DNA of 64,000 nt from Gemmatimonadota bacterium (GTDB lineage: Bacteria > JBHIER01 > G020348925): NCBI GenBank assembly GCA_020348925.1, contig CP070758.1, forward strand, positions 2,766,118-2,830,117. Direction: 5' to 3'. Of the stretch, positions 1 to 64,000 are shown piece by piece. The number at the start of each line of letters is the position of its first letter. Positions within the stretch are counted from its first letter, which is position 1. Both the position numbers and the translations under genes were made by a program. The notes under the pieces were generated by a model. The model was not told the origin of the DNA. It was given only the letters and a program-made list of their open reading frames with translations, and ran no database searches.

Positions 1-662
1 ACTTCGATGCCACCAAGGCTGTTCACAGAAATGACGGCCAGAACGATACAGCCTCCCATGGCCATACAGAACTGGATGAAGTCCGTGACAGCCACACCCC
101 AGAGACCTGAAAGAGTGCTGTATACGGCAGTGATTCCTAAAAGAATAACGATCATCATCCAATCATCGATTCCTGTGAGAGATGCACCCTCCTTTGAGAA
201 CAGTGTCACTTTTAAAATTTCGAACATGGCCACCGTTACCCAACCGGCAATAATGGAATTCATGAGCAGTGATATATAAAGAGCTCGAAATCCCCTCAAA
301 AAGGCTGCCGGCTTTCCGCTGTACCGGAGCTCTACGAGTTCAACGTCGGTTAGAACATTGGCCCTGCGCCATAATCTGGCATAGACGAAAACCGTGAACA
401 TCCCGCCCAACGCGAAGGCCCACCAGAACCAGTTGCCGGCTACCCCATATTTTGCCGTCAATCCGGTCACTGCCAAGGGTGTATCGGCGGCAAAGCTCGT
501 CGCCGCCATAGACGTTCCGGCGATCCACCAGGGTAATGATCGCCCAGAAGCAAAATATTCCACCAGGCTTTTTCCCGCCCGTTTCCGAAGACCGAAGCCG
601 ATACCCAGAGCAAGTAAAAAATATCCTCCAATAATCGACCAATCGATGATGTCTAATTTCAT
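1..662 (-). CDS. Sodium:solute symporter (SSF family), 3' end outside window
   Basis: Only the first 220 residues are inside the window; the gene runs off the left edge without a stop. The protein begins MKLDIIDWSIIGGYFLLA, a hydrophobic first helix, followed by the SSF-type loop 'EYFASGRSLPWW' and a second helix with 'GTSMAATSFAADTPLA', the usual position of sodium-site residues. At least five hydrophobic segments are visible. It is probably a Na+-driven importer of a sugar, uronate or other organic solute. The start at 662 is preceded by AAAGG seven bases upstream, and only nine bases separate it from the GH84 stop, so the two are probably co-transcribed. It is not a close copy of the two long SSF proteins at 29153 and 50401, whose N-termini and TM1-TM2 loops differ. 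The substrate is unknown. Confidence 0.9.
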   Translation of the reverse strand, partial: MKLDIIDWSIIGGYFLLALGIGFGLRKRAGKSLVEYFASGRSLPWWIAGTSMAATSFAADTPLAVTGLTAKYGVAGNWFWWAFALGGMFTVFVYARLWRRANVLTDVELVELRYSGKPAAFLRGFRALYISLLMNSIIAGWVTVAMFEILKVTLFSKEGASLTGIDDWMMIVILLGITAVYSTLSGLWGVAVTDFIQFCMAMGGCIVLAVISVNSLGGIE

Positions 663-671
663 GACGAACCT

Positions 672-2573
672 TTATTCACCTATTACTTTTTTCAGGGATT
701 CGTCATCTTCTTTTGTCATGTCCGCCCGTAATGCATCGACCAGGCGAGTGACCCCTAGATTATGCAGCTTCTCCAATGCCACCTCCCTTGCCCGCATCAA
801 TATCGCAATTTTCAATTTGAATTGATGCAGGGAGTCAGGCTCGGGTACCGAATACTTTAATTGGAGCCGGAGGGCTTTCAATCGGCCGTAATTCTGATGG
901 TAGTAGAAAGGATTCTTTTCGGTGATAAATCTGGCTCTTCTGATGACTTTCCACAGGGAATCGGCCTCCTCCCACAACAGTCGCTCACCGATCATTCTGC
1001 GTATGGCCAATTCAGCATCTTTGAAATCGAGGGCCGGTTCGATGGCTTCTCGACCGTAGAGGTGGGCGATGGCCTGCCGCAGGGACCGCTGAGAATCGTA
1101 ACTTTCAGGGTTCCAGAGATAATCGTTGACGGTCATGCTTGGCACCCGGCCAATCTCGCTGGCAGCGTCCCCGTTGACAAACATGCCGTTGCCCGCGGTC
1201 ATCAGGTGAAAATCCTCCGGCAGGTCATTATCGTAGGCCGTAAAGAGCGTCGTCGTCGTAAAGGGATGGTGACTGTAGATCGTATTGTCCCATAAAAACG
1301 GAGCTCGTCCGCCGAAATTCACGCTCCAATCCTCAAAATCCTCCACGGTGATGCGGCGGCTTCGAACAACAGGGCCGCACCAGATGATGAAGACACTTTC
1401 CGGCAGCTCGCGCCCGATGATCTCATGGTCCCGGCGAAAGGGCCCGAAGACGTCCTCCTCCCACGGAGTTCCAACGTACAGAGACATGTCGCCGTAATGC
1501 ATCTCTTCATACGTGTAGTGGGCCGGTGCGTAGTACAGCTCGCATTCCCCCGATCGCGACTGTATCCAGTTTTCGAGATCACGCATGAGGAAACAGTGGG
1601 CTTCAGCCATGGTGCTGAACTTCTCTTTATCCCTGTCATCGGTGAGGATGTATCCCTCACCGTATTGAAAGGGTGGTGTATCATCGGCCAGGATCATGAT
1701 CTTGTCAGCACCCCGATCCAAACCGTAGGCTATGACCTCTTTCAAGCCGTCGACATGAGCCTGATCGGAGATCACAATATGCTTCTTCTCATAAATATTG
1801 TACATGAGCATGAGGTCCACTCCGCCGTACTCCTTCTCCCACCGCTCGCAGGCATCCAGAAGTTCCGCATACTCTTCCTCGACCGTCCACCAGGCATACT
1901 TTCTGCCCAAAATGGACAGACACGACATGCGGTAGCGGGCCATCCAGTCAAAGAGTAATCCCACACTTTCAGGAGCCGGGTCGATCTTAACGATCCGAAG
2001 GCCGTAGGCGGGCCAGTCGTTCACAACCGCCTCCCGGATGTGGGGTACTCCGTTTCTGTGAAAGACGAGTTGGGATAGGGCCGTCGCCGCGTAGATCAAG
2101 CCTCTTTGAGCTGCACCAGAGGCCTCGATGATCCTCATCCCCCCCTTGTTCATCGGGCGAAGGGAGTAGGCCTGCTTCCCGTGATCCATCAAAGATGATT
2201 CGCCCGACCGCAGGCGAATGGCGACTGACGACGAGGGGGGCCGGCGGCTCATGTCCTCAACCACAGGAACGGACTGCAGACCCATCAGATCGAGCTGGTG
2301 ATTGAAGATTCTTGCCGCCCGTACTTCCTCCTCCCCGTCAGCCACCAAAACGAGATGATCAGCACCGCTCTCTGTCCTCAAAGGATGGAACCGATCCAGG
2401 TATTCCACTTCAACGGGAGTCGGAAATATCTCCGGGAGATCTGTCGGGCATCGGAAGTGCGTTTCTGATCCCTGTCGAACCCCCACCTGGCAGGAAGCCT
2501 GATGCGGATTCAACGTTACGAGCAAACCAACCATAACCAATCCTGCGAAAAAACACTGCGCGCACGTTTTCAT
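672..2573 (-). CDS. Secreted GH84-like beta-N-acetylhexosaminidase
   Basis: 633 aa with an N-terminal signal peptide (hydrophobic core about residues 8-22, then ASCQ). A GH20b-like alpha/beta domain covers about residues 50-180 and a TIM barrel follows. The barrel carries the acidic pair D297-D298 in 'MILADDTPP', at the position of the GH84 catalytic Asp pair, and later 'IIWCGPVV' and 'GRAPFLWDN', which match the GH84 signatures around the substrate pocket. A helical C-terminal region completes the protein. The expected activity is removal of terminal beta-linked GlcNAc or GalNAc by substrate-assisted catalysis outside the cytoplasm. A strong AGGAGG lies nine bases before the ATG. It lies just downstream of the heparinase-like lyase and upstream of an SSF transporter, so it fits glycosaminoglycan-type degradation. 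The exact sugar specificity cannot be read from the sequence. Confidence 0.85.
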   Translation of the reverse strand: MKTCAQCFFAGLVMVGLLVTLNPHQASCQVGVRQGSETHFRCPTDLPEIFPTPVEVEYLDRFHPLRTESGADHLVLVADGEEEVRAARIFNHQLDLMGLQSVPVVEDMSRRPPSSSVAIRLRSGESSLMDHGKQAYSLRPMNKGGMRIIEASGAAQRGLIYAATALSQLVFHRNGVPHIREAVVNDWPAYGLRIVKIDPAPESVGLLFDWMARYRMSCLSILGRKYAWWTVEEEYAELLDACERWEKEYGGVDLMLMYNIYEKKHIVISDQAHVDGLKEVIAYGLDRGADKIMILADDTPPFQYGEGYILTDDRDKEKFSTMAEAHCFLMRDLENWIQSRSGECELYYAPAHYTYEEMHYGDMSLYVGTPWEEDVFGPFRRDHEIIGRELPESVFIIWCGPVVRSRRITVEDFEDWSVNFGGRAPFLWDNTIYSHHPFTTTTLFTAYDNDLPEDFHLMTAGNGMFVNGDAASEIGRVPSMTVNDYLWNPESYDSQRSLRQAIAHLYGREAIEPALDFKDAELAIRRMIGERLLWEEADSLWKVIRRARFITEKNPFYYHQNYGRLKALRLQLKYSVPEPDSLHQFKLKIAILMRAREVALEKLHNLGVTRLVDALRADMTKEDDESLKKVIGE

Positions 2574-2622
2574 GAATACAAACCTCCTAGTAACTGCTTA
2601 TGCTTCCCGACAAGAATATAAA

Positions 2623-5004
2623 CTACGGCGGACATGTACCGATACTCAGGATGACATTAATGATCCCCGCAACATCGAGAATATTGATGACCCCGTCCTC
2701 ATTGCAGTCAGCGGCGCATATCTCAGGTTCCGAGGATGGATCACCAGTCTCCAGTATAATGTTCACCACACTGACAACATCCAAAATATCGACAATACCA
2801 TCACTATTGATGTCTCCCTTCATTATCTGGCAGGTTTCAATGGATACGTTATGAATCCCCTGATCCACATATACTTTTATCCACCCAGTATCCGGTTCAA
2901 TGACACTTGTTTGAACATCATTTATCTCCACACCCGTAATACCTGGAAAGTAAAAAATGATATCCGTCCCTTGAGAGATAACGGTGCCGTCCTTACCTTT
3001 CATATAGATTGTAATTTCTGAATCTGATTCAAATCCTGTTCTTGGGGATAGCCCGTCGTCATATCGGACACCTTTCCGTACAAGATAAAATTGATTATTC
3101 TCGTTTACCTCACGATATACCAGACCCATGCCAATAAAAGAAATATCCTGATATGTCACAAGAGTATGACTTATGGAACTCAGAATGCAATCGACGATCG
3201 TATTTCCGTGATCTACGGAAGCACCGCTGGCATTGCCTAAGTCTATGCGATCCACGTTTGCCAACGGATGCATATCATCATGAGGAAAAAGAACGGATAC
3301 GATGCTGGCTTCTCCATTTTCGTCCGTATCATATGTTGAATAGAGATATTTTCCGTCATACCTGCTGCAATCACTGTACGATCCCAAATAGCCCGTGTGC
3401 ACATTCACATCGGTGGGCTTTGTACCCAAAAAGATGGTGACGTACACCGGATGGTCGCTGTAATTGCATCCCTCGATATCCCAGCGGTACTCAGTTTCCC
3501 ATCTCACAGCAACCGGACCAGCTGCGGAATTCGGGTGAAGAGCAACATTGACTTGATGGGAAGGATCATTCGCATCAACCTCATCAATGAGGATGAAATA
3601 TCCACTCACGCCGTCCAACGGTTTCACAAAGAAAAAATTTCGCTGATGATGTCCGTTCGGCAGGGCACTCCCTGAACTTCCACTGGCGTAATCCACATCC
3701 TCCCCTATCAGTCCCTCAGTAATGCCACCTCCCTCCTTTTCCGAATGATCCTCATTATTGATCATAACCGTATTTGAGGATGCCGAGCGATTGTGTATCC
3801 ACGTCCACTCACCGGCTCCCCAGCCGTCATATCCTGAATTGCGGAGAATATGTTCACCATACGCGGCAATGTGAATGGCATTTACGTCTTTATGGGTGTG
3901 ACTTTCTTTTTTCACCCGGATATTCCATAACGCTCCGGCCAATGCCCGATCCGTATTTGCATCTTCAAGAAACCATGCACCGCCATTTGGGAAAATCCTG
4001 CTGGGAGGTCTCTCAGGGGAGAGTGGAACCGAGTCACACAGGATATAGTGCAGCAATCTTCCTTGAATCAATTCATCCGTTAACGATCCGACATGCCATG
4101 CTCCATATCGCTGAGCTTTGTTAGAGAATTTATCGACTCTGAATAATGATGCAGCCCATTGATCAAGATCTTTGGTCGGTGGAGAATCTCCAAAGGTATA
4201 CGACCGGTTAAATGGTGTGACACTATAGCCCATCACCCATTCATACAGATTTTGAAATTTCGGTGTGTCGTAGAACTCGTGATAGCCCTGATATTCGCAA
4301 ACATCCATAAACATTTTTTTCTGAATTCGGTTATCCATAAATAACCTGCTCTTCGCGTATCCCGGGCCAGTGGAAAAGACGCCGTCACCAGTCGTTTCAT
4401 CCAAAATAAATTTTCGATATAATTCCTTTTTTTCAATAAAAGTATCCGTTATACCGTTATGGTACAAATCTTTCAATCCGTCAATGGCAAACTTGCTTTC
4501 TTTCCATGAATTTCTATGGTTATCGGCAATGTAATCGCAATCGTCTTCGATGGCCCGGCGTATACTAACCGATATGTCGGTGTACATGATATCCAGAACC
4601 AGATAGATCATGAAAGCTGCACTTGCAGGGGGCACAGTATACTCATGGTCGTCGGAACCGTTCTGCTTCTCTGTCCGTATATCATCGATGGCATCGGCAA
4701 GAACAGTTTCAATTCTTGAGACATAAAGTGAACTGTTACCCGGATCGAGGATATAAGCAAGAGCACACGCACTGGCAATTTCCCGGGCACGAACGCATTT
4801 CGACGGCAGACTCTCATCCGGATTGTACGCTAAACTCTTAGCCTCCTCAATGGCTTTCGATTTCATCACCAACCACGGCCAATCTTCAGCCCGTGCCCGC
4901 AACGCGGCATACTCCGATTGCTTCACGATGATAAAAGGATGCGTTATACCGAATGCCCTTTGGCTCAGAACAAAAAGCAGAATCAGACCAATGGTTATTT
5001 TCAT
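2623..5004 (-). CDS. Secreted heparinase II/III-like polysaccharide lyase with C-terminal dockerin-like repeats
   Basis: About 793 aa from the ATG at 5004. That start gives a clean signal peptide (MKITIGLILLFVLSQRAFG) and has AAGAG upstream; an alternative ATG at 5028 adds eight residues and lacks a ribosome site. The N-terminal half is an alpha/alpha toroid. The middle carries 'ESHTHKDVNAIHI ... HILRNSGYDGWG', the hallmark of the heparinase II/III C-terminal beta domain. Such enzymes cleave uronic-acid glycans by beta-elimination and release unsaturated uronates, which the KduI-type isomerase and KduD genes here can process. The last ~65 residues hold two calcium-loop segments ('GDINSDGIVDILD' and 'DCNEDGVINILD') of dockerin type. 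The substrate could be a glycosaminoglycan, alginate or another uronan; family assignment is firm, specificity is not. Confidence 0.85.
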   Translation of the reverse strand: MKITIGLILLFVLSQRAFGITHPFIIVKQSEYAALRARAEDWPWLVMKSKAIEEAKSLAYNPDESLPSKCVRAREIASACALAYILDPGNSSLYVSRIETVLADAIDDIRTEKQNGSDDHEYTVPPASAAFMIYLVLDIMYTDISVSIRRAIEDDCDYIADNHRNSWKESKFAIDGLKDLYHNGITDTFIEKKELYRKFILDETTGDGVFSTGPGYAKSRLFMDNRIQKKMFMDVCEYQGYHEFYDTPKFQNLYEWVMGYSVTPFNRSYTFGDSPPTKDLDQWAASLFRVDKFSNKAQRYGAWHVGSLTDELIQGRLLHYILCDSVPLSPERPPSRIFPNGGAWFLEDANTDRALAGALWNIRVKKESHTHKDVNAIHIAAYGEHILRNSGYDGWGAGEWTWIHNRSASSNTVMINNEDHSEKEGGGITEGLIGEDVDYASGSSGSALPNGHHQRNFFFVKPLDGVSGYFILIDEVDANDPSHQVNVALHPNSAAGPVAVRWETEYRWDIEGCNYSDHPVYVTIFLGTKPTDVNVHTGYLGSYSDCSRYDGKYLYSTYDTDENGEASIVSVLFPHDDMHPLANVDRIDLGNASGASVDHGNTIVDCILSSISHTLVTYQDISFIGMGLVYREVNENNQFYLVRKGVRYDDGLSPRTGFESDSEITIYMKGKDGTVISQGTDIIFYFPGITGVEINDVQTSVIEPDTGWIKVYVDQGIHNVSIETCQIMKGDINSDGIVDILDVVSVVNIILETGDPSSEPEICAADCNEDGVINILDVAGIINVILSIGTCPP

Positions 5005-5049
5005 GTTTGTAACTCTTGAAGGATACATAGCATCACTGGCTGTTGATAC

Positions 5050-6450
5050 TCACGCCAGAATGTAGATGATCACATCACCCACATTCGTTCCGGTATTCCC
5101 GGTTCGAACAAGGGATGCTCCAATCTTATTAAAGAGTGTATTGCTATCATATCGATCAATGTATGATTGGACATCGATGTTCTGACCTTTGGCACGGACC
5201 AGTGATTCTTTGTCGACTATCACCCCTGCCACATCAGGTAAGTAATCGGAGCCGTCGGTCCCCACACAAACAACAACCCAGTCACCTTCATAGTCTCTCA
5301 TCGCCAACAAGGAGGCAGCAGCATAGTGCTGATTTCTCCCTCCCTTTCCAGGATTTTCGGGTAACTTCGGTGTTGTTTCGCCACCGATTAGGACCACATC
5401 ATACCCTTCATATACTCCACGCTGTATCTCACCCGCCCTGTACTGGGCGACTCTTGCCGGATCACCCTTCTGTTCTGCCGTAACAATGTACGGCGAGTAT
5501 CCCATATCTTTTGCCCTCTGAGCCATCGCCTCTAAAGCATTCCCGTTTTCTCCGATGATATAGTTGTAACATGTATTCAGTTTTTTTGGCGTCTCCTCAA
5601 TTTCACCTCGGATACCTTTTTCTAAGTGAGTTACAATATTTTTGGGTGCTTTCAAGATCAAACCATATTTTTCCAAAACAGCATATGCGTCTGAAAACGT
5701 CGATGAATCCGGATACGTCGGACCGGATGCGATCACATCCAAATCGTTTCCAATCACGTCGGAGATGATGAGGCTGATGACGGTTGCGGGGGAAAAGAAT
5801 TCACCCAGTCGCCCGCCCTTAACCCGTGACAGGTGCTTTCGCACTGCATTGATTTCATAAATTTCCGCACCACTACCGAGTAAGAGTTTCGTTATCTGTT
5901 TTTTCTCATCAAGATCAATCCCGTCCACCGGAGAAGGCATCAACGCAGAACCTCCTCCGGAAATGAGACACAGTACCGTATCTTTTTCATTGATGGAATA
6001 CTGTCCTTTAAGAGTCAGCATCCGTTCAACGCCGTACAAACCCTCATCATCGGGGATAGGGTGTGATGCTTTCACTACATGAATCGGCTGTGTGTCATAC
6101 CCAGTATCGACGCAATTGATAACACCATCTGTAATCCTTTCTTTTCCCATTATTTTTAAGAGCACATCAGCCATTCGTCCAGCTGCCTTGCCCCCTCCTA
6201 TGACAAACAGTCTTCCCTGGGAGAGGTCGTGCTCTTCACCCTGAATCTTGAGGACATTCCGTGTCGAATCATACTCCAGAGTAATGTTCATCGTAATCTC
6301 AGGAAGAACTCTGTGGATTCCGGCCTCGATGATGTCCAAGGCATGCGTTCTGAGCTCAGATGATGCAACTTCATCTTTATTTGTTATAATCATAGTACCC
6401 ACAACCGAAGATAAAAAATCCTCAAACAGGAAGGGGAAGATCGCATTCAT
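5050..6450 (-). CDS. Glycerate 2-kinase, MOFRL family
   Basis: 466 aa cytoplasmic protein of the GckA/TtuD type. Visible hallmarks are 'VIGGGKAAGRMA', 'CLISGGGSALMPSP' and 'VLIGGETTPK ... GKGGRNQ', followed by a C-terminal MOFRL domain with 'CVGTDGSDYLPDVAG'. It should phosphorylate D-glycerate to 2-phosphoglycerate with ATP and so feed lower glycolysis. In a uronate locus, glycerate could arise from oxidation of glyceraldehyde after aldol cleavage of non-phosphorylated sugar acids. The true start may be the internal ATG at 6393 (MIITNKDEV), because the first 19 residues are not typical of the family; neither start has a convincing ribosome site. It sits 54 bases downstream of the HAD phosphatase and 46 bases upstream of the lyase. 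Confidence 0.88.
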   Translation of the reverse strand: MNAIFPFLFEDFLSSVVGTMIITNKDEVASSELRTHALDIIEAGIHRVLPEITMNITLEYDSTRNVLKIQGEEHDLSQGRLFVIGGGKAAGRMADVLLKIMGKERITDGVINCVDTGYDTQPIHVVKASHPIPDDEGLYGVERMLTLKGQYSINEKDTVLCLISGGGSALMPSPVDGIDLDEKKQITKLLLGSGAEIYEINAVRKHLSRVKGGRLGEFFSPATVISLIISDVIGNDLDVIASGPTYPDSSTFSDAYAVLEKYGLILKAPKNIVTHLEKGIRGEIEETPKKLNTCYNYIIGENGNALEAMAQRAKDMGYSPYIVTAEQKGDPARVAQYRAGEIQRGVYEGYDVVLIGGETTPKLPENPGKGGRNQHYAAASLLAMRDYEGDWVVVCVGTDGSDYLPDVAGVIVDKESLVRAKGQNIDVQSYIDRYDSNTLFNKIGASLVRTGNTGTNVGDVIIYILA

Positions 6451-6504
6451 GATTCAAAATGTATATCCCCATCCCGCGTCCTTTCATTTTAATAAAGGAT
6501 GTTC

Positions 6505-7398
6505 TTAAGAGATCTTCCAGGGGGGAATTTCCGGTAGGAGCTTCTCAAATTCATCGATCAACTGCGATTCATACTCTCCGGCATAATCCCCGGCTAAAAA
6601 TTTCTTACATCCCTCCCTGAAGAACCGTTCCCACGATTCCTCCTCCCGTCCCGGATTGACAGGGTAAAACAGTGCTCCATTGGCCCGGGCCGCTTTGAGA
6701 TCTCCGGGTGCATCGCCTACCATGAGTACATGATGATCCTGATATTTTCCTCCGGTGGCTAACTGGATATGTTCTTTTTTGCTTCCCATTTCCTGTCCTG
6801 CAATGATCGCCGCATATGATGCGATACCGTTCTCTTCCCATTCTCTCTGAAGCGCCTCGCCCGGTGTTGCGGAAACGACGACGATATCCGCTGCACGGCT
6901 GAGCATCTCCAAACTCTCCCTGACGAAGGGGAAGGGTGGAACGCCTGTGACCATGTCAGCAATGGCGGCATTGACGGCTTCACTCCATTTTAAGGTTTGG
7001 ATCAAAACGGGATCTTGTGTCCTGTCTATAACCTTTTGCAGCGCCGGATTACCCATGGAAACACCTGAGTTGATGAAATCCCGCAACGATGGAAGGTCAG
7101 GTATGGTTACCTCTCTTTTCCTCACTTCCTCCCGTTCTTTAAGAAGATCAAGGACCATGACCAGAGCAGGAAAACGATTTATGCCTCGCCATTTCGAATA
7201 CAAATTTACAAACTCCGCTGCCTCTCTCGCGTATTTTGAGACAGCCTGAAGATTCCAGTACTTTATGATGTTTGGGATGAAACACTCCTTGTGCTTTATC
7301 TCCATGGAGTCAAAAACACAGCCGTCGGAATCAACGCCGACAAAGTAATCGTGCTTGGGCTGAAATTCACTCAACTTTTTTTGATCAAAATCCTGCAT
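6505..7398 (-). CDS. HAD-superfamily hydrolase, probable sugar-phosphate phosphatase
   Basis: 297 aa from the ATG at 7398, chosen because AAAGGA lies eight bases upstream; a longer reading from 7440 lacks such a site. All four HAD motifs are present: 'VGVDSDGCVFDS' (nucleophile Asp), 'VVVSATP' (motif II), 'GSKKEHI' (Lys of motif III) and 'MVGDAPGD' (motif IV). A helical cap of about 130 residues lies between motifs I and II. It has no signal peptide, so it is a cytoplasmic phosphohydrolase. The substrate is not evident. Its position between kdgK and glycerate kinase suggests a phosphorylated sugar acid or hexosamine phosphate, but this is inference from context only. Confidence 0.85.
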   Translation of the reverse strand: MQDFDQKKLSEFQPKHDYFVGVDSDGCVFDSMEIKHKECFIPNIIKYWNLQAVSKYAREAAEFVNLYSKWRGINRFPALVMVLDLLKEREEVRKREVTIPDLPSLRDFINSGVSMGNPALQKVIDRTQDPVLIQTLKWSEAVNAAIADMVTGVPPFPFVRESLEMLSRAADIVVVSATPGEALQREWEENGIASYAAIIAGQEMGSKKEHIQLATGGKYQDHHVLMVGDAPGDLKAARANGALFYPVNPGREEESWERFFREGCKKFLAGDYAGEYESQLIDEFEKLLPEIPPWKIS

Positions 7399-7444
7399 CT
7401 GATGGGTCCTTTCGGAAATGAAAAAGAAACCTTTATTCACAATC

Positions 7445-8530
7445 CTAACGCTTTATTCTCGCACTCCCCCCTTTTGCGACGTGAAGCACCTCATCCAGGG
7501 TCACCATGTTCGTGTCACCGCGAGTCGTCTGGGTTAAGGCACCGTGGGCAGCCCCAAGGTTTACGCATTCCTGCAGTTCCATCCCACGCAAAAATCCGTA
7601 GATCATGCCGCTACAAAATCCGTCTCCACCGCCGACACGATCTTCGATCTCGAGGTTTTCGTAACGGATGGATGTGTAGAATTGTCCATCATGGTAAAGG
7701 ATAGCCGACCAATTGTTCAACAGGCCACTGACGACCTCGCGGAGGGTCGTTGCCACAACCTGAATATGCGAATAGGTCCCGATCACCCGTTCAACCATGT
7801 CCTTGTATGCCTCGACAGGCAGTCTCTGCAGTGTATCATCCGTACCATTGACTTCAAATCCTAGAACTTTTTGAAAATCTTCCTCGTTGCCAATGAGAAC
7901 TGTAACATAGGGTATCAGTTCCTTTGTAACCTCGATTGCTTTTTCACTCGTCCACAGCTTGCTTCGAAAATTAAGATCATAGCTGACAACTGTTCCTGCC
8001 CTATGGGCGGCCATCATTGCTTCTTGTGCTACTTCCGCACAACTCGCGCTAAGCGCCGTGAAAATACCACCGAGATGAAACCAGCGCACGCCCCGTTCTT
8101 CAAATATTCGCACCCAATCTACTTCGCCAGGCCTCATATGGCTGGCGGCGGAATGACCGCGATCGTAAAGCGTTACACTGGGACGAACTCCGATGCCCAC
8201 CTCCGTAAAATTCAATCCAATCCGGTCGGCTCGCCCTACACCGTCATACGCCACCCACACCACCTCACTCATATCCATGCCTGCCGCTCTGGCATGGTTC
8301 CGAATAAAGAACCCCAATGGATTTTTCACCAATTTCGATATCCAACCCGTTCGCAGACCGAATCTCGATAAGGCGTAGGCAACGTTATACTCTCCACCCC
8401 CTGCCCACGCTTCAAAAGACGAAGTAAACTCTATCCGTTGATGACCGGGAGGACTCAAACGAATCATGCATTCCCCCAATGTCAACACATCCACATCACA
8501 CTCCGAAACAGATCGTATCTTCAAAGCCAT
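7445..8530 (-). CDS. kdgK: PfkB-family sugar kinase, probable 2-keto-3-deoxygluconate kinase
   Basis: 361 aa from the ATG at 8530, which has a near-perfect GAGGAGGT seven bases upstream; the longer reading from 8617 is unlikely. The N-terminus has 'LTLGECMIRLSPPG' and 'WAGGGEYNVAYALSRFG', typical of KDG kinases and ribokinase relatives. The C-terminal 'DRVGGGDGFCSGMIYGFL' holds the catalytic Asp and anion hole. KdgK makes 2-keto-3-deoxy-6-phosphogluconate from KDG and ATP, and the aldolase Eda is encoded further upstream in the same run. KDG would be supplied by KduD. Phosphorylation of a related acid such as gluconate cannot be excluded, since the gene directly follows the LarA-like gene and gnd. 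Confidence 0.87.
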   Translation of the reverse strand: MALKIRSVSECDVDVLTLGECMIRLSPPGHQRIEFTSSFEAWAGGGEYNVAYALSRFGLRTGWISKLVKNPLGFFIRNHARAAGMDMSEVVWVAYDGVGRADRIGLNFTEVGIGVRPSVTLYDRGHSAASHMRPGEVDWVRIFEERGVRWFHLGGIFTALSASCAEVAQEAMMAAHRAGTVVSYDLNFRSKLWTSEKAIEVTKELIPYVTVLIGNEEDFQKVLGFEVNGTDDTLQRLPVEAYKDMVERVIGTYSHIQVVATTLREVVSGLLNNWSAILYHDGQFYTSIRYENLEIEDRVGGGDGFCSGMIYGFLRGMELQECVNLGAAHGALTQTTRGDTNMVTLDEVLHVAKGGSARIKR

Positions 8531-8564
8531 GAACCTAACCTCCTCAGTATTTCCAAAGTTTCGA

Positions 8565-9848
8565 TCAGGAAGTGTCCGTTTTGAGTCTATACAGAACTTC
8601 ACCCGCATTCTCGACAAAAAGAATGCCTTCTTTCTCTCGACCTTTCCATTCGGAAAAATCTATGGTCTCAGCATCCCGACAGCTAAGGTTGATCCGCTCA
8701 CAGGTCTCCGGAGCAATTCCCGTCGCCAGGGTGACTTTAATCCTCGGTTTCTCGATGCCGTTTTCAAAGGTACCGATACCTCGCACATGGGTCGAATGCG
8801 CCAGAACGCACCGCGGAATGTCGCCAAACTTATCCATCTGCTTTAAATAATAGTCACCCACATGATAGCCGATACGATGAAGTATCTCGCCATGAGTATG
8901 CGAGATCTTTGTAATATGAGGAGCATAAATGATAAGCTCTCCCCCATCCGCGACAACGGACTCCAACTTATACATGACCTTTCCCGCAACCCAAATGTCA
9001 TCATAGTAGAGCGGTGCCACACCAAGAACCGTATGAAAAGGTTTTTCAAAGTACTGGATATGAAGTATTTGAGATAAATCAGCCGCGTGTGACCAGGCTT
9101 CTTCGACGCTACCGATGAACAAGCCACTCAGTTTTTTCTCGTGCACCACCATGCAGAAGCATATTCTGGGGACCTCCAAGAGCGACGCCGCTCGGTCCAG
9201 AAGTTTGCGAACAGGATTCTGTTTCGTCCCGTTTATGACCGAATTCGTAATGAGAGCGGACAGCCAATGGAAACAGTGAATGATGCATTCCCCGGCGATC
9301 CCCGGAAAGAGGTACTTGTTCCCGCCGGAAAAACCCGCCACTTCATGCGGCACAACAGGGCTCATAATTATTAAAAAATCGTAGTCGAGAATCATTTTAT
9401 TCAACGTCACTTCGACTTCTTCTTTCAGGAGGTGATTTGAAATGTCATCGATCTCATGCTCCGGTATTGTTCCAATGGTCACTAACGCTTCGGGTTTGTC
9501 ATGGGCGTGATTAAAAAACTTGACTTTTTCATACTTTTGATGGAGCTCCCTCTGCGAAACGCCGACCCGCTCGCAGATTTGCTCCTCATCCATCGGTTGA
9601 TGCGTACCGAGGGCAATCAGATAATCCAAATTCTTCACCTGATCACCGAGCAGCTCAAAAAGCAGTCGAAAGAACACCGGGATGGGGGCATTACGAGTCA
9701 GATCGGGAATAATGACCAGGACACGCTTGTCTCTCAGGTTACATTGAGACAAGGCCTGCTCGGTAAAGGCACGGATCTCGTCCTCGGTGATAGATCCTTG
9801 TTCAAGCCCTTTTCCAATGACCGTACTCACTTCATCCGCTCCTGCCAT
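8565..9848 (-). CDS. LarA-superfamily nickel-dependent 2-hydroxyacid racemase/epimerase
   Basis: 427 aa cytoplasmic protein. The residues that bind substrate and the nickel-pincer cofactor in lactate racemase are all present with matching spacing: D49 and R52 ('PDLTR'), H83 ('GTHQP'), H168 ('VPHEVAGFSGG'), K178 (cofactor lysine) and H194. A second domain fills residues ~230-427. The superfamily inverts C2 of hydroxyacids; members acting on lactate, malate and, from memory, gluconate/mannonate are known. The reading frame overlaps the end of gnd by 22 bases, and its AAGGAGG lies about 16 bases before the ATG, inside gnd, so the two are translationally linked. A sugar-acid C2 epimerase is therefore more likely than a lactate racemase. 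The cofactor-making LarB, LarC and LarE genes are not in the window. Confidence 0.85.
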   Translation of the reverse strand: MAGADEVSTVIGKGLEQGSITEDEIRAFTEQALSQCNLRDKRVLVIIPDLTRNAPIPVFFRLLFELLGDQVKNLDYLIALGTHQPMDEEQICERVGVSQRELHQKYEKVKFFNHAHDKPEALVTIGTIPEHEIDDISNHLLKEEVEVTLNKMILDYDFLIIMSPVVPHEVAGFSGGNKYLFPGIAGECIIHCFHWLSALITNSVINGTKQNPVRKLLDRAASLLEVPRICFCMVVHEKKLSGLFIGSVEEAWSHAADLSQILHIQYFEKPFHTVLGVAPLYYDDIWVAGKVMYKLESVVADGGELIIYAPHITKISHTHGEILHRIGYHVGDYYLKQMDKFGDIPRCVLAHSTHVRGIGTFENGIEKPRIKVTLATGIAPETCERINLSCRDAETIDFSEWKGREKEGILFVENAGEVLYRLKTDTS

Positions 9849-11242
9849 TCTGTATGAAAGACACCCTCCTTGTCTATCCGTCTGTAGGTATGAGCACCAA
9901 AACAGTCACGCTGTGCTTGCAGGAGGTTTGCCGGTAACCGCTCCTGACGATAGCTGTCGATATATCCCAAAGAGGCGCTGAAGGCCAAACAGGGAATGCC
10001 CAACTCATTTGCCGTTCGAACCGCATATCTCAGATCCTTCTGCAATTCATTCACCATTGAGGCGAAATGAGGACTTATCAGGAGATTCACCAACTCATGA
10101 TCTTCTTTGAAAGCTTCCCGAATCGAATCAAGCAGTCGTGCCCGAATTATACATCCCCCTTTCCAGATGCGAGCGATCTCGGCAAACTGTAAGTCAAAGC
10201 TGTATTCCGTGGACGCCTCGCGCATGAGTGCAAACCCCTGAGCATAGGCAGTAACCATAGTCAACTTCATGGCGCAACGTAGCGATTCGATGAATTCTTC
10301 TTTCTTCTCCTTAAACTGTATTGGAGGTCCATGCAACACTCTCGAAGCTTCAACTCGCTCCTTTTTGAAGGCCGATAGAATTCTTGCTTCCACGGCAGCG
10401 TTGACAGTGGGGATGGCCACACCAAGATCGAAAGCATTTTGCGACGCCCACTTCCCTGTTCCCTTTTGACCGGCCTGGTCCAGGATAACATCCACTACAG
10501 GTTGATTTGTTTCATCGTCCACTTTTCCCAAAACGGCAGCTGTCACTTCCATGAGGAAACAGTTCAATTCCCCATCATTCCAAGTGCAATAAATGTCTTG
10601 AACCTCGTCAGCCTTCATCTTAAAGGCTATTTTCAGAATATCATATGTTTCACAGATCAGTTGCATGATGCCGTATTCAATGGCATTGTGAACCATTTTC
10701 ACGTAATGACCTGCTCCTCCCGGACCGATGTATGCGCAACAAGGACCATCGTCAACTTGAGCGGCAATGCGTGTGAGAATGGGTTTTACGAGTTCGTATC
10801 CTTCCTTCCGTCCACCAGGCATAATTGACGGACCCCACAAAGCACCCTCCTCCCCACCCGAAATACCGGCTCCTATAAAATGAAGACCAACTGCATCGAG
10901 TTCCATTCCGCGCCTATCAGTGTCCTTGAAATGAGAATTCCCTCCGTCGATGATAAGATCTCCCTCATTCAGATGCGGTTGTAATTGGCCGATTACTGTA
11001 TCGACAGGATCTCCCGCCGGTACCATGAGGAGTATCTTTTTCGGGGTATCAAGTAATTGAAGAAATTCCTCCAAAGCGTTTGTGACTGATATCTTTTTCC
11101 CAGAAAATTTTTCCTCTGAAACTCTCAATTGTTCGCAAGAGACATCAAGACCTACAACCGAAAATCCGTTACGTTCCATATTCAGAGCAAGATTTCGTCC
11201 CATCACACCCATACCAATAATGCCAATGTCATGTTTCTTCAT
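9827..11242 (-). CDS. gnd: 6-phosphogluconate dehydrogenase, decarboxylating
   Basis: 471 aa, the usual length of the long-form enzyme. The Rossmann fingerprint 'GIIGMGVMGRNLALNM' is at the N-terminus. The substrate site follows with 'IDGGNSHFKDT', 'GISGGEEGALWGPSIMPGG' and 'GAGHYVKMVHNAIEYG'. The C-terminal 'AQRDCFGAHTYRRID' with the following His contributes the phosphate-binding tail. It converts 6-phosphogluconate to ribulose 5-phosphate and CO2 with NAD(P)+. All signature residues are retained, so true 6-phosphogluconate is the expected substrate. Its placement between a mannonate-type SDR and a LarA homologue is unusual and hints that gluconate is made in this pathway. AAGGAAAGG precedes the ATG. 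Confidence 0.95.
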   Translation of the reverse strand: MKKHDIGIIGMGVMGRNLALNMERNGFSVVGLDVSCEQLRVSEEKFSGKKISVTNALEEFLQLLDTPKKILLMVPAGDPVDTVIGQLQPHLNEGDLIIDGGNSHFKDTDRRGMELDAVGLHFIGAGISGGEEGALWGPSIMPGGRKEGYELVKPILTRIAAQVDDGPCCAYIGPGGAGHYVKMVHNAIEYGIMQLICETYDILKIAFKMKADEVQDIYCTWNDGELNCFLMEVTAAVLGKVDDETNQPVVDVILDQAGQKGTGKWASQNAFDLGVAIPTVNAAVEARILSAFKKERVEASRVLHGPPIQFKEKKEEFIESLRCAMKLTMVTAYAQGFALMREASTEYSFDLQFAEIARIWKGGCIIRARLLDSIREAFKEDHELVNLLISPHFASMVNELQKDLRYAVRTANELGIPCLAFSASLGYIDSYRQERLPANLLQAQRDCFGAHTYRRIDKEGVFHTEWQERMK

Positions 11243-11271
11243 TGTGCCTTTCCTTTTGGATGATATGCTCG

Positions 11272-12054
11272 CTAAATCGTCATTGCGGAGAAGCCACCGT
11301 CAATCCGAACGATGGCTCCTGTCACAAAAGACGACGCTCTCTTCGAAGCCAACCAAAGTACTGCCCCTACCAGTTCCTCGGGCTCGCCGAACCGCGCCAT
11401 CGGTGTATGGCGAAAAATAGATTCGATCCGATCCTTTGTCAGCAGTTTGCGATTCTGCTCGGCCGGGAAAAATCCCGGAGCGATGGCGTTGACCCGAACT
11501 CTATGTATCGCCCATTCACGGGCGAGGAACTGGGTAAGATTATTGACACCGGCCTTGGAGATACCGTAGGTAAACACCTTTGAAAGAGGAGGACCTGATG
11601 AGGCGGAGGAAATGTTGATAATACTCCCACCCTCCCCCTGCTCGACCATCCTCTGTCCGAAAATCTGACAGGCAAGAAACATACTTTTTAGATTTACGTC
11701 CAATATCTTGTGCCACTCGTCCTCAGTTATTTCGAAAAAGGGCGTTCCGGAATTAATGCCTGGTGCATTGATGAGGATATCCACGCGCCCCCATGCAGAT
11801 ACAATCTCCCCCCTCGCATGTTCTAATTGCACCCTACTGCTGGCATCCGCTTGGAGAGCCAGAGTTTCCACGTCTGTCTGATTTTTTATGTGAGACATCT
11901 GCTTTTCGGCGCTCTCCTTGTTGATATCCAATATGGCCACGCGGGCACCTGCCTTGGCTAAAGCTCCAGCCATAGCACCGGCCAGCACTCCCCCTCCCCC
12001 GATGACTATGGCAACTTTCTTCTTCAATCCGAAGAGGGATTCGAAATATCCCAT
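11272..12054 (-). CDS. SDR oxidoreductase, probable fructuronate/mannonate reductase
   Basis: 260 aa classical short-chain dehydrogenase. The nucleotide-binding loop reads 'VIGGGGVLAGAMA', a variant of TGxxxGxG, followed by 'ILINAPGIN' and the catalytic set Ser ('ISSASSG'), Tyr and Lys ('YGISKAG'). The C-terminus ends 'VRIDGGFSA'. SDRs of this kind in uronate operons are annotated as D-mannonate oxidoreductases that reduce D-fructuronate to D-mannonate, replacing the long-chain UxuB. Here the gene lies between uxaE, whose product is fructuronate, and gnd, which supports that role. AAAGGAG precedes the ATG. The specific substrate is inferred from context; the SDR fold is certain. Confidence 0.82.
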   Translation of the reverse strand: MGYFESLFGLKKKVAIVIGGGGVLAGAMAGALAKAGARVAILDINKESAEKQMSHIKNQTDVETLALQADASSRVQLEHARGEIVSAWGRVDILINAPGINSGTPFFEITEDEWHKILDVNLKSMFLACQIFGQRMVEQGEGGSIINISSASSGPPLSKVFTYGISKAGVNNLTQFLAREWAIHRVRVNAIAPGFFPAEQNRKLLTKDRIESIFRHTPMARFGEPEELVGAVLWLASKRASSFVTGAIVRIDGGFSAMTI

Positions 12055-12086
12055 GATTTTTCTCCTTTGTCACGACGTCCAAAGAT

Positions 12087-13646
12087 TTAAAGAAAAGGCG
12101 CAATATGCCTTTTCATATGCTGTTCCAAGTTATCGTAATGGACCTCTTCATATATCTTGAGACAATCTCGTATGCGGTCTCGAAATAGATAATTGCCCTC
12201 GCTGTCCTTTTCAGTCAAAACAGAGCCAAAGCCAACATGCAAAACCTGACGAGCATTCTCGTCATCAAATAAAGCTTGAAGCTGATCATCCGAGCAACGA
12301 GTGCCCGCCGGAACATTTTCTATCTCCGCAGAAATGTGATAGGTCGATCTATTCACATGAAATCCCTGCCTGGAGAAATCAAGGATCGCTCTGAAGAGAT
12401 CAGGATTTTTTGATGAAATAGTTTGTAAGGCCACAAGATAGCTCGTTCCTGCCGTTTTGATGTGAACGTATCCACCCCTCAGATTCCCTACGATATGATA
12501 CACGCTGAATTTATCACTGCCGGAATGAAAACTGAGCTTATAGGGCCCCATATGTTGAGAGATGAGTGCATGCTTTTCATATTCTTTCTGAAACCGACCA
12601 AGATCCCCTTTGTAGTCAATGCCCTTTTCAAAATCTCCGATAAAACGTGGAGCAAGGCTTATGAATTTCACTCCCAATCTCTTTAATTCAGTTGCTATGA
12701 AATAATGCTCGAAAGTCGTTGTCACAGCATCCGTCTCATCAACGGACATTTCCAATTCAAAAGGTTTCCCGGACATAGCATCAAGGAGATAATGATACAT
12801 TGTATAGGTATAAAGAATAGCTCTTCCGTATTTCGCAATGGCACGATAGATTTCTTCCCGATCCGGATTCAAAGTCAACCCGTCACTCAGCTTGATGATT
12901 CGCCCTGCGTGTCTTTTTTCGCAGTCTGCGAGAGTGTCCTCCAGCTCGGACCATGCAATGGCACCTACTTTCTCTCTGAGCTCAGCTCCCGAACAGATAT
13001 CGGCTTCGTTATCAACATGATCTCCGGGATCGATGGTATACATCGTGTAGCCCGCCTTTACCATCAGGTCGATATCCTCTTCCGTTTTCAGATGGTCCGC
13101 ATCGGCCCCAAATCCGTCGCGATATCCTTCCTGAAAGACAGCCCACGTGGCTGCATCGATCACTTCCTCAGGTGTGCGCTCGGTCCGAGTGAGCTCCCGG
13201 ATGGATTGCTGGGCCAGAATCGCCTTCATTGATGTTCCCGCAACGGCTCGAATATGGCCAGGCCCCGCCAAGCCCAGTCGATCACCCAAACCAAGGGAAT
13301 GTCCAGGCTCAAGAATCGTGGGAGCAGTAAAGGAAAATAGATTCCGCATCGTTAGCGCATTTTGATGATGCAAGGAGCATTTTTTAAGATTCAACTTCCC
13401 ACGTTCTATATTTTGTGCCACAATTTCACCATTAAAACTTCCCCACCTCGTATCATCACTGCTGTTGAAGAGAATCCACAGATATTTCACCCCACCCGAG
13501 ATACCCAAATAAACATAATCCTCTCCGCTCATTATAATGGACCGAGGATATACCTCAACTTCAAGTGCATCGGAAAATCGAATTGTCCTGCGTTCATGGG
13601 AAAAAGTGTTTTTTGCATCCTCCAGCAATGTCACACATCTCGTCAA
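12087..13646 (-). CDS. uxaE: Tagaturonate/fructuronate epimerase (UxaE family)
   Basis: 519 aa cytoplasmic protein that I recognise as the Thermotoga-type UxaE family. Conserved stretches include 'GLGDRLGLAGPGHIRA', 'AVFQEGYRDGFGADADHLK', 'MYTIDPGDHV' and 'LSFHSGSDKFSVY'. The enzyme epimerises D-tagaturonate at C4 to D-fructuronate, so galacturonate and glucuronate catabolism converge after UxaC. The start is a TTG at 13646, supported by AGGAGG nine bases upstream; no in-frame ATG is better placed. It sits 32 bases after eda and 32 bases before the SDR, consistent with one transcript. The activity assignment rests on family recognition. Confidence 0.88.
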   Translation of the reverse strand: MTRCVTLLEDAKNTFSHERRTIRFSDALEVEVYPRSIIMSGEDYVYLGISGGVKYLWILFNSSDDTRWGSFNGEIVAQNIERGKLNLKKCSLHHQNALTMRNLFSFTAPTILEPGHSLGLGDRLGLAGPGHIRAVAGTSMKAILAQQSIRELTRTERTPEEVIDAATWAVFQEGYRDGFGADADHLKTEEDIDLMVKAGYTMYTIDPGDHVDNEADICSGAELREKVGAIAWSELEDTLADCEKRHAGRIIKLSDGLTLNPDREEIYRAIAKYGRAILYTYTMYHYLLDAMSGKPFELEMSVDETDAVTTTFEHYFIATELKRLGVKFISLAPRFIGDFEKGIDYKGDLGRFQKEYEKHALISQHMGPYKLSFHSGSDKFSVYHIVGNLRGGYVHIKTAGTSYLVALQTISSKNPDLFRAILDFSRQGFHVNRSTYHISAEIENVPAGTRCSDDQLQALFDDENARQVLHVGFGSVLTEKDSEGNYLFRDRIRDCLKIYEEVHYDNLEQHMKRHIAPFL

Positions 13647-13678
13647 CGGAATAAACCTCCTCTTTTCATTCGTTTCTT

Positions 13679-14350
13679 CTATTGATCTCTCTTTGCCCGG
13701 ATCTTTTCTCTGGCACTGCGGATTATTGCCACAAATTTAGCTGCAAGATCTGTGAGCTGGTTCCACTGTTCATTGCGAATGGCCTCTTTTCTCAAGAGGG
13801 AACCGCCTGCACCCAGAAAATCAGCTCCCGCCTCAATGAACTGTGAGGCGTTCTCCAGATTGATTCCACCTGTGGGCGTGAGCCGGATCCGTGGCAACGG
13901 CCCTTTTATGTCTTTGAAAAACTGTGGGCCTAAAACCGTTGCTGGAAAGACTTTCACCACGTCAGCCCCAGCTTCCCAGGCGCGTAATATCTCCGTCGGT
14001 GTGAATGCCCCAGGCACACACACTTTATCGTAGTTATGGGTTGCCTCTACAATCTCGCCTTTAAAAATGGGGCTGACGATAAACTCAGCACCGGCCGATA
14101 TTGCAGAACGTGCCGTATCGGCATCGAGCACAGTACCAGCTCCGATGAGAACTTTCTGACCCAATTTCCTGGATAGCTCTGTGATGATGTCCAGCGCTCC
14201 GGGGGTCGTCATGGTGATCTCGATACACGAAAGACCGCCCCTGCCTAAAGCTTCAACCACCTGGAGCAAGTTTTGCGTTTCGGCCATCCGTATGACGGCC
14301 ACCAAGCCATCGTCGACCATTCGTTTCAGAATATGTTCTCGTTTCTCCAT
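13679..14350 (-). CDS. eda: 2-keto-3-deoxy-6-phosphogluconate aldolase
   Basis: 223 aa, typical for the bacterial KDPG/KHG aldolase. Visible active-site residues are Arg in 'LVAVIR', Glu in 'IEITMTTPGA' and the Schiff-base lysine K133 in 'DVVKVFPA', as well as the 'TPTGGI' phosphate loop near the C-terminus. It cleaves KDPG to pyruvate and glyceraldehyde 3-phosphate and closes the Entner-Doudoroff branch fed by KdgK in the same run. The ATG is preceded by GGAGAG. It follows the TRAP permease gene by 24 bases, so uptake and catabolism are probably co-expressed. Confidence 0.94.
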   Translation of the reverse strand: MEKREHILKRMVDDGLVAVIRMAETQNLLQVVEALGRGGLSCIEITMTTPGALDIITELSRKLGQKVLIGAGTVLDADTARSAISAGAEFIVSPIFKGEIVEATHNYDKVCVPGAFTPTEILRAWEAGADVVKVFPATVLGPQFFKDIKGPLPRIRLTPTGGINLENASQFIEAGADFLGAGGSLLRKEAIRNEQWNQLTDLAAKFVAIIRSAREKIRAKRDQ

Positions 14351-14374
14351 CTCTCTCCATTCGATGAAAATCCG

Positions 14375-15670
14375 TCAATAGCCGAAGAGTCTGGGTAAAA
14401 ACAGGGTCAGCTCAGGAATGTAGGTAATGATCATCAGGACTACGATCATGACAATAAAGAACGGCAGTAAATACCGGGTTACATCGACAATAGTCGTTTT
14501 TGCGATGCCACATCCGACAAACAGCACCGAGCCCACCGGCGGTGTACACAAACCAATGCATAAGTTGAGGACCATGATGATGCCAAAATGAAGTGGGGTC
14601 AGACCCAACTGAATGACAACCGGCAGGAAAATCGGTGTAAAGATAAGAACCGCGGGCGTCATGTCCATAAAGGTTCCCACGGCCAGAAGAAGAACATTGA
14701 TGATAAGGAGGATAAGGACCTTACTGTCGGTCATGGCTATCAGGGCCGCACTCACATTCTGAGGCAGGTTCTCGTAAGACATGATCCAGGACATGGCCGT
14801 GGAGGTACCGATCAATAACATGACGATGGCCGTGGTTTCGACCGTGGCCAGGAGAATGTCCGGAAGCTCCTTCACTTTAACCTCACGATAGATAACGACG
14901 GCCAAAAGTAAAGAATAGATGACCGCTACGGCGCTGGCTTCGGTGGCGGTAAAGATTCCGGCAATGATCCCCCCGATAACGATGACGACCAGCAGCAGAC
15001 TGGGTATGGCATCGAAGAATTTCTTCACACCCTCCCAAACCGGGAGCCGCTCCCCCACGGGATATTTTTTTCTGACGGCAACAACAGCACAGACACCCAT
15101 CAGGCCCAGGCCGACCAGAATGCCGGGGATATATCCGGCGATGAAGAGGGCGGCAATGGAGACCCCGCCGCTAGCCAGGGAATAGACAATGAGGATATTG
15201 CTGGGAGGAATGAGCAGCCCCGTTGTGGCAGAGGTGACATTGACCGCGGCGTTAAAATTCTTATCATACCCTTCCTTGTTCATCAGTGGAATCATGAAAC
15301 CACCAATAGCCGACGTGGCAGCCACAGCGGAGCCCGAGATGGCCCCAAAAAACATGCAGGCCAGAACATTCACATAGGCCAGACCGCCGGGAAACACACC
15401 GACGATCACCTTGGCAAAATTGATGAGTCTTCGAGCGATCCCTCCTCTTCCCATCAGTTTGCCGGACAGTATAAAGAAGGGGATGGCCAGCAGGGCAAAA
15501 CTGTCCAGACCCGTTGCCATGCGCTGGGCCACGGTGGTCACGGCCGGCCCGGTCTGGACAGTAAACAGCATGGTCAATATCGTGGCAATACCGATACTGT
15601 AGGATATGGGCACACTCACAGCCAGAAGGATGACGAAGCTGATGATCAATACGAATACCGATATGTTCAT
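14375..15670 (-). CDS. dctM: TRAP transporter large permease (DctM/SiaM type)
   Basis: 431 aa, with about twelve hydrophobic helices, the usual size for the large membrane subunit of tripartite ATP-independent periplasmic transporters. Family marks include 'LDSFALLAIPFFILSGKLMGRGG', shortened here to its core GGIARRL region, 'ISGSAVAATSAIGGFMIPLM' core residues, and 'LNLCIGLCTPPVG' near the C-terminus. It uses a sodium gradient to bring an acidic sugar, delivered by the DctP-like protein, across the inner membrane. It lies 13 bases downstream of the small permease and directly upstream of eda. Uronates or unsaturated uronates are the likely cargo given the neighbours. Confidence 0.94.
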   Translation of the reverse strand: MNISVFVLIISFVILLAVSVPISYSIGIATILTMLFTVQTGPAVTTVAQRMATGLDSFALLAIPFFILSGKLMGRGGIARRLINFAKVIVGVFPGGLAYVNVLACMFFGAISGSAVAATSAIGGFMIPLMNKEGYDKNFNAAVNVTSATTGLLIPPSNILIVYSLASGGVSIAALFIAGYIPGILVGLGLMGVCAVVAVRKKYPVGERLPVWEGVKKFFDAIPSLLLVVIVIGGIIAGIFTATEASAVAVIYSLLLAVVIYREVKVKELPDILLATVETTAIVMLLIGTSTAMSWIMSYENLPQNVSAALIAMTDSKVLILLIINVLLLAVGTFMDMTPAVLIFTPIFLPVVIQLGLTPLHFGIIMVLNLCIGLCTPPVGSVLFVGCGIAKTTIVDVTRYLLPFFIVMIVVLMIITYIPELTLFLPRLFGY

Positions 15671-15683
15671 GACTTCAACCTTT

Positions 15684-16214
15684 TCAATCTATAGTTGCTG
15701 TTAATCTTTCATCGGGAATCAGTTTTTCCGTATCCTGTCCCTTCCACTCCATGAATGTTTCGTACATGAAAAAGAAAGAATAATACATCATAATGATTCC
15801 CGTGATGGGAAGGACTGAGTAGACGTAGCCCATTTTGATGCCCAAAGCCGCCGAGACCTGATTCAAGTCGAGGGTGATCTGCACGAGCCTGATCCCTCCC
15901 AGAACAAGAACGGTGAAACTGAAAATAAAGATACACCCATTGACAAAAAATGTTGAAATGTTTCTTTTGATGCCCTTCAATTTGTACGTCAGGATATCAA
16001 TGCCGAGATGGGCCTTGGTTCTCAGGGCATAACTGGCTCCAAGCAACCCTATCCAGATGAGCAGAAACGTCGCCAGCTCCTCAGTAAACGAACTTGGATG
16101 CTGGAGAATAAAGCGGGTGATCACCTGCCAGGTCACATCGAGGACCATGACGGCCATGAGAACAATGAGCACTTTGCTCAATACCGAATCGATCACGGAA
16201 GTCAGTTTTTTCAT
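15684..16214 (-). CDS. dctQ: TRAP transporter small permease (DctQ type)
   Basis: 176 aa with four predicted membrane helices (about residues 10-30, 45-65, 85-110 and 125-150). The family motif 'EELATFLLIWIGLLGASYALR' is represented by 'FTEELATFLLIWIG' and 'ASYALRTKAHLGID'. It is the small membrane subunit that pairs with the large permease encoded 13 bases downstream. AAGGAT lies upstream of the ATG. It carries no catalytic activity and no sign of fusion to the large subunit. Confidence 0.93.
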   Translation of the reverse strand: MKKLTSVIDSVLSKVLIVLMAVMVLDVTWQVITRFILQHPSSFTEELATFLLIWIGLLGASYALRTKAHLGIDILTYKLKGIKRNISTFFVNGCIFIFSFTVLVLGGIRLVQITLDLNQVSAALGIKMGYVYSVLPITGIIMMYYSFFFMYETFMEWKGQDTEKLIPDERLTATID

Positions 16215-16227
16215 ACCTGTATCCTTG

Positions 16228-17214
16228 TTATGGAATCGCCTCTATTTCTTTCATGATCCGATACACAGGTTGTCCACGATAGGATTCGTGCATCGACTGT
16301 ACTTTCTCCTGGAAAGGTGTTTTGTCAGGATAGATCACTTTGACACCGGCCTTTTGCACCTCAGCCAGAGCGTGCTCACTTCCTTCCTTCCACAATGTCC
16401 TTTGATAGTCCACCGATTCATCCACAGCCGCCTGAACCCATTCCTGTTCCTGGGGCGTCAAGCTGTTCCACACATGGGTACTCATAATCAGGATATCGGG
16501 GACAGAGGTGTGTTCATCAAGACTGTAATACTTGCAGACTTCATAGTGTTTGGACAGATAGAAACTCGGAGGGTTGTTCTCCGCCCCGTCGACAACGCCC
16601 TGCTGAAGAGCGGTGTACAACTCACCCCATGAGATCGGAGTTGCCGAACCCCCCAGGGTTTGAATCATTTTCACGGACGTGAGGCTCTTCTGCACCCGGA
16701 TTTTGAGTCCCTCCAGATCGTTGGGATTCTCTATGGGGACTTCCTTGGTGTAGAAACTTCTGCTTCCAGCATCATAGTAACACATCCCCTTCAGATAGTA
16801 TTTCTCCCCGGCAGACAGCAGTCGCTTCCCGATGTCACCCTTGAGCACCTTCCACAGATGATCCTCGTCCCGGAAAATGTATGGGATACTGAAAACCTTC
16901 ATCTCCGGTATGAAACCCTCCAACGGGCTTGTGGACACTTTGGTCATGGCCAAACTGCCGATCTGAAGAAGCTCGACGAGCTCACGCTCTGCGCCCAACT
17001 GCTCACTGGGATAAATATCTATACAGACCTGTCCCCTCGATTTTTGCTCGACCAATTCCGCCATGTAGACCATTCCCCGATGCACGGGATGATTGATATC
17101 CAGGGCGTGGGCCAGTTTCAAGACCCGCACTTTTGATTGGGTCTGGCAGCCGGCCTGAAATATCGATACAAGACAGATAAGAATAAAGAGCTTCTTCAAA
17201 TTCTCAGTTTTCAT
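16228..17214 (-). CDS. dctP: TRAP transporter substrate-binding lipoprotein (DctP type)
   Basis: 328 aa. The N-terminus is a lipoprotein signal with a lipobox 'FQAGC' (Cys at about residue 23), so the binder is membrane-anchored rather than free. The mature protein has the DctP pattern: 'LAHALDINHPVHRGM', 'IDIYPSEQLGAERELVELLQIG', here cited only by its 'SEQLGAERE' core, 'LKIRVQ' with the conserved carboxylate-binding Arg, and 'GVVDGAENNPPSF'. The conserved arginine indicates an acidic ligand, most likely a hexuronate or unsaturated uronate. It is the first TRAP gene of the P-Q-M order and follows a GH31 gene by 12 bases. Confidence 0.93.
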   Translation of the reverse strand: MKTENLKKLFILICLVSIFQAGCQTQSKVRVLKLAHALDINHPVHRGMVYMAELVEQKSRGQVCIDIYPSEQLGAERELVELLQIGSLAMTKVSTSPLEGFIPEMKVFSIPYIFRDEDHLWKVLKGDIGKRLLSAGEKYYLKGMCYYDAGSRSFYTKEVPIENPNDLEGLKIRVQKSLTSVKMIQTLGGSATPISWGELYTALQQGVVDGAENNPPSFYLSKHYEVCKYYSLDEHTSVPDILIMSTHVWNSLTPQEQEWVQAAVDESVDYQRTLWKEGSEHALAEVQKAGVKVIYPDKTPFQEKVQSMHESYRGQPVYRIMKEIEAIP

Positions 17215-17226
17215 AAATATTCGCTT

Positions 17227-19551
17227 TCATCGATCCAGAACCTGAAACAGCTTTTCATGCAACATGATATTGAGCGCAATCATTTCAAGCCGCTGGGTGA
17301 GAGTTTCATAGACATGATCCGGGAAATGACCACGTTGATATTCGCCCTTTAGATAAACATTGAACGTGCTCACACCCGCCTCCAATTGAAGAATGTCTTC
17401 CGTGGTACAAGGACAATACGTTTTGGGGAACGAATCCCGAAAAGTGTTCATCTGTTCCGCAAGTCTTTCAAGGGGCGGTTTCAAGATATATTTCTTCAAA
17501 CCACGGGTAAAATAATCGACGCGCGACTCGAAATCGGTCAGCTGCTGGTTGAGCAACGGCCCCAGAAACAATTCGTGTGTTGCTGGTGTAACAGACAAGA
17601 AGAGAGGAAGTTGTGACAATTGTGTCAAGTAATTGTCGATACGAAATGGCCCGCTCAGGACCTCCCCTGACCAGAAGTCCATCCATTTGCCTTCAGGAAT
17701 GTATATGGACCGGATATTCCCGGGTCTGTACATCGGTGCCACAAGGAGCTCCTCGCCCAGCATATATTCGAACTCCTCCTCCCAGGCGTATGAATCGTCG
17801 GGGAAGTGCCAGCAGAGGGGCCGAATCATGGGATCGCCCTCCTGAACTGCTACATTCGCGTAATGCCAGAGATACGGAAACATGTGGGCATGAAGCTGGG
17901 CATATCGTCTGAAGATACCGACCGTCTCACTGTCGAACATCCACGGTTCGTGGTACGATTTTCCGCCGACCTCCATAATGGGGCAGAACGCGCCAAATTG
18001 CGTCCAGCGTATGAAGAGTTCCCTGTGCGGACCCCAGCGGTATCCGCCGACGTCCGATCCCCAGAAGGGAAAACCACAGATGGCCATGCTCTGACCACCA
18101 CGGATGACCGACGGCAGCCCCCTATCCATGTCCCAGTCCGCATTCTGATCCGCTCCCCAGTGAACGGGAACATACTTTTGTGAGCCGGGCCAGCCCGCCC
18201 GGGACTTGATCACATAATCACCCGGCTTTTCCCGTTCCATGAGATCGTGGACAGCTTTGTAGTAGAGTAGCGGATAATGTTTCACCTGTCGTCCGATTTT
18301 TCCGTTATGCAACCGGGCGTCATCGGGCAGATGCTCTCCATCATCCATCTTGAATCCGTCGAAACCAAGATCGATCACTTTTTTGAGCTGGTCCTGCCAC
18401 CATTCGACTGCCTCAGGATTGGTAAAATCGATCATGCCTCCGGTTCGGTCCGAATGCAATCCCATCTCATCCGTACCCGACGGTCTCCACCATCTCACCT
18501 GATAAACTTCACCCTCAGGTGTTTTGACGAAATAATCATTCCGCTCGGCCTCAGAGTAATTATCAGCATATGGATTAATAAAGGGAACAATCCACAAAAG
18601 AACCTTATATCCCATTTCATGCAGGTCAAAAATCAAGCGCTCAGGATCGGGAAACTGATTTGGATTGAACTCATAGTCGATATACTCGTTGGACCAGGGG
18701 CTGTCGATAAAAATCACACTGGCCGGAATGTCGAGGGATTGCAGCATGGTGGCATCCTCGTAAACCTCCTTCTCGTTCCAGACCCAGTCACGCCACTTCC
18801 ACATACCGAAAGCCCATTCAGGGGGTAACATCATGCGACCCGTTATCTCAGTATAATGTCTGGAGATTTCGGCAGGTTGAGGGCCGTACATCCAGTAGTA
18901 TGTGAGACTGTCTCCTTCCGCCCAAAAGACGAGGGTGGAGTTATCACTTGTACAAAAATCGACTGTAAATATGCCATTCGTTTCGATATAAATGCCATAT
19001 CCATTGCTGCTCACATAGAAGGGAAGAGGTACTGTGAATTCCTGATCGTCGGTCGGGATCTCCTGCCCTCTCAATTCCAATCCGTTAAAGCGCTGACCCA
19101 TGCCCCGGTATTTCTCATTCGGTTCTGATACAAGGGCCAATCCAAGGGACTGAACAGTTTTGTTCTGGGGAGCTGAGATGTTCACTTTCAAAACCGACTC
19201 ATTGACACTCTCAATTATTATCTGCACCGGGTTCCCAGAACGGGAGGATGCTTCGATTGAGTATCGTTCTCCTTCCTGGATCGAAGTGACATTCACAATA
19301 GGATCCCATCCCTGATCGTTATAGATTCCCCATGAACTCTCCTCATCAGCAGCATGAGGAATGGTTTCTGAAATACGTTTGCCTGAATCGTCACTCAGAA
19401 TGAGTTGAAAGGGGCTCCTTTTGATATCAAGGATTATGTTTTCTGTACGAAGGACGATTGGTCTTGGTTTTTCCCCAAATGAGCTTGTGAAAAGAGACAG
19501 ACTGCCAAAGAGCAACCACATCAGTATGTATCCTGTATTCACTTTCGACAT
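17227..19551 (-). CDS. Secreted GH31 family alpha-glycosidase
   Basis: 774 aa with a signal peptide (hydrophobic residues ~8-24). A GH31 N-terminal beta-sandwich covers residues ~30-240. The TIM barrel includes 'VIFIDSPW', the nucleophile D403 in 'FKMDDGE' and the acid/base D468 in 'WGADQNADW', followed by 'CGFPFWGSDVGGY'. Beta domains and a ~90-residue helical tail after residue 680 complete it. GH31 enzymes hydrolyse alpha-linked glucose, xylose, galactose, GalNAc or sulfoquinovose. The nucleophile motif with K-x-D-x-G-E departs from the classical W-x-D-M-N-E, so it is probably not a plain alpha-glucosidase. It follows the isomerase gene by 18 bases. A second, shorter GH31 lies at 31437. 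Confidence 0.92.
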   Translation of the reverse strand: MSKVNTGYILMWLLFGSLSLFTSSFGEKPRPIVLRTENIILDIKRSPFQLILSDDSGKRISETIPHAADEESSWGIYNDQGWDPIVNVTSIQEGERYSIEASSRSGNPVQIIIESVNESVLKVNISAPQNKTVQSLGLALVSEPNEKYRGMGQRFNGLELRGQEIPTDDQEFTVPLPFYVSSNGYGIYIETNGIFTVDFCTSDNSTLVFWAEGDSLTYYWMYGPQPAEISRHYTEITGRMMLPPEWAFGMWKWRDWVWNEKEVYEDATMLQSLDIPASVIFIDSPWSNEYIDYEFNPNQFPDPERLIFDLHEMGYKVLLWIVPFINPYADNYSEAERNDYFVKTPEGEVYQVRWWRPSGTDEMGLHSDRTGGMIDFTNPEAVEWWQDQLKKVIDLGFDGFKMDDGEHLPDDARLHNGKIGRQVKHYPLLYYKAVHDLMEREKPGDYVIKSRAGWPGSQKYVPVHWGADQNADWDMDRGLPSVIRGGQSMAICGFPFWGSDVGGYRWGPHRELFIRWTQFGAFCPIMEVGGKSYHEPWMFDSETVGIFRRYAQLHAHMFPYLWHYANVAVQEGDPMIRPLCWHFPDDSYAWEEEFEYMLGEELLVAPMYRPGNIRSIYIPEGKWMDFWSGEVLSGPFRIDNYLTQLSQLPLFLSVTPATHELFLGPLLNQQLTDFESRVDYFTRGLKKYILKPPLERLAEQMNTFRDSFPKTYCPCTTEDILQLEAGVSTFNVYLKGEYQRGHFPDHVYETLTQRLEMIALNIMLHEKLFQVLDR

Positions 19552-19569
19552 TTTTCAAAACCCCGCCTC

Positions 19570-20334
19570 TCAGAATCCAGGTTGAAAATTGACTTCACTC
19601 CAATCCCGCTCTCCTTCCCGAAGTCCGCACAGAATCCAGACAAAGTTGATCCCGCAGGAAGGCACACCGACATTCTGATGATATCCTTCTTTTATAATGA
19701 CCGCATCGTCTTCAAACACGGGAAGCATTGCTTCAGGATCGCCTCCGTCTGTATAAACACACTGGATACCAAAGTTTGGCCGGGGCATGTCAAAGTAAAG
19801 ATAGACTTCCTCCTTGGAGGCCGCATGCTCGTGAGGCGGCCAGCTGGTCCAGTTCCCCTCTTTTCCAAAGGTAACACCTATCAACAATCTCGAAGCTTCC
19901 ACATTCGTACCGATGATTGTGTACAACTCCCGCATGAATGTCTCCTCACCAAGGGTCTGATGAAGTTCAGGGTCATTTTTTACTTTGGAAAAGGGGACAT
20001 AAGCCGGATCATACTTCTTCGTAACCGGCGCAATGCACTCCACCAGATCCAACTTTTCATCAGTCCGAACCTTGAACTGGCATTTCTGAGGGGTGTAGAC
20101 ACCATCAAAGGGCGATACATCAAAGGTCTGTCCATCCACTTCAATCCGTCCATTCCCGTGGAGACAAATGAGAGAAATTTCATTCTCGTCTGTTTCAACA
20201 GCGATTGGTTCCATACCACTCTCGAGAAGAATTCGTCCGACGGATAAGAACTCGAGATCTGTATTATCAGGTGTTATGGAAACAGAACGTCCCTTTTGAG
20301 CAGCCGTATTTTTTATTAACCATGGATGTTCCAT
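19570..20334 (-). CDS. KduI/IolB-family isomerase, probable 5-keto-4-deoxyuronate isomerase
   Basis: 254 aa bicupin without signal peptide. The second cupin carries the metal-binding cluster 'WPPHEHAASKEEVYLYF', with a further His in 'EGYHQNVG'. The family covers IolB (5-deoxy-glucuronate isomerase) and KduI (5-keto-4-deoxyuronate isomerase). No other inositol genes are present, but KduD is encoded about 3 kb upstream, so isomerisation of the open-chain form of unsaturated uronate is the more likely job. AGGAGAAGAGG lies just before the ATG. It is the first gene after a 253-base gap with a candidate promoter, so it probably opens a transcription unit running through the TRAP and uronate genes. 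Confidence 0.85.
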   Translation of the reverse strand: MEHPWLIKNTAAQKGRSVSITPDNTDLEFLSVGRILLESGMEPIAVETDENEISLICLHGNGRIEVDGQTFDVSPFDGVYTPQKCQFKVRTDEKLDLVECIAPVTKKYDPAYVPFSKVKNDPELHQTLGEETFMRELYTIIGTNVEASRLLIGVTFGKEGNWTSWPPHEHAASKEEVYLYFDMPRPNFGIQCVYTDGGDPEAMLPVFEDDAVIIKEGYHQNVGVPSCGINFVWILCGLREGERDWSEVNFQPGF

Positions 20335-20339
20335 GACCT

Positions 20340-20390
20340 CTTCTCCTTTCCGCTTTATTATAAAACGCCTGATCTTAAAAGTTGAGCATA
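20340..20390 (-). promoter_or_regulatory. Candidate promoter for the isomerase-TRAP-uronate operon
   Basis: On the minus strand a perfect TATAAT lies at 20357-20362, 22 bases before the ATG of the isomerase gene. The upstream hexamer at 17-base spacing (TCAACT) matches the -35 consensus at only three positions. The position, in one of the few real gaps in an otherwise closely packed run, supports a promoter, but the -35 is weak and I see no clear operator. Confidence 0.35.
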
Positions 20391-20414
20391 TCTCATATGT
20401 ATCATAGTGAGCGT

Positions 20415-20500
20415 GTCATCTGAGCGAAGCGGAGTTGAAGAACCTGAAATGCTCGCAGTGTGAACAAGATCCTTCGCTCCCTTTGGTCGCTCAGAATGAC
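20415..20500. repeat. Small intergenic palindromic element (GTCAT...ATGAC type)
   Basis: An 86-base element in the gap between uxaC and the isomerase gene. It begins GTCATCTGAGCG and ends CGCTCAGAATGAC, an imperfect terminal inverted repeat, with inner 'GAGCGAAGCG' and 'CTTCGCTCC' words. Such GTCATnCTGAGCGAAG elements occur as dispersed non-coding repeats in many bacterial genomes. It has no coding potential and no U-tract, so it is not a clear terminator on either strand. Confidence 0.7.
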
Positions 20501-20587
20501 TACTTAAACGAACCGAGATTTTGTGCTTGATTCACCACACTTAATCATAATGAAATATTTGTCATGCTGCTTGAAAAACCTCGTCAT

Positions 20588-22006
20588 TCAGTCCAATTTA
20601 TATGCCTTTTTTACTAGATCATACGCGAGAGCGTGACTTAAGCTTTCTGCTTCACGCTTATCTATAATATGGCGTGCAACCAAGCTTGCCAAAAAATTGG
20701 AGTCAATTCGACGTGACACGTCATGTCGTGCCGGAATCGAGGGGAAAGCCCGGGTGTCATCATTGAAGCCGACTGTATTATACACTCCCGCTGTTTCAAT
20801 AACCCTTTGGCGAAATCGTGTCATGCCTTCAATACTGTCATGGAACCACCACGGAGGACCCAACCGCATTGCCGGGTAATGTCCTGCCAGGGGCGCAAGC
20901 TCCCGAGAGTAAGTCGATTCATCAAGCGTGAAAACAATGAGTGTCAGACGCATATCATTGCCGTAGACATTCAATAATTCCTTCAGATTGTGCGTATATT
21001 CAGTCTGGATTGGGATGTCGCACCCTTTATCGGTTCCGAATTTCTCATAAACGGCCAGATTGTGATCACGATAGGACCCCGGGTGAATCTGCATGACCAG
21101 GCCGTCCTCGATACTCATCCGGGCGAACTCCATGAGCATGTGGGCTGTGAAGTCCGCGCAATCTTCTGTCGTCGACTCAGCCCGGAGTGCCCTCTGGAAG
21201 ATCGATTCCACTTCATTCTCACTAAAACGATGGGTATACGGAACCAGAACGGCATGATCCGTGGATGTCGCCCCCATGGATTTGAAAAATGTACGCCGTT
21301 TTTCCAGAGCTTCGATGTACCTTCGATAAGAATCGATCTCTATTCTCGCCGTTTCACTCAACAGCTCAATATTCGATATCCAGTCCGGTGAAGCGATATC
21401 GACCACGGCATCGGGACGGAAACAGGGAATGACCCGACCATCCCACTCCGATTCCCTAATGGTTTGATGATGTTCCAGCGTATCCGTTGCTTTATCCGTT
21501 GTAGACAAGACCTCGATGTTGAATCGATCGTACAATGCTCTGGGAAGATATGCCGGCGTTTTCAGTTTCTCCTGGATTTGATCGTAGATGTTTTGGGCAG
21601 TCTCTTTATTCAGTTTCTCTTCAATGCCGAACACCTCTTTCAATTCGTGGGCCAGCCATACCCCTGTCGGTGTCCCGGCGAAGAGGGAGAAGTGTTCGCC
21701 AAAGATCTGCCATATCTTCCGGTGATCCGTCTCGGTCCACGATCCATCAACGGTGGGTACTCCCAGAGATTCCATCAGTTTTCCCTGGGAATAGAGCATT
21801 CTGAAAATATAATGGTCAGGAATGAAGATCAATTCCGTCGGATCCGGGAAAGGGCTATTCTCCGAAAAAAGCCTGGGATCCACGTGCCCGTGCGGGCTGA
21901 TAATAGGCAGATCTTTCACCCCTTCATACAGCTCACGGGCGATTTTACGAATTGACGGATCCGGATCGAAAAAGCGGTTCTCATTCAAAATTATTTTCTC
22001 TGTCAT
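20588..22006 (-). CDS. uxaC: Glucuronate isomerase (uronate isomerase)
   Basis: 472 aa cytoplasmic TIM-barrel enzyme of the amidohydrolase superfamily, the standard length. Diagnostic stretches are 'LPIISPHGHVDPRLF' with the metal-binding HxH, 'FNIEVLSTTDKATD', and 'GFNDDTRAFPSIPARHDVSRR' near the C-terminus, represented by the 'FPSIPARHD' core. It isomerises D-glucuronate to D-fructuronate and D-galacturonate to D-tagaturonate. The ATG at 22006 is taken as start; a TTG six bases earlier (22012) has slightly better spacing to AAGGAA and remains possible. Together with UxaE and the SDR it forms the saturated-uronate branch. Confidence 0.95.
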   Translation of the reverse strand: MTEKIILNENRFFDPDPSIRKIARELYEGVKDLPIISPHGHVDPRLFSENSPFPDPTELIFIPDHYIFRMLYSQGKLMESLGVPTVDGSWTETDHRKIWQIFGEHFSLFAGTPTGVWLAHELKEVFGIEEKLNKETAQNIYDQIQEKLKTPAYLPRALYDRFNIEVLSTTDKATDTLEHHQTIRESEWDGRVIPCFRPDAVVDIASPDWISNIELLSETARIEIDSYRRYIEALEKRRTFFKSMGATSTDHAVLVPYTHRFSENEVESIFQRALRAESTTEDCADFTAHMLMEFARMSIEDGLVMQIHPGSYRDHNLAVYEKFGTDKGCDIPIQTEYTHNLKELLNVYGNDMRLTLIVFTLDESTYSRELAPLAGHYPAMRLGPPWWFHDSIEGMTRFRQRVIETAGVYNTVGFNDDTRAFPSIPARHDVSRRIDSNFLASLVARHIIDKREAESLSHALAYDLVKKAYKLD

Positions 22007-22042
22007 TGACAATATTTCTTTCCTTATTTTAAGCTTTCCGAA

Positions 22043-23332
22043 CTAATACGAAACAGCGATGGGATTGTTCAATTGCATAACTGTTTCTTTCAGATAACGA
22101 TGAAACTCTTCCTTCGTTCGAATTCCATCAGGTTCCTGTGCCCAGGCAGCTAAGAAATAGTACGTCACACATCCGTTCCTTGGTCTCAGGAGTAAAACGT
22201 GACTGAGGCTATCCTCCCTCAGATCCAAAAAATCCTCTTTTCTAAATAAGATTGCCGTCCCTAATTTGTCGTTGGCCAAACTTTGCAGGCCGTAGAGACC
22301 AAAGTAGCCCCATCCCTCATCATCTTTATTTTCAGAATACAACACATCACATTGGGTATGCTTCGCCAAACCAGTACATACATTCTTCGGATTTTCAGAG
22401 ATTTGAATTATATGTTTCGTCAGTCGACTCCCCGCTGAAATGGACAGATTGGAATTGAGATCATATCTATCAGAGCCGACATTCCATCCATAGTACTCTG
22501 TTTCAATTTGAGAATGAACCGGCCCATTGGCAATGATTTGACAGGTAATGCTATCGGTCTCTGAGACCATGTGAACCTTTCCATCCTGCCACATGCCGAC
22601 CGAACCGATACCCAGGGATTCTCCCACTTTGAAAATATCCATACCCCAGTCAGCCATCTCATGATATGAATCGAATCCATCAAGCCCGACAGTATGCAAC
22701 ACCATATCGGATGTCTTCTTCCCGAAAATATCAATGGCATTTCGCCAGTCCAGATAAAATCGATACCCGACCCTGTCTGATTCCCATCCCGGTCCCTCAT
22801 ACCGAAAGTACGTGCTGTGATCGGTATGTTCCGGTGGAACCCGAACAAACTGGACGTTTCTGAATTCACCGCCTTCATATTCTTTATCGACAAATCTCCC
22901 TCCCACTTTATGTGATATTTCAGCCTGAGTTCTTTTGGAATACTCCCTCCTTCTTTTTCCAGTTGCAGCATAATGGAGAACCAATTCCTTTTTCTCGTGG
23001 GGAAGAAAGTCGCTCATAAAAATAATGTAATTTTTTTGACCGGTGCCGTTCAAGTCAATTGCTTGGCTGGCCATTTCAGTTCCATCGCAATGAACAACAA
23101 AAGCCTCAGCATTAAAATCCGGATACGTATTTATAATCGCTCCCACATCCATAGATACCGGACTGTCTCTTCTTTCCAAATTTATGGTATTTTGAATAGA
23201 AATAGGAAACGATTTTGGAAATTCTCTTTTCAGCTCGGTTGTTTCCTTACTCTCTTTCTGGCAACTTGTGGTGAAAGCAATGACAACAATACTCAATCTC
23301 AATAGAAATCCAACGAATCGATTATTATTCAT
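22043..23332 (-). CDS. DUF4861 family secreted lipoprotein
   Basis: About 429 aa from the ATG at 23332, preceded by GGAG eight bases upstream; a GTG at 23350 would add six residues. The N-terminus has a lipoprotein signal ending 'FTTSCQ', so the mature protein is lipid-anchored. The body is a beta-rich protein of the DUF4861 type, with 'RYEGPGWESDRVGYRFYLDWRNA' (core 'PGWESDRVGYR'), 'DIFGKKTSDMVL' and 'HEMADWGMDIFKVG'. Members commonly occur beside lyases, GH88/GH105 and Kdu genes in uronan-degrading loci, as here. I do not know a proven reaction for this family, although a role in processing unsaturated or terminal uronates at the cell surface is plausible. Confidence 0.8.
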   Translation of the reverse strand: MNNNRFVGFLLRLSIVVIAFTTSCQKESKETTELKREFPKSFPISIQNTINLERRDSPVSMDVGAIINTYPDFNAEAFVVHCDGTEMASQAIDLNGTGQKNYIIFMSDFLPHEKKELVLHYAATGKRRREYSKRTQAEISHKVGGRFVDKEYEGGEFRNVQFVRVPPEHTDHSTYFRYEGPGWESDRVGYRFYLDWRNAIDIFGKKTSDMVLHTVGLDGFDSYHEMADWGMDIFKVGESLGIGSVGMWQDGKVHMVSETDSITCQIIANGPVHSQIETEYYGWNVGSDRYDLNSNLSISAGSRLTKHIIQISENPKNVCTGLAKHTQCDVLYSENKDDEGWGYFGLYGLQSLANDKLGTAILFRKEDFLDLREDSLSHVLLLRPRNGCVTYYFLAAWAQEPDGIRTKEEFHRYLKETVMQLNNPIAVSY

Positions 23333-23380
23333 ATTCCTCTCTCCGTTCACTCCATCTCAGTGTTGTATGATATTTTTCAC

Positions 23381-24160
23381 TTAACGTGCCATCCATCCCC
23401 CATCGACAACAAGAATATGACCGCTCACGTAGTCGGATGCCTCCGAAGCGAGGAAAACCACAGCCCCTTTTAGATCCTCGGGCTTTCCCCACCGTCCGGC
23501 TGGAATGCGATCCGAGATTTCTTTGAACCTGACTTCATTTTCACGCAACTTTTCCGTCATATCCGTCACATAGTAACCGGGCGCGATGGCATTGACAGTG
23601 ATGCCGTGGGCAGCCCATTCATTCGACAGGGCCTTGGTCAACTGGGCGACACCACCCTTGCTGGCCGCGTATGCCGGAATCGTAATGCCTCCAAAGAAAC
23701 TGAGGAGTGAGGCAATGTTAATGATCTTGCCCCGTTTCTGCTTCAGCATCACTTTTCCAACTTCTTTGCAAAAAAGAAACGTCCCATTCAGATTCACATC
23801 CAAAACAGCATTCCAATCATCGTAAGAAAACTCTTCTGCAGGGCTTCGACGTATCACTCCGGCACAATTGAGAAGAATATCGATTCGACCGAACTCTTCG
23901 ACCGTTCTCTCGACAACTTTTTTTACCTGCGGGTGGTCGGTCACGTCACACGCCATGGGAATTGATTTTTTCCCCAATTTAGTAATTGTCTCCACGATTC
24001 CTTCAAGGTTTTCCAGCCTCGTAGCGACAGCCACAATATCCGCACCTGCCTCTGCCAGACCTTCTGTCATGACCATGCCCAATCCCCGGCTCGCCCCGGT
24101 CACGAGGGCCACTTTACCGTCCAAACGAAATGCATCTACAATGGAAGATCGATTTCCCAT
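23381..24160 (-). CDS. kduD: 2-deoxy-D-gluconate 3-dehydrogenase / KDG 5-dehydrogenase
   Basis: 259 aa classical SDR. It shows 'ALVTGASRGLGMVM' for NAD binding, 'LLNCAGVIRR', catalytic Ser in 'IASLLSF', Tyr-Lys in 'YAASKGG', and the KduD-type tail 'IPAGRWGKPEDLKGAVVFL ... VDGGWMAR'. KduD reduces 2,5-diketo-3-deoxygluconate, formed by the KduI-type isomerase, to KDG. It therefore links unsaturated uronates from lyases and GH105 to KdgK and Eda. GGAGG lies eight bases before the ATG. It follows nagA by 21 bases and precedes the DUF4861 gene by about 50 bases. Confidence 0.92.
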   Translation of the reverse strand: MGNRSSIVDAFRLDGKVALVTGASRGLGMVMTEGLAEAGADIVAVATRLENLEGIVETITKLGKKSIPMACDVTDHPQVKKVVERTVEEFGRIDILLNCAGVIRRSPAEEFSYDDWNAVLDVNLNGTFLFCKEVGKVMLKQKRGKIINIASLLSFFGGITIPAYAASKGGVAQLTKALSNEWAAHGITVNAIAPGYYVTDMTEKLRENEVRFKEISDRIPAGRWGKPEDLKGAVVFLASEASDYVSGHILVVDGGWMAR

Positions 24161-24181
24161 TGTTCATTCCTCCAGTCATTA

Positions 24182-25342
24182 CTATTCATCTCTACAATAG
24201 ACCTCTTTACCTGCGATAAAAGTTTTATTAATTTCCAGTTCGGATTCACCTATTTTAAACAGAATCAGATCCGCTCTCTTACCCAATTTCAATTCCCCAA
24301 TATTATTTAGATTGTTTAGAGAAGCCGGATTCGTACTTGCCATCCGGATTGCATCTTCCAATGAACACCCGATGAATTCCATCATCTTTCGTACACCTTT
24401 GCTAAGCGGGAAAGAAGCGCCGGCTAACACATTCTGATCCGGGTATTGTATCATTCCACCGGGCGTTACTACTACTGCATCATCGTTCCAGGGATATTCA
24501 CCCGCGGGCATTCCGGCAAGTTCAGTAATATCCGATATAATGACGAGATGCTCTGAACCCTTGACTTTGTGAAACACCTGTACCTCTTCGGGCCGAAGAT
24601 GAAAACCATCAACGATGATACTTGCCATGAGTCGATCATCGGCCAGTTGGGCCCAGAGGGGATTGTTATGGCGGTGGATCATGTTGGAACACCCATTTCC
24701 CAGGTGTGTGGCGATGACTGCACCGCAATCAATTGCCCGACGAACAATCTGGGTTGAGGCGTTATGGTGACCGATCGCGACAATAATTCCGTTCTTTGTA
24801 CAATTTCTGATGAAATCCATTGCCCCCTCTACCTCAGGAGCGATGGTAACTTGCAGGATTTTGTTTTCCGCTGCCTCATTCACTTTTACAAACTCATCCC
24901 AATCAGGGACTCGGATCCAAGCTCTGTTATGGGCACCTCTATATCCATCCTCCGGAGAAAGGTACGGACCCTCCAGATGAAAGCCTGGAATTGAAGGGCC
25001 AATGTCGGTCTCATGCGTTGCCGCGGCCAGAAGGGAAAAATTCTCACACAGTCTCTCATGGGAACTCGTGATCACTGTTGGCAGATAGGTTGTCACTCCG
25101 AATTGCCACATCGCCCGGGTTACAGATCGTACTCCATCTACAGTAAGATCTGTGGAAGCAAACCCAACTGAATTGTAGCCGTTCACCTGGTTGTCTATCA
25201 ATCCGGGAGCAACATAGACATCATGGAATTTTGAATCATTCACTCGTTCTTTTACGACAATATCGCTGATAGAGCCATCAACAATCTCGATGGAAACAGG
25301 TTTTCCGTGTATATACGACAATCCTTCTACCGTTCTCTTCAT
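24182..25342 (-). CDS. nagA: N-acetylglucosamine-6-phosphate deacetylase
   Basis: 386 aa amidohydrolase. Marks of NagA are 'PGLIDNQVNG', the metal ligand Glu in 'FHLEGPYL', His in 'AIGHHNAS', His in 'ATHLGNG', substrate His in 'VDGFHLRPE' and catalytic Asp in 'IISDITELAG'. It removes acetate from GlcNAc-6-phosphate to give glucosamine 6-phosphate. Its presence inside a uronate locus shows that the target glycan contains N-acetylhexosamine, agreeing with GH20 and GH84. The ATG overlaps the GH105 stop as ATGA, so the two are translationally coupled. A GlcNAc kinase and NagB deaminase are not in the window. Confidence 0.9.
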   Translation of the reverse strand: MKRTVEGLSYIHGKPVSIEIVDGSISDIVVKERVNDSKFHDVYVAPGLIDNQVNGYNSVGFASTDLTVDGVRSVTRAMWQFGVTTYLPTVITSSHERLCENFSLLAAATHETDIGPSIPGFHLEGPYLSPEDGYRGAHNRAWIRVPDWDEFVKVNEAAENKILQVTIAPEVEGAMDFIRNCTKNGIIVAIGHHNASTQIVRRAIDCGAVIATHLGNGCSNMIHRHNNPLWAQLADDRLMASIIVDGFHLRPEEVQVFHKVKGSEHLVIISDITELAGMPAGEYPWNDDAVVVTPGGMIQYPDQNVLAGASFPLSKGVRKMMEFIGCSLEDAIRMASTNPASLNNLNNIGELKLGKRADLILFKIGESELEINKTFIAGKEVYCRDE

Positions 25343-27135
25343 CTTTTTTCTCTTATCTTTGCCACTTCAATCCCCGCCACCATCACTGCGCCCAGGCCTC
25401 TGGGATCGTGATCAAAGGTGGGACGGTTGAAATAGAAGTCAAGATCATATCCCATGCCGGTTCCCCTGCAGATACCATGAATCGTACCATCTTCATCAAT
25501 CTTACTTTTCAGTGCACTCCAGCCCTTGAATGCATGTTCCTTAAATTCTTCGTCTATCCAGCCTTTTCGCACTCCTCTTGCCATACCCAACACGAACATC
25601 GCTGTGCACGATGTTTCCTCGTAGGATTCAGAATGGTCCAGCACCTGATGCCACATGCCGCTTACATCCTGATAGCGGCTCAGCCCATCGATATGTTTCT
25701 GAAATATACGTAAAACACGCTCGTACTGAGGATGGTCCTCCGGCAGATGTGTGAGGGCTTCGGCCATGGCCCAGCACACCCAGCCGTTGGCTCTCCCCCA
25801 AAAAGCGATGGACGGTTTCTCCGTCTGCTGAAACCATCCGTGGTAGAAAAGACCGGCATCGGAATCGAAAAGTCGCTTCGCAAAGAGCAGGACCTGCTGG
25901 GCTGCATCGTCATAATATTCGTACGTTTCAGTTAATTTTCCCACCCGGACGAGGAAAGGCACACTCATGAAAAGATCATCGGCCCAGACCGTCATGGGAA
26001 CGGGCTCGGGCCGGCAAAATGTGCCGTCCTCCAGGCGGACTTGTTCGTGGCTGACATACGCCGCAACGGAATCGATGATATCCCGATAGGTTTGTGTTTC
26101 TTCGCGCAGATACATCTCAAGAAGGGGCAAGCAGGCGGCGCCGGTATCATCGAGCATTGTCCTTCTGAAAAACTTGTGATAACTCCCTCGGTAAGCACGG
26201 AGGTAATGGTATTGCCACTCGAAGTAGTCGAGATGCTCAATCATGAAATCACAGGAATGCCGGACGAAATTCAGAAATCGGCCCTGACCGGTGAAATCGG
26301 CGACGTGCAGCATGCCGAACATGGTTCCCCCGTGAGCATAGTGCCAGTCCAGATAGGAATCCCTTCTGTATGAGCTGGCGGGATCGATTTTCAATTCCAG
26401 GAGCGTCCGTTCTCTCTGTGGCCTCCAGACGTAGACTGCATTCCCCAGGGTGTAATAGGGCTTCAATTCCTGCTCAGGCGGAAAAATCTCATCGAGAGCC
26501 GTGCGAACATTATAGTGCCCGGTCGGTGTAAAGGGTCCGATACAAAGCCACCGTACCGATTCCAATTCAGGTGCAAAGGGATCGATGGTAAATTCTACAG
26601 ACTTGTTGTAATCACCCTCAGGCGTTATGGGACGAAACAGAAAGCCCCAATCACCTTCGGCGGAACCCGCTTTGATCAGAATCGTGTTGACCCCCTTTTT
26701 CAAATGTACTCGGATGGTATCCGGAAAAACAAAGATATTATAAGCGATCTCCTTCGTTTCCGACTCCAATCTCTCCTTCCGTTGAGATACAAGTCGATCA
26801 TTGCACCAAATTTTAAACCCGCCATTGCAATCAAGGCCGAAGAGAACGTCTCGCGCTTCCTCCGACTTCACATAGGTCAGGGCGTAGGCAATCGCCTTCT
26901 CTCTGTACTCGAACAGCGCAGCGAAATCCACAAACTCCACACCCACGTTGTACGTTTGCGGCCTGACGACCAATTCAAAACGAGACTCGGCGATAATTTT
27001 GTCGGCCACTGCCGTTACAATTTCGACCGGTGTTCTCACATCCTCACCAGTACAATCAACCGCCCTGTGATGCAAACACGTGACCACCAGAGCGAAACAA
27101 AGAAAAATTCGGTTTGAATTGATCCTCACTCTCAT
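25339..27135 (-). CDS. Secreted GH105 unsaturated uronyl hydrolase with N-terminal beta-sandwich
   Basis: 598 aa from the ATG at 27135, which gives a signal peptide (hydrophobic residues ~9-22); the longer reading from 27186 overlaps the upstream gene. Residues ~230-598 form the alpha/alpha-6 barrel of GH105, with 'TVWADDLFMSVPFL' (catalytic Asp region), 'FWGRANGWVCWAMAEAL' and 'DHDPRGLGAVMVAG'. Family enzymes hydrate the 4,5-double bond left by lyases and release an unsaturated uronate from the non-reducing end. The ~200-residue N-terminal extension has 'CNGGFKIWCNDRLV' and 'KKGVNTILIKAG', a carbohydrate-binding-like fold also seen at the end of the GH20 protein. YteR-type enzymes are only about 370 aa, so the extension is notable. 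Confidence 0.88.
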   Translation of the reverse strand: MRVRINSNRIFLCFALVVTCLHHRAVDCTGEDVRTPVEIVTAVADKIIAESRFELVVRPQTYNVGVEFVDFAALFEYREKAIAYALTYVKSEEARDVLFGLDCNGGFKIWCNDRLVSQRKERLESETKEIAYNIFVFPDTIRVHLKKGVNTILIKAGSAEGDWGFLFRPITPEGDYNKSVEFTIDPFAPELESVRWLCIGPFTPTGHYNVRTALDEIFPPEQELKPYYTLGNAVYVWRPQRERTLLELKIDPASSYRRDSYLDWHYAHGGTMFGMLHVADFTGQGRFLNFVRHSCDFMIEHLDYFEWQYHYLRAYRGSYHKFFRRTMLDDTGAACLPLLEMYLREETQTYRDIIDSVAAYVSHEQVRLEDGTFCRPEPVPMTVWADDLFMSVPFLVRVGKLTETYEYYDDAAQQVLLFAKRLFDSDAGLFYHGWFQQTEKPSIAFWGRANGWVCWAMAEALTHLPEDHPQYERVLRIFQKHIDGLSRYQDVSGMWHQVLDHSESYEETSCTAMFVLGMARGVRKGWIDEEFKEHAFKGWSALKSKIDEDGTIHGICRGTGMGYDLDFYFNRPTFDHDPRGLGAVMVAGIEVAKIREKR

Positions 27136-27136
27136 A

Positions 27137-29137
27137 TCATCTGCTTCCCAACATAAAACGGACAATCTGAACAACATCAACAACATCTATGTTTCCGTCA
27201 TTATCGTAATTGGCCCTCCAGAACTGATCTTGTGTGGGTTCAAACAGCCCGAGAATAATATTGATGACGAGAAGTACATCCTGAATATCTATCTCACCAT
27301 CCTCATTGATATCCCCTTTTACTCTTTCGACGGGCAAGGGAATCGTAGAAGCCCAGTGAGTGGCATCTTCCCCATTTACCCCCCTGGGTAAAGGATCCAT
27401 CGAAAGGGATAGTTCGTTGTCGTTCAGATTCCGATCCGTTCGGATGAACATTTTCCAGCCATTATGAAGAAAAAATATATCCATAACTACAACCCGATAA
27501 CCATTTTGATACAGACGAATCGACTCCGTATTGACTGTTGAGGTATCTATTTCATCGGAAAAATAAAGGATCAGTTGATCGCCATCGATTTTATGACGGA
27601 CAATGCGCGGTTTTTCATCGTACGCGTCTCCACTAACAGGTGGTTCCAGGTACCGAAAGGGCGGCCCCTCAACCAGATGATCGCCCTCGTAGGCACCGAT
27701 ATCCGGGGCACTTCCCTCATAGGATTGTACCCAGTCGAACTCCGGGAACGCCAAGACGGTGCCAGCGTCGATACACGGGCTTCCGGATTTCAATTTGAGA
27801 TCATTACCCAAGCCGTCGATAAAAAGCAGTTCGGTAATAATTCCATGCTGCTCCTGATCGTGATTGACGATGTTGTCCGGCCAGGTGAGATTGACGGCAT
27901 CGTGATCGAATGCAAAAGAATCGTGCCAGTCCGTCAGTCCCATTTCACCTGACATCGATTGAGAAGAGAAGAATTCGTAAGCGTTGTTGAAATGTTTCAT
28001 GAGCCGGTTTGTGGCTTCACCTTCCCTGAATGCCGTGGCGTAAGTGTAGAAACTGTTGTTGAACGCATAGCAGGGTTCCGTGAGAACACTCGGCCCTTTA
28101 AACTTCCAGATACCCCTGAGATCGTCAGGATATCCTCCCTCGTAGTGGAGACCCATCTCGGGATCGAGCTCTTGGGATTGGACATTCCCGTAAATGTAAA
28201 TGGGCCCCCCCCGGCAATCATCGATGGAGAAGGATTTATACGAGTTGTACATGACATTGTGATAGAAATGGATATTCCAGGCGTAAGACTCCGGCTCGAA
28301 CGCATTATCCCTGACGTTGATAAAAACGTTGTCATAGATCTCGACATTCCCGTCTTCCTGCCACGTGCTTGGCTTCGTCCGGAATCCGTTAAAACAGTTC
28401 TTCAAAACGCAGCCTCGCATGATGAGCGATCCCCCGCTCTCTTTGGGATGCAGCAGAGCCCCGTTGAAGTGATCCAGGGGAGCCACGCCTGCAGGATCGC
28501 CGCCGACACCATGATGTAAGGATGCCCAGTCCCAGGTATCAAACACTCTCGGATCCTGTTCCCAATAGCAGTTCTCAACGAGGACATGGTGTGAACCATC
28601 CCTGGGATAGACCGATCTTTTGCCGCATCGAATATCGCAACCGGTCACCGTGATATATTGTGATGAACGGATCACGACCGTATGGGCCCAGCAGTTCTGA
28701 AACTTAATGTTCTTCAATGTGATCCATCTGCTATTTCGAATTTCGAAACCATAATTCGACAGATCTATAGCATTAGGACCACTGGTGGTTATGCCATCAA
28801 CCAACTCCACACCACCATCGATAACGGCATACGATCCAGGATCAGGTGAATCACTCATGATGACCAGAGATTTCTCCGCTTCGCCATAGTAATTCCGAAT
28901 CTCTGTTTTACCAAGGTAGATCCCGGGAAGCAGACGAATCTCATCTCCGGAATCAGCCATGTTTATGGCCGCTGAAATTGTTTCCTTGGGATCATCCCTG
29001 GTTAACCCGGAATTGGCGTTGTTTCCGGTGGGAGATACGAAAATGTTTTTGGCGTACACATCGGAGGATATATTTGCCCAGATGGCAACACCCAAAATGA
29101 GAAACAGAATAAGATTTCTTTTATAGTACGATTTCAT
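27137..29137 (-). CDS. Secreted right-handed beta-helix protein with dockerin-like C-terminus
   Basis: 666 aa from the ATG at 29137, preceded by GGAG; an ATG at 29149 is also possible. After the signal peptide (ending near 'SSDVYA') the protein reads 'NIFVSPTGNNANSG', the standard opening of pectate-lyase-like beta-helix proteins. Repeated N-x-I/V-x-N strands extend to about residue 480 and contain 'GSPCIDAGT' and 'PDIGAYEGD'. An Ig-like segment follows, then two calcium loops 'GDINEDGEIDIQD' and 'NYDNDGNIDVVD'. It could be a polysaccharide lyase or a glycan-binding protein; I cannot assign a PL family. Its place between an SSF transporter and GH105 supports a role in uronan breakdown. Confidence 0.8.
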   Translation of the reverse strand: MKSYYKRNLILFLILGVAIWANISSDVYAKNIFVSPTGNNANSGLTRDDPKETISAAINMADSGDEIRLLPGIYLGKTEIRNYYGEAEKSLVIMSDSPDPGSYAVIDGGVELVDGITTSGPNAIDLSNYGFEIRNSRWITLKNIKFQNCWAHTVVIRSSQYITVTGCDIRCGKRSVYPRDGSHHVLVENCYWEQDPRVFDTWDWASLHHGVGGDPAGVAPLDHFNGALLHPKESGGSLIMRGCVLKNCFNGFRTKPSTWQEDGNVEIYDNVFINVRDNAFEPESYAWNIHFYHNVMYNSYKSFSIDDCRGGPIYIYGNVQSQELDPEMGLHYEGGYPDDLRGIWKFKGPSVLTEPCYAFNNSFYTYATAFREGEATNRLMKHFNNAYEFFSSQSMSGEMGLTDWHDSFAFDHDAVNLTWPDNIVNHDQEQHGIITELLFIDGLGNDLKLKSGSPCIDAGTVLAFPEFDWVQSYEGSAPDIGAYEGDHLVEGPPFRYLEPPVSGDAYDEKPRIVRHKIDGDQLILYFSDEIDTSTVNTESIRLYQNGYRVVVMDIFFLHNGWKMFIRTDRNLNDNELSLSMDPLPRGVNGEDATHWASTIPLPVERVKGDINEDGEIDIQDVLLVINIILGLFEPTQDQFWRANYDNDGNIDVVDVVQIVRFMLGSR

Positions 29138-29152
29138 GATCATCTCCATTTT

Positions 29153-30865
29153 TTACGATCCAACCTCAGCCAGAAACACCATCAGTGCGATAAGAAAAAT
29201 AACAAGACAAACTGCCGCCATGTATCCCAGTATGTCGATACGGTACCGCCTCCATGAGAATCTCTTGGGCAAGCTCAACAGATCAACTATGAGTAAACCT
29301 TGATCCACACCTTTATCCGATAATAGCCGTTCCATAAACGTTTTCCTCTGCTTCTCTCCAGAGGCAGATTCCGACATACCCTCCAGCATGATGTCGACGT
29401 TCTCGTCCTTCAACCGCTGCTCTTTGCCCACCGGTGTATCGAGAAGCGTATAAAACTTCCTGAGCTGTTCTTCCGGTTCTCTCTTTGTTACAAGACTGAA
29501 GAGTATCATAACGATAATACCGACAGGAATGTAGAGGGCGATCTGGTTGGCCAGGGGCCAATCCAGAACGTGACCGGTGTACACAGCCACGGTTGCCATG
29601 GATAGTGCACTGAAGAAGGCACCGTATCGATTCGCCCGCCTCCACATGACACCGAACCAGAAAGCGATACCGAGATAGGCCGTCACCTTCCACACTTCGA
29701 TGAGGCCTCCGATGACGCTGGGGAAAAGAAATGCGAAGAAAACACCGCCCGCAACACTGACGGCCGACGAAATTCGGGCAACTCTGAGGGTTTTCCGGTC
29801 CGACGCCTTGGGATTGATATATCGCAGATATACATTTCGGGTGAAGAGGGCGGAGGCATGAACCATAAACGCATCACAGGTAGACATAACGGCTGCAGTC
29901 ATGGCCGCAATCATGAGACCGACAAAGCCAATGGGCAGCAGGTTTTTGGCAGCCACACCAAAAGCAAGTTCACGTCCTTCGAAACCTAACCCGGGATATA
30001 AAAAGGCAGCAAAGACTCCGGTAAAGGCCCAGCCCATGGTGGCCAGCCGCTTGATAAAATTACCGTACGTCCAGCCGGTCCGGCAGGCAATCTCATTTTT
30101 GCCAGATCCTCCGATGGCCATATGATGAGGTTGGACGACAATACCCACCAGGCCGTTGATTACGATCATGACGATGAAAAAGAGCGTCACTTCGTGGGGC
30201 GCCACCAGGCTGAACATGTGTTCCGGCAATCCCTGGTGAACGGCACCGATGCCGCCCGCAGCATTCAGGGCAAAGGGAATTAGAAGGAATGATAGGACCA
30301 GGATGAGAACCCCCTGGATAAGATCTGTTACCACAGCAGCAACAAGACCTCCGGCCAAGCCGTAGATGACGAAGAGAATAGTGGCGACGATGATGGTTGG
30401 GCCTTCCGGCATGGCACCGCCGGTGAGTCCCTCGATGGTCACTGCCGTCCCCTTCAACATAATTCCAATATCCATACAGAAAAACATTACTCCAATAAAG
30501 GTATAGAGCATTGCCAGACCATTACCGTATCTTTCCTGAAAAAAGTCGGACATGGTGACGTATCTGAGCCGCCGGTATATGGGGGCAATGATCCAGAAAA
30601 AGGGTGTTGAAAACATCCAGACCCACTGGTACCAGATACCAGCCAATCCTGTAGTGTACGATGCTCCTGCGACAGAAACGGGCTGGTCGGTGTGGGTCCC
30701 CGCACCGAAAGCCTGGGCAATCATCAGAACTTTACCGAATCCACGGTTGCCCATGAAGAAGTCGCCGGAAGATTTAATTTTTTTCCTGGTCCAGACACCG
30801 ACGGCCGTAATACCAATGAAATAGGCCAATAGGACAATAAAATCAAATATGGATATGCCAAACAT
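29153..30865 (-). CDS. Sodium:solute symporter (SSF), long form with C-terminal extension
   Basis: 570 aa with about thirteen membrane helices. The start 'MFGISIFDFIVLLAYF' and loop 'GDFFMGNRGFGKVLMIAQAFGAGT' (core 'FMGNRGFGK') are typical SSF features. After helix 12 a hydrophilic segment of ~90 residues ('FYTLLDTPVGKE ... DKGVDQGLLIVDLL') is followed by a last helix. It is closely related to the protein at 50401, which has the same extension. It should import a glycan-derived mono- or disaccharide or uronate with sodium. The stop lies a few bases before the beta-helix gene, so the two are likely co-transcribed. Confidence 0.93.
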   Translation of the reverse strand: MFGISIFDFIVLLAYFIGITAVGVWTRKKIKSSGDFFMGNRGFGKVLMIAQAFGAGTHTDQPVSVAGASYTTGLAGIWYQWVWMFSTPFFWIIAPIYRRLRYVTMSDFFQERYGNGLAMLYTFIGVMFFCMDIGIMLKGTAVTIEGLTGGAMPEGPTIIVATILFVIYGLAGGLVAAVVTDLIQGVLILVLSFLLIPFALNAAGGIGAVHQGLPEHMFSLVAPHEVTLFFIVMIVINGLVGIVVQPHHMAIGGSGKNEIACRTGWTYGNFIKRLATMGWAFTGVFAAFLYPGLGFEGRELAFGVAAKNLLPIGFVGLMIAAMTAAVMSTCDAFMVHASALFTRNVYLRYINPKASDRKTLRVARISSAVSVAGGVFFAFLFPSVIGGLIEVWKVTAYLGIAFWFGVMWRRANRYGAFFSALSMATVAVYTGHVLDWPLANQIALYIPVGIIVMILFSLVTKREPEEQLRKFYTLLDTPVGKEQRLKDENVDIMLEGMSESASGEKQRKTFMERLLSDKGVDQGLLIVDLLSLPKRFSWRRYRIDILGYMAAVCLVIFLIALMVFLAEVGS

Positions 30866-30889
30866 CGGACGTCATAATCCTTTCATATT

Positions 30890-31411
30890 TCAAGTCTCAT
30901 TTGATAATAACTGATTAGTTATAAGGGACCATGTCAGGGTGTCGCCACTCACGGGCACACCGTCAGTTTCACCAGGAGAAACGAAATCCAGGGTTCCGTC
31001 GTAGTGCATATCATAGTAAAAACGATAGTGGGTTCGGCTGTCACCTTCAACCCGGGCATTATCGAGAGGATGCTCTGTCGACTGAGTCGGATCATAGCTC
31101 GGTCCATAGTATACGCTGAAATCGCTAACGTGAAAAGAGATTCCGATGGCATACTCGATATGCCTTTCACCCGGTTCCGGATTATTGGGATATTCCGTGA
31201 CCGGATGGTAGGTCCATACCGGCCAGCGCATCTGGCCGTCGGCAATGCAATTGCATTTATTCTGCGTCGTCACCAGTTTCCCCACACCGAATTTCCCCCA
31301 GCGCATATAATCCCGCGGTACCAGGCGCTGTCCAAATGAAGATCGATTGAACAAAAAGAGTGTCAGTAGTGAAAGGATGATAATAAGCCTTATTCTCCTG
31401 AAAATGTACAT
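30890..31411 (-). CDS. Small secreted protein of unknown function, possibly a truncated domain
   Basis: 173 aa from the ATG at 31411, chosen because it gives a signal peptide (hydrophobic 'LIIILSLLTLFLF') and has AAGGTGG upstream; a longer reading from 31468 would overlap the GH31 stop. The mature part begins 'PRDYMRWGKFGVGKLVTTQNK' (core 'RWGKFGVGK') and is rich in aromatic residues and His/Tyr. I recall similar openings on much longer secreted proteins of FCB-group genomes, and this one ends abruptly after 'GDTLTWSLITNQ', so it may be an N-terminal remnant. No catalytic motif is visible. It sits between GH31 and the SSF gene. Confidence 0.65.
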   Translation of the reverse strand: MYIFRRIRLIIILSLLTLFLFNRSSFGQRLVPRDYMRWGKFGVGKLVTTQNKCNCIADGQMRWPVWTYHPVTEYPNNPEPGERHIEYAIGISFHVSDFSVYYGPSYDPTQSTEHPLDNARVEGDSRTHYRFYYDMHYDGTLDFVSPGETDGVPVSGDTLTWSLITNQLLSNET

Positions 31412-31436
31412 GCGACACCACCTTCTCGCATATTCA

Positions 31437-33440
31437 TTATTCAGATTTGTTTGGTAATTCAAAAGCACATGAAGCCCCTTTGCGTATGTAAACGGGAAAT
31501 TTTGCCAATGGTACTGCTTCCATCAATATCCTTGGTCCCCGAATAATTCGGTCTCTATTCCAAAAATCGATCCACTCTCCCTGTGGGAAGTAAACTTCAC
31601 GTTCCGTGGCATTACTGATCATACAGGCAACGAGTAGTTCATCACCAAACATGTACTGATAATTGCGTCTATGTACTTCCGGATCATCGGGCCATTCCCA
31701 GGCCAGATGGCGAACCATTGGGTATCCCTTTTCGTGGGCGATTCGGGCTTGTTCCAGGATATATGGTATCATATTCATTCGCAGCTTTGCGAAGTACCGA
31801 TATATATCCACCGTTTCTTCATCCCAAGAGAAGGGCGCGTCCCAGCGATTTCCCTTACCGACCATTTGCATCAATGGGCTGAAGGTGCCTTGCTGTGCCC
31901 AGCGGATGAAGCAGGTCTTTGTACATTCATTCCCATACCCGCCGATATCCGATCCCCAGAATGCAAATCCTGTGAGGCCCGCTGCTGATTGGGCGCGGAT
32001 AATAGCTGGTAGTCCTTTATCAAGACTGAAATCGCTTTCAAGATCACCCGGCCATTTCATCGTCCAGGATTGTGTGCCGGCCCAACCTGCTCGAGGCGTA
32101 AATTGGAAATCCTTTCCACGGACTTCCTGCAAGGCCTCCGCATATGTTTTGACCAGAAGATACGAGTGATAATTGTGCATCTCAGCCGGATCTCTCCCAC
32201 TGGGAGGTGTCACATTCATGGGGTACTTCTGTCCCCTATCCAGTTTCATTCCATCGATCCCCAGGTTCAAAGCGTTCTTGATAATGCTCTTGAACCACAC
32301 CCGCGCCTCGGGATTTGCCAGATCGATGAGATGACGGTTCAAATGCTGCTCATCATTCTGAATACCAAAACCCCCGACAAGATAACCATTATCCAACGCC
32401 TCTTGATAATAGCGTGAATCCGGAGTAAGAAAATCACAGCCCCAGACCATGACCCGAACTCCCAAGTCATGCAACTGCTGAATTCGATGTTCCGCATCCG
32501 GATATCGCTCTTCGTCGAAAATAAAATCATCACTTCCATAATCACCCTGCATCCAGGGCCGGTCAAGCCAGACCACGCCGAGGGGAATATTATGGTCCCT
32601 ATGACCCTGAACATCTTGAAAGACATCATCCCACGTTCCCTCATCCCGCCACTTCTGTGGCAAAAATGCCCAATCAGGTGGTAGTACGGGATAGCCGGTT
32701 AAATCAAGATACTGGGGAAGAACGTCCCTCATTGTGTTTCCAATCCATATATGCATGGACAGATTCGGTGCTGGAAAATTTATTTCTATGTATGAGGAAT
32801 CTGACGTTCCAAAATCAAAGTATCCCATATAGCCACTATCCACAAAAATACCATAACCTTTGGTGGACATGAAAAACGGTACATAATTGCACTCATCGGG
32901 TGTCCCTTGCCGATTCAACATCTCGACTTTACAGCCCTTCAAGTCAATAGATTCCGTATACCATAGATCTCCAAGTCCGTAAAAATGCTCATTTTTATCC
33001 TGAGTTAAGTCGAATGTTATCTCCTCGGCTTTTCCAGGAGGAGGTAACAATTCGACACATATATGCTGTTTTGCATCCATAGTAACACTTAACTGTCCGA
33101 ATGTATCATCAGCCGAAACAAGATCGGCCCAAAATCCCTGAAAGCGCCTGTGAATCCGAATTGCTCGAATAAATGGGATCTTTTTCCCATCGATCGTATA
33201 GAACACAAACCGACCATCAGTACTCTCAAACCTTGGTTCTTCGTCAGATAAGATCTTCAGCGACAAAGGATCTGATATAAATTCCACCTGAACTGACCGC
33301 CCACTGATGACTGCTTTTCCAGACCAAATATCCACTGAAACAGGCTCGATGGACTCTGTTGGAGCCATTGATACAACAAAGAAAATCATAAAAGAAACAT
33401 ATGGGGCAATGCGTCTCAATTTCATGCTTTTTCTCAACAT
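31437..33440 (-). CDS. Secreted GH31 family alpha-glycosidase (second paralogue)
   Basis: About 667 aa from the ATG at 33440; starts at 33461 (overlapping the sulfatase stop) and 33425 are also possible, and all give a signal peptide around 'YVSFMIFFVVSMA'. The barrel shows 'VVWLDRPW', nucleophile D401 in 'MKLDRGQ', acid/base D466 in 'WPGDLESDF' and 'GFAFWGSDIGGY'. The Glu that normally ends the nucleophile motif is Gln here. It is about 100 residues shorter than the GH31 at 17227, lacking the helical tail. It follows the sulfatase gene without a gap. A specificity for a non-glucose alpha-linked residue exposed after desulfation is likely but unproven. Confidence 0.9.
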   Translation of the reverse strand: MLRKSMKLRRIAPYVSFMIFFVVSMAPTESIEPVSVDIWSGKAVISGRSVQVEFISDPLSLKILSDEEPRFESTDGRFVFYTIDGKKIPFIRAIRIHRRFQGFWADLVSADDTFGQLSVTMDAKQHICVELLPPPGKAEEITFDLTQDKNEHFYGLGDLWYTESIDLKGCKVEMLNRQGTPDECNYVPFFMSTKGYGIFVDSGYMGYFDFGTSDSSYIEINFPAPNLSMHIWIGNTMRDVLPQYLDLTGYPVLPPDWAFLPQKWRDEGTWDDVFQDVQGHRDHNIPLGVVWLDRPWMQGDYGSDDFIFDEERYPDAEHRIQQLHDLGVRVMVWGCDFLTPDSRYYQEALDNGYLVGGFGIQNDEQHLNRHLIDLANPEARVWFKSIIKNALNLGIDGMKLDRGQKYPMNVTPPSGRDPAEMHNYHSYLLVKTYAEALQEVRGKDFQFTPRAGWAGTQSWTMKWPGDLESDFSLDKGLPAIIRAQSAAGLTGFAFWGSDIGGYGNECTKTCFIRWAQQGTFSPLMQMVGKGNRWDAPFSWDEETVDIYRYFAKLRMNMIPYILEQARIAHEKGYPMVRHLAWEWPDDPEVHRRNYQYMFGDELLVACMISNATEREVYFPQGEWIDFWNRDRIIRGPRILMEAVPLAKFPVYIRKGASCAFELPNKSE

Positions 33441-33445
33441 TTCAT

Positions 33446-34849
33446 CTATTGCCCTTCCCATCTCGTTGTCGGCCAGTGTTCAGAATCAGTATGAGCCATA
33501 GCAAATACGGTTTCTATCTGCTTAACAACATCGGGATAACGATCTGCGATATTGTGTTCCTCACCGATGTCGGTCTTCAGATCATAGAGTTCCGTCGATT
33601 CATTTTTCATGGTGAAACGTACGGCTTTCCAGTCTCCCATGCGAACAGCCTGTCTGAATCCCCCTTGGAGAATTTCCCAGTAGAGGTACTCATGCTCCTT
33701 CACGCTTTTGCCGAAGAAAACGGGTGCTATTGACACACCGTCAATATCATCCGGTGGTATGACTCCTGCGAGTTCAGCACAGGTCGGCAGAACATCCCAG
33801 AAGGCCCACACATGATCGCTTACCGTTCCGGCCTGAATCGTTCCCGGCCACCAGGCTAAAGTGGGAACTCGAATTCCGCCCTCGTAGAGGTCTCTCTTGA
33901 TTCCTCGCAGTGGTCCATTGCTGTTGAAAAAGTCGGGATCATTTCCATCCTCTTTGTGAGGACCGTTGTCGCTGGAGAAGATAACGAGCGTGTTGGACTC
34001 AAGTTTCAGCGATGTGAGCAGGTCCAATACTTTTCCAACACTGTGGTCCATTCGGGTGATGAGGGTCGCGTGATGCTTTTGATAGTCGGGCCATTCCTTT
34101 TCAGCGTAGATCGAATCGTGGGGAAGCCTTGTCCCGTCCGGCATATTTCCGCTTTGAGCATGAGGAATCTGATATGAAAGAAAAAGAAAGAAGGGCTTAC
34201 TCCTGTTCTGTTCAATGAATTCCAAGGCTCTGTCGGTATAATAGTCGTGTATAAAATACGGGGGTTGAGTAAAAGCCGCCTCTTCATTGTGCCAGTAAGG
34301 ATTAGGCGTGTCTTTTGGACTGCCATATTCAACAAGTAACTTGCCGAAAAACTCATCAAATCCGTGTCGCGTAGGGAAATCCTTCACGTTTTTCTTAACC
34401 AGTCCCCATTTGCCGAATATCCCGGTCACATATCCAGCCTGTTTCAGAACTTCAGCGATGGTGACATCCTCCACGGCCAGAGAAATTCGCTTCTTCATGG
34501 AGTCCGGCGCACCGATCCCCATGTGCGATTTATTGTCACGAACCGTCGTATGTCCGGTATGTTTTCCTGTGAGAAGTGAACACCGCGATGGCGCGCAGAC
34601 CGTTGAGCCGGAGTAGGCCTGGGTGAAGCGAATTCCCTCTTCCGCCAGAGTATCCAGACGAGGCGTCTGGATCATCGTCTGTCCGCAGCAGCCAAGATCA
34701 CCGTAACCCAGGTCATCGGCTAGGATGAAAACGACATTCGGTTTCTTCTTTTTTTGAGAGCAATTCAATCCTGGCAGCGTGAATGCCACTGTTCCTGCTG
34801 CCCCTATACTTAATTTCTTTAAGAATTCTCGACGGTCTATCGTGAGCAT
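33446..34849 (-). CDS. Type I sulfatase, Tat-exported
   Basis: 467 aa. The N-terminus 'DRREFLKKLSIGAAG' is a Tat signal, and 'LNC' after the hydrophobic stretch may be a lipobox. The metal site starts 'VVFILADDLGYGDLGCCG'; C85 in 'VCAPSRCSLLTG' is the residue to be converted to formylglycine, and 'SSDNGPHKE' gives the second metal-binding Asp-Asn pair. It should remove sulfate esters from a sugar outside the cytoplasm. AAGGAG precedes the ATG, which starts 12 bases after the stop of the maturating-enzyme gene. Which sulfate position it attacks cannot be told. Confidence 0.93.
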   Translation of the reverse strand: MLTIDRREFLKKLSIGAAGTVAFTLPGLNCSQKKKKPNVVFILADDLGYGDLGCCGQTMIQTPRLDTLAEEGIRFTQAYSGSTVCAPSRCSLLTGKHTGHTTVRDNKSHMGIGAPDSMKKRISLAVEDVTIAEVLKQAGYVTGIFGKWGLVKKNVKDFPTRHGFDEFFGKLLVEYGSPKDTPNPYWHNEEAAFTQPPYFIHDYYTDRALEFIEQNRSKPFFLFLSYQIPHAQSGNMPDGTRLPHDSIYAEKEWPDYQKHHATLITRMDHSVGKVLDLLTSLKLESNTLVIFSSDNGPHKEDGNDPDFFNSNGPLRGIKRDLYEGGIRVPTLAWWPGTIQAGTVSDHVWAFWDVLPTCAELAGVIPPDDIDGVSIAPVFFGKSVKEHEYLYWEILQGGFRQAVRMGDWKAVRFTMKNESTELYDLKTDIGEEHNIADRYPDVVKQIETVFAMAHTDSEHWPTTRWEGQ

Positions 34850-34861
34850 TTGATCGTCTCC

Positions 34862-36013
34862 TTACGCGACGGTGCAATCTAACGATGAAGAATGCTGACG
34901 CTTCCACTCTTCGGCCAACCACTGGAACCAGTTATCCGCATGTTCGAAAAACATCCTGTAGGCATCACAGAGGTAGTTTACATTACCAATTCTTTCTTTA
35001 ACGCACCCACCCCAACAATATTTCAACCATCGACAGTCTCTGCACGATTCGGGATGGTCTTTTTTCATCAAGCCAAATTCATTTTGCCGATCGGAATTCA
35101 ACATCTCACTAATACTGCCTTCCATAACGTTGCCGAGTTTCCAGTTGGATTCAACAAAAAAGTCACTTGAGTAAACATCTCCAGTGTACTCCACAACCAC
35201 ATAAATACCACAGACAGGAAGGAGAGTACATTCCGGCGGTTCCAGATCGACATAGTTGTAAAGAACGGAATCGAAGAAGCGGATTGATGTCGTGGGTACA
35301 CCATCGGCAAAATCGTCAATCCAAAGATCGAACATAGAGCACAGAAAACGGCCGTATTCCTCCGGTGGCACGGCAAAGGGTGCCATTCGAAATGGATCCT
35401 GTGAATGTATCTCCACGCATGGAATAAATTGCATGTAGCTCAACCCTAACTCCTTTTGAAACTCATAGATCTCCTGAGGAAAACGCACCGAGTAATCAGT
35501 GACGACTGTGAGTGCATTGATCGCTACCCCCCCATCGAGCATTCGTTTCGCGGAATCGACAACACGCGACCATGACCCTCGACCGCTTTTCATGAACCGA
35601 TAGTGATCGTGGATGTGTTCTGGGCCATCCAATGAAAGTCCTACCAGGAAATTATACTCTCGAAGAAATTTTGTCCATAAATCATCGATGAGAATCCCGT
35701 TGGTCTGGAGCCCGTTCCCAACAGTCTGCCCGCGCCCGTATTTTTTTTGGAACGCAACAGCCTTTTCAAAAAAAGGAAGTCCCATGAGTGTTGGTTCACC
35801 GCCCTGCCAGCCAAAGGAAACATTCTCCCGCGCCTTGGTCATGACCCGCCGGATGGTTTCCTCCAAAATGGTGTCACTCATTCGATGAACCTTCGTCTCC
35901 GGAAACACATCGGCCTTCTTCAGATAGAAACAGTATTCACAGTCCATGTTGCAATCCGGCCCTGCTGGTTTTATGAGAATCGAACTCAATTCTTTCAGTC
36001 GGGATTTCATCAT
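34862..36013 (-). CDS. Anaerobic sulfatase-maturating enzyme (radical SAM/SPASM)
   Basis: 383 aa from the ATG at 36013; a TTG at 36019 overlapping the upstream TGA is an alternative. The radical-SAM cluster motif is 'CNMDCEYC', with 'WQGGEPTLMG' after it. The C-terminal SPASM domain has 'PPECTLLPVCG' and 'ESCRDCRWLKYCWGGC ... YLC' (cores given). The enzyme oxidises the active-site Cys of sulfatases to formylglycine in the cytoplasm before export. All four sulfatases here are Cys-type, so it can serve them. One odd point: the Cys expected before the catalytic Asp in 'GDVYxCDFF' is Ser (S283, codon 35165-35167), which should remove a ligand of auxiliary cluster I. Confidence 0.9.
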   Translation of the reverse strand: MMKSRLKELSSILIKPAGPDCNMDCEYCFYLKKADVFPETKVHRMSDTILEETIRRVMTKARENVSFGWQGGEPTLMGLPFFEKAVAFQKKYGRGQTVGNGLQTNGILIDDLWTKFLREYNFLVGLSLDGPEHIHDHYRFMKSGRGSWSRVVDSAKRMLDGGVAINALTVVTDYSVRFPQEIYEFQKELGLSYMQFIPCVEIHSQDPFRMAPFAVPPEEYGRFLCSMFDLWIDDFADGVPTTSIRFFDSVLYNYVDLEPPECTLLPVCGIYVVVEYTGDVYSSDFFVESNWKLGNVMEGSISEMLNSDRQNEFGLMKKDHPESCRDCRWLKYCWGGCVKERIGNVNYLCDAYRMFFEHADNWFQWLAEEWKRQHSSSLDCTVA

Positions 36014-36015
36014 TT

Positions 36016-37476
36016 TCAATGACTCTGATAATCCTCAACTTCAAGCCAGGGATCATCTGTATTCGTGCGCATTTTTGTTAGTCTGTTTCTCAGTTCAATA
36101 AGAATCTCAGAAGAATGAGAGTCGGTAGAGAGATTGTTGACCTCATGGGGATCCCGCTCGATATCATAAAGCTCCTCTTTCGGCCTTTTAAGATATGTCT
36201 CGACCCGCCGCGCTCCCATCCATTCCAACTTCCGATCGACAATCCCCTGCCATGTCTTCGAAGCGATCAGATCAGAAGCACCTGGAAATTCCAGCTCGGG
36301 AAAAAGATTGAGTATATATTTATATCGACTTGTGCGAAGAGCACGCATGGGATAATTCATCGTCACCTGATGAAATGAGTGGGAGAAATAGACTTCATCC
36401 CATCCTTGGGGATTCCTCTCATCCAGAATCGACAGGAATGATCTTCCCGGCAAAGGATATTCCGGTCTGGACACACCTGTCCATTCCAGAACAGTCGGAA
36501 GTAGATCGATAAAACTGATCACAGCTGCACTGACATACCTCCTCTTCACTCCAGGGAAACGAATGATTAGAGGTACTCGAACGCCTGCATCGTACAGATT
36601 TGTTTTTGCACCGGGAAATGGAATCCCATTATCGCTCAGGTAAAGGATCAGTGTGCTTTCATACTGCCCTGAGTTTTGGAGTTCTTTCAGAACCATCCCT
36701 ACTCCTGTATCCAAGCGTGTTATGCTTTCGTACATGTCAGCCAATTCCTCACGGACTTCCGGTATGTCAGGGAGAAAGTCTGGCACAATGACATCGCCTG
36801 GATCATATGATCTCGGTACGATACCAGGATAAGTCTGCTTGTTCCCAAAGTCTTTTCTTTTCAGACGATGCGGATCTGAATAACCGATAAGAAGGAAAAA
36901 AGGCTGCTGTGTTTTCTGTCTAAAAAACTCACCTGCCTTCTCCGCCATCTTGCTGACGTCCCGATTCTCCATGATCTCTTCAGAGGAGATTTCATAATCG
37001 AAATGAAATAGTGAATGTGGTTCAACGTGCAATTTTCCGATGAGGCCGGTTCGATATTTAGCCCGCTTGAGTAACGTCGGCATTGTTTCCACCCAATCGA
37101 ACATAGAAAAATGATGCTGCCTGTGAGCAAGTCCATATTGACCATTCTGGTGCGGATAAAGGCCGGTCAGTAGTGAGGATCGACTGGGACTGCATGAGGC
37201 AGCTGTCGTAAAGGCATGCGTAAAACGGACACCTTCGTCCGCCAGTCGATCTATGTTAGGGGTCTGTATTATGGTATTCCCATAACAACCTGTCTGATCG
37301 ATTCCATGATCGTCGGATATGAGCAACAGTATATTCCGTTCTGACATCGCCTCGGAGCGCAACTTCCCCGTAGAAAAGAAAGCCTGACCTGACGGAAGGA
37401 GACTTGCCATCAATGTGGTACCGCCGATTGACAGTGTTTTTTGCAGAAATGAACGACGAGTCAGGTGCTTTTTCAT
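36016..37476 (-). CDS. Type I sulfatase resembling heparan N-sulfatase (SGSH-like)
   Basis: 486 aa with a Tat signal 'TRRSFLQKTLSIGG'. C95 in 'SCSPSRSSLLTGLYPHQNG' (core 'CSPSRSSLLTG') is the formylglycine site. The region after it, 'HQNGQYGLAHRQHHF', 'RTGLIGKLHVEP' and 'IGYSDPHR', parallels human N-sulfoglucosamine sulfohydrolase as I remember it, more closely than arylsulfatase A. That enzyme removes N-sulfate from glucosamine in heparan sulfate. If the likeness holds in an alignment, it is the best pointer to a heparin/heparan-type substrate in this locus. It is immediately followed by the maturating-enzyme gene with touching ends. Confidence 0.88.
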   Translation of the reverse strand: MKKHLTRRSFLQKTLSIGGTTLMASLLPSGQAFFSTGKLRSEAMSERNILLLISDDHGIDQTGCYGNTIIQTPNIDRLADEGVRFTHAFTTAASCSPSRSSLLTGLYPHQNGQYGLAHRQHHFSMFDWVETMPTLLKRAKYRTGLIGKLHVEPHSLFHFDYEISSEEIMENRDVSKMAEKAGEFFRQKTQQPFFLLIGYSDPHRLKRKDFGNKQTYPGIVPRSYDPGDVIVPDFLPDIPEVREELADMYESITRLDTGVGMVLKELQNSGQYESTLILYLSDNGIPFPGAKTNLYDAGVRVPLIIRFPGVKRRYVSAAVISFIDLLPTVLEWTGVSRPEYPLPGRSFLSILDERNPQGWDEVYFSHSFHQVTMNYPMRALRTSRYKYILNLFPELEFPGASDLIASKTWQGIVDRKLEWMGARRVETYLKRPKEELYDIERDPHEVNNLSTDSHSSEILIELRNRLTKMRTNTDDPWLEVEDYQSH

Positions 37477-37530
37477 CAGTCTTGTCTCATTATAGTTACA
37501 ATTTATCTATTCTGCTGTATATACTTCCTG

Positions 37531-37557
37531 TTATTCAGGTCAAGTACCGGAATGACA
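37531..37557. repeat. Remnant of the small palindromic element
   Basis: The 82-base gap upstream of the SGSH-like gene holds 'GTTATTCAGG' and then 'CCGGAATGAC', two words that also occur, further apart, in the element at 50189-50272. It looks like an internally shortened copy. The match is short, so chance cannot be excluded. Confidence 0.4.
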
Positions 37558-37558
37558 T

Positions 37559-39154
37559 TCACTCCGAAACCTTTTTGGGATATACTCCAACCGCTTCAGC
37601 CCACGCTTTCCAGACTTTTCCCATCTCCTCAACCCGCTCAGGATACTCGTCAGCAAGATTATGCGTCTCTGTCCGATCCTCCTCCATATCATAGAGCTCA
37701 TATTCGTTCAGATCACTATCCATCACCAATTTCCATTTATCCTCACGGACGGCACTTTTCCCGAAATGCTCCCAGCAGAGAAACGCATGTTCTTCTCGCG
37801 CTTCACCACGGAGTACTGGGAGGAGACTCCTGCCATCCAGAGGATTCAAAACGTGGTTCCTGTATTGATCGGGATAAATCACACCGGCAACGTCCAGACA
37901 GGTGGGCATAAGATCGATAACATGGCCCACTTGGTGGGTCAGACTGGCTGGCGCGATGACACCCGGCCAGCGGGCTATAAAAGGCGTGGAAATGCCCCCC
38001 TCATGCATCCAGCTTTTGTACCGCCTGAAGGGAGTGTTGCTGGCATTGGCCCAGCCGACGCCGTAACTCATGTAGCTTTCAGATCCTCCGGGGGTAACCG
38101 CCTGATCATTGCCCCTGAGTATCTCATCGCATCCCCCGTTATCTGACAAAAATATAACAAGGGTGTTTCCTTCAATATTCGGTCTCATCAGAGCGCGGAG
38201 AATTCTCCCTACTCCCTGATCCATCCTGTCGACTTGCGCAGCATAGACGGCCATTTTCATGATCTCCCATTCCATATGTTCAGCAGATTCCCAGGGAGGC
38301 ACACGGTCATCGCGCTCCGGCAGTTTCCACTTTTCATTCACAAGACCCATCTCAATGACTCTTTCATATCGTCGCTTCCGCATTGAATCCCAGCCATCTC
38401 GAAAATGATCCTCATATTTTCGAATATCTTCAGGCAGCGCGTGCAACGGCCAGTGGGGTGCGGTATATGCCACATACAGAAAGAAGGGATCTTCATATTG
38501 GTGCCACTCTTCAATCATCCGTACCGCATTGTCCGTGATGGCATCGGTCATGAAAAACCCTTCCCCCTTCTCCACGATTTCCTGATCGTCGCGCAGCATG
38601 ATCCTCACTTTGTCCGATTTTGGTTCGACGAAGCTCGTATCAAAATAGCTGCTGGCACCACTGACCAGGCCGTAATACCTTTCAAAACCGCGTTGTAGAG
38701 GCCAATTGGGATAATACTCCCCGACGTGCCACTTGCCGGACATGAGGGTATGATACCCGGCGGATTTCAGCGCCTCGGCAATCGTCAGGCAACGATCATT
38801 TAAATAGCCTTGATATGCGGGAGGTTTCTTCTTTCTCTTGCGATTGATCATTTCTCCCACACCGACACGATGCGGGTACTGACCAGTCAACAGGGATGCC
38901 CGGGTCGGACAACAACGGGCACAATTATAGAACTGCGTAAATCGAACACCATCCTCAGCGAGTTGATCTATGTTCGGTGTTTCTATGGACGAACCATAGC
39001 AACCTAAATCTGAAAAACCCATATCATCGGCCATAATGATGATGATGTTGGTACGACGGATATTTCCCTTATCAACCTTACAGGAAAGTGACGGAATGAG
39101 ACTAATGCCTGCTGCCGCTTCTAAAGAAAGTCTGATGAATTCTCTTCTTTCCAT
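37559..39154 (-). CDS. Type I arylsulfatase A-like sulfatase
   Basis: 531 aa with a Tat/lipoprotein-like start 'MERREFIRLSLEAAAG' and 'SLSC'. Metal site 'IIIMADDMGFSDLGCYG'; formylglycine site C81 in 'ARCCPTRASLLTGQYPHR' (core 'CCPTRASLLTG'); second site 'FLSDNGGCDE'. 'YTAPHWPLHALPEDI' and 'SGKWHVGE' are typical of large arylsulfatase subfamilies with galactose- or GalNAc-sulfate specificity, though this does not fix the substrate. It lies 39 bases downstream of the HEAT-repeat sulfatase and is followed by an 82-base gap, so the block may contain an internal promoter. Confidence 0.93.
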   Translation of the reverse strand: MERREFIRLSLEAAAGISLIPSLSCKVDKGNIRRTNIIIIMADDMGFSDLGCYGSSIETPNIDQLAEDGVRFTQFYNCARCCPTRASLLTGQYPHRVGVGEMINRKRKKKPPAYQGYLNDRCLTIAEALKSAGYHTLMSGKWHVGEYYPNWPLQRGFERYYGLVSGASSYFDTSFVEPKSDKVRIMLRDDQEIVEKGEGFFMTDAITDNAVRMIEEWHQYEDPFFLYVAYTAPHWPLHALPEDIRKYEDHFRDGWDSMRKRRYERVIEMGLVNEKWKLPERDDRVPPWESAEHMEWEIMKMAVYAAQVDRMDQGVGRILRALMRPNIEGNTLVIFLSDNGGCDEILRGNDQAVTPGGSESYMSYGVGWANASNTPFRRYKSWMHEGGISTPFIARWPGVIAPASLTHQVGHVIDLMPTCLDVAGVIYPDQYRNHVLNPLDGRSLLPVLRGEAREEHAFLCWEHFGKSAVREDKWKLVMDSDLNEYELYDMEEDRTETHNLADEYPERVEEMGKVWKAWAEAVGVYPKKVSE

Positions 39155-39193
39155 TTCTTTTTACTATTCCATTTGTAATTCTTCCGGAGCCAT

Positions 39194-41125
39194 TCATCTT
39201 ACCTGATTATTCGTTCCGAGTAGATTGTTGATAGCGTGATTTGCCACCCGAACCACGTATTTGTTATCCTGATCATTGAGTGCTTCATGTAAAAACGGAA
39301 TTGTTGATCGTGCTTTTTCACCCAACTCATCTATCACGATCGCAGCATGCAGACGAATCCATTCCTCATCACTTTGTAATTCCATTTCCAAAACCGGAAG
39401 AGCTTCTGACACTTCTCCCAATTTGCACAGAGCCTCAGCAGCTGCAACACGGATTGTAGAAGAGGAATCATCCAGTAATTTCCTTACCTCGACAATGGAG
39501 CCTTGTACCTCATTCCCCAAATTTCCAATACCAATCAATGCCCAGTAACGGACTGACGGATTATTGTCATTCAGTAATAACAACAAATTTTGAAGATCAT
39601 CTGCTTTTGGTTTTCCAACCAAAATTGCAGTCTCGTGTAACCGTTTCAGGAAATCCTCCGAACCTGTCTTTTGAAGTATTGCGTATCGACTCCCGTACTG
39701 TTTCTCCAGACGAAGGATTTCCGGTTCTGGAATCAAACCGAGGTCTTTCGCCTCCAGTATCCACTGCAGGTGCACATTACGCATTTTCTCTAAGATATCT
39801 TTGTATTCCGGATCCGGAGCCAGGTTTTTGATCTCGTACGGATCATTATGAATGTCATACAATTCTTCCTGAGGTTTTCTCCTGGATGTAAAAAGGGCGA
39901 CCGTCTCAGGCAATTCCCCCTCCTGTTCCAGACGACGAATCTCTTTCATCACCGGTCCCTGCTCCGCGCTCTGGATGTATTGATAGTAGGGTTTGTAAGA
40001 CATGTAATTGATGACATATCGATATCGCTTATCCCTCACTGAGCGAACCAGATCGTAACGCTCATCCATTCGGTCGCGAATGGAGAAAACATATTGTCGT
40101 TCAGGGGGCAGATTAGGACCCAGAAAAGGACGCCCTTGCATGTATTCCGGAACCAGTAATCCTACCAGATTGAGAACAGCAGGTGCAAAATCCAGCGAGC
40201 TGACGAATTGATCGTCCTTACTCCCAGGTGTCCCTTGCCTCTTTTGACGAAATTTTTCCGGTATTCTGACAATCAGGGGAATGTGTGTTCCGGAATCATA
40301 AATCCACCGTTTGGCTCTCGGCATACCGACGCCGTGATCCGACCAGAAGAAAACGATGGTCTCATCCCTCAAGCCGGCATCATCCAATTCTTTGAGACGA
40401 TCCTCTATCCAGTAGTCCAACGCAGTAATCAGCTCGTGATACCGTGCCCAGTACTCCCGGGTCACTTTCGTATCCGGATAATAGGGTGGTAATTCGAATG
40501 CCTCCCGATTCTGTCTCTGATGGGGTTTGAGACGTTGTGTCCGCTCAGCGCGTTTTTCTTCGTCCAAACGAATTGAACCCTCATGGGTACCGGTGTAGTT
40601 AAACACCGCAAAAAATGGCGCGCCCCTCGGGCGATTTTTCCAATGGGCATTCCTGCTGGATTCATCCCAGGCTTTATCCGGAGTAACGAAATTGTAATCT
40701 TCTTTATAATTGTTTGTGCAGTAATAACCGGCCTCTCTCAAGTATTCCGAAAAGCATTTCACTGTTTCCGGCAAATGGGGTTTCATAGAACGTTTTACAC
40801 CCTCGCCCCCGCCTCGCATATGATGTGTGCCCAAAGTTGAGGCATACATCCCGGTTATGATAGAGGATCGGTTCGGCGCACAGACGCCGGCAACGGTAAA
40901 TGCATTCTCAAAGAGTACGCCTTCGCCAGCAAGTTTATCAAGCACAGGCGTTACCGCGTTTATATATCCACAGCATTTCAGGTGAGGTCCGATATCCTCA
41001 CAGGATAACCAGAGAATGTTCGGCTGGAATCTGGCAGACCTCCCTCGCAGTTTCATCAGCGGAAACAGGCAGACTGCCATAATCCCTTTCGCGATTTGTT
41101 TCAAACAATGTCTTCGTGATGGCAT
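39194..41125 (-). CDS. Type I sulfatase with C-terminal HEAT-like repeats
   Basis: 643 aa with a Tat-like start 'SRRHCLKQIAKG'. The catalytic domain covers residues ~30-490, with 'ILWLSCEDIGPHLKCCG', formylglycine C82 in 'VCAPNRSSIITG' and 'FFWSDHGVGMP'. The fourth position of the C-x-P-x-R motif is Asn rather than the usual Ser/Thr. Residues ~510-640 consist of four or five helical HEAT-like repeats ('NPSVRYWALIGIGNLG', 'STIRVAAAEALCKLG', 'WIRLHAAIVIDELG'), a possible protein-binding surface. Similar sulfatase-HEAT fusions occur in planctomycetes and relatives. It starts the sulfatase block after a 206-base gap. Confidence 0.92.
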   Translation of the reverse strand: MPSRRHCLKQIAKGIMAVCLFPLMKLRGRSARFQPNILWLSCEDIGPHLKCCGYINAVTPVLDKLAGEGVLFENAFTVAGVCAPNRSSIITGMYASTLGTHHMRGGGEGVKRSMKPHLPETVKCFSEYLREAGYYCTNNYKEDYNFVTPDKAWDESSRNAHWKNRPRGAPFFAVFNYTGTHEGSIRLDEEKRAERTQRLKPHQRQNREAFELPPYYPDTKVTREYWARYHELITALDYWIEDRLKELDDAGLRDETIVFFWSDHGVGMPRAKRWIYDSGTHIPLIVRIPEKFRQKRQGTPGSKDDQFVSSLDFAPAVLNLVGLLVPEYMQGRPFLGPNLPPERQYVFSIRDRMDERYDLVRSVRDKRYRYVINYMSYKPYYQYIQSAEQGPVMKEIRRLEQEGELPETVALFTSRRKPQEELYDIHNDPYEIKNLAPDPEYKDILEKMRNVHLQWILEAKDLGLIPEPEILRLEKQYGSRYAILQKTGSEDFLKRLHETAILVGKPKADDLQNLLLLLNDNNPSVRYWALIGIGNLGNEVQGSIVEVRKLLDDSSSTIRVAAAEALCKLGEVSEALPVLEMELQSDEEWIRLHAAIVIDELGEKARSTIPFLHEALNDQDNKYVVRVANHAINNLLGTNNQVR

Positions 41126-41331
41126 CTACTTCTCACATAAATGTTTCTTTGCATCTGACATATTCTCAGCTTATCATCTTTCTTAGATAATGGCATGAAT
41201 GCAGTATCCGCAAAAACCGATTGTAGGAGGACATCAATCCCCCCGCTCCGGCCGACAATCTCTTCAGAAAACCGCAACGCAGTTCTCCGTTTTCAATGAC
41301 CAACAAAGTGAACATTCTACATCTCCATTTT

Positions 41332-42594
41332 CTATTTCAACATATAGGCATAATAGTCGGTCAGAAACCTCAAACCGAAGGACGTGGCAATATCCCGGAT
41401 GGTGATCCAGAGTTTTCCGTGTTTGTGTCTCGTTCTGATTTCATAAAAACAGCCCGCGAGATTGGGATCTGAATGGTCCGAGGAAAACCGGTTCTTCAAA
41501 ACCCAGGAGAGGGATTTCTCGATATTGTCCTTGAATTCATCACCCACGCCATGTTCCATAAGCCGTAGCCAGACTATGGCGGCGAAGGAGACGGCGGAAC
41601 CACAGAGAGAATTTTTGTTGGCCTTGCCACTCAGATAATTCTTGTAGTAGATCGTCCCGTCGCCAGCCTGAACCCTGGCAAAAACCTCGGCCGTCCTTTT
41701 CGCGGCCATAAGATATCGCTCGTTGCCCGTCAATTCGTAGCCTTCAATCAGTGATTCCGCATACCAGAGATTGAATCGCGGATGGAAAGATCCCTCGTCC
41801 GGATGGTTCGGCATAAACCGCATCCAGAGCCCGTGTTCGTCCTGTTTTTCGACCAGGCTCTCGCAAATGTTGATGAAGACGTCTTTATACTTTGGATCAT
41901 TCGTATATTCATACATGTCCTTGTATAATGATCCTTCGTTGTTGGGTCGAGAGACATCGAAAAGTTCCTGTTCCTTTTTTTCCGGCCAGAAGGGGCTGTT
42001 CTCTTTCAATACTTCACCCGAGGCAGGATCAATACTGTCATAGAAAACGCCTTCCTCCGGAACGTACATATGCTGGAGCATCCATTCCCCCGCCCGCGTC
42101 GCTACTTCGGCGTATTTCTTCTCCCCTGTAATGTTGGACAGAAGATAGATGCCGGCCGACCCATCGGTCATTGTCGCGAAGACGATCCGGTCGCCGACTA
42201 CATCCCCGTGGGCCGTATAGAGCATTCCCTTTAATTTGGGATGGTCCTTGATCTCAAGACCGATCCACCAGTCACCGGCCCGCTTCGCCGCTTCCAGATA
42301 CTTGGAATCTTTTGTCAACTCATAGGCCTGGACCAATCCATAGATAACCTGGCCGGTATGCCAGGCCGGCTCGTAATCGTACCAGCGCCCTTCGATGAGA
42401 TTGTAGTCGCAGCGCGATTTCCCCTGCTCATCCAAAAGGATCTCGCTGGCGTAGTTGGCGCCATCGATAATAGCCCTCAGAATCTCGACTCTCAGGGAAT
42501 CATCATTTCTTGCTACAGCGACGTTTGCAAAGGCGAGCATAAACAGCGAAAAAATCACCAAGTGTGTTCTTCGGATGAACCGAAAGGATCTCAT
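41332..42594 (-). CDS. Secreted alpha/alpha-barrel protein, six-hairpin glycosidase-like, unassigned family
   Basis: 420 aa with a signal peptide ending 'FANVAVA'. The mature protein is a series of helical hairpins, with recurring 'G ... YLEAAKRAGDWW', 'KKYAEVATRAGEWM' and 'RYLMAAKRTAEVF' helices typical of alpha/alpha-6 barrels. Acidic and aromatic residues cluster in 'DYEPAWHTGQ', 'HGDVVGDR' and 'RFNLWYAESL'. I cannot match it to GH88, GH105, GH127 or another named family. It could be an uronyl hydrolase, epimerase or lyase. GGGAGGTG gives a clear ribosome site. It follows the GH20 gene by 12 bases and precedes a 206-base gap. Confidence 0.75.
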   Translation of the reverse strand: MRSFRFIRRTHLVIFSLFMLAFANVAVARNDDSLRVEILRAIIDGANYASEILLDEQGKSRCDYNLIEGRWYDYEPAWHTGQVIYGLVQAYELTKDSKYLEAAKRAGDWWIGLEIKDHPKLKGMLYTAHGDVVGDRIVFATMTDGSAGIYLLSNITGEKKYAEVATRAGEWMLQHMYVPEEGVFYDSIDPASGEVLKENSPFWPEKKEQELFDVSRPNNEGSLYKDMYEYTNDPKYKDVFINICESLVEKQDEHGLWMRFMPNHPDEGSFHPRFNLWYAESLIEGYELTGNERYLMAAKRTAEVFARVQAGDGTIYYKNYLSGKANKNSLCGSAVSFAAIVWLRLMEHGVGDEFKDNIEKSLSWVLKNRFSSDHSDPNLAGCFYEIRTRHKHGKLWITIRDIATSFGLRFLTDYYAYMLK

Positions 42595-42606
42595 GGTACA
42601 CCTCCC

Positions 42607-45189
42607 TTAGAGAATGATACGATATTTGTATTTGTGATTACGAACGATGTTATCGGGAAGCCTGAAAGAAAAACCCCAACCTCCCTTCTTCTGATCTATT
42701 TTCAGCATGATATGGTTCTGTCCCTTTTTCAAGGGGAGATAGCATTCATCCTCGTCAACGATGAGACCTCTCTTCTGGTAATTCACATATACTTCTTTTC
42801 CGTTGCATATGACTTTTATTCCATCGTTGCTGCCGAAGGTGGCTCGCACCTTCTGATCCCTCTGGCTTTCAATCTGGCAATAGGCATAGGCCAGGACCTC
42901 GGTGTTCTCCTCATATATCGAGAAGAGATCTATCTCGGAAAAATGTGGTGAATCGTACTTCATCCAACTGTATGTCTTATCCTCAGCGGTGGTGAACGCC
43001 GATCCTGGCCGCGGCCGTGCCTTCAATTCTCCTCCCATGGGTTTGAGATAATCGATAGACCTTCCACTCCACCCTACGTTTGGAAACGAACCACAGAGTA
43101 ACCAGTATTGAAAATACTGTCCGGATGTCTCCCTGATAGCAAGACTCACTTCGGAAGGAGGCGGCAGGGAATGCCCCTTGTCAAAGTCATCGATGGCTTG
43201 AACCAGAAAATGCTCTGTTTCCTTGATATTAAGAATTTTCTCATCGTACTGCGTCAGGATGTGATCCAGCCAATATGTCCTGTTCTCTCTCAGCCACAAG
43301 GTCCGATAATCCGTTCGCAACCCTTCAAGCATTTCTCGGACGCTCCCGAGTTCAACAAGCGAATGGACCAAGGAACGACGGGCATCAGAAGGATCGTCCC
43401 GCTGTATCCAGCAGGCCCTCTCGTAGGATTGAGCGGTTTCCACAAGAGATGTCCTGCTGTTTGCCAGAAAAGCATACTGGTCGGCCGTGAACGCGATACA
43501 CGTCGTGTCGTCCGAGTAAAAGGTCGGTTCACTCTCCTTCAAAAGCGCCTGGGCAGTTTTTGTGATTTTAAGAACAGTGTCCCAATCCTGCAGGTCCAAT
43601 TCGAGTTTTTTGCCTCGATCTGGGACCAATGCTTTCCAGAAGATAGACTCATTCATCTCCTGGGTGGGAGCGAGACTGGTCAGCTTCGTCAATTCCCGGA
43701 TGGACCTGGAGAATGTGTTACTGTGATCCCCGTAGATTCCCAGATCGAACCGATCGTTGAACTCTTCGACGGGATCGTCATTCACGTTCCAGCTATGGTC
43801 GGCTCCATACGCTACTCCGTACCAGTCGAGGGAGAATAGCGCCTTGCCCCCGTCATCCCAGACGGTGTTGAGCATGCCCAGAGCACCATGGGATGCGCCG
43901 TCCCTTACGAAATTCCTGATGTTGGTGAAGGTCATATTGTAATCGGGCATCATGCGGCCGGAGTTGAGAACACCACAACTGAACATAAATTCAAAGCCGG
44001 CGTTTTTATAAGGCAGCATGTATTCGTCAAAAGAGTCGAAGGCGCTGTAATGCCAGGCACCCATGATGATATCGTCAGGCAATATCTCAAGGATTTCGGG
44101 ATGCTCCAGGACAATATCCCCCCAGATCATCATTCTTTTGCCGTGTCTTTTCACTTCTTCATTCAATCGAATGATGTGTTCTGCGTAGACCCTTCCCACT
44201 CCGAGACTGTCCACGGCCTGTCTCGATCCCCCTCTTCCGATGTCCCAGGTCTCATCGCAGTTGACGTTGAAAAACTCAGAGCTGAAAACGGGTACCATCT
44301 CTGCATAAATATTCCTTAAAAAATTCATTGCCTCTGGATCGGTCGGCGAAATCATTCGATCTGTTTCTCCAAGTACACGGTATTGAGGATAGGCCATGAT
44401 TTTTTCGAAATGACCGAGGGATTGGAAATTTCCCATCAGCTTCACATGATACTGCTCCGCATAAACGGACAATTCCTTCCACTGGACAATACTGAGAGCA
44501 CCACCGGCCGGGGCGAAATCTCCGTGCTGTTCTGTCTCGACAACATGCTCGGTATAGTAACTGAGCAAGTTTAACTTCATTTCGGAAATGCGGCGCACTT
44601 GCTGTTTCATAAAGTCCATGGTCGGTACCGGTCCCCGGCTGATATCATCTTGCATACCGCGATACCTCAGATCCGGCCAGTCGATGATTTTCATATTTTG
44701 TATTTTATCTTTATCGGTTGAACCGCGCAGTATCTGCTTCAATGTTTGAACACCATAAAAAAGACCCGCATTTTCATTGGCTGCGATGAGAATGATGGTA
44801 TCGCCAACAAGAAGCACATAGCCTTCTGTTCCCAAACGATCATCCGGCCAGATTCCTGCTGATTGACACATTCGGTCATACTCTGCATCGAGCTTCGGTA
44901 ATCCAAGCCAAAAAGATCGCTGTTTTTCCTCATGAAGAGGAACGGTACCTCCGATCTTCATCTCCAGAGCTTCCTGTAATTGACGTATTGCGATATCCAA
45001 GTTTTTCATATCGGATGGAACAATGCGTATTGAAATTTCATCCGGTCGAAGTAAAAACGTACCTGTCATCTTCTCGACAATCTGGGGTTTTGGTACAACA
45101 GGTACTTCTATGGATTCAGAGAATCCATGACCGAACCAGCTCAAAACAATAGTCAGCAAAATTAAGATTTTTCGAACATATGCATTCAT
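42607..45189 (-). CDS. Secreted GH20 beta-N-acetylhexosaminidase
   Basis: 860 aa with a signal peptide ('ILILLTIVLSWFGHGFS'). A GH20b N-terminal domain (residues ~25-170) precedes the TIM barrel, which contains D312-E313 in 'NVNCDETWDIG', the catalytic Asp-Glu pair of GH20. 'WHYSAFDSF' and 'TVWDDGG' lie further along the barrel. A helical region follows to ~680, and the end of the protein ('NDGIKVICNGKEVYV ... GGWGFSFRL') is a sugar-binding-like beta domain resembling the front of the GH105 protein. It removes terminal beta-linked GlcNAc or GalNAc. With GH84 and NagA it shows the substrate carries N-acetylhexosamine. Confidence 0.92.
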   Translation of the reverse strand: MNAYVRKILILLTIVLSWFGHGFSESIEVPVVPKPQIVEKMTGTFLLRPDEISIRIVPSDMKNLDIAIRQLQEALEMKIGGTVPLHEEKQRSFWLGLPKLDAEYDRMCQSAGIWPDDRLGTEGYVLLVGDTIILIAANENAGLFYGVQTLKQILRGSTDKDKIQNMKIIDWPDLRYRGMQDDISRGPVPTMDFMKQQVRRISEMKLNLLSYYTEHVVETEQHGDFAPAGGALSIVQWKELSVYAEQYHVKLMGNFQSLGHFEKIMAYPQYRVLGETDRMISPTDPEAMNFLRNIYAEMVPVFSSEFFNVNCDETWDIGRGGSRQAVDSLGVGRVYAEHIIRLNEEVKRHGKRMMIWGDIVLEHPEILEILPDDIIMGAWHYSAFDSFDEYMLPYKNAGFEFMFSCGVLNSGRMMPDYNMTFTNIRNFVRDGASHGALGMLNTVWDDGGKALFSLDWYGVAYGADHSWNVNDDPVEEFNDRFDLGIYGDHSNTFSRSIRELTKLTSLAPTQEMNESIFWKALVPDRGKKLELDLQDWDTVLKITKTAQALLKESEPTFYSDDTTCIAFTADQYAFLANSRTSLVETAQSYERACWIQRDDPSDARRSLVHSLVELGSVREMLEGLRTDYRTLWLRENRTYWLDHILTQYDEKILNIKETEHFLVQAIDDFDKGHSLPPPSEVSLAIRETSGQYFQYWLLCGSFPNVGWSGRSIDYLKPMGGELKARPRPGSAFTTAEDKTYSWMKYDSPHFSEIDLFSIYEENTEVLAYAYCQIESQRDQKVRATFGSNDGIKVICNGKEVYVNYQKRGLIVDEDECYLPLKKGQNHIMLKIDQKKGGWGFSFRLPDNIVRNHKYKYRIIL

Positions 45190-45207
45190 TTCTTACCCTC
45201 TATACCA

Positions 45208-46851
45208 TTATTGCTTGAGAACATTTCCTTTCAATTTTACCTCTTCTTCAACTGCACCTTTTTGTACCTCGAATATTCTGTTCACCTTGCTGAAATCATT
45301 GCCTGTAAGATAAATCCCATCAGTCTTGTCTCCTTCCACTGAAAGAAAGAGGTCCAAATCATCATCAGACCTGAATTCGGATATAAAAGCATCTTGCGTA
45401 TCGCTGAGTCGAATGAGTGATTCGTCACTTTGGGGATTTAGAGCTCGCAACCCTGAAACATCTAAGCTGGCAACATCATCGCATACAAGTGCAGGACGTG
45501 CGTCGACATGTTCAAAAGCAAGATTCACTTTATCAAGGGTTACACCGTTTGCATGACGGATATAGAATCCATATGCTGGTAATTTTCCAAAAATCGTAGA
45601 TTCTGGATAGGAGGAAGGTTTTTCCGGAACAGTTTTATGGGCATCTTCCAGTGTCCCTCCACCTTTAAAGGTGATGTGAATATTACTCAGCGTCAAGTTT
45701 TCAATCGGATGCTCGGGAAGTCCTGTGATAGAGCACCCGATGGTATCCGCCCCCGTTGCCACAACATTACTGATTTTCACATTCCGTATCCTGCCAACCT
45801 CACGGGTTACCTCCGGTCCCATATACGTTCGTCCACGATTACCAAGACGCATAAAAATGGGAGACGTCGTCCCCTCGATCCTGATATTCGAAATGGTGAC
45901 ACCCTCCATGACCCCACCATCAACGATGAGCAGAGAAATACCGCCGAGTCCTTCTTCTCTTCCGTAGATCCGGCTGTCGTGTTCGGAGGGCTTCACGACA
46001 ATGTTCGAAATCGTTATGTTTCGAAATCCACCGTGGGACTCCGTACCCATCTTTATGGCATTGCAGTGACTGCTCAGAATACAGTTGGTAATGGTAACAT
46101 TTTCACATGGTCGCTCAGAGGTACTTTTCAAAGTCATTGCATCATCATCTGTATCACCAATGCAATCCGAGATAATTACATTTCGGCAGCCGTCGATATC
46201 GATCATGTCATTATTTTTATTACAGTGGTTATAGACTTTAATTCCACGGATGGTCACATCCTCACATCCCAGGTAATGCTGCATCCACATGGCAGAGTTC
46301 CCCATCCGGATATTTTCAACGCGAACATGACGACAGTCGATAAACCGGATGACATAAGGACGATTCATGTATCTGTCTGGCTTCTTCTTTGTTGTAACTT
46401 TGTACGCACCCCCCTGACCGTCAATAAGTCCGCGGCCCGTAATTGCGATATTCTCCAGGTTCGCACCGTATATGAGACTATACAGCACCCAACTATCCCC
46501 GTAATGTCTAACGGGTGATGTGGTCGCTGGATAATCTTCAATATCCGTACTTCCAAGAAGTGTTGCACCTTCACTGATATGAAGGGTCACATTGTTTTTC
46601 ATAAATATGGTTCCCGATAGATACGTACCGCCGGGGAGAAGAACCTGACCCCCACCCTTCGCACACTCATCAACCGCCCTCTGAATAGCTTGTGTATCAA
46701 GTTGAAAACCATCCCCTACAGCACCGTAATCTCGGACATTATGGGTGACAGAAGATGCGAAAGTATCTGACTGGAGAAAGGAAAAGAACACGATTACACC
46801 TGCCAGAATCACTCCGATACATACACATCTTTTCTTATCTTGAGATAACAC
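45208..46851 (-). CDS. Secreted GH28 family glycosidase (polygalacturonase-like)
   Basis: 547 aa starting from GTG at 46851, which has AAAGGAT eight bases upstream. A signal anchor or peptide precedes 'NVRDYGAVGDGFQLDTQAIQ', the standard front of GH28 and pectate-lyase-3 helices. The active-site region is present in modified form: 'NNDMIDIDG', 'DTDDDAMTLKS' and 'SHCNAIKMGTESHGG', with the DD pair and a His retained and the late Arg in 'SRIYGREEG'. GH28 enzymes invert alpha-galacturonic acid or related linkages. Whether it acts on galacturonan, rhamnogalacturonan or another alpha-uronate in this locus is open. It follows the isomerase gene by 15 bases. Confidence 0.88.
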   Translation of the reverse strand: MLSQDKKRCVCIGVILAGVIVFFSFLQSDTFASSVTHNVRDYGAVGDGFQLDTQAIQRAVDECAKGGGQVLLPGGTYLSGTIFMKNNVTLHISEGATLLGSTDIEDYPATTSPVRHYGDSWVLYSLIYGANLENIAITGRGLIDGQGGAYKVTTKKKPDRYMNRPYVIRFIDCRHVRVENIRMGNSAMWMQHYLGCEDVTIRGIKVYNHCNKNNDMIDIDGCRNVIISDCIGDTDDDAMTLKSTSERPCENVTITNCILSSHCNAIKMGTESHGGFRNITISNIVVKPSEHDSRIYGREEGLGGISLLIVDGGVMEGVTISNIRIEGTTSPIFMRLGNRGRTYMGPEVTREVGRIRNVKISNVVATGADTIGCSITGLPEHPIENLTLSNIHITFKGGGTLEDAHKTVPEKPSSYPESTIFGKLPAYGFYIRHANGVTLDKVNLAFEHVDARPALVCDDVASLDVSGLRALNPQSDESLIRLSDTQDAFISEFRSDDDLDLFLSVEGDKTDGIYLTGNDFSKVNRIFEVQKGAVEEEVKLKGNVLKQ

Positions 46852-46866
46852 GACATCTATCCTTTT

Positions 46867-47775
46867 TTATTTCAAATTCAGTTTATCCGTAAGCCAATTT
46901 GCCGTTTCAATATAACCGGCATCCAAATCATCAACATCGGATTCCTGGCCACCGACATCAATGCCGATGTGGCCCTTGAATCCGACCACATCCAGTGTTT
47001 CAAAAAATGTATCCCAGTGAATGGCGCCATTGCCTGGAACAAGATGCTCGATTTTCAAACCCCTGTTATCCGATAGATGAATGTAGTCAACATGGCCGTT
47101 TAATCTGCGCAGCGCCAGAGCCAGATTATCCTTAAGAGCGAACTGATTCGCCGTATCCAGTAGGAATCGCAGATTGTCGCGCTTTACAGCATCGTACAAA
47201 TAGAGGAAACCATCCGTCGTTGAAGAGAGAACACCAAGACAGGGATGTATGTGAAATCCTAAATTGAATTCGCCAGCTATATCACAGCAGTCCTGGATCG
47301 TGTGTACTAAGTCATTCCAGTATTCTTTCCAATCCAGATTTTCAGGAAACCGTGCCTTCATCAGCAGCTCTTCGTCAAAATGCCGGACAATGGGAATATC
47401 TTCTGGAAAACGGTACGGCGGCAATGGTCCGTTATCTGAGATACCTCTCGACTCCAGAACCGATGCGATTTCACACCCTTTCCTGAACGACTCCAGGTTC
47501 TCTGCTCTTTCTTTGCGATCAGAGGACGATAATCCTGGCAGCACCACACAGAAGTATGCGACCTTGAGGCCGAGGTTGTCTGCCTTCTCTTTGATGGTGT
47601 GCCGCATGTCATGCACCGTCGACAGATGATCTCTTCGGATTCCCTCCAACTCAACACTCTGGTACCCGAGAGCTTTCATTTCCTCCAGGTAGGTCGGGAT
47701 TTTCTCAGCCGGAGGAGGATAGCCGTATTTTGTGATAGAGTAAAGAAAGCAACAAACCAGTGATTCATGAAACAT
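46867..47775 (-). CDS. Sugar phosphate isomerase/epimerase family TIM-barrel protein
   Basis: 302 aa without signal peptide. It belongs to the xylose-isomerase-like (AP endonuclease 2) fold: 'LGYQSVELEGI' early, 'FNLGFHIHPCLG', 'LRFLLDTANQFAL', 'HVDYIHLSDNRG' and 'GHIGIDVGGQE' late, supplying the usual metal-binding His, Asp, His and Glu residues. Members isomerise, epimerise or dehydrate sugars and sugar acids. AGGAG lies six bases before the ATG. It is part of a three-gene unit with the Nramp-like transporter and the URO-D-like protein. The substrate is not known. Confidence 0.82.
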   Translation of the reverse strand: MFHESLVCCFLYSITKYGYPPPAEKIPTYLEEMKALGYQSVELEGIRRDHLSTVHDMRHTIKEKADNLGLKVAYFCVVLPGLSSSDRKERAENLESFRKGCEIASVLESRGISDNGPLPPYRFPEDIPIVRHFDEELLMKARFPENLDWKEYWNDLVHTIQDCCDIAGEFNLGFHIHPCLGVLSSTTDGFLYLYDAVKRDNLRFLLDTANQFALKDNLALALRRLNGHVDYIHLSDNRGLKIEHLVPGNGAIHWDTFFETLDVVGFKGHIGIDVGGQESDVDDLDAGYIETANWLTDKLNLK

Positions 47776-47796
47776 CCTATTCTCCTTTTGCTGAAA

Positions 47797-49035
47797 TTAA
47801 AACATGCCGATAATGCCAACGATACCAGTAAGGGCCATAAGCACGGTGAATACAAAAATGACGAGCATCAGGGTATTCAAGCCGGTGCCAGACGTGAATT
47901 CGCCCATGACAGATTTCCGATTCTGCAATATATACATAAATAGGACTACCAACGGTGTGGCTATAACACACAGTGCCTGGGACATGATCATAATAAGTAC
48001 GGGACGACCGCCGAATATGGGAACGATGAGCCCCAGGGAAACGCCGAACAACACAAGTAATCTGGATCGTAGCGATCTCATGTTTCTCTTCTCATTCAGA
48101 TAATCGGCGAATAACCACGGAGCGAGTAAAACAATGGGAAAAAGTGATGAGAGCCCTGCACTCACGATCCCTGCGACGAAAATGGATATTGCGAATCTGC
48201 CGGCGAGAGGTTCGAGTAGTCTGACCATGTCAATAGCGTTTTCAACCTTCAGACCAAGAGGATGGAGCGTCCCGGCGGCACAGGCCATAACCGCTGCACT
48301 GAGAAGAAACATGACCGACGAAGAAATAAGGGCATCGCGTCGTTCCAGATTGAGCTCCTGTTTTGTCCATCCTTTTTCCTGAACCAGTATGGAACGAACC
48401 ACATACAGTATGCCACCCATAGTGGTTCCCACCATACCCGCCATGAGGAGAGCCGCATTCGATTCTTCCGGCAGACGAGGAACCAAACCGTATATGATTT
48501 CTTTCGGTTCAGGTATAACCATAAACATAGTGAGCAGAAAGCTTATCCCCATAAGACCCACGAAGAGAGCCAGAATCTTTTCGAAAAAACGATGAGTTCC
48601 GTTTAGAAAAAGAGCATAAAGTAACACACCGAAAAGGGCAGCCATTATCAATGGACTGAAACCGTTACCAGATGATGTCAAAGGTCTGGACCACTCCTGC
48701 ACAACCTGGGTCACTACAGCCATAACACCCATGCATGAGACCCATTCACTGAACAGCAAGGAGCCAAGGACAAAGAGTGTCAATCCTTTCCCGAAGTGTT
48801 TTTTGAAGCTGAATAATGCCGTTTCACCGGTAACAACCGTGTACCGTCCGAAAACGATAATGAGTATAAAGGTGAATATGCAGGAAAGAAGCAGGGGCCA
48901 CACCAGTGACATGCCGTAACCGGCACCGGCCGAAGCCATGGTGGTGATGCTGCCCGTACCGATATTATATCCGACCAGGAACACACCCGGAGCGATGGAG
49001 GCCAGAAACAGGCCGATTTTTTTCCAGAGGCTCAT
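47797..49035 (-). CDS. Nramp-family-like membrane transporter lacking the metal-site motifs
   Basis: 412 aa with about eleven helices. The opening 'IAPGVFLVGYNIGTGSITTMASAGAGYG' (core 'GYNIGTGS') is the Nramp helix-1 pattern, but the metal-binding D-P-G-N is replaced. The helix-6 region reads 'GTTMGGILYVVRSIL', without the M-P-H motif of manganese or iron carriers. It is therefore a structural relative of Nramp whose cargo is probably not a simple divalent metal ion. GGAG precedes the ATG. It is flanked by the URO-D-like and TIM-barrel genes, which could act on whatever it imports. Confidence 0.82.
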   Translation of the reverse strand: MSLWKKIGLFLASIAPGVFLVGYNIGTGSITTMASAGAGYGMSLVWPLLLSCIFTFILIIVFGRYTVVTGETALFSFKKHFGKGLTLFVLGSLLFSEWVSCMGVMAVVTQVVQEWSRPLTSSGNGFSPLIMAALFGVLLYALFLNGTHRFFEKILALFVGLMGISFLLTMFMVIPEPKEIIYGLVPRLPEESNAALLMAGMVGTTMGGILYVVRSILVQEKGWTKQELNLERRDALISSSVMFLLSAAVMACAAGTLHPLGLKVENAIDMVRLLEPLAGRFAISIFVAGIVSAGLSSLFPIVLLAPWLFADYLNEKRNMRSLRSRLLVLFGVSLGLIVPIFGGRPVLIMIMSQALCVIATPLVVLFMYILQNRKSVMGEFTSGTGLNTLMLVIFVFTVLMALTGIVGIIGMF

Positions 49036-49070
49036 TCGCTTACTCCACTATGCACTTTTTGTCTCATTCG

Positions 49071-50150
49071 TCACCGACCCAATCCCTGCTGCGTCGAGCG
49101 GCAGTGCATATTTCCATGCAGTGTTCTTCCGTTGGCAATAACTTCTCTTCCCACGTCCAAGGGCATGCCGATGAGCTTGATCCCTTTGTCAACGGTATTC
49201 TGAAAAATTATCCCCAGATCGTTCAATTCCGGTTGAGACATATTGACCGCATACAGATGATCCATTTCCGCTATAAAAGAAATAAAATGATCGCCTTTCC
49301 CACAGAAATGTATAGCCCCACCGCCAAATTCGTCCAACAGTTTCTGATCGTAGGGCCGGATGAATTCGGAAAACATTTCAGGTGAAAAATTCATCGCCGA
49401 GTCGTCCCGCAGCATGATGTGACCTTTATGGAGCATTGACCAGTGAACACAATATTCGTCAGTCGAAGAGACGATACGGTCCCATTCCTTCATAAAACAC
49501 ACATATGTATCGGTTACCAACTCGAGAAGCGCTGTGACCAAGTCCGGTTGCTCGGAAACAGCCAGAAACAAATCCCACCCCCAGAGCAATTCGCAGATAT
49601 CGATGGGTCCCTGCAGATCAGGATGGTAGACATAAACATACTTTTTGATGTTTGAATAGCCAGCCATGACTTCGATAAAATACTCCCCCATTTCCAACGT
49701 TTTCCCTCCCAGGGATTGCCTGAGGTGGGGAACACCTTTTTCAAGTAAAACCTCGAATTCTTCCCGTCCCTCCTTCAGAGGATTCACCGTGGGCAGGGTA
49801 TTGTATTTCTCGTCCATGACAAACAACTCAGCACCGAAGAGAGAGGGTAGAATGCCAGTGCCATAATTGGCCCGCACGCAAAGCAGATCGCCGCTGGCTT
49901 CTCCAAGCGCCCGGGAGCAGGTGGCAAGCTGTTGAACAACCATCATGTCTTTATCATCTACGGCCTGATTGACGCTCACTTCGGGCCACTCAACGGCGGG
50001 GAGAGCGGTACGATCTCTTTTGGGAATAAAGAGTTCACCGTCGAAGGTTCCGTCAGCGAAGGTTATCCAGTCATGAAAGAGTTTCTCTTCCTGGTCGGGA
50101 TCGATTCGCTTCTCCAGATCGTCCAGATATTTTTCTTTTTCAAAAGTCAT
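49071..50150 (-). CDS. Uroporphyrinogen decarboxylase-like (URO-D superfamily) protein
   Basis: 359 aa cytoplasmic protein. It has the URO-D/MtaA TIM-barrel pattern with 'VRANYGTGILPSLFG' in the first third and 'GGAIHFCGKGDHFISF' in the last third, where methyltransferase members hold a zinc-binding His-x-Cys motif. The N-terminal P-x-W-x-M-R-Q-A-G-R signature of true HemE is absent, so a role in haem synthesis is unlikely. Relatives are frequent beside sugar genes in planctomycetes and related phyla. No clear ribosome site is visible. Function is unknown; a methyl-transfer or C-C bond reaction on a glycan-derived compound is conceivable. Confidence 0.8.
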   Translation of the reverse strand: MTFEKEKYLDDLEKRIDPDQEEKLFHDWITFADGTFDGELFIPKRDRTALPAVEWPEVSVNQAVDDKDMMVVQQLATCSRALGEASGDLLCVRANYGTGILPSLFGAELFVMDEKYNTLPTVNPLKEGREEFEVLLEKGVPHLRQSLGGKTLEMGEYFIEVMAGYSNIKKYVYVYHPDLQGPIDICELLWGWDLFLAVSEQPDLVTALLELVTDTYVCFMKEWDRIVSSTDEYCVHWSMLHKGHIMLRDDSAMNFSPEMFSEFIRPYDQKLLDEFGGGAIHFCGKGDHFISFIAEMDHLYAVNMSQPELNDLGIIFQNTVDKGIKLIGMPLDVGREVIANGRTLHGNMHCRSTQQGLGR

Positions 50151-50188
50151 AGTACGTAATCATGTCCAGTTCAATATATTCAAAATCT

Positions 50189-50272
50189 GTCATTCCGGCC
50201 CTAATGCCGGAATCTCCTTAATTTTGGACAGCACTCGTTATTCAGGAGATCCCGGTATAAATCCGGGATGAC
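50189..50272. repeat. Small intergenic palindromic element with two hairpins
   Basis: An 84-base element in the 250-base gap between the URO-D-like gene and the SSF gene. It begins GTCATTCCGG and ends CCGGGATGAC, near-perfect terminal inverted repeats, and contains two inner hairpins ('CCGGCCCTAATGCCGG' and 'CCCGGTATAAATCCGGG'). Size and termini resemble the element at 20415-20500, and it shares words with 37531-37557. It resembles a REPIN or small non-autonomous mobile repeat. The rest of the gap shows nothing I recognise. Confidence 0.7.
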
Positions 50273-50400
50273 ATCGAGTAGAATGGTGCACGGAGTCATG
50301 AAATGAAAATTCATGATATGTATTCTTCTCTTCTCAAAAACTTTTTTCATGTTAAGGACCATTTTTATCGATATTATAGTTACTTGAGGTTGGTCTCCTC

Positions 50401-52110
50401 TCACGCGCCGATTCGGGCAATGATAACGGCTAAAAGTATAATCGACAGAACCAGCCCCCACGCCGCCGCAAAACCCACAATGTCAATCCGATATTTTCTG
50501 AAGCTGAAGGTCTTGAACAACTGCAGCAGATCAACAATCAATAATCCGTGTCCTTTGTCTTCAAGGGATCGAATAGTTGCATCAGGTTCGTCATTTTCCG
50601 AGACGACACCTTCTTCTGGGATTGTTCCTTCGTGAACGATCTCTACTCCGGCGTTACGGAGCTTGTACTCCTCTCCCACAGGTGTATGGAGCAAGGCGTA
50701 AAACGCATGAAGTTTTTTCTCCGGTTCCGGTACTGTGACGAGGCTGGTCACTATAAAAGTGATCGTCCCGGTCGAAAGATATGCCACGATCTGAGCCGGA
50801 TACGACCAGCCAATCGATCTGGTCAAAAAATAGACACCACTGGTAACGATGACACTGGCCCAGAATCCGTATCGATTCCCCCTGCGCCAAGATATAGCCA
50901 TCCAGAAGGGTATTCCCGTAAACGCCATAATGGTCCACAAAGCCTTCAATCCTGAAATCACATTCGAAAGGAAAAATGCGATGAGGATTCCTATGGCAAC
51001 GACTCCAACGGAGGACCATCTGGCGACTGTGAGATAGTGTTTTTCGCTCCTATTTTCATGTACATATTTCTTGTAAATGTTCCTGGTGAACAAGGCCGAA
51101 CCATCGACCATAAAGGCATCACACAAAGCCATCACCGAGGCAATCATAGCGGCTATCATGAGCCCCACCATGCCAGCTGGCAGCAAATGTGTAATCATCA
51201 TTCCGAAAGCCTGCTCCCGGGCGGCATTCCCCAGTCCCGGAAAAAGAACTGCGGCGAAAAGCCCGAGAAAAGCCCAGAACAGGGTTACGACCCGTTTGGT
51301 TACATTGCCGTACGTCCATCCGGTTCGACAATTCATTTCGGTTTTCCCGGCTCCACCTACAGCCATGTGATGGGGCAGTGACACGACCCCGACCAAGGCG
51401 TTGATGACAACCATGATGATGAAGAAGAGGGTCACCTCCGATCTCGCCACCTGTGAGATCATTTCAGGAACAAGCTGCTTATGAAGCCCGGAGAAACCGC
51501 CAACAGCGGATAGTGAAAACGGGATGAGCAACAGGGAAAGGACAAGCAGCAATGTTCCCTGGAGCAGTTTGGTGGAGACAGCGGCCACCAGTCCTCCGGT
51601 TGCACTGTACCCCACGAAGACAAGTGTTGTTATAAAAATAGTCAGGTTGCCTGAAAGCTGACCCCGGGTAATGGCTTCGACCGTGGTGCCGATACCACGG
51701 AGAACCGTCCCAATGGTCACGGAGAAATAGAGCAGGGCAATAACAGTGTATGCGGTACCGGCAGATCTTCCGTACCGCTCTTCGAAAAAATCACCTGTCG
51801 TGAGATATCGAAGACGACGGTAAATCGGAGCCACGATCCAATAGAAGGGTGTGCTGAAAATATACAGCCATTGGTACCAGATACCGGAAAGCCCCAATTG
51901 GTAGGAAGCGCCTGACACTGCAACTGCCAGATCGGCTCGGGTACCGACGCCAAATGCCTTGGCAACCATCAATAGCTTTCCGAACTTTCTCCCCCCCATA
52001 AAGAAATCACCGGTATCCTTGACCCTCTTGGATGACCGAAGACCGATATACGATATCGCTGCGAAGTACATAAGGATAACCACAAGATCAATCGGATCTA
52101 TTCCTGCCAT
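50401..52110 (-). CDS. Sodium:solute symporter (SSF), long form, paralogue of the one at 29153
   Basis: 569 aa with about thirteen helices. 'GDFFMGGRKFGKLLMVAKAFGVGT' (core 'FMGGRKFGK') and 'SLPHHMAVGG' align directly with the corresponding stretches of the 29153 protein, and the C-terminal extension 'FYALLHTPVGEE ... DKGHGLLIVDLL' is shared. The two are clearly duplicates that have diverged, perhaps for different oligosaccharides. It follows the cytoplasmic GH2 beta-glucuronidase-like gene by 21 bases, so it may import that enzyme's substrate. The stop is followed by a 250-base gap. Confidence 0.93.
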   Translation of the reverse strand: MAGIDPIDLVVILMYFAAISYIGLRSSKRVKDTGDFFMGGRKFGKLLMVAKAFGVGTRADLAVAVSGASYQLGLSGIWYQWLYIFSTPFYWIVAPIYRRLRYLTTGDFFEERYGRSAGTAYTVIALLYFSVTIGTVLRGIGTTVEAITRGQLSGNLTIFITTLVFVGYSATGGLVAAVSTKLLQGTLLLVLSLLLIPFSLSAVGGFSGLHKQLVPEMISQVARSEVTLFFIIMVVINALVGVVSLPHHMAVGGAGKTEMNCRTGWTYGNVTKRVVTLFWAFLGLFAAVLFPGLGNAAREQAFGMMITHLLPAGMVGLMIAAMIASVMALCDAFMVDGSALFTRNIYKKYVHENRSEKHYLTVARWSSVGVVAIGILIAFFLSNVISGLKALWTIMAFTGIPFWMAISWRRGNRYGFWASVIVTSGVYFLTRSIGWSYPAQIVAYLSTGTITFIVTSLVTVPEPEKKLHAFYALLHTPVGEEYKLRNAGVEIVHEGTIPEEGVVSENDEPDATIRSLEDKGHGLLIVDLLQLFKTFSFRKYRIDIVGFAAAWGLVLSIILLAVIIARIGA

Positions 52111-52131
52111 ATTCGTTTTCTGTCCGTATTT

Positions 52132-53913
52132 TTATTTCTCCGTTTTCCAGTGATCTCTGATCGCAAAGGCTACCGATTTCGGTTGCCTCTGTCTGTTGAA
52201 CACACCTTTACGATTCAGTACAACACGTCGGTGATGCTGGGCTGTCATAAAATCTGCAAAATTCCAGATATGTTCACCCACGGTGAATGAAAGCGATTCA
52301 ATAACTTCAAAGTATCTCTCAATCAGCATAGTCTGATACTCTTCTGTGAACAGCTGAGGGTACGTAGCATGCTGTCCTTCAATTGTGTCGGCTCCGAACT
52401 CAGAGACAAGAATTGGTTTCTTGTACAGGGTGTACAATTCCTCCAATTCAGCCTTGAGTCGTTCACCGGCTCTCTCGATATCTCCGGGTATTTCATACCA
52501 ACCCCAATACCGATTCACTGAGATGATGTCGGAAAATTTGTATGCAAGATCTTCAGTGCCCCATTTTGCACAAGCCGGAAGGGTAACCGGGCGGGAAGGA
52601 TCGAGCGTTCTCACAAGATGAAAAATTTCAGTCCAGTATTTCTCCGCTTCTTCCGAAAGAGCTTCATCTTCCCCCCAGATACCCGGCTCATTTGCAACAC
52701 TCCAGCACACGACTGAAGGATGGTTTCGATCCCTGGCAATCAGTTCGGTCAATGCTCTCTTGTGATTTTCAAGTGTCTTTGGTGTAACATACTTGAAATT
52801 GAGGCTGACCGCCGGGACCTCGTCAATAACAAGTAATCCCAACCTGTCAGCCATCTGCATGATTTCTTCCGAGTAGGGATAATGGGATGTGCGGAATGAA
52901 TTCGCTCCGATCCAACGCATCAGTTGAAAATCCTTCGTGATGAGTGGATATGAAAGTCCCTTTCCAAGTACCGGAAAGTCCTCATGCTTTCCAAAACCTT
53001 TAAGAAAAATCGGTTTGCCATTCAGAAGAACCGTATCATCTTTTACCTCAAACTCTCGAACACCGATATCCATTAGATATTCATCACACAGATCATCCCC
53101 TTTGAACAATTTGAAATGAAGTTTGTACAGGTAAGGCTCTTCAGGATTCCACAAGCGACATTTGGGTATAACAAACCGATCTTCTAAGATAGGTGATGCA
53201 AGAGCCTCGATCGGTTTCCATATCTGTTCTTTCCCGTTGGCAAGAATTACCTCGACTTGTGTCGAATCAGTAATATCACCATAATCAGCTTTCAATTTGA
53301 CAATACCATGCGATCCTTCAACCGTTGTCTCGATTTCAACAGTGCGAAGATGTAACTTATTGAGCAGCATTATTTTTACCGGTCTGTTTAGACCGCCGTA
53401 ATGAAAAAAGTCAAAATGCGTGGGCGGATATGTCTGTTCTCGCTTTTTGCCGGACGCTTCATAATCTTCAAAAGATAATCCCTGTGGAATCGTATCGTAC
53501 GAGAGTTCATTGCACACACGGACTACTAATACATTCCTCTCGTTTGTGTTAACCAGTGAACTAATATCAAACTCAAACGGTAAGAATCCGCAGTTGTGCT
53601 CTCCCACAAGTTTTCCATTGACCCAAACTTTTGCATGAGAGTCAGCAGAACCAAATCGCAACATCACTTTTTGATTCGATAAAAAAGGAGGTACATGAAA
53701 CTGTCTTTGATACCATAATGGTCCGATGTAATTCATTAAGCCCATCTCGGTGAGTTGTTCATTCCAACTTCCAGGCACGCCGATATAGGCATCCGCTTCA
53801 AAACCTGCTCCCCATCCCTTCTCTTCGCCAGCATGATCATAGTCGACTTTTATCTCCCAGAACCCGGAAAGATCGAATACAGACCTGCAGCGATTTTGTT
53901 GTGGATACAGCAT
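52132..53913 (-). CDS. Cytoplasmic GH2 beta-glucuronidase (UidA-like)
   Basis: 593 aa without signal peptide, close in length to E. coli UidA. Domains run from an N-terminal sugar-binding jelly roll ('WYQRQFHVPPF'), through an Ig-like domain, to the TIM barrel. Acid/base E409 lies in 'SVANEPG' and nucleophile E505 in 'LVSEFGAD'. 'GKHEDFPVLGKG' and 'RTSHYPYSEE' are typical of beta-glucuronidases, and near the C-terminus 'NRKGVFNRQRQPK' supplies the N-x-K pair that recognises the uronate carboxylate. It should release glucuronate from imported oligosaccharides, feeding UxaC. GAGGT precedes the ATG. It lies between an exported GH2 gene and the SSF importer gene. Confidence 0.92.
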   Translation of the reverse strand: MLYPQQNRCRSVFDLSGFWEIKVDYDHAGEEKGWGAGFEADAYIGVPGSWNEQLTEMGLMNYIGPLWYQRQFHVPPFLSNQKVMLRFGSADSHAKVWVNGKLVGEHNCGFLPFEFDISSLVNTNERNVLVVRVCNELSYDTIPQGLSFEDYEASGKKREQTYPPTHFDFFHYGGLNRPVKIMLLNKLHLRTVEIETTVEGSHGIVKLKADYGDITDSTQVEVILANGKEQIWKPIEALASPILEDRFVIPKCRLWNPEEPYLYKLHFKLFKGDDLCDEYLMDIGVREFEVKDDTVLLNGKPIFLKGFGKHEDFPVLGKGLSYPLITKDFQLMRWIGANSFRTSHYPYSEEIMQMADRLGLLVIDEVPAVSLNFKYVTPKTLENHKRALTELIARDRNHPSVVCWSVANEPGIWGEDEALSEEAEKYWTEIFHLVRTLDPSRPVTLPACAKWGTEDLAYKFSDIISVNRYWGWYEIPGDIERAGERLKAELEELYTLYKKPILVSEFGADTIEGQHATYPQLFTEEYQTMLIERYFEVIESLSFTVGEHIWNFADFMTAQHHRRVVLNRKGVFNRQRQPKSVAFAIRDHWKTEK

Positions 53914-53947
53914 CTATACCTCTTTCGATAAACAGTTCAAATACATC

Positions 53948-56008
53948 TTAATCCATGATAAAGTAAGAAATTGAAATTTCGTCCTCTACGATGCTATCTT
54001 CCTTCTTGCCGACGGCTTTGATGTGGTTCACACCTTTGGAAAAGTTAACATCCCAAAGATATGGTCGAGATGTTTTAAGTCCTACACTTGCCCCGTTTAC
54101 GTACAACTCAACCTGATCACAGTTTGAGAAGACCTCAACGTCCTTCGTCTGGCCTTTGGTACCGTATCGTTTTCGCCACGTGTGCGAAACGATATAGACC
54201 ATCGGATCCTCAGTCCACAAGCTCTGATAGAAATAAAAGATATCCTTCGGCTTCCGGTCAAAACTCATCAATCCTTTCTGATTGATGTGTGGAATAGTTC
54301 CCCCCTTTTCCCAGGAGCCGAAATCGAACATATTCCACACGGCGGAACCCGCAATATATCTTCGCTCCGTAATCTGTTTCCAATAACTTTGATGCAGCTT
54401 CAATTGCCAGTTTTCGGTGAAATCAGGGGCCGTAGGATTTTCAACATGATAGCCCCGATCACTTCCCGCCCCGTATTCGCTAATGATGAACACCTTATCC
54501 GGGAATAGCTCCTTCTGTTCGTCAAGATATGGTCCCAGCTTGTCGAAGGTATCCGAATACCACCCATAGTATTTGTTAAATCCTGTAATATCGGTGATTG
54601 TTAAGACATCTGTTCCCCGATCCTTGAATTGAGCCTGAGCCGTATACCGACTGGGATCCAGATCTTTGGCTATGGTGTTGAGCTCTCTGCATAAATCTAC
54701 AGCCCAGTGAAGTTCTTCATCGCGCTGATCCCGCATGACCTCATTCATCAATCCCCATATAATAATGCAGGGGTGGTTAGAATGCTGGGTAATCATTTCT
54801 CGCAGCATATTCTTCGCATTTTGGGAAAACTTCTCCTTACCCACAGAGCGAACCACAGGAATCTCCTCCCAAACCAGCAGACCCAGACTGTCACAGGCGT
54901 ACAATACAGCCTGATCCTGCTGATAATGCGCCAGTCGAACAAAGTTTGCCCCCATGGATTTGATGAAATGCATATCCTCGGTGTGAAGATGATTGGGTAC
55001 AGCATTTCCATAGCCTGCTCTGTCCTGGTGCCGGTTGACACCTTTCAATCGCATGTACTCGCCGTTCAGGAAGAATCCATCATTAGGGTCAAATCGGAAC
55101 CATCGAAGACCAAACCTCTCTGAGATTTCATCGATAATTTCATCTTTCTCTCGCAGCCTTATCCTAACTGTATACAGATGAGGTGTATCCGGCGACCAAA
55201 ATTGAGGTTTCTCTATCTCGTTCATCTCAATTCGAATATCACGCGGGGAACCTTTCGAAATCCTCACCTCCTTCAACGTTTCCTGAATAACTGTGCCCAC
55301 GGGATTGAGAAGTGAAATTTCAAGATCTCCTCTAAATTCTACTCCTCTCTTATTTGTGACGGGAACTTCAATTTTCACTTTCGCGGCATCGTGAGTAACA
55401 CTTGGTGTGGAAATGAGGGAATGCCCCAGGTAGACAGATGCTGTCTTCACCACATACACATCACGATAGATGCCACCGTACATGGTATAGTCGGCACTTT
55501 GAGGAGGGATATCATAGTGGTATGAGTTGTCTACACGCACGGCGATCAGGTTCTCCTCACCAAATCTCACATATGAGGTAATATCAAATTCAAATCCGGA
55601 ACATCCTCCAATATGGGTTCCAACTTTGGTCTCATTCATCCATACTTCCGCAACTTTATTAGCGCCTTCAAAAACGAGGGAAATACGATTCGATCTGTCG
55701 TTATTATCGAATCGTATAGATTTTCGATACCAGCTCGGACCTCGATAGTAGGATACTGTGATATCAAGTCCATCATCGACATCCCTGTGATCATACGGAT
55801 CCTGTGCATTCCAGGTGTGCGGTATATCCACGGGTTCCCACTGAGTATCATCCAATACGATATGAAAACCTTTTTCAATATCTCCCTTATGAAATTTCCA
55901 GTCTGAATTGATCTTCTCTATCGTACGCGGAGAATCTGAAAAAATTCGGGCTGAACAGAATAAAAGAACAACTGTCACAAGGATGTAAACGTGAAGACTT
56001 TTTTTCAT
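53948..56008 (-). CDS. Secreted GH2 family glycosidase
   Basis: 686 aa with a signal peptide ('VYILVTVVLLFCSARIF'). The GH2 order is jelly roll, Ig-like, TIM barrel, plus a final Ig-like domain ('DVEVFSNCDQVELYVNG'). Acid/base E423 is in 'WGLMNEVM' and nucleophile E511 in 'IISEYGAG'. 'GVNRHQDRAGYG' and 'WNMFDFGS' are typical of the beta-galactosidase branch, and 'NQKGLMSFDRKPKD' near the barrel end is common to both galactosidases and glucuronidases. It cleaves a terminal beta-linked sugar outside the cytoplasm; galactose or uronate are both possible. AAGGA lies eight bases before the ATG. Confidence 0.92.
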   Translation of the reverse strand: MKKSLHVYILVTVVLLFCSARIFSDSPRTIEKINSDWKFHKGDIEKGFHIVLDDTQWEPVDIPHTWNAQDPYDHRDVDDGLDITVSYYRGPSWYRKSIRFDNNDRSNRISLVFEGANKVAEVWMNETKVGTHIGGCSGFEFDITSYVRFGEENLIAVRVDNSYHYDIPPQSADYTMYGGIYRDVYVVKTASVYLGHSLISTPSVTHDAAKVKIEVPVTNKRGVEFRGDLEISLLNPVGTVIQETLKEVRISKGSPRDIRIEMNEIEKPQFWSPDTPHLYTVRIRLREKDEIIDEISERFGLRWFRFDPNDGFFLNGEYMRLKGVNRHQDRAGYGNAVPNHLHTEDMHFIKSMGANFVRLAHYQQDQAVLYACDSLGLLVWEEIPVVRSVGKEKFSQNAKNMLREMITQHSNHPCIIIWGLMNEVMRDQRDEELHWAVDLCRELNTIAKDLDPSRYTAQAQFKDRGTDVLTITDITGFNKYYGWYSDTFDKLGPYLDEQKELFPDKVFIISEYGAGSDRGYHVENPTAPDFTENWQLKLHQSYWKQITERRYIAGSAVWNMFDFGSWEKGGTIPHINQKGLMSFDRKPKDIFYFYQSLWTEDPMVYIVSHTWRKRYGTKGQTKDVEVFSNCDQVELYVNGASVGLKTSRPYLWDVNFSKGVNHIKAVGKKEDSIVEDEISISYFIMD

Positions 56009-56019
56009 TGATTGTATCC

Positions 56020-56568
56020 TTACGGTCTATAAGGTGGTTCTTTTGGGAAAATGCGTATCAGCTTGCTCTCGTTTTTGCCAAGATGAAAATCCAGAACTTT
56101 TTCCTCGCCAAAGACGCTTTTGTCAATGGCCAGATGTACATCTTTCGGTTCGTTTGTGGCCACGAATATCATGGTTTCGTCATACTTGCGAAATCCGATG
56201 GTATAGGCATTCGATGTGATTTTACCAGTAATTATATCTGGATACGTTCTGTTGCGAAATGCACACACTTTAACACTCGAGGCATATACGTGTCCATTTC
56301 TGAAAATGAATTCAACACGCTCACCCTTACTGGTATAACCCCTTACTCCCAACCATTTCCAGTGAGAAGGCAGTACCGGATCGATGGTGAGACCTTCAGG
56401 ACCTTCATCATAAACAAGGAAATCAATCTCATAAATGGATTTGTTCGCTATCTCGCGGTTTACCTCCGGGTCCGGTGTAAAAAGCTGTATCTTCGTCTCA
56501 TCCGCTCCTAAAACAAAGCCCAAGAGAAGAAGAGAACCGAAGGCTATAAAAAGAAATCTTCTAATCAT
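56020..56568 (-). CDS. Small secreted beta-sandwich protein of unknown function
   Basis: 182 aa with a signal peptide ('FLFIAFGSLLLLGFVLGA'). The mature part contains 'EGLTIDPVLPSHWKWLGV', very like the phrase at the start of the C-terminal beta domain of GH65/GH94/GH15-type alpha/alpha-barrel enzymes, followed by beta strands. It looks like such a domain encoded as a separate protein. The ATG overlaps the stop of the 870-aa upstream gene by eight bases and has its own GGAGAG, so the two are translationally coupled and may form a complex. No catalytic residue can be named. Confidence 0.7.
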   Translation of the reverse strand: MIRRFLFIAFGSLLLLGFVLGADETKIQLFTPDPEVNREIANKSIYEIDFLVYDEGPEGLTIDPVLPSHWKWLGVRGYTSKGERVEFIFRNGHVYASSVKVCAFRNRTYPDIITGKITSNAYTIGFRKYDETMIFVATNEPKDVHLAIDKSVFGEEKVLDFHLGKNESKLIRIFPKEPPYRP

Positions 56569-59173
56569 TTCTTCTCTCCAATTTAAGTCTTAGTAATTTC
56601 TGTCCCGGTAGAAAAAGAGAAACCCTTTGACCTCGTTCAGTCATCTCAATCTTCTTTTCTTCAATAGTACCTTCATCTGTTCGACTTATCAAACGATACG
56701 TTCCTTGTTCTGTCTGCCATAAGCGTATGATGATTTCACGGTGATCCGGTGCGTGTGAAAATATCCGCACTCCGAGACGGTCTCGTCCGGTATCAGTGAC
56801 CAAGGCTGTAAAAGTTTCATCCGTTTCCTCCCAGGAAACGGCATAATAGGGGGACATACTTTCAGGTATACCGTCACCTGTCAGCATGGCCTTCAGTAAA
56901 TCAGCACCCCTGACATCGACCCGGTCAGTGTGGAGCACTTCCGATGTAAGCAGCGGTACATTATACCGAACACTTTGAAACAAGGTGTCCAATCCATCGA
57001 GCAGGTGCTGTTCTTCTCCGGACAATCGATAACTGGTATAGGGTGTTCCAAAGGCGAGAAGGAGATCATCATATCGATCATCACGCGTGAGAAGACGCCA
57101 CTGAGATACGACACTCCAGAATCCTTTGTTCTTTTTGAGGACGGCCGCGGCCCAGGCCGGTGAGCCGGGCGATGTGATTTTTTGATCATAGGGTGAGGAG
57201 TAGTCATCTTCATAATCCCGAACCAGATCAAGAGCCGCGTAGATCGGGGTAAGCAATTCCTCGTCCCCAGTCAGGGTGTAGGTAAAAAGAAGCTGGTCCA
57301 TCATCATACTGCCCGCGTGCCAGATCCAGTCATAGTATTGCCAAAACATGTTGGCACTATACCATGTCGGTTCATCGCCGTTGATGGCCTCGTCGGGAAA
57401 CCGGACGGAAGCCGGAATGATTCCGGCAGGTTTTCCCTTGTCAGTACGCGCGGCGGCACCGACCCAGGCTTTTGACCACTCGTGCAGAAGTCTTTTCGCT
57501 TTTTCATCTCCCGTTTTCCAAGCCAAGTACCGGACTGCCTTGGCAGCCCGGGTGTTGTATCCCAAATCACGATTTTTCGGGGGTTCTGATCCGATCTCAG
57601 TGGAACTGAACCAAGCGGACCGGAAAAAACGATTCCCCGACGACGTCAAACCGGTCCAAAGCGACTCGAAATAGTCCAGAGAATAACGCAAGCGGTCCGT
57701 ATACAATGGATCATCATCATAGACTGCCATACAGGGAGCCGTGTCGGCGATAAACTCTGAGGCATGCTCCACGTCACTGGCATATTTGGCATAGCCCCTA
57801 TACACCTTAGGACTATTCCACACACAGTCGGCCAATCGTCTCCATCCCTCAAGAGCTGTTGTATCTCCCGCCATTATGATGGAAGTCCACCATCGAAGCA
57901 ACTCGACATCGTCACCCAGTTTCCCTCCGAACTCTCCGCTCTCGGCCTGACGCTCATTTACCCACCAATGAGCAATATGTCGAAGCCGGCAGAGGGCTTC
58001 TCTCTGGGCAACTGACCAGGCCGGCGCACCCGGTGCGCCGGATAGTTTATCGCACGCATCGGCTTCATCAATCTGTTTCCCGGTATACATTGCAAGAAGT
58101 GAATTATCAGGAAAGCGTCCGTACAGTTCGACCAAATCCCGATGCCCTCCGGAAATTTCGTTCCGCCCACCCCGCTCTTTCGCCAGCCAGTAAAGCAGTT
58201 TTCCCCGGTACCACAACGCTCTTTCATAGAGAGGATATGCCTTTCTATCGGTCCGATTCAAGAGGCCGTCAAGTATCATGACGGCCTGGTGAAAACGGCC
58301 GAAGATGCTCAACCCCGTCTCTCTGGTGACCCATTCCCACCCCATCATATTCAGATATTTCTCAGCCAAGGCAAGGAGGCGGACCTGTTCGCGCCAATAT
58401 ACAATGAAGGCATCATCCGGATTAATTGTCAACGATCTCTCCAGATCCATAAGCAGGGAATCGAGGGGTACATGTGATCCATACGTCCCGGCTTTGCTGA
58501 TCTGTCTCAATAGAGACAGATGATGAGTTCCTATTGGTTTCGTATCAGGAGTCATGGTGAACCCGAGAAGACGTACCTGATCATGCCCACCCTCAAGGCG
58601 AAATTCGAAACCGTTTTCTCCGAAGGTTGCACGGTTGTGATAGAGGCGAAAAACGTCCTGAATAGAATTCCTGGGTTCTGCCGGCGGACGGAATGCTTGC
58701 CAGCCGAGCTGTTGAGGGCGATCACTGATACTGAGAGAGATGGTGCTTGAATCTTCTGTCCCGGCTTCGATCCAGAATGTCACCCACCAGTCACCGGCTG
58801 GTAGGTCGGCGCGGAAAGAGATTCGCTCTCCCCTGACGCCGTCGATGGTGAACGCATCACGGGAACGGTCAAGATCATTCCGGACGAAGTCATCGTCCGG
58901 TGATTCAATCCAGCCATATCCTCTGTCTGGCGTATACAGGTCCGCCTGTGTCAAGGCAACGGCCCCATTCTCCACCGTGGAACCCACTCCTCCCGCATCA
59001 AACCGATAGGATCTGTCCTCAAGGACGGATGAATCGGCTTGAGAGACAGATGAAAGAACCATGAATAGAAGAATCGTTATGTGCCAATCAAAAGTTCTCA
59101 AAAAAAGTAAACAGAAAAATTTTTTTAGTTTTTCATTCGTACTTATGAGGTTGGACCAATTTAATTCTTTCAT
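56561..59173 (-). CDS. Large secreted protein with CBM-like front and alpha/alpha-toroid, unknown function
   Basis: 870 aa. A long N-terminus precedes a membrane-type segment ('ITILLFMVLSSVSQA'), consistent with an extended signal peptide. Residues ~55-200 form a jelly-roll resembling agarase-type binding domains ('YRFDAGGVGSTVENG', 'GDWWVTFWIEAG'). From ~220 to ~760 lies a helical region with repeated acidic-aromatic motifs ('GGKLGDDVELLRWW', 'RDLGYNTRAAKAVRYLAWKTG', cores cited), and a beta domain ends the protein. I do not recognise the family. The layout resembles toroid lyases and glycosidases. It is the first gene after the terminator at 59221 and leads a unit with the 182-aa partner and two GH2 genes. 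Confidence 0.75.
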   Translation of the reverse strand: MKELNWSNLISTNEKLKKFFCLLFLRTFDWHITILLFMVLSSVSQADSSVLEDRSYRFDAGGVGSTVENGAVALTQADLYTPDRGYGWIESPDDDFVRNDLDRSRDAFTIDGVRGERISFRADLPAGDWWVTFWIEAGTEDSSTISLSISDRPQQLGWQAFRPPAEPRNSIQDVFRLYHNRATFGENGFEFRLEGGHDQVRLLGFTMTPDTKPIGTHHLSLLRQISKAGTYGSHVPLDSLLMDLERSLTINPDDAFIVYWREQVRLLALAEKYLNMMGWEWVTRETGLSIFGRFHQAVMILDGLLNRTDRKAYPLYERALWYRGKLLYWLAKERGGRNEISGGHRDLVELYGRFPDNSLLAMYTGKQIDEADACDKLSGAPGAPAWSVAQREALCRLRHIAHWWVNERQAESGEFGGKLGDDVELLRWWTSIIMAGDTTALEGWRRLADCVWNSPKVYRGYAKYASDVEHASEFIADTAPCMAVYDDDPLYTDRLRYSLDYFESLWTGLTSSGNRFFRSAWFSSTEIGSEPPKNRDLGYNTRAAKAVRYLAWKTGDEKAKRLLHEWSKAWVGAAARTDKGKPAGIIPASVRFPDEAINGDEPTWYSANMFWQYYDWIWHAGSMMMDQLLFTYTLTGDEELLTPIYAALDLVRDYEDDYSSPYDQKITSPGSPAWAAAVLKKNKGFWSVVSQWRLLTRDDRYDDLLLAFGTPYTSYRLSGEEQHLLDGLDTLFQSVRYNVPLLTSEVLHTDRVDVRGADLLKAMLTGDGIPESMSPYYAVSWEETDETFTALVTDTGRDRLGVRIFSHAPDHREIIIRLWQTEQGTYRLISRTDEGTIEEKKIEMTERGQRVSLFLPGQKLLRLKLERRND

Positions 59174-59220
59174 ACCCGTTTATTGAAACGTTCTCCAATA
59201 ACTTTAATGGAATTGAAAAC

Positions 59221-59273
59221 TGAAAAAGGCGGGGATAAAAACAGAATCTCAGGGGAACGTTTTTACCCCCGCC
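59221..59273 (-). terminator. Rho-independent terminator after the beta-helix gene
   Basis: On the minus strand a 15-base stem formed by 59259-59273 and 59228-59242 (GGCGGGGGTAAAAAC pairing with GTTTTTATCCCCGCC, one mismatch) encloses a 16-base loop and is followed directly by TTTTT. It lies 55 bases after the stop at 59329. It marks the end of the triplicated beta-helix transcription unit and the beginning of the unit led by the 870-aa gene. Confidence 0.88.
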
Positions 59274-59328
59274 CTTCCATATTTCACTCATTAACAATAC
59301 AACCGGCCTCACAACACTGATGGACAAT

Positions 59329-61890
59329 TTACTTCAGCAGCACCATCCTCTTCGTCATTGTGAAAGAACCCGAGTCGAGTCGGTAGAAATAGACACCGCT
59401 GGCCATGGTGCTGGCATCCCATCTCACCGAGTGATATCCGGCCTCCAGTGTTTCATCCACAAGCACCTTCACCTCTTGACCCAGGATATTGTATATACTC
59501 AACTTGACCTTCGCGTTCGAAGGCAAAGCATACTCGATGAACGTCTCCGGGTTGAAAGGATTCGGATAGTTCTGGGCCAGATGGTATTCAAGCGGAATGC
59601 CCATCTCTGCCTTGACGAGGACCATGAAACGAGCATAATCCTCGGCTGGGAGATAGGGTTCAAGGGTTTTGAAGAAGGCCAATGCCTCCGGGGTGACTCT
59701 GGCTTTGCATACACCTGGCGCACATTCTCCGGTACCCAGAATAACATTCACAATGCCCAGAGCATCGATGACGTCGATATCACCGTCGTCGTTGCAGTCG
59801 CCGGTGCAGAGACCGTCACCAGTCAAGGGATCGAGACCCAGAATGTGATTGACAACCCTCAAAACGTCGAGAACGTCGGTTGCTCCATCAGCATTGGCAT
59901 CGCCTCTTGTTCCAATACATCCGCCGGTAGGACACCAGCGCGGATCACCGATGCACTGTCCCATATCACCAAGGGCGATTCCGACAAAAAATCCGCTGAC
60001 AGTGAAATCGAAATTATCCGGATCAAGGAATTCAGGATCCTCGGAATAGATGTTCTCGATCACGGCCTCGGGATCGTCTATATTGAATCCGTTCGTGTTC
60101 AGCTCCGCACAGTAGGTTACCGTACCGTGGGAAGCATCCACGATCTGACCCGTCTGGTAAAAGATGGAATTTGTCACTTCGATATCGGTGAAGTCATTGG
60201 CCCCGTCATCATCAGCCCGAATCACGTCGTTGCCCACGTCATAAAAGGTGCACTGATTGACACGGATCTGCGCATCAGGTACTCCCGGATCCGATATCAA
60301 TGCAGCACGTATACCGTAGTCACCGATCTCGGCAAAGGTACAGTTCTCAAATGACAACACCCCAAACTGGCCCGGTGAAACCGTCGGCTCCCGGAAACGG
60401 AATCCGTAACTCGGAATTCGGGTGAACATACAGTTCGTAAACCGAATCTCCTCTGCATATTCGGCCGGCGCATCGGCCCGATAGACATAGCCCTGCAGGA
60501 CACCTTCGTCAAGACGGCCAAAGTGATCGAACACCATGTCTTCACAGAACAATGTATATCCGAAATCCACCACGTCGGCGCTCCGCATGGCGTACTTGGT
60601 CGAATCCCTCTCATCCACTATCCCGTCATCGACAAAACCCGTCATCCTGATCCCCGACAACCATACACTGGAACCGATATCCAGCACATGATCTCCCCCA
60701 CACTCCCAGATGGGCTTTTCCGCCAGCCCGGCCGCCGCCCTGATGGTGATAGGGAAAGTAGCAGTCACCTTGACATGCTCATAATAGGTTCCACCGCTGG
60801 TGGTCAGCTCGATCACACCTCCTGGACTGACCTGGCTCATAGCTTCTCTGATTCCGTTCTCACCGAAAGGAACATATACCATATTCGCTTTGACCCATCG
60901 CAGATCGCCGACGACCAATCCATCATCACCCACAGCGATCCCCTTGAAAAACTCGCTGACGGTGAAATCGAAGTTGTCGGGATCGCCGAATTCCGGATCC
61001 TCGGCATAGATGTTTTCGATCACCGCCTCGGGATCGTCGATGTTGAACCCGTTCGTGTTCAACTCCGCACAGTAGGTTACCGTCCCGTGGGAGGCATCCA
61101 CGATCTGACCCGTCTGGTTGAAGATGGAATTCTTCACCACGATATCGGTGAAGTCATTGGCCCCGTCATCGTCGGCCCGGATCACATCGTTGCCCACATC
61201 ATAAAAGGTACAGTGATTGACCCGTATCTGCGCATCGGGCACCCCCGGATCCGAGATCAACGCGGCCCGCATGCCGTAGTCACCGATCTCGGCAAAAGTG
61301 CAGTTCTCAAGGGACAACACCCCGAACTGGCCGGGCGGAGAGGTTGGCTCCCGAAAACGGAATCCATAGCTCGGGATGCGAGTGAACGTGCAGTTCGTAA
61401 AACGAATCTCGGAAGCATAGACCGCCGGGGCATCCGCCCGGTAGACATACCCTTGGTATGTGCCGTCATCAAAACGACCGAAATGATCGAACTCCATGTC
61501 GTCACAGATCAAGACATACCCTGAATCCACTACGTCGGCGCTCCTCATGGCATACTTGGTCGAATCCCGGTCATCCTCAATGCCGTCATCGACAAATCCC
61601 GTCATCCTGATACCCGAAAGCCAAACACTGGAACCGATGTCCAGCACATGACCACCACCGCTCTCCCAGAGGGGCTTGATCTGCAGACCGGCTGCCGCCC
61701 TGATGGTGATGGGAAACGTGGCCGTAACAGTGGAATCTTCATAGTACGTACCACTCGACATGAGCTCGATCACATCCCCGGGACCCACCTGGGAAAAAGC
61801 ACTACTGATCTGATTCACACCAGGCCAGACCTGATGAATTGTCACCGGAATCCATCGCGGATCGCCGACGGTCAATCCATCGTCACCCAC
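59329..61890 (-). CDS. C-terminal part of a triplicated beta-helix surface protein (after in-frame stop)
   Basis: 853 aa reading from a GTG at 61890, in the same frame as the ORF that ends at 61933. It contains the second and third ~320-residue beta-helix repeats, then 'GDANADGATDVLDVLRVVNH' and 'DCNDDGDIDVIDALG' (dockerin-like loops), a short linker and a C-terminal 'NYPNPFNPET ... GYHSVRWDASTMASGVYFYRL' sorting/FlgD-like module. It lacks a signal peptide. This and the 61933-62871 ORF would be one 1180-residue protein if the TAA at 61933-61935 were a sense codon (copy three has GAT there). It is therefore probably the remainder of a pseudogene, or is reached by read-through. The original role was probably adhesion or glycan binding at the surface. 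Confidence 0.8.
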   Translation of the reverse strand: MGDDGLTVGDPRWIPVTIHQVWPGVNQISSAFSQVGPGDVIELMSSGTYYEDSTVTATFPITIRAAAGLQIKPLWESGGGHVLDIGSSVWLSGIRMTGFVDDGIEDDRDSTKYAMRSADVVDSGYVLICDDMEFDHFGRFDDGTYQGYVYRADAPAVYASEIRFTNCTFTRIPSYGFRFREPTSPPGQFGVLSLENCTFAEIGDYGMRAALISDPGVPDAQIRVNHCTFYDVGNDVIRADDDGANDFTDIVVKNSIFNQTGQIVDASHGTVTYCAELNTNGFNIDDPEAVIENIYAEDPEFGDPDNFDFTVSEFFKGIAVGDDGLVVGDLRWVKANMVYVPFGENGIREAMSQVSPGGVIELTTSGGTYYEHVKVTATFPITIRAAAGLAEKPIWECGGDHVLDIGSSVWLSGIRMTGFVDDGIVDERDSTKYAMRSADVVDFGYTLFCEDMVFDHFGRLDEGVLQGYVYRADAPAEYAEEIRFTNCMFTRIPSYGFRFREPTVSPGQFGVLSFENCTFAEIGDYGIRAALISDPGVPDAQIRVNQCTFYDVGNDVIRADDDGANDFTDIEVTNSIFYQTGQIVDASHGTVTYCAELNTNGFNIDDPEAVIENIYSEDPEFLDPDNFDFTVSGFFVGIALGDMGQCIGDPRWCPTGGCIGTRGDANADGATDVLDVLRVVNHILGLDPLTGDGLCTGDCNDDGDIDVIDALGIVNVILGTGECAPGVCKARVTPEALAFFKTLEPYLPAEDYARFMVLVKAEMGIPLEYHLAQNYPNPFNPETFIEYALPSNAKVKLSIYNILGQEVKVLVDETLEAGYHSVRWDASTMASGVYFYRLDSGSFTMTKRMVLLK

Positions 61891-62805
61891 TGCGATCCCT
61901 TTGAAAAACTCGCTGACAGTGAAGTCGAAATTTTACGGATAAAGGAACTCAGGATCCTCGGCATAGATGTTCTCGACCACAGCTTCGGGATCGTCGATGT
62001 TGAACCCGTTCGTGTTCAATTCCGCACAGTAGGTTACCGTCCCGTGGGAGGCATCCACGATCTGACCCGTCTGGTTGAAGATGGAATTTTTTACCACAAT
62101 ATCGGTGAAGTCATTGGCCCCGTCATCGTCGGCCCGGATCACGTCGTTACCCACACCGTAAAATGTGCAGTGATTGACCCGTATCTGCGCATCGGGCACC
62201 CCCGGATCCGAGATCAACGCGGCCCGCATGCCGTAGTCACCGATCTCGGCAAAGGTGCAGTTCTCAAAGGACAACACGCCAAACTGACCAGGCGGTGAAC
62301 TCGGCTCACGGAAACGGAACCCGTAGCTCGGGATGCGGGTAAATGTGCAATTCGTAAACCGAATCTCGGAAGCATAGACCGCCGGGGCATCCGCCCGGTA
62401 GACGTACCCCTGCAGGACACCATCGTCAAAGCGACCGAAATGATCGAACACCATATCCTCACATATCAAGACATACCCCGAATCCACCACGTCGGCGCTC
62501 CGCATGGCATACTTGGTTGAATCCCGGTCATCCACAATCTCATCATCGACAAATCCCGTCATCCTGATACCTGAAAGCCAAACACTGGAACCGATATCCA
62601 GGACATGATCACCACCGCTCTCCCAGACGGGCTTGTTTTGCAGACCGGCTGCCGCCCTGATGGTGATGGGAAACGTGGCCGTCACTTTATCGGTCTCATA
62701 ATACGTCCCACCATTTGTTATCAGCTCGATAACATCCCCAGGACCCGCTTGTTCGAAGGCGGCGCTGATCTTATTGTACCCGGAATCAACCATAATCACA
62801 TTCTG
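59994..62805 (-). repeat. Three tandem ~957-960 bp repeats inside the beta-helix gene
   Basis: Anchor words such as the CGCTGAC that follows 'AAAAACT' recur at 61911, 60954 and 59994, giving periods of 957 and 960 bases. Each unit encodes about 320 residues with conserved phrases 'VWLSGIRMTGFVDD', 'GYVYRADAP', 'IPSYGFRFREP' and 'GTVTYCAELNTNGFNIDD'. DNA similarity between units is high over hundreds of bases, so duplication is recent or kept uniform by gene conversion. Units differ mainly in the first ~40 residues. Confidence 0.92.
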
Positions 62806-62871
62806 CCCATAGGCTCCTGAGAAATTTAACGTTGCAAGAACAACAATTGATAAAATTAGAATCCTCTTCAT
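61933..62871 (-). CDS. N-terminal part of a triplicated beta-helix surface protein, ending at premature stop
   Basis: 312 aa with a signal peptide ('ILILSIVVLATLNFSGAYG') and a GGGGGG ribosome site before the ATG. It contains the first beta-helix repeat and stops at 'EDPEFLYP', where the other two copies continue '...DPDNFDFTVS'. The frame is open again directly after the TAA with 'NFDFTVSEFFKGIAVGDDG', so the break is a nonsense change, not a frameshift. As it stands, the product would be exported but lack the dockerin-like and sorting modules that lie in the downstream part. See the ORF at 59329-61890. Confidence 0.82.
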   Translation of the reverse strand: MKRILILSIVVLATLNFSGAYGQNVIMVDSGYNKISAAFEQAGPGDVIELITNGGTYYETDKVTATFPITIRAAAGLQNKPVWESGGDHVLDIGSSVWLSGIRMTGFVDDEIVDDRDSTKYAMRSADVVDSGYVLICEDMVFDHFGRFDDGVLQGYVYRADAPAVYASEIRFTNCTFTRIPSYGFRFREPSSPPGQFGVLSFENCTFAEIGDYGMRAALISDPGVPDAQIRVNHCTFYGVGNDVIRADDDGANDFTDIVVKNSIFNQTGQIVDASHGTVTYCAELNTNGFNIDDPEAVVENIYAEDPEFLYP

Positions 62872-63023
62872 TTTTCCCCCCTTTTTAAAAGTTTCTTTGC
62901 ACTGATAAGAGGATTACCGAATCTTCATGTTCTATTCAGACCACCCCCTTTCAACTTAATCGATTCACAGTTCTCATCCTACCCCTCTCGATCTGTCCCT
63001 CTCAATCACCTCCTTTCTCTCTT

Positions 63024-64000
63024 TTAATGGTAGTCTGTCGTGATACATCGGGCAAATGGACTCGATTTCCCGGCAATAAAATAAGAGACGTTATCATATT
63101 CCAAGGACATGTCGTGGAGATCATGGGCCCCCGGCTCTCCCCTCCACGATCCATTCTCGAAGGTACCCCGAACGACCACCCGATACATCCAGGCTGAGAG
63201 GAGTGCTTCGGCTGGGACAAACAGCAGTTTCGTCGCTTCGGGATCGGGATCAATGGGCGGATCCGATCTCATTCCCGCATCGTAGGTATCCAGAACAGCG
63301 CTGGGACGATAGGGGAAAATGGTACCGACCGTATCGTTTTCACCGTTCACAAAAGAGAGGGTATCCCCCCATTCTGTAAAAATTACTGTGCCGCTCGTTG
63401 AGATACTTTTCTGGTCCACCATCTCTTTCTCATTCCACGTCAGGCTCCCGTCGTCACTTCTGTAAATATCAGTGGACGTTGTCAGGAATATGCCGTTCGG
63501 TGACCCGTGATTTAGGAAAAATTCCGCGATCGTGTCGCCCGGTGAGGGGACGGAAAGCACTGTCCAGGTGGTTCCGGCATCAAATGATGAATAGAGCTCC
63601 CCGACGGTAGCCACAAAGAGGTGCGAGCTGTTGTCCGGATCGAAACGGATGATCCTCGATGTAGGAGTATCCAGTCCCTGTACCGATGCAAACCAGTCTT
63701 CCCCCGCATTATGGCTTTTATAAATACCCCGGTTATCCGTCGCGGCATAAAGGATGTTGCTGTTGTTCGGATCAACAACAACATCGAAAATGCGGGAGCC
63801 GGGTAGTCCGTTCCGTTTCATCTCCCAGGTCGAACCGCCATCAGTGCTTTTATAAATATACCGTCCGAGAGTTGCGGCATATACCGTCATGCTACTCTGG
63901 AAATCAACGATGGTTTTAACAATCGTTCGGTCGCTTCGCCAATTGGGCAGCTCGCCGGTCAACTCCCAGGTCGTTCCCTTATTGTAACTTACAAAAATTC
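63024..64000 (-). CDS. BNR/sortilin-type beta-propeller repeat protein, 5' end outside window
   Basis: The reading frame is open to the right edge ('FVSYNKGTTWELTG' at the border), so the start is missing; about 325 residues are visible. Asp-box motifs recur: 'YKSTDGGSTWEMK', 'YKSHNAGEDWFAS', 'YSSFDAGTTWTVL' and 'YRSDDGSLTWNEK', each followed by strands such as 'ILYAATDNRGI'. These are the blades of a VPS10/BNR beta-propeller. The last ~80 residues are different and lack repeats. Automatic labels such as sialidase are often given to such proteins, but no sialidase catalytic residues are visible; a secreted binding or structural role is more likely. Confidence 0.85.
   Translation of the reverse strand, partial: IFVSYNKGTTWELTGELPNWRSDRTIVKTIVDFQSSMTVYAATLGRYIYKSTDGGSTWEMKRNGLPGSRIFDVVVDPNNSNILYAATDNRGIYKSHNAGEDWFASVQGLDTPTSRIIRFDPDNSSHLFVATVGELYSSFDAGTTWTVLSVPSPGDTIAEFFLNHGSPNGIFLTTSTDIYRSDDGSLTWNEKEMVDQKSISTSGTVIFTEWGDTLSFVNGENDTVGTIFPYRPSAVLDTYDAGMRSDPPIDPDPEATKLLFVPAEALLSAWMYRVVVRGTFENGSWRGEPGAHDLHDMSLEYDNVSYFIAGKSSPFARCITTDYH

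Follow-up and report, generated by a model that had tools for sequence, protein, structure and literature searches.

A candidate nickel-pincer bypass from mannonate to gluconate in a pectin/uronate locus of a Gemmatimonadota bacterium

We found a locus in a Gemmatimonadota genome that probably degrades pectin-derived uronates by converting mannonate to gluconate with a nickel-pincer enzyme of the LarA superfamily and then feeding the pentose phosphate pathway through 6-phosphogluconate dehydrogenase (Gnd), a reading to which we assign a probability of about 0.72. The locus lies within a stretch of 64,000 nucleotides (the window) from a genome assembled as a 5.04-Mb single contig and estimated to be 96% complete. 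Gene identities, residues, co-location, the presence of larB, larC and larE, and the absences, which come from profile searches, were read from the sequence, and from these we infer substrates, cofactors and flux. The source bacterium has no close sequenced relatives, and its phylum is represented by one genome in the set searched.

An earlier note on this DNA had claimed the gene order uxaE, short-chain dehydrogenase/reductase (SDR), gnd, larA, pfkB. This transcription order was confirmed, with all five genes on the minus strand and profile matches far beyond chance; uxaE falls just beyond the range 7445–12054 that had been quoted for them. The five genes are part of one tight run within the pectin/uronate locus, with gaps of 54 bases or less inside the run. 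A KduI/IolB-type gene opens the unbroken run, with a 253-base gap upstream of it and gaps of less than 60 bases downstream. The genes of the locus are, in order of transcription:

23381–24160, minus strand: KduD-type SDR of the KDG branch (TIGR01832, 333 bits, under the cut-off of 338.85)
20588–22012, minus strand: UxaC, glucuronate/galacturonate isomerase, entry step (NF002794, 540 bits, cut-off 387; PF02614, 3e-85)
19570–20334, minus strand: KduI/IolB-type isomerase of the unsaturated-uronate (KDG) branch (PF04962, 4e-32)
14375–17214, minus strand: TRAP transporter DctP/DctQ/DctM, probable uronate uptake (PF03480, PF06808)
13679–14350, minus strand: Eda, KDPG/KHG aldolase, end of the KDG branch (TIGR01182, 194 bits, cut-off 156)
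12087–13646, minus strand: UxaE, tagaturonate/fructuronate epimerase (PF16257, 2e-159)
11272–12054, minus strand: SDR fructuronate reductase of UxuB/UxaD type (PRK08277 'D-mannonate oxidoreductase', 278 bits, cut-off 281)
9827–11242, minus strand: Gnd, long-type decarboxylating 6-phosphogluconate dehydrogenase (NF006765, 656 bits, 3e-197)
8565–9848, minus strand: LarA-superfamily nickel-pincer enzyme, predicted D-mannonate/D-gluconate 2-epimerase (GntE) (Lar_N, 2e-23; GntE2 alignment)
7445–8530 from the likelier start (7445–8617 as called), minus strand: PfkB-family kinase, KdgK-like (PF00294, 1e-27)
6505–7440, minus strand: HAD-family phosphatase, 4 bases after the PfkB gene (PF13419, 8e-8)
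5050–6450, minus strand: glycerate 2-kinase-like protein, DUF4147/MOFRL (PF13660, 3e-73; PF05161, 3e-25)

The proposed scheme has two branches, one taking saturated uronates through mannonate and gluconate and the other taking unsaturated uronates through KDG. In the first, UxaC would convert saturated uronates to tagaturonate and fructuronate, UxaE would interconvert these two, the SDR would convert fructuronate to D-mannonate, and LarA would invert C2 to give D-gluconate; a kinase would then form 6-phosphogluconate, from which the Gnd of the locus would make ribulose-5-phosphate and CO2 while regaining the NADH used by the SDR. In the second, unsaturated uronates would pass through KduI and KduD to KDG, and from there through PfkB and Eda. 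The earlier suggestion that the locus yields pentose phosphate instead of KDG is half correct at best, since the same locus also holds a KDG branch for unsaturated uronates.

Two start sites probably lie downstream of those called. The 22-base overlap of gnd and larA described earlier does exist if larA starts at the ATG at 9848, but the GTG at 9830 is the likelier start: it has AGGAG eight bases upstream and yields a classic 4-base GTGA overlap with gnd. The start of pfkB is likewise more likely the ATG at 8530, with GGAGG upstream, than the TTG at 8617.

The assignment of LarA as a predicted mannonate/gluconate 2-epimerase is supported by its residues, by a hexonate signature and by gene context in four other lineages, in agreement with the earlier proposal. 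It matches Thermotoga maritima GntE2 (PDB 4nar) over its full length at 35% identity, and this alignment keeps the NPN-binding residues R52, K178 and H194 and the catalytic residues D49, H83, H168 and K290, all invariant in six sequences; the six residues named in the earlier note all align with GntE2, but the catalytic lysine, K290, had been overlooked. The protein also carries the loop E169-V170 after the catalytic histidine and W286 in alpha-11, and a Glu-Val/Ser loop together with an alpha-11 Trp marks the hexonate LarA groups 18–20 (PMC7583248). It therefore has in common with the hexonate epimerases of these groups (GntE1, GntE2) the NPN-binding and catalytic residues, the loop and the tryptophan, and its identity to group-18 proteins is 27%. 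Its top NCBIfam match is NF052594 'putative hexonate epimerase', the curated model for LarA group 18, at 1e-53 and 182 bits against a cut-off of 500 bits; Thermotogota GntE likewise falls under this cut-off (192 bits). The window protein is thus not a member of group 18; group 20 or one adjacent to it may be its place. As for the cofactor, larB, larC and larE are all present in the genome (306, 488 and 347 bits, respectively, in profile searches), with larC and larB adjacent. The genome also encodes a second LarA, of hydroxyacid-racemase type, at 2278993, which alone could account for their presence.

Gnd as the next dedicated enzyme after LarA is also supported. Its 6-phosphogluconate tail is kept, as had been claimed (R445, H451), and it is regarded as a dedicated second copy because a separate group of zwf, a short-type gnd with Asn-Arg-Thr, and rpe lies elsewhere in the genome. 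The coenzyme motif of the locus Gnd is D33-V34-S35, replacing Asn-Arg-Thr/Ser. An Asp at the Asn32 position is a mark of NAD-preferring 6-phosphogluconate dehydrogenases, and the N32D/R33L/T34S variant of T. maritima Gnd has its Km for NADP raised from 0.005 to above 100 mM (PMC5090862). With an acidic residue replacing Asn32 and Arg33 lost, the window Gnd is predicted to be NAD+-dependent. The SDR is predicted to be NAD(H)-dependent from D43 at the end of beta-2, where an aligned Thermotogota SDR has Ser-Arg. Since both enzymes carry NAD-type motifs, we predict a redox-neutral route between uronate and pentose phosphate. The earlier expectation that the route yields reducing power is therefore doubtful: Gnd would make it, but the reductase would consume it.

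The weak link is the phosphorylation of gluconate, because the PfkB protein resembles a KDG kinase and no gluconate kinase of GntK or FGGY type was found in the genome (no matches to TIGR01313 or PF00370 in profile searches that detected their controls). The best solved relative of PfkB is T. maritima KdgK (2afb, 251 bits). PfkB is the sole KdgK-like kinase of the genome, and it shares the locus with the KduI, KduD and Eda genes. It keeps six of the seven KDG-recognition residues of the Sulfolobus solfataricus enzyme listed in PMC5334617 (G34, Y89/90, Y103/106, R105/108, R167, D251, D287), with Asn in place of Tyr89. We considered this unusual pocket (GGGEYN, Asn for Tyr89) as a sign of gluconate specificity, a reading weakened by the nearest relative found (43%, Streptomyces), which has the same residues and sits in a KduD-Eda-PfkB operon. 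The other PfkB kinases of the genome were set aside as KDG or gluconate kinases; they resemble the ribokinase type, HldE and others and gave no BLAST match to the window PfkB at the cut-off used. The protein thus fits better as the kinase for KDG in the parallel KduI/KduD/Eda branch, possibly acting as a gluconate kinase too, and the earlier idea of PfkB as the gluconate kinase is doubtful. Our best guess for gluconate phosphorylation is nevertheless a PfkB acting on both KDG and gluconate, with perhaps an even chance of being right.

The absence of the mannonate dehydratase UxuA from the window, reported earlier, extends to the whole genome, which has no match to PF03786. With larB, larC and larE present as well, the checks on the genome that the earlier note had set as possible refutations favoured its reading. 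Profile searches of the genome also gave no match for an IlvD/Edd dehydratase, and the MR_MLE matches were two dipeptide-epimerase-like proteins and enolase, with no ManD-like mannonate dehydratase among them; on these results we rejected a route to KDG through a gluconate dehydratase of the IlvD/Edd family or an enolase-type mannonate dehydratase. Neither altronate oxidoreductase UxaB nor altronate dehydratase UxaA was seen among the window genes. Because no mannonate or gluconate dehydratase was found in the genome, the bypass looks like the only exit from mannonate. We therefore consider it very unlikely that gluconate escapes phosphorylation for Gnd and that most of the flow is instead from KDG by way of KDPG to pyruvate and G3P, with PfkB and Eda as the enzymes and with a dehydratase from some unrecognised family supplying the pathway from mannonate or gluconate. 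PfkB and Eda do stand in the same run and have the look of a KDG pathway, but KduI and KduD supply KDG to them without any dehydratase.

A different order of steps, in which a kinase makes 6-phosphomannonate and LarA or another enzyme epimerises it to 6-phosphogluconate for Gnd, would accommodate the missing orthodox gluconate kinase, and such activities were shown in extracts of Lactobacillus suebicus, a galacturonate fermenter using UxaC, UxaE and UxuB (PMC6978723). We judge it quite unlikely here: the closest characterised LarA relatives use free D-mannonate (GntE2, Km 17 mM, kcat 197 per s; PMC7583248), and the sequence of LarA has no obvious phosphate site. Relatives have a gluconate kinase next to LarA or fused with it, an arrangement compatible with either order. 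It is likewise unlikely that LarA acts on some other acid of the locus, such as an aldarate, altronate or a 2-hydroxy acid of another sugar, with Gnd a mere duplicated pentose-phosphate enzyme. Desguin et al. suspected a substrate other than mannonate for group 19, given the high Km (PMC7583248), and the window LarA scores below the cut-off of every curated LarA subfamily; the signature residues and gene neighbourhoods that contain fructuronate reductase, gluconate kinase or gnd nevertheless indicate mannonate and gluconate, and the housekeeping gnd sits elsewhere, with zwf and rpe.

The pathway itself is not new: the mannonate–gluconate route was proposed for Thermotoga in 2012 (Rodionova 2012, as relayed by PMC6978723 and PMC7583248), and the epimerase activity of GntE2 was demonstrated in vitro in 2020 (PMC7583248). 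The UxaR-regulated T. maritima locus gnd-uxaE-uxaD-gntE-gntK, as Rodionova 2012 is relayed by PMC3750489 and PMC7583248, shares UxaE, the SDR reductase, a GntE-type LarA and a long-type Gnd with the window, along with the same proposed route from mannonate through gluconate and 6-phosphogluconate to ribulose-5-phosphate. The window thus holds the Thermotoga-type set in one locus for UxaE, fructuronate reductase, GntE and Gnd, with PfkB in place of the T. maritima gluconate kinase and no gluconate kinase of a known family found. In addition, T. maritima carries a kdgA-kdgK-uxuB-uxuA operon and a gluconate kinase of FGGY type, whereas the window genome lacks UxuA and FGGY kinases, and the motifs of SDR and Gnd are of NADP type in Thermotogota (compared on Thermotogota L015) but of NAD type in the window.

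Relatives of this larA recur in the uronate loci of other, unrelated bacteria. The Thermotogota locus runs gnd-GntR regulator-uxaE-SDR-gntE-gntK, and Embleya, whose LarA is the nearest to that of the window (42% identical), has uxaC-larB-larE-fructuronate reductase-larA-larC. The uronate loci of Saccharobesus litoralis (a gntK-larA fusion, larE, larB, uxaE, gnd, uxaC) and of a Catenovulum adriaticum plasmid (uxaC, TRAP, gntK, larA, larC, larB) share uxaC, LarA and larB/larE with the window genome, as well as uxaE and gnd in the former and the TRAP transporter in the latter, but unlike the window they carry a GntK-type gluconate kinase. The window TRAP genes are 54–65% identical to those adjoining uxaC, gntK and larA on the Catenovulum plasmid. 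The route from galacturonate to phosphoketolase in L. suebicus shares UxaC/UxaE/UxuB and then 6-phosphogluconate and Gnd, and it too is redox-neutral to ribulose-5-phosphate; unlike the route proposed here, it phosphorylates mannonate ahead of epimerisation, with genes unassigned (PMC6978723).

Three things look new here: the bypass is an apparent sole exit for mannonate, a second Gnd with an NAD motif is paired with an SDR of NAD type, and the searches found no gluconate kinase of any known kind. We offer more tentatively, as a possibility we doubt in its full form, that the nickel-pincer bypass is the sole route for saturated uronates in this lineage, made redox-neutral by a matched change to NAD in the reductase and the dedicated Gnd. 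In that case the route would be completed by a PfkB kinase active on KDG and gluconate alike, which would be a third and unrecognised kind of gluconate kinase.

The gluconate kinase is a defined gap in the window route. The matched NAD-type motifs would make the conversion of uronate to pentose redox neutral, which is relevant to engineering the conversion of pectin waste. Thermotoga has both the bypass and the UxuA route, which has left the cellular use of the bypass undecided there; a genome with no detectable alternative dehydratase offers a clean test case for the bypass.

The uronate genes lie on the minus strand of the window, within a large polysaccharide locus. The window spans positions 2766118-2830117 of a genome of 5.04 Mb, assembled as a single contig and estimated to be 96% complete; the collection searched contained no other genome from this phylum. 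Gaps of at most 54 bases separate the genes from KduI to a heparinase II/III-like gene; upstream, beyond a 253-base gap, are UxaC, a DUF4861 gene, KduD, a NagA-like gene and GH88.

20334 to 2623, minus strand: unbroken run, in transcription order KduI, GH31, TRAP P/Q/M, Eda, UxaE, SDR (fructuronate reductase type), Gnd, LarA, PfkB, HAD, glycerate-kinase-like, heparinase-like
45208-46851: GH28 polygalacturonase

The GH28 and GH88 enzymes would supply saturated and unsaturated uronates. The HAD phosphatase and glycerate 2-kinase-like genes following PfkB (5050-7440) have no place in the proposed pathway. Four sulfatases at 33446-41125, interspersed with a radical-SAM/SPASM protein that is probably a sulfatase maturase, suggest that the wider locus acts on a sulfated polysaccharide. 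Secreted beta-helix proteins built from near-identical repeated blocks are encoded at 59329-62871, and the larger of them carries dockerin and Por secretion C-terminal sorting domains. Two pectin-locus proteins (2623-5028, 27137-29149) end in dockerins as well.

The earlier note had proposed that a nickel-dependent LarA homologue epimerises mannonate to gluconate, which is then phosphorylated and oxidised by Gnd. The homologue aligns with the Thermotoga maritima gluconate 2-epimerase GntE2 (PDB 4nar; 35% identity, E 4e-60) at every residue listed there (D49, R52, H83, H168, K178, H194), a list lacking the catalytic lysine, K290. Both marks of LarA hexonate groups 18-20, a Glu-Val/Ser loop and a Trp in alpha-11 (Desguin et al., PMC7583248), are present (E169-V170, W286), and neither occurs in the genome's second LarA (at 2278993, LarAH10/malate-racemase-like). 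The window LarA exceeded no curated subfamily cut-off, and Thermotogota GntE likewise fell below. The gnd and larA genes do overlap, though less likely by 22 bases, as first described, than by four (GTGA), from a GTG start at 9830.

UxuA, reported absent from the window, had no match in the whole genome. The genome's MR_MLE_C matches, enolase and two proteins of ~360 residues that by our reading of their sequences resemble dipeptide epimerases, include no mannonate dehydratase. The IlvD/Edd family gave no match in this 96% complete genome and was found in all 14 control genomes; the pathway to branched-chain amino acids is probably lacking or atypical here. The nickel-pincer cofactor genes are all present.

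517323-519100 of the genome: LarC and LarB, adjacent genes
3462726 of the genome: LarE

Two of the three findings that the earlier note held would refute the route, a uxuA gene elsewhere and absence of larB, larC and larE, thus do not apply.

LarA neighbourhoods in other lineages lend independent support, by context, to D-mannonate and D-gluconate as the likely substrates. A Thermotogota contig carries in a row polygalacturonase, gnd, a GntR-like regulator, uxaE, SDR, gntE and an FGGY kinase. The closest LarA identified, in Embleya (42% identity), is flanked by a fructuronate-reductase-type gene and larC; larB, larE and uxaC adjoin. These genes make up a compact, unannotated and complete nickel-pincer module for uronates, with no gnd nearby, carried by a linear megaplasmid; those other than uxaC and larA were named by reading their sequences. 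In plasmid loci of Saccharobesus and Catenovulum, LarA and the gluconate kinase GntK are fused or overlap by 1 base; larB, larE and uxaC are also there, accompanied by uxaE and gnd or by a TRAP transporter.

Embleya sp. plasmid NZ_CP108785.1 (L023:4894-12447): uxaC, larB, larE, fructuronate-reductase-like, larA, larC, LacI-like regulator
Saccharobesus litoralis plasmid NZ_CP026605.1 (L025:9491-11260): GntK-LarA fusion in a single reading frame, LarA part group 18 (NF052594, 619 bits), adjoining larE, larB, uxaE and gnd

The fusion ties the epimerase directly to gluconate and supports gluconate as the product of LarA group 18, whose listing goes no further than a putative hexonate epimerase; the available parts of one paper on the strain's uronate genes do not mention it.

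Gluconate phosphorylation is the weakest step. The genome has neither an FGGY kinase, which accompanies an otherwise matching gene set (gnd, uxaE, SDR, gntE) in Thermotogota, nor the GntK of the Saccharobesus and Catenovulum loci. The window PfkB is closest among solved structures to T. maritima KDG kinase (2afb, 251 bits) and is the only KdgK-like member of the genome's five PfkB-family proteins. Mapped via the Thermus thermophilus enzyme, six of seven KDG-recognition residues (PMC5334617) are kept, with Tyr89 replaced by Asn, and GGGEYN stands in place of the GGAEAN motif. A changed substrate was considered, but the idea lost weight: the closest relative identified, a PfkB from Streptomyces carrying identical changes, adjoins KduD and Eda, and the window PfkB is therefore most likely the kinase for KDG coming from the KduI/KduD branch. 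As the genome shows no other recognisable gluconate kinase, its additional use on gluconate is the simplest completion of the pathway. Against this, a characterised PfkB-type 2-ketogluconate kinase accepts 2-keto acids, and plain aldonates are not among the tested substrates in the available part of that report (PMC6651773).

The coenzyme motifs would alter the expected yield. In the window SDR, beta-2 ends in Asp43, a classical NAD(H) mark; its Thermotogota counterpart has Ser-Arg at that site. The Gnd of the window, a long-type enzyme, is a second, catabolic copy, since zwf, a short-type gnd and rpe are grouped near 1.217 Mb. It carries Asp33-Val34-Ser35 where the NADP enzymes compared (those of Thermotogota and Saccharobesus and the short Gnd of this genome) have Asn-Arg-Thr/Ser; Asp at the corresponding site of T. 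maritima 6-phosphogluconate dehydrogenase marks NAD-preferring enzymes, and N32D/R33L/T34S took its Km for NADP from 0.005 to more than 100 mM (PMC5090862).

The window thus holds a variant of a known pathway. Mannonate to gluconate, 6-phosphogluconate and Gnd was proposed for T. maritima in 2012 (Rodionova et al., as cited in PMC6978723 and PMC7583248), GntE2 activity was demonstrated in 2020 (PMC7583248) and a further GntE reported in 2024 (PMC11770544); Lactobacillus suebicus follows a variant in which phosphorylation comes before epimerisation (PMC6978723). What is new is the apparent exclusivity of the route, its unorthodox kinase and its NAD-type motifs. Because both SDR and Gnd appear to use NAD(H), a co-switch seen in a comparison of two systems only, the predicted path from uronate to ribulose-5-phosphate would be redox neutral instead of yielding reducing power, as had been supposed.
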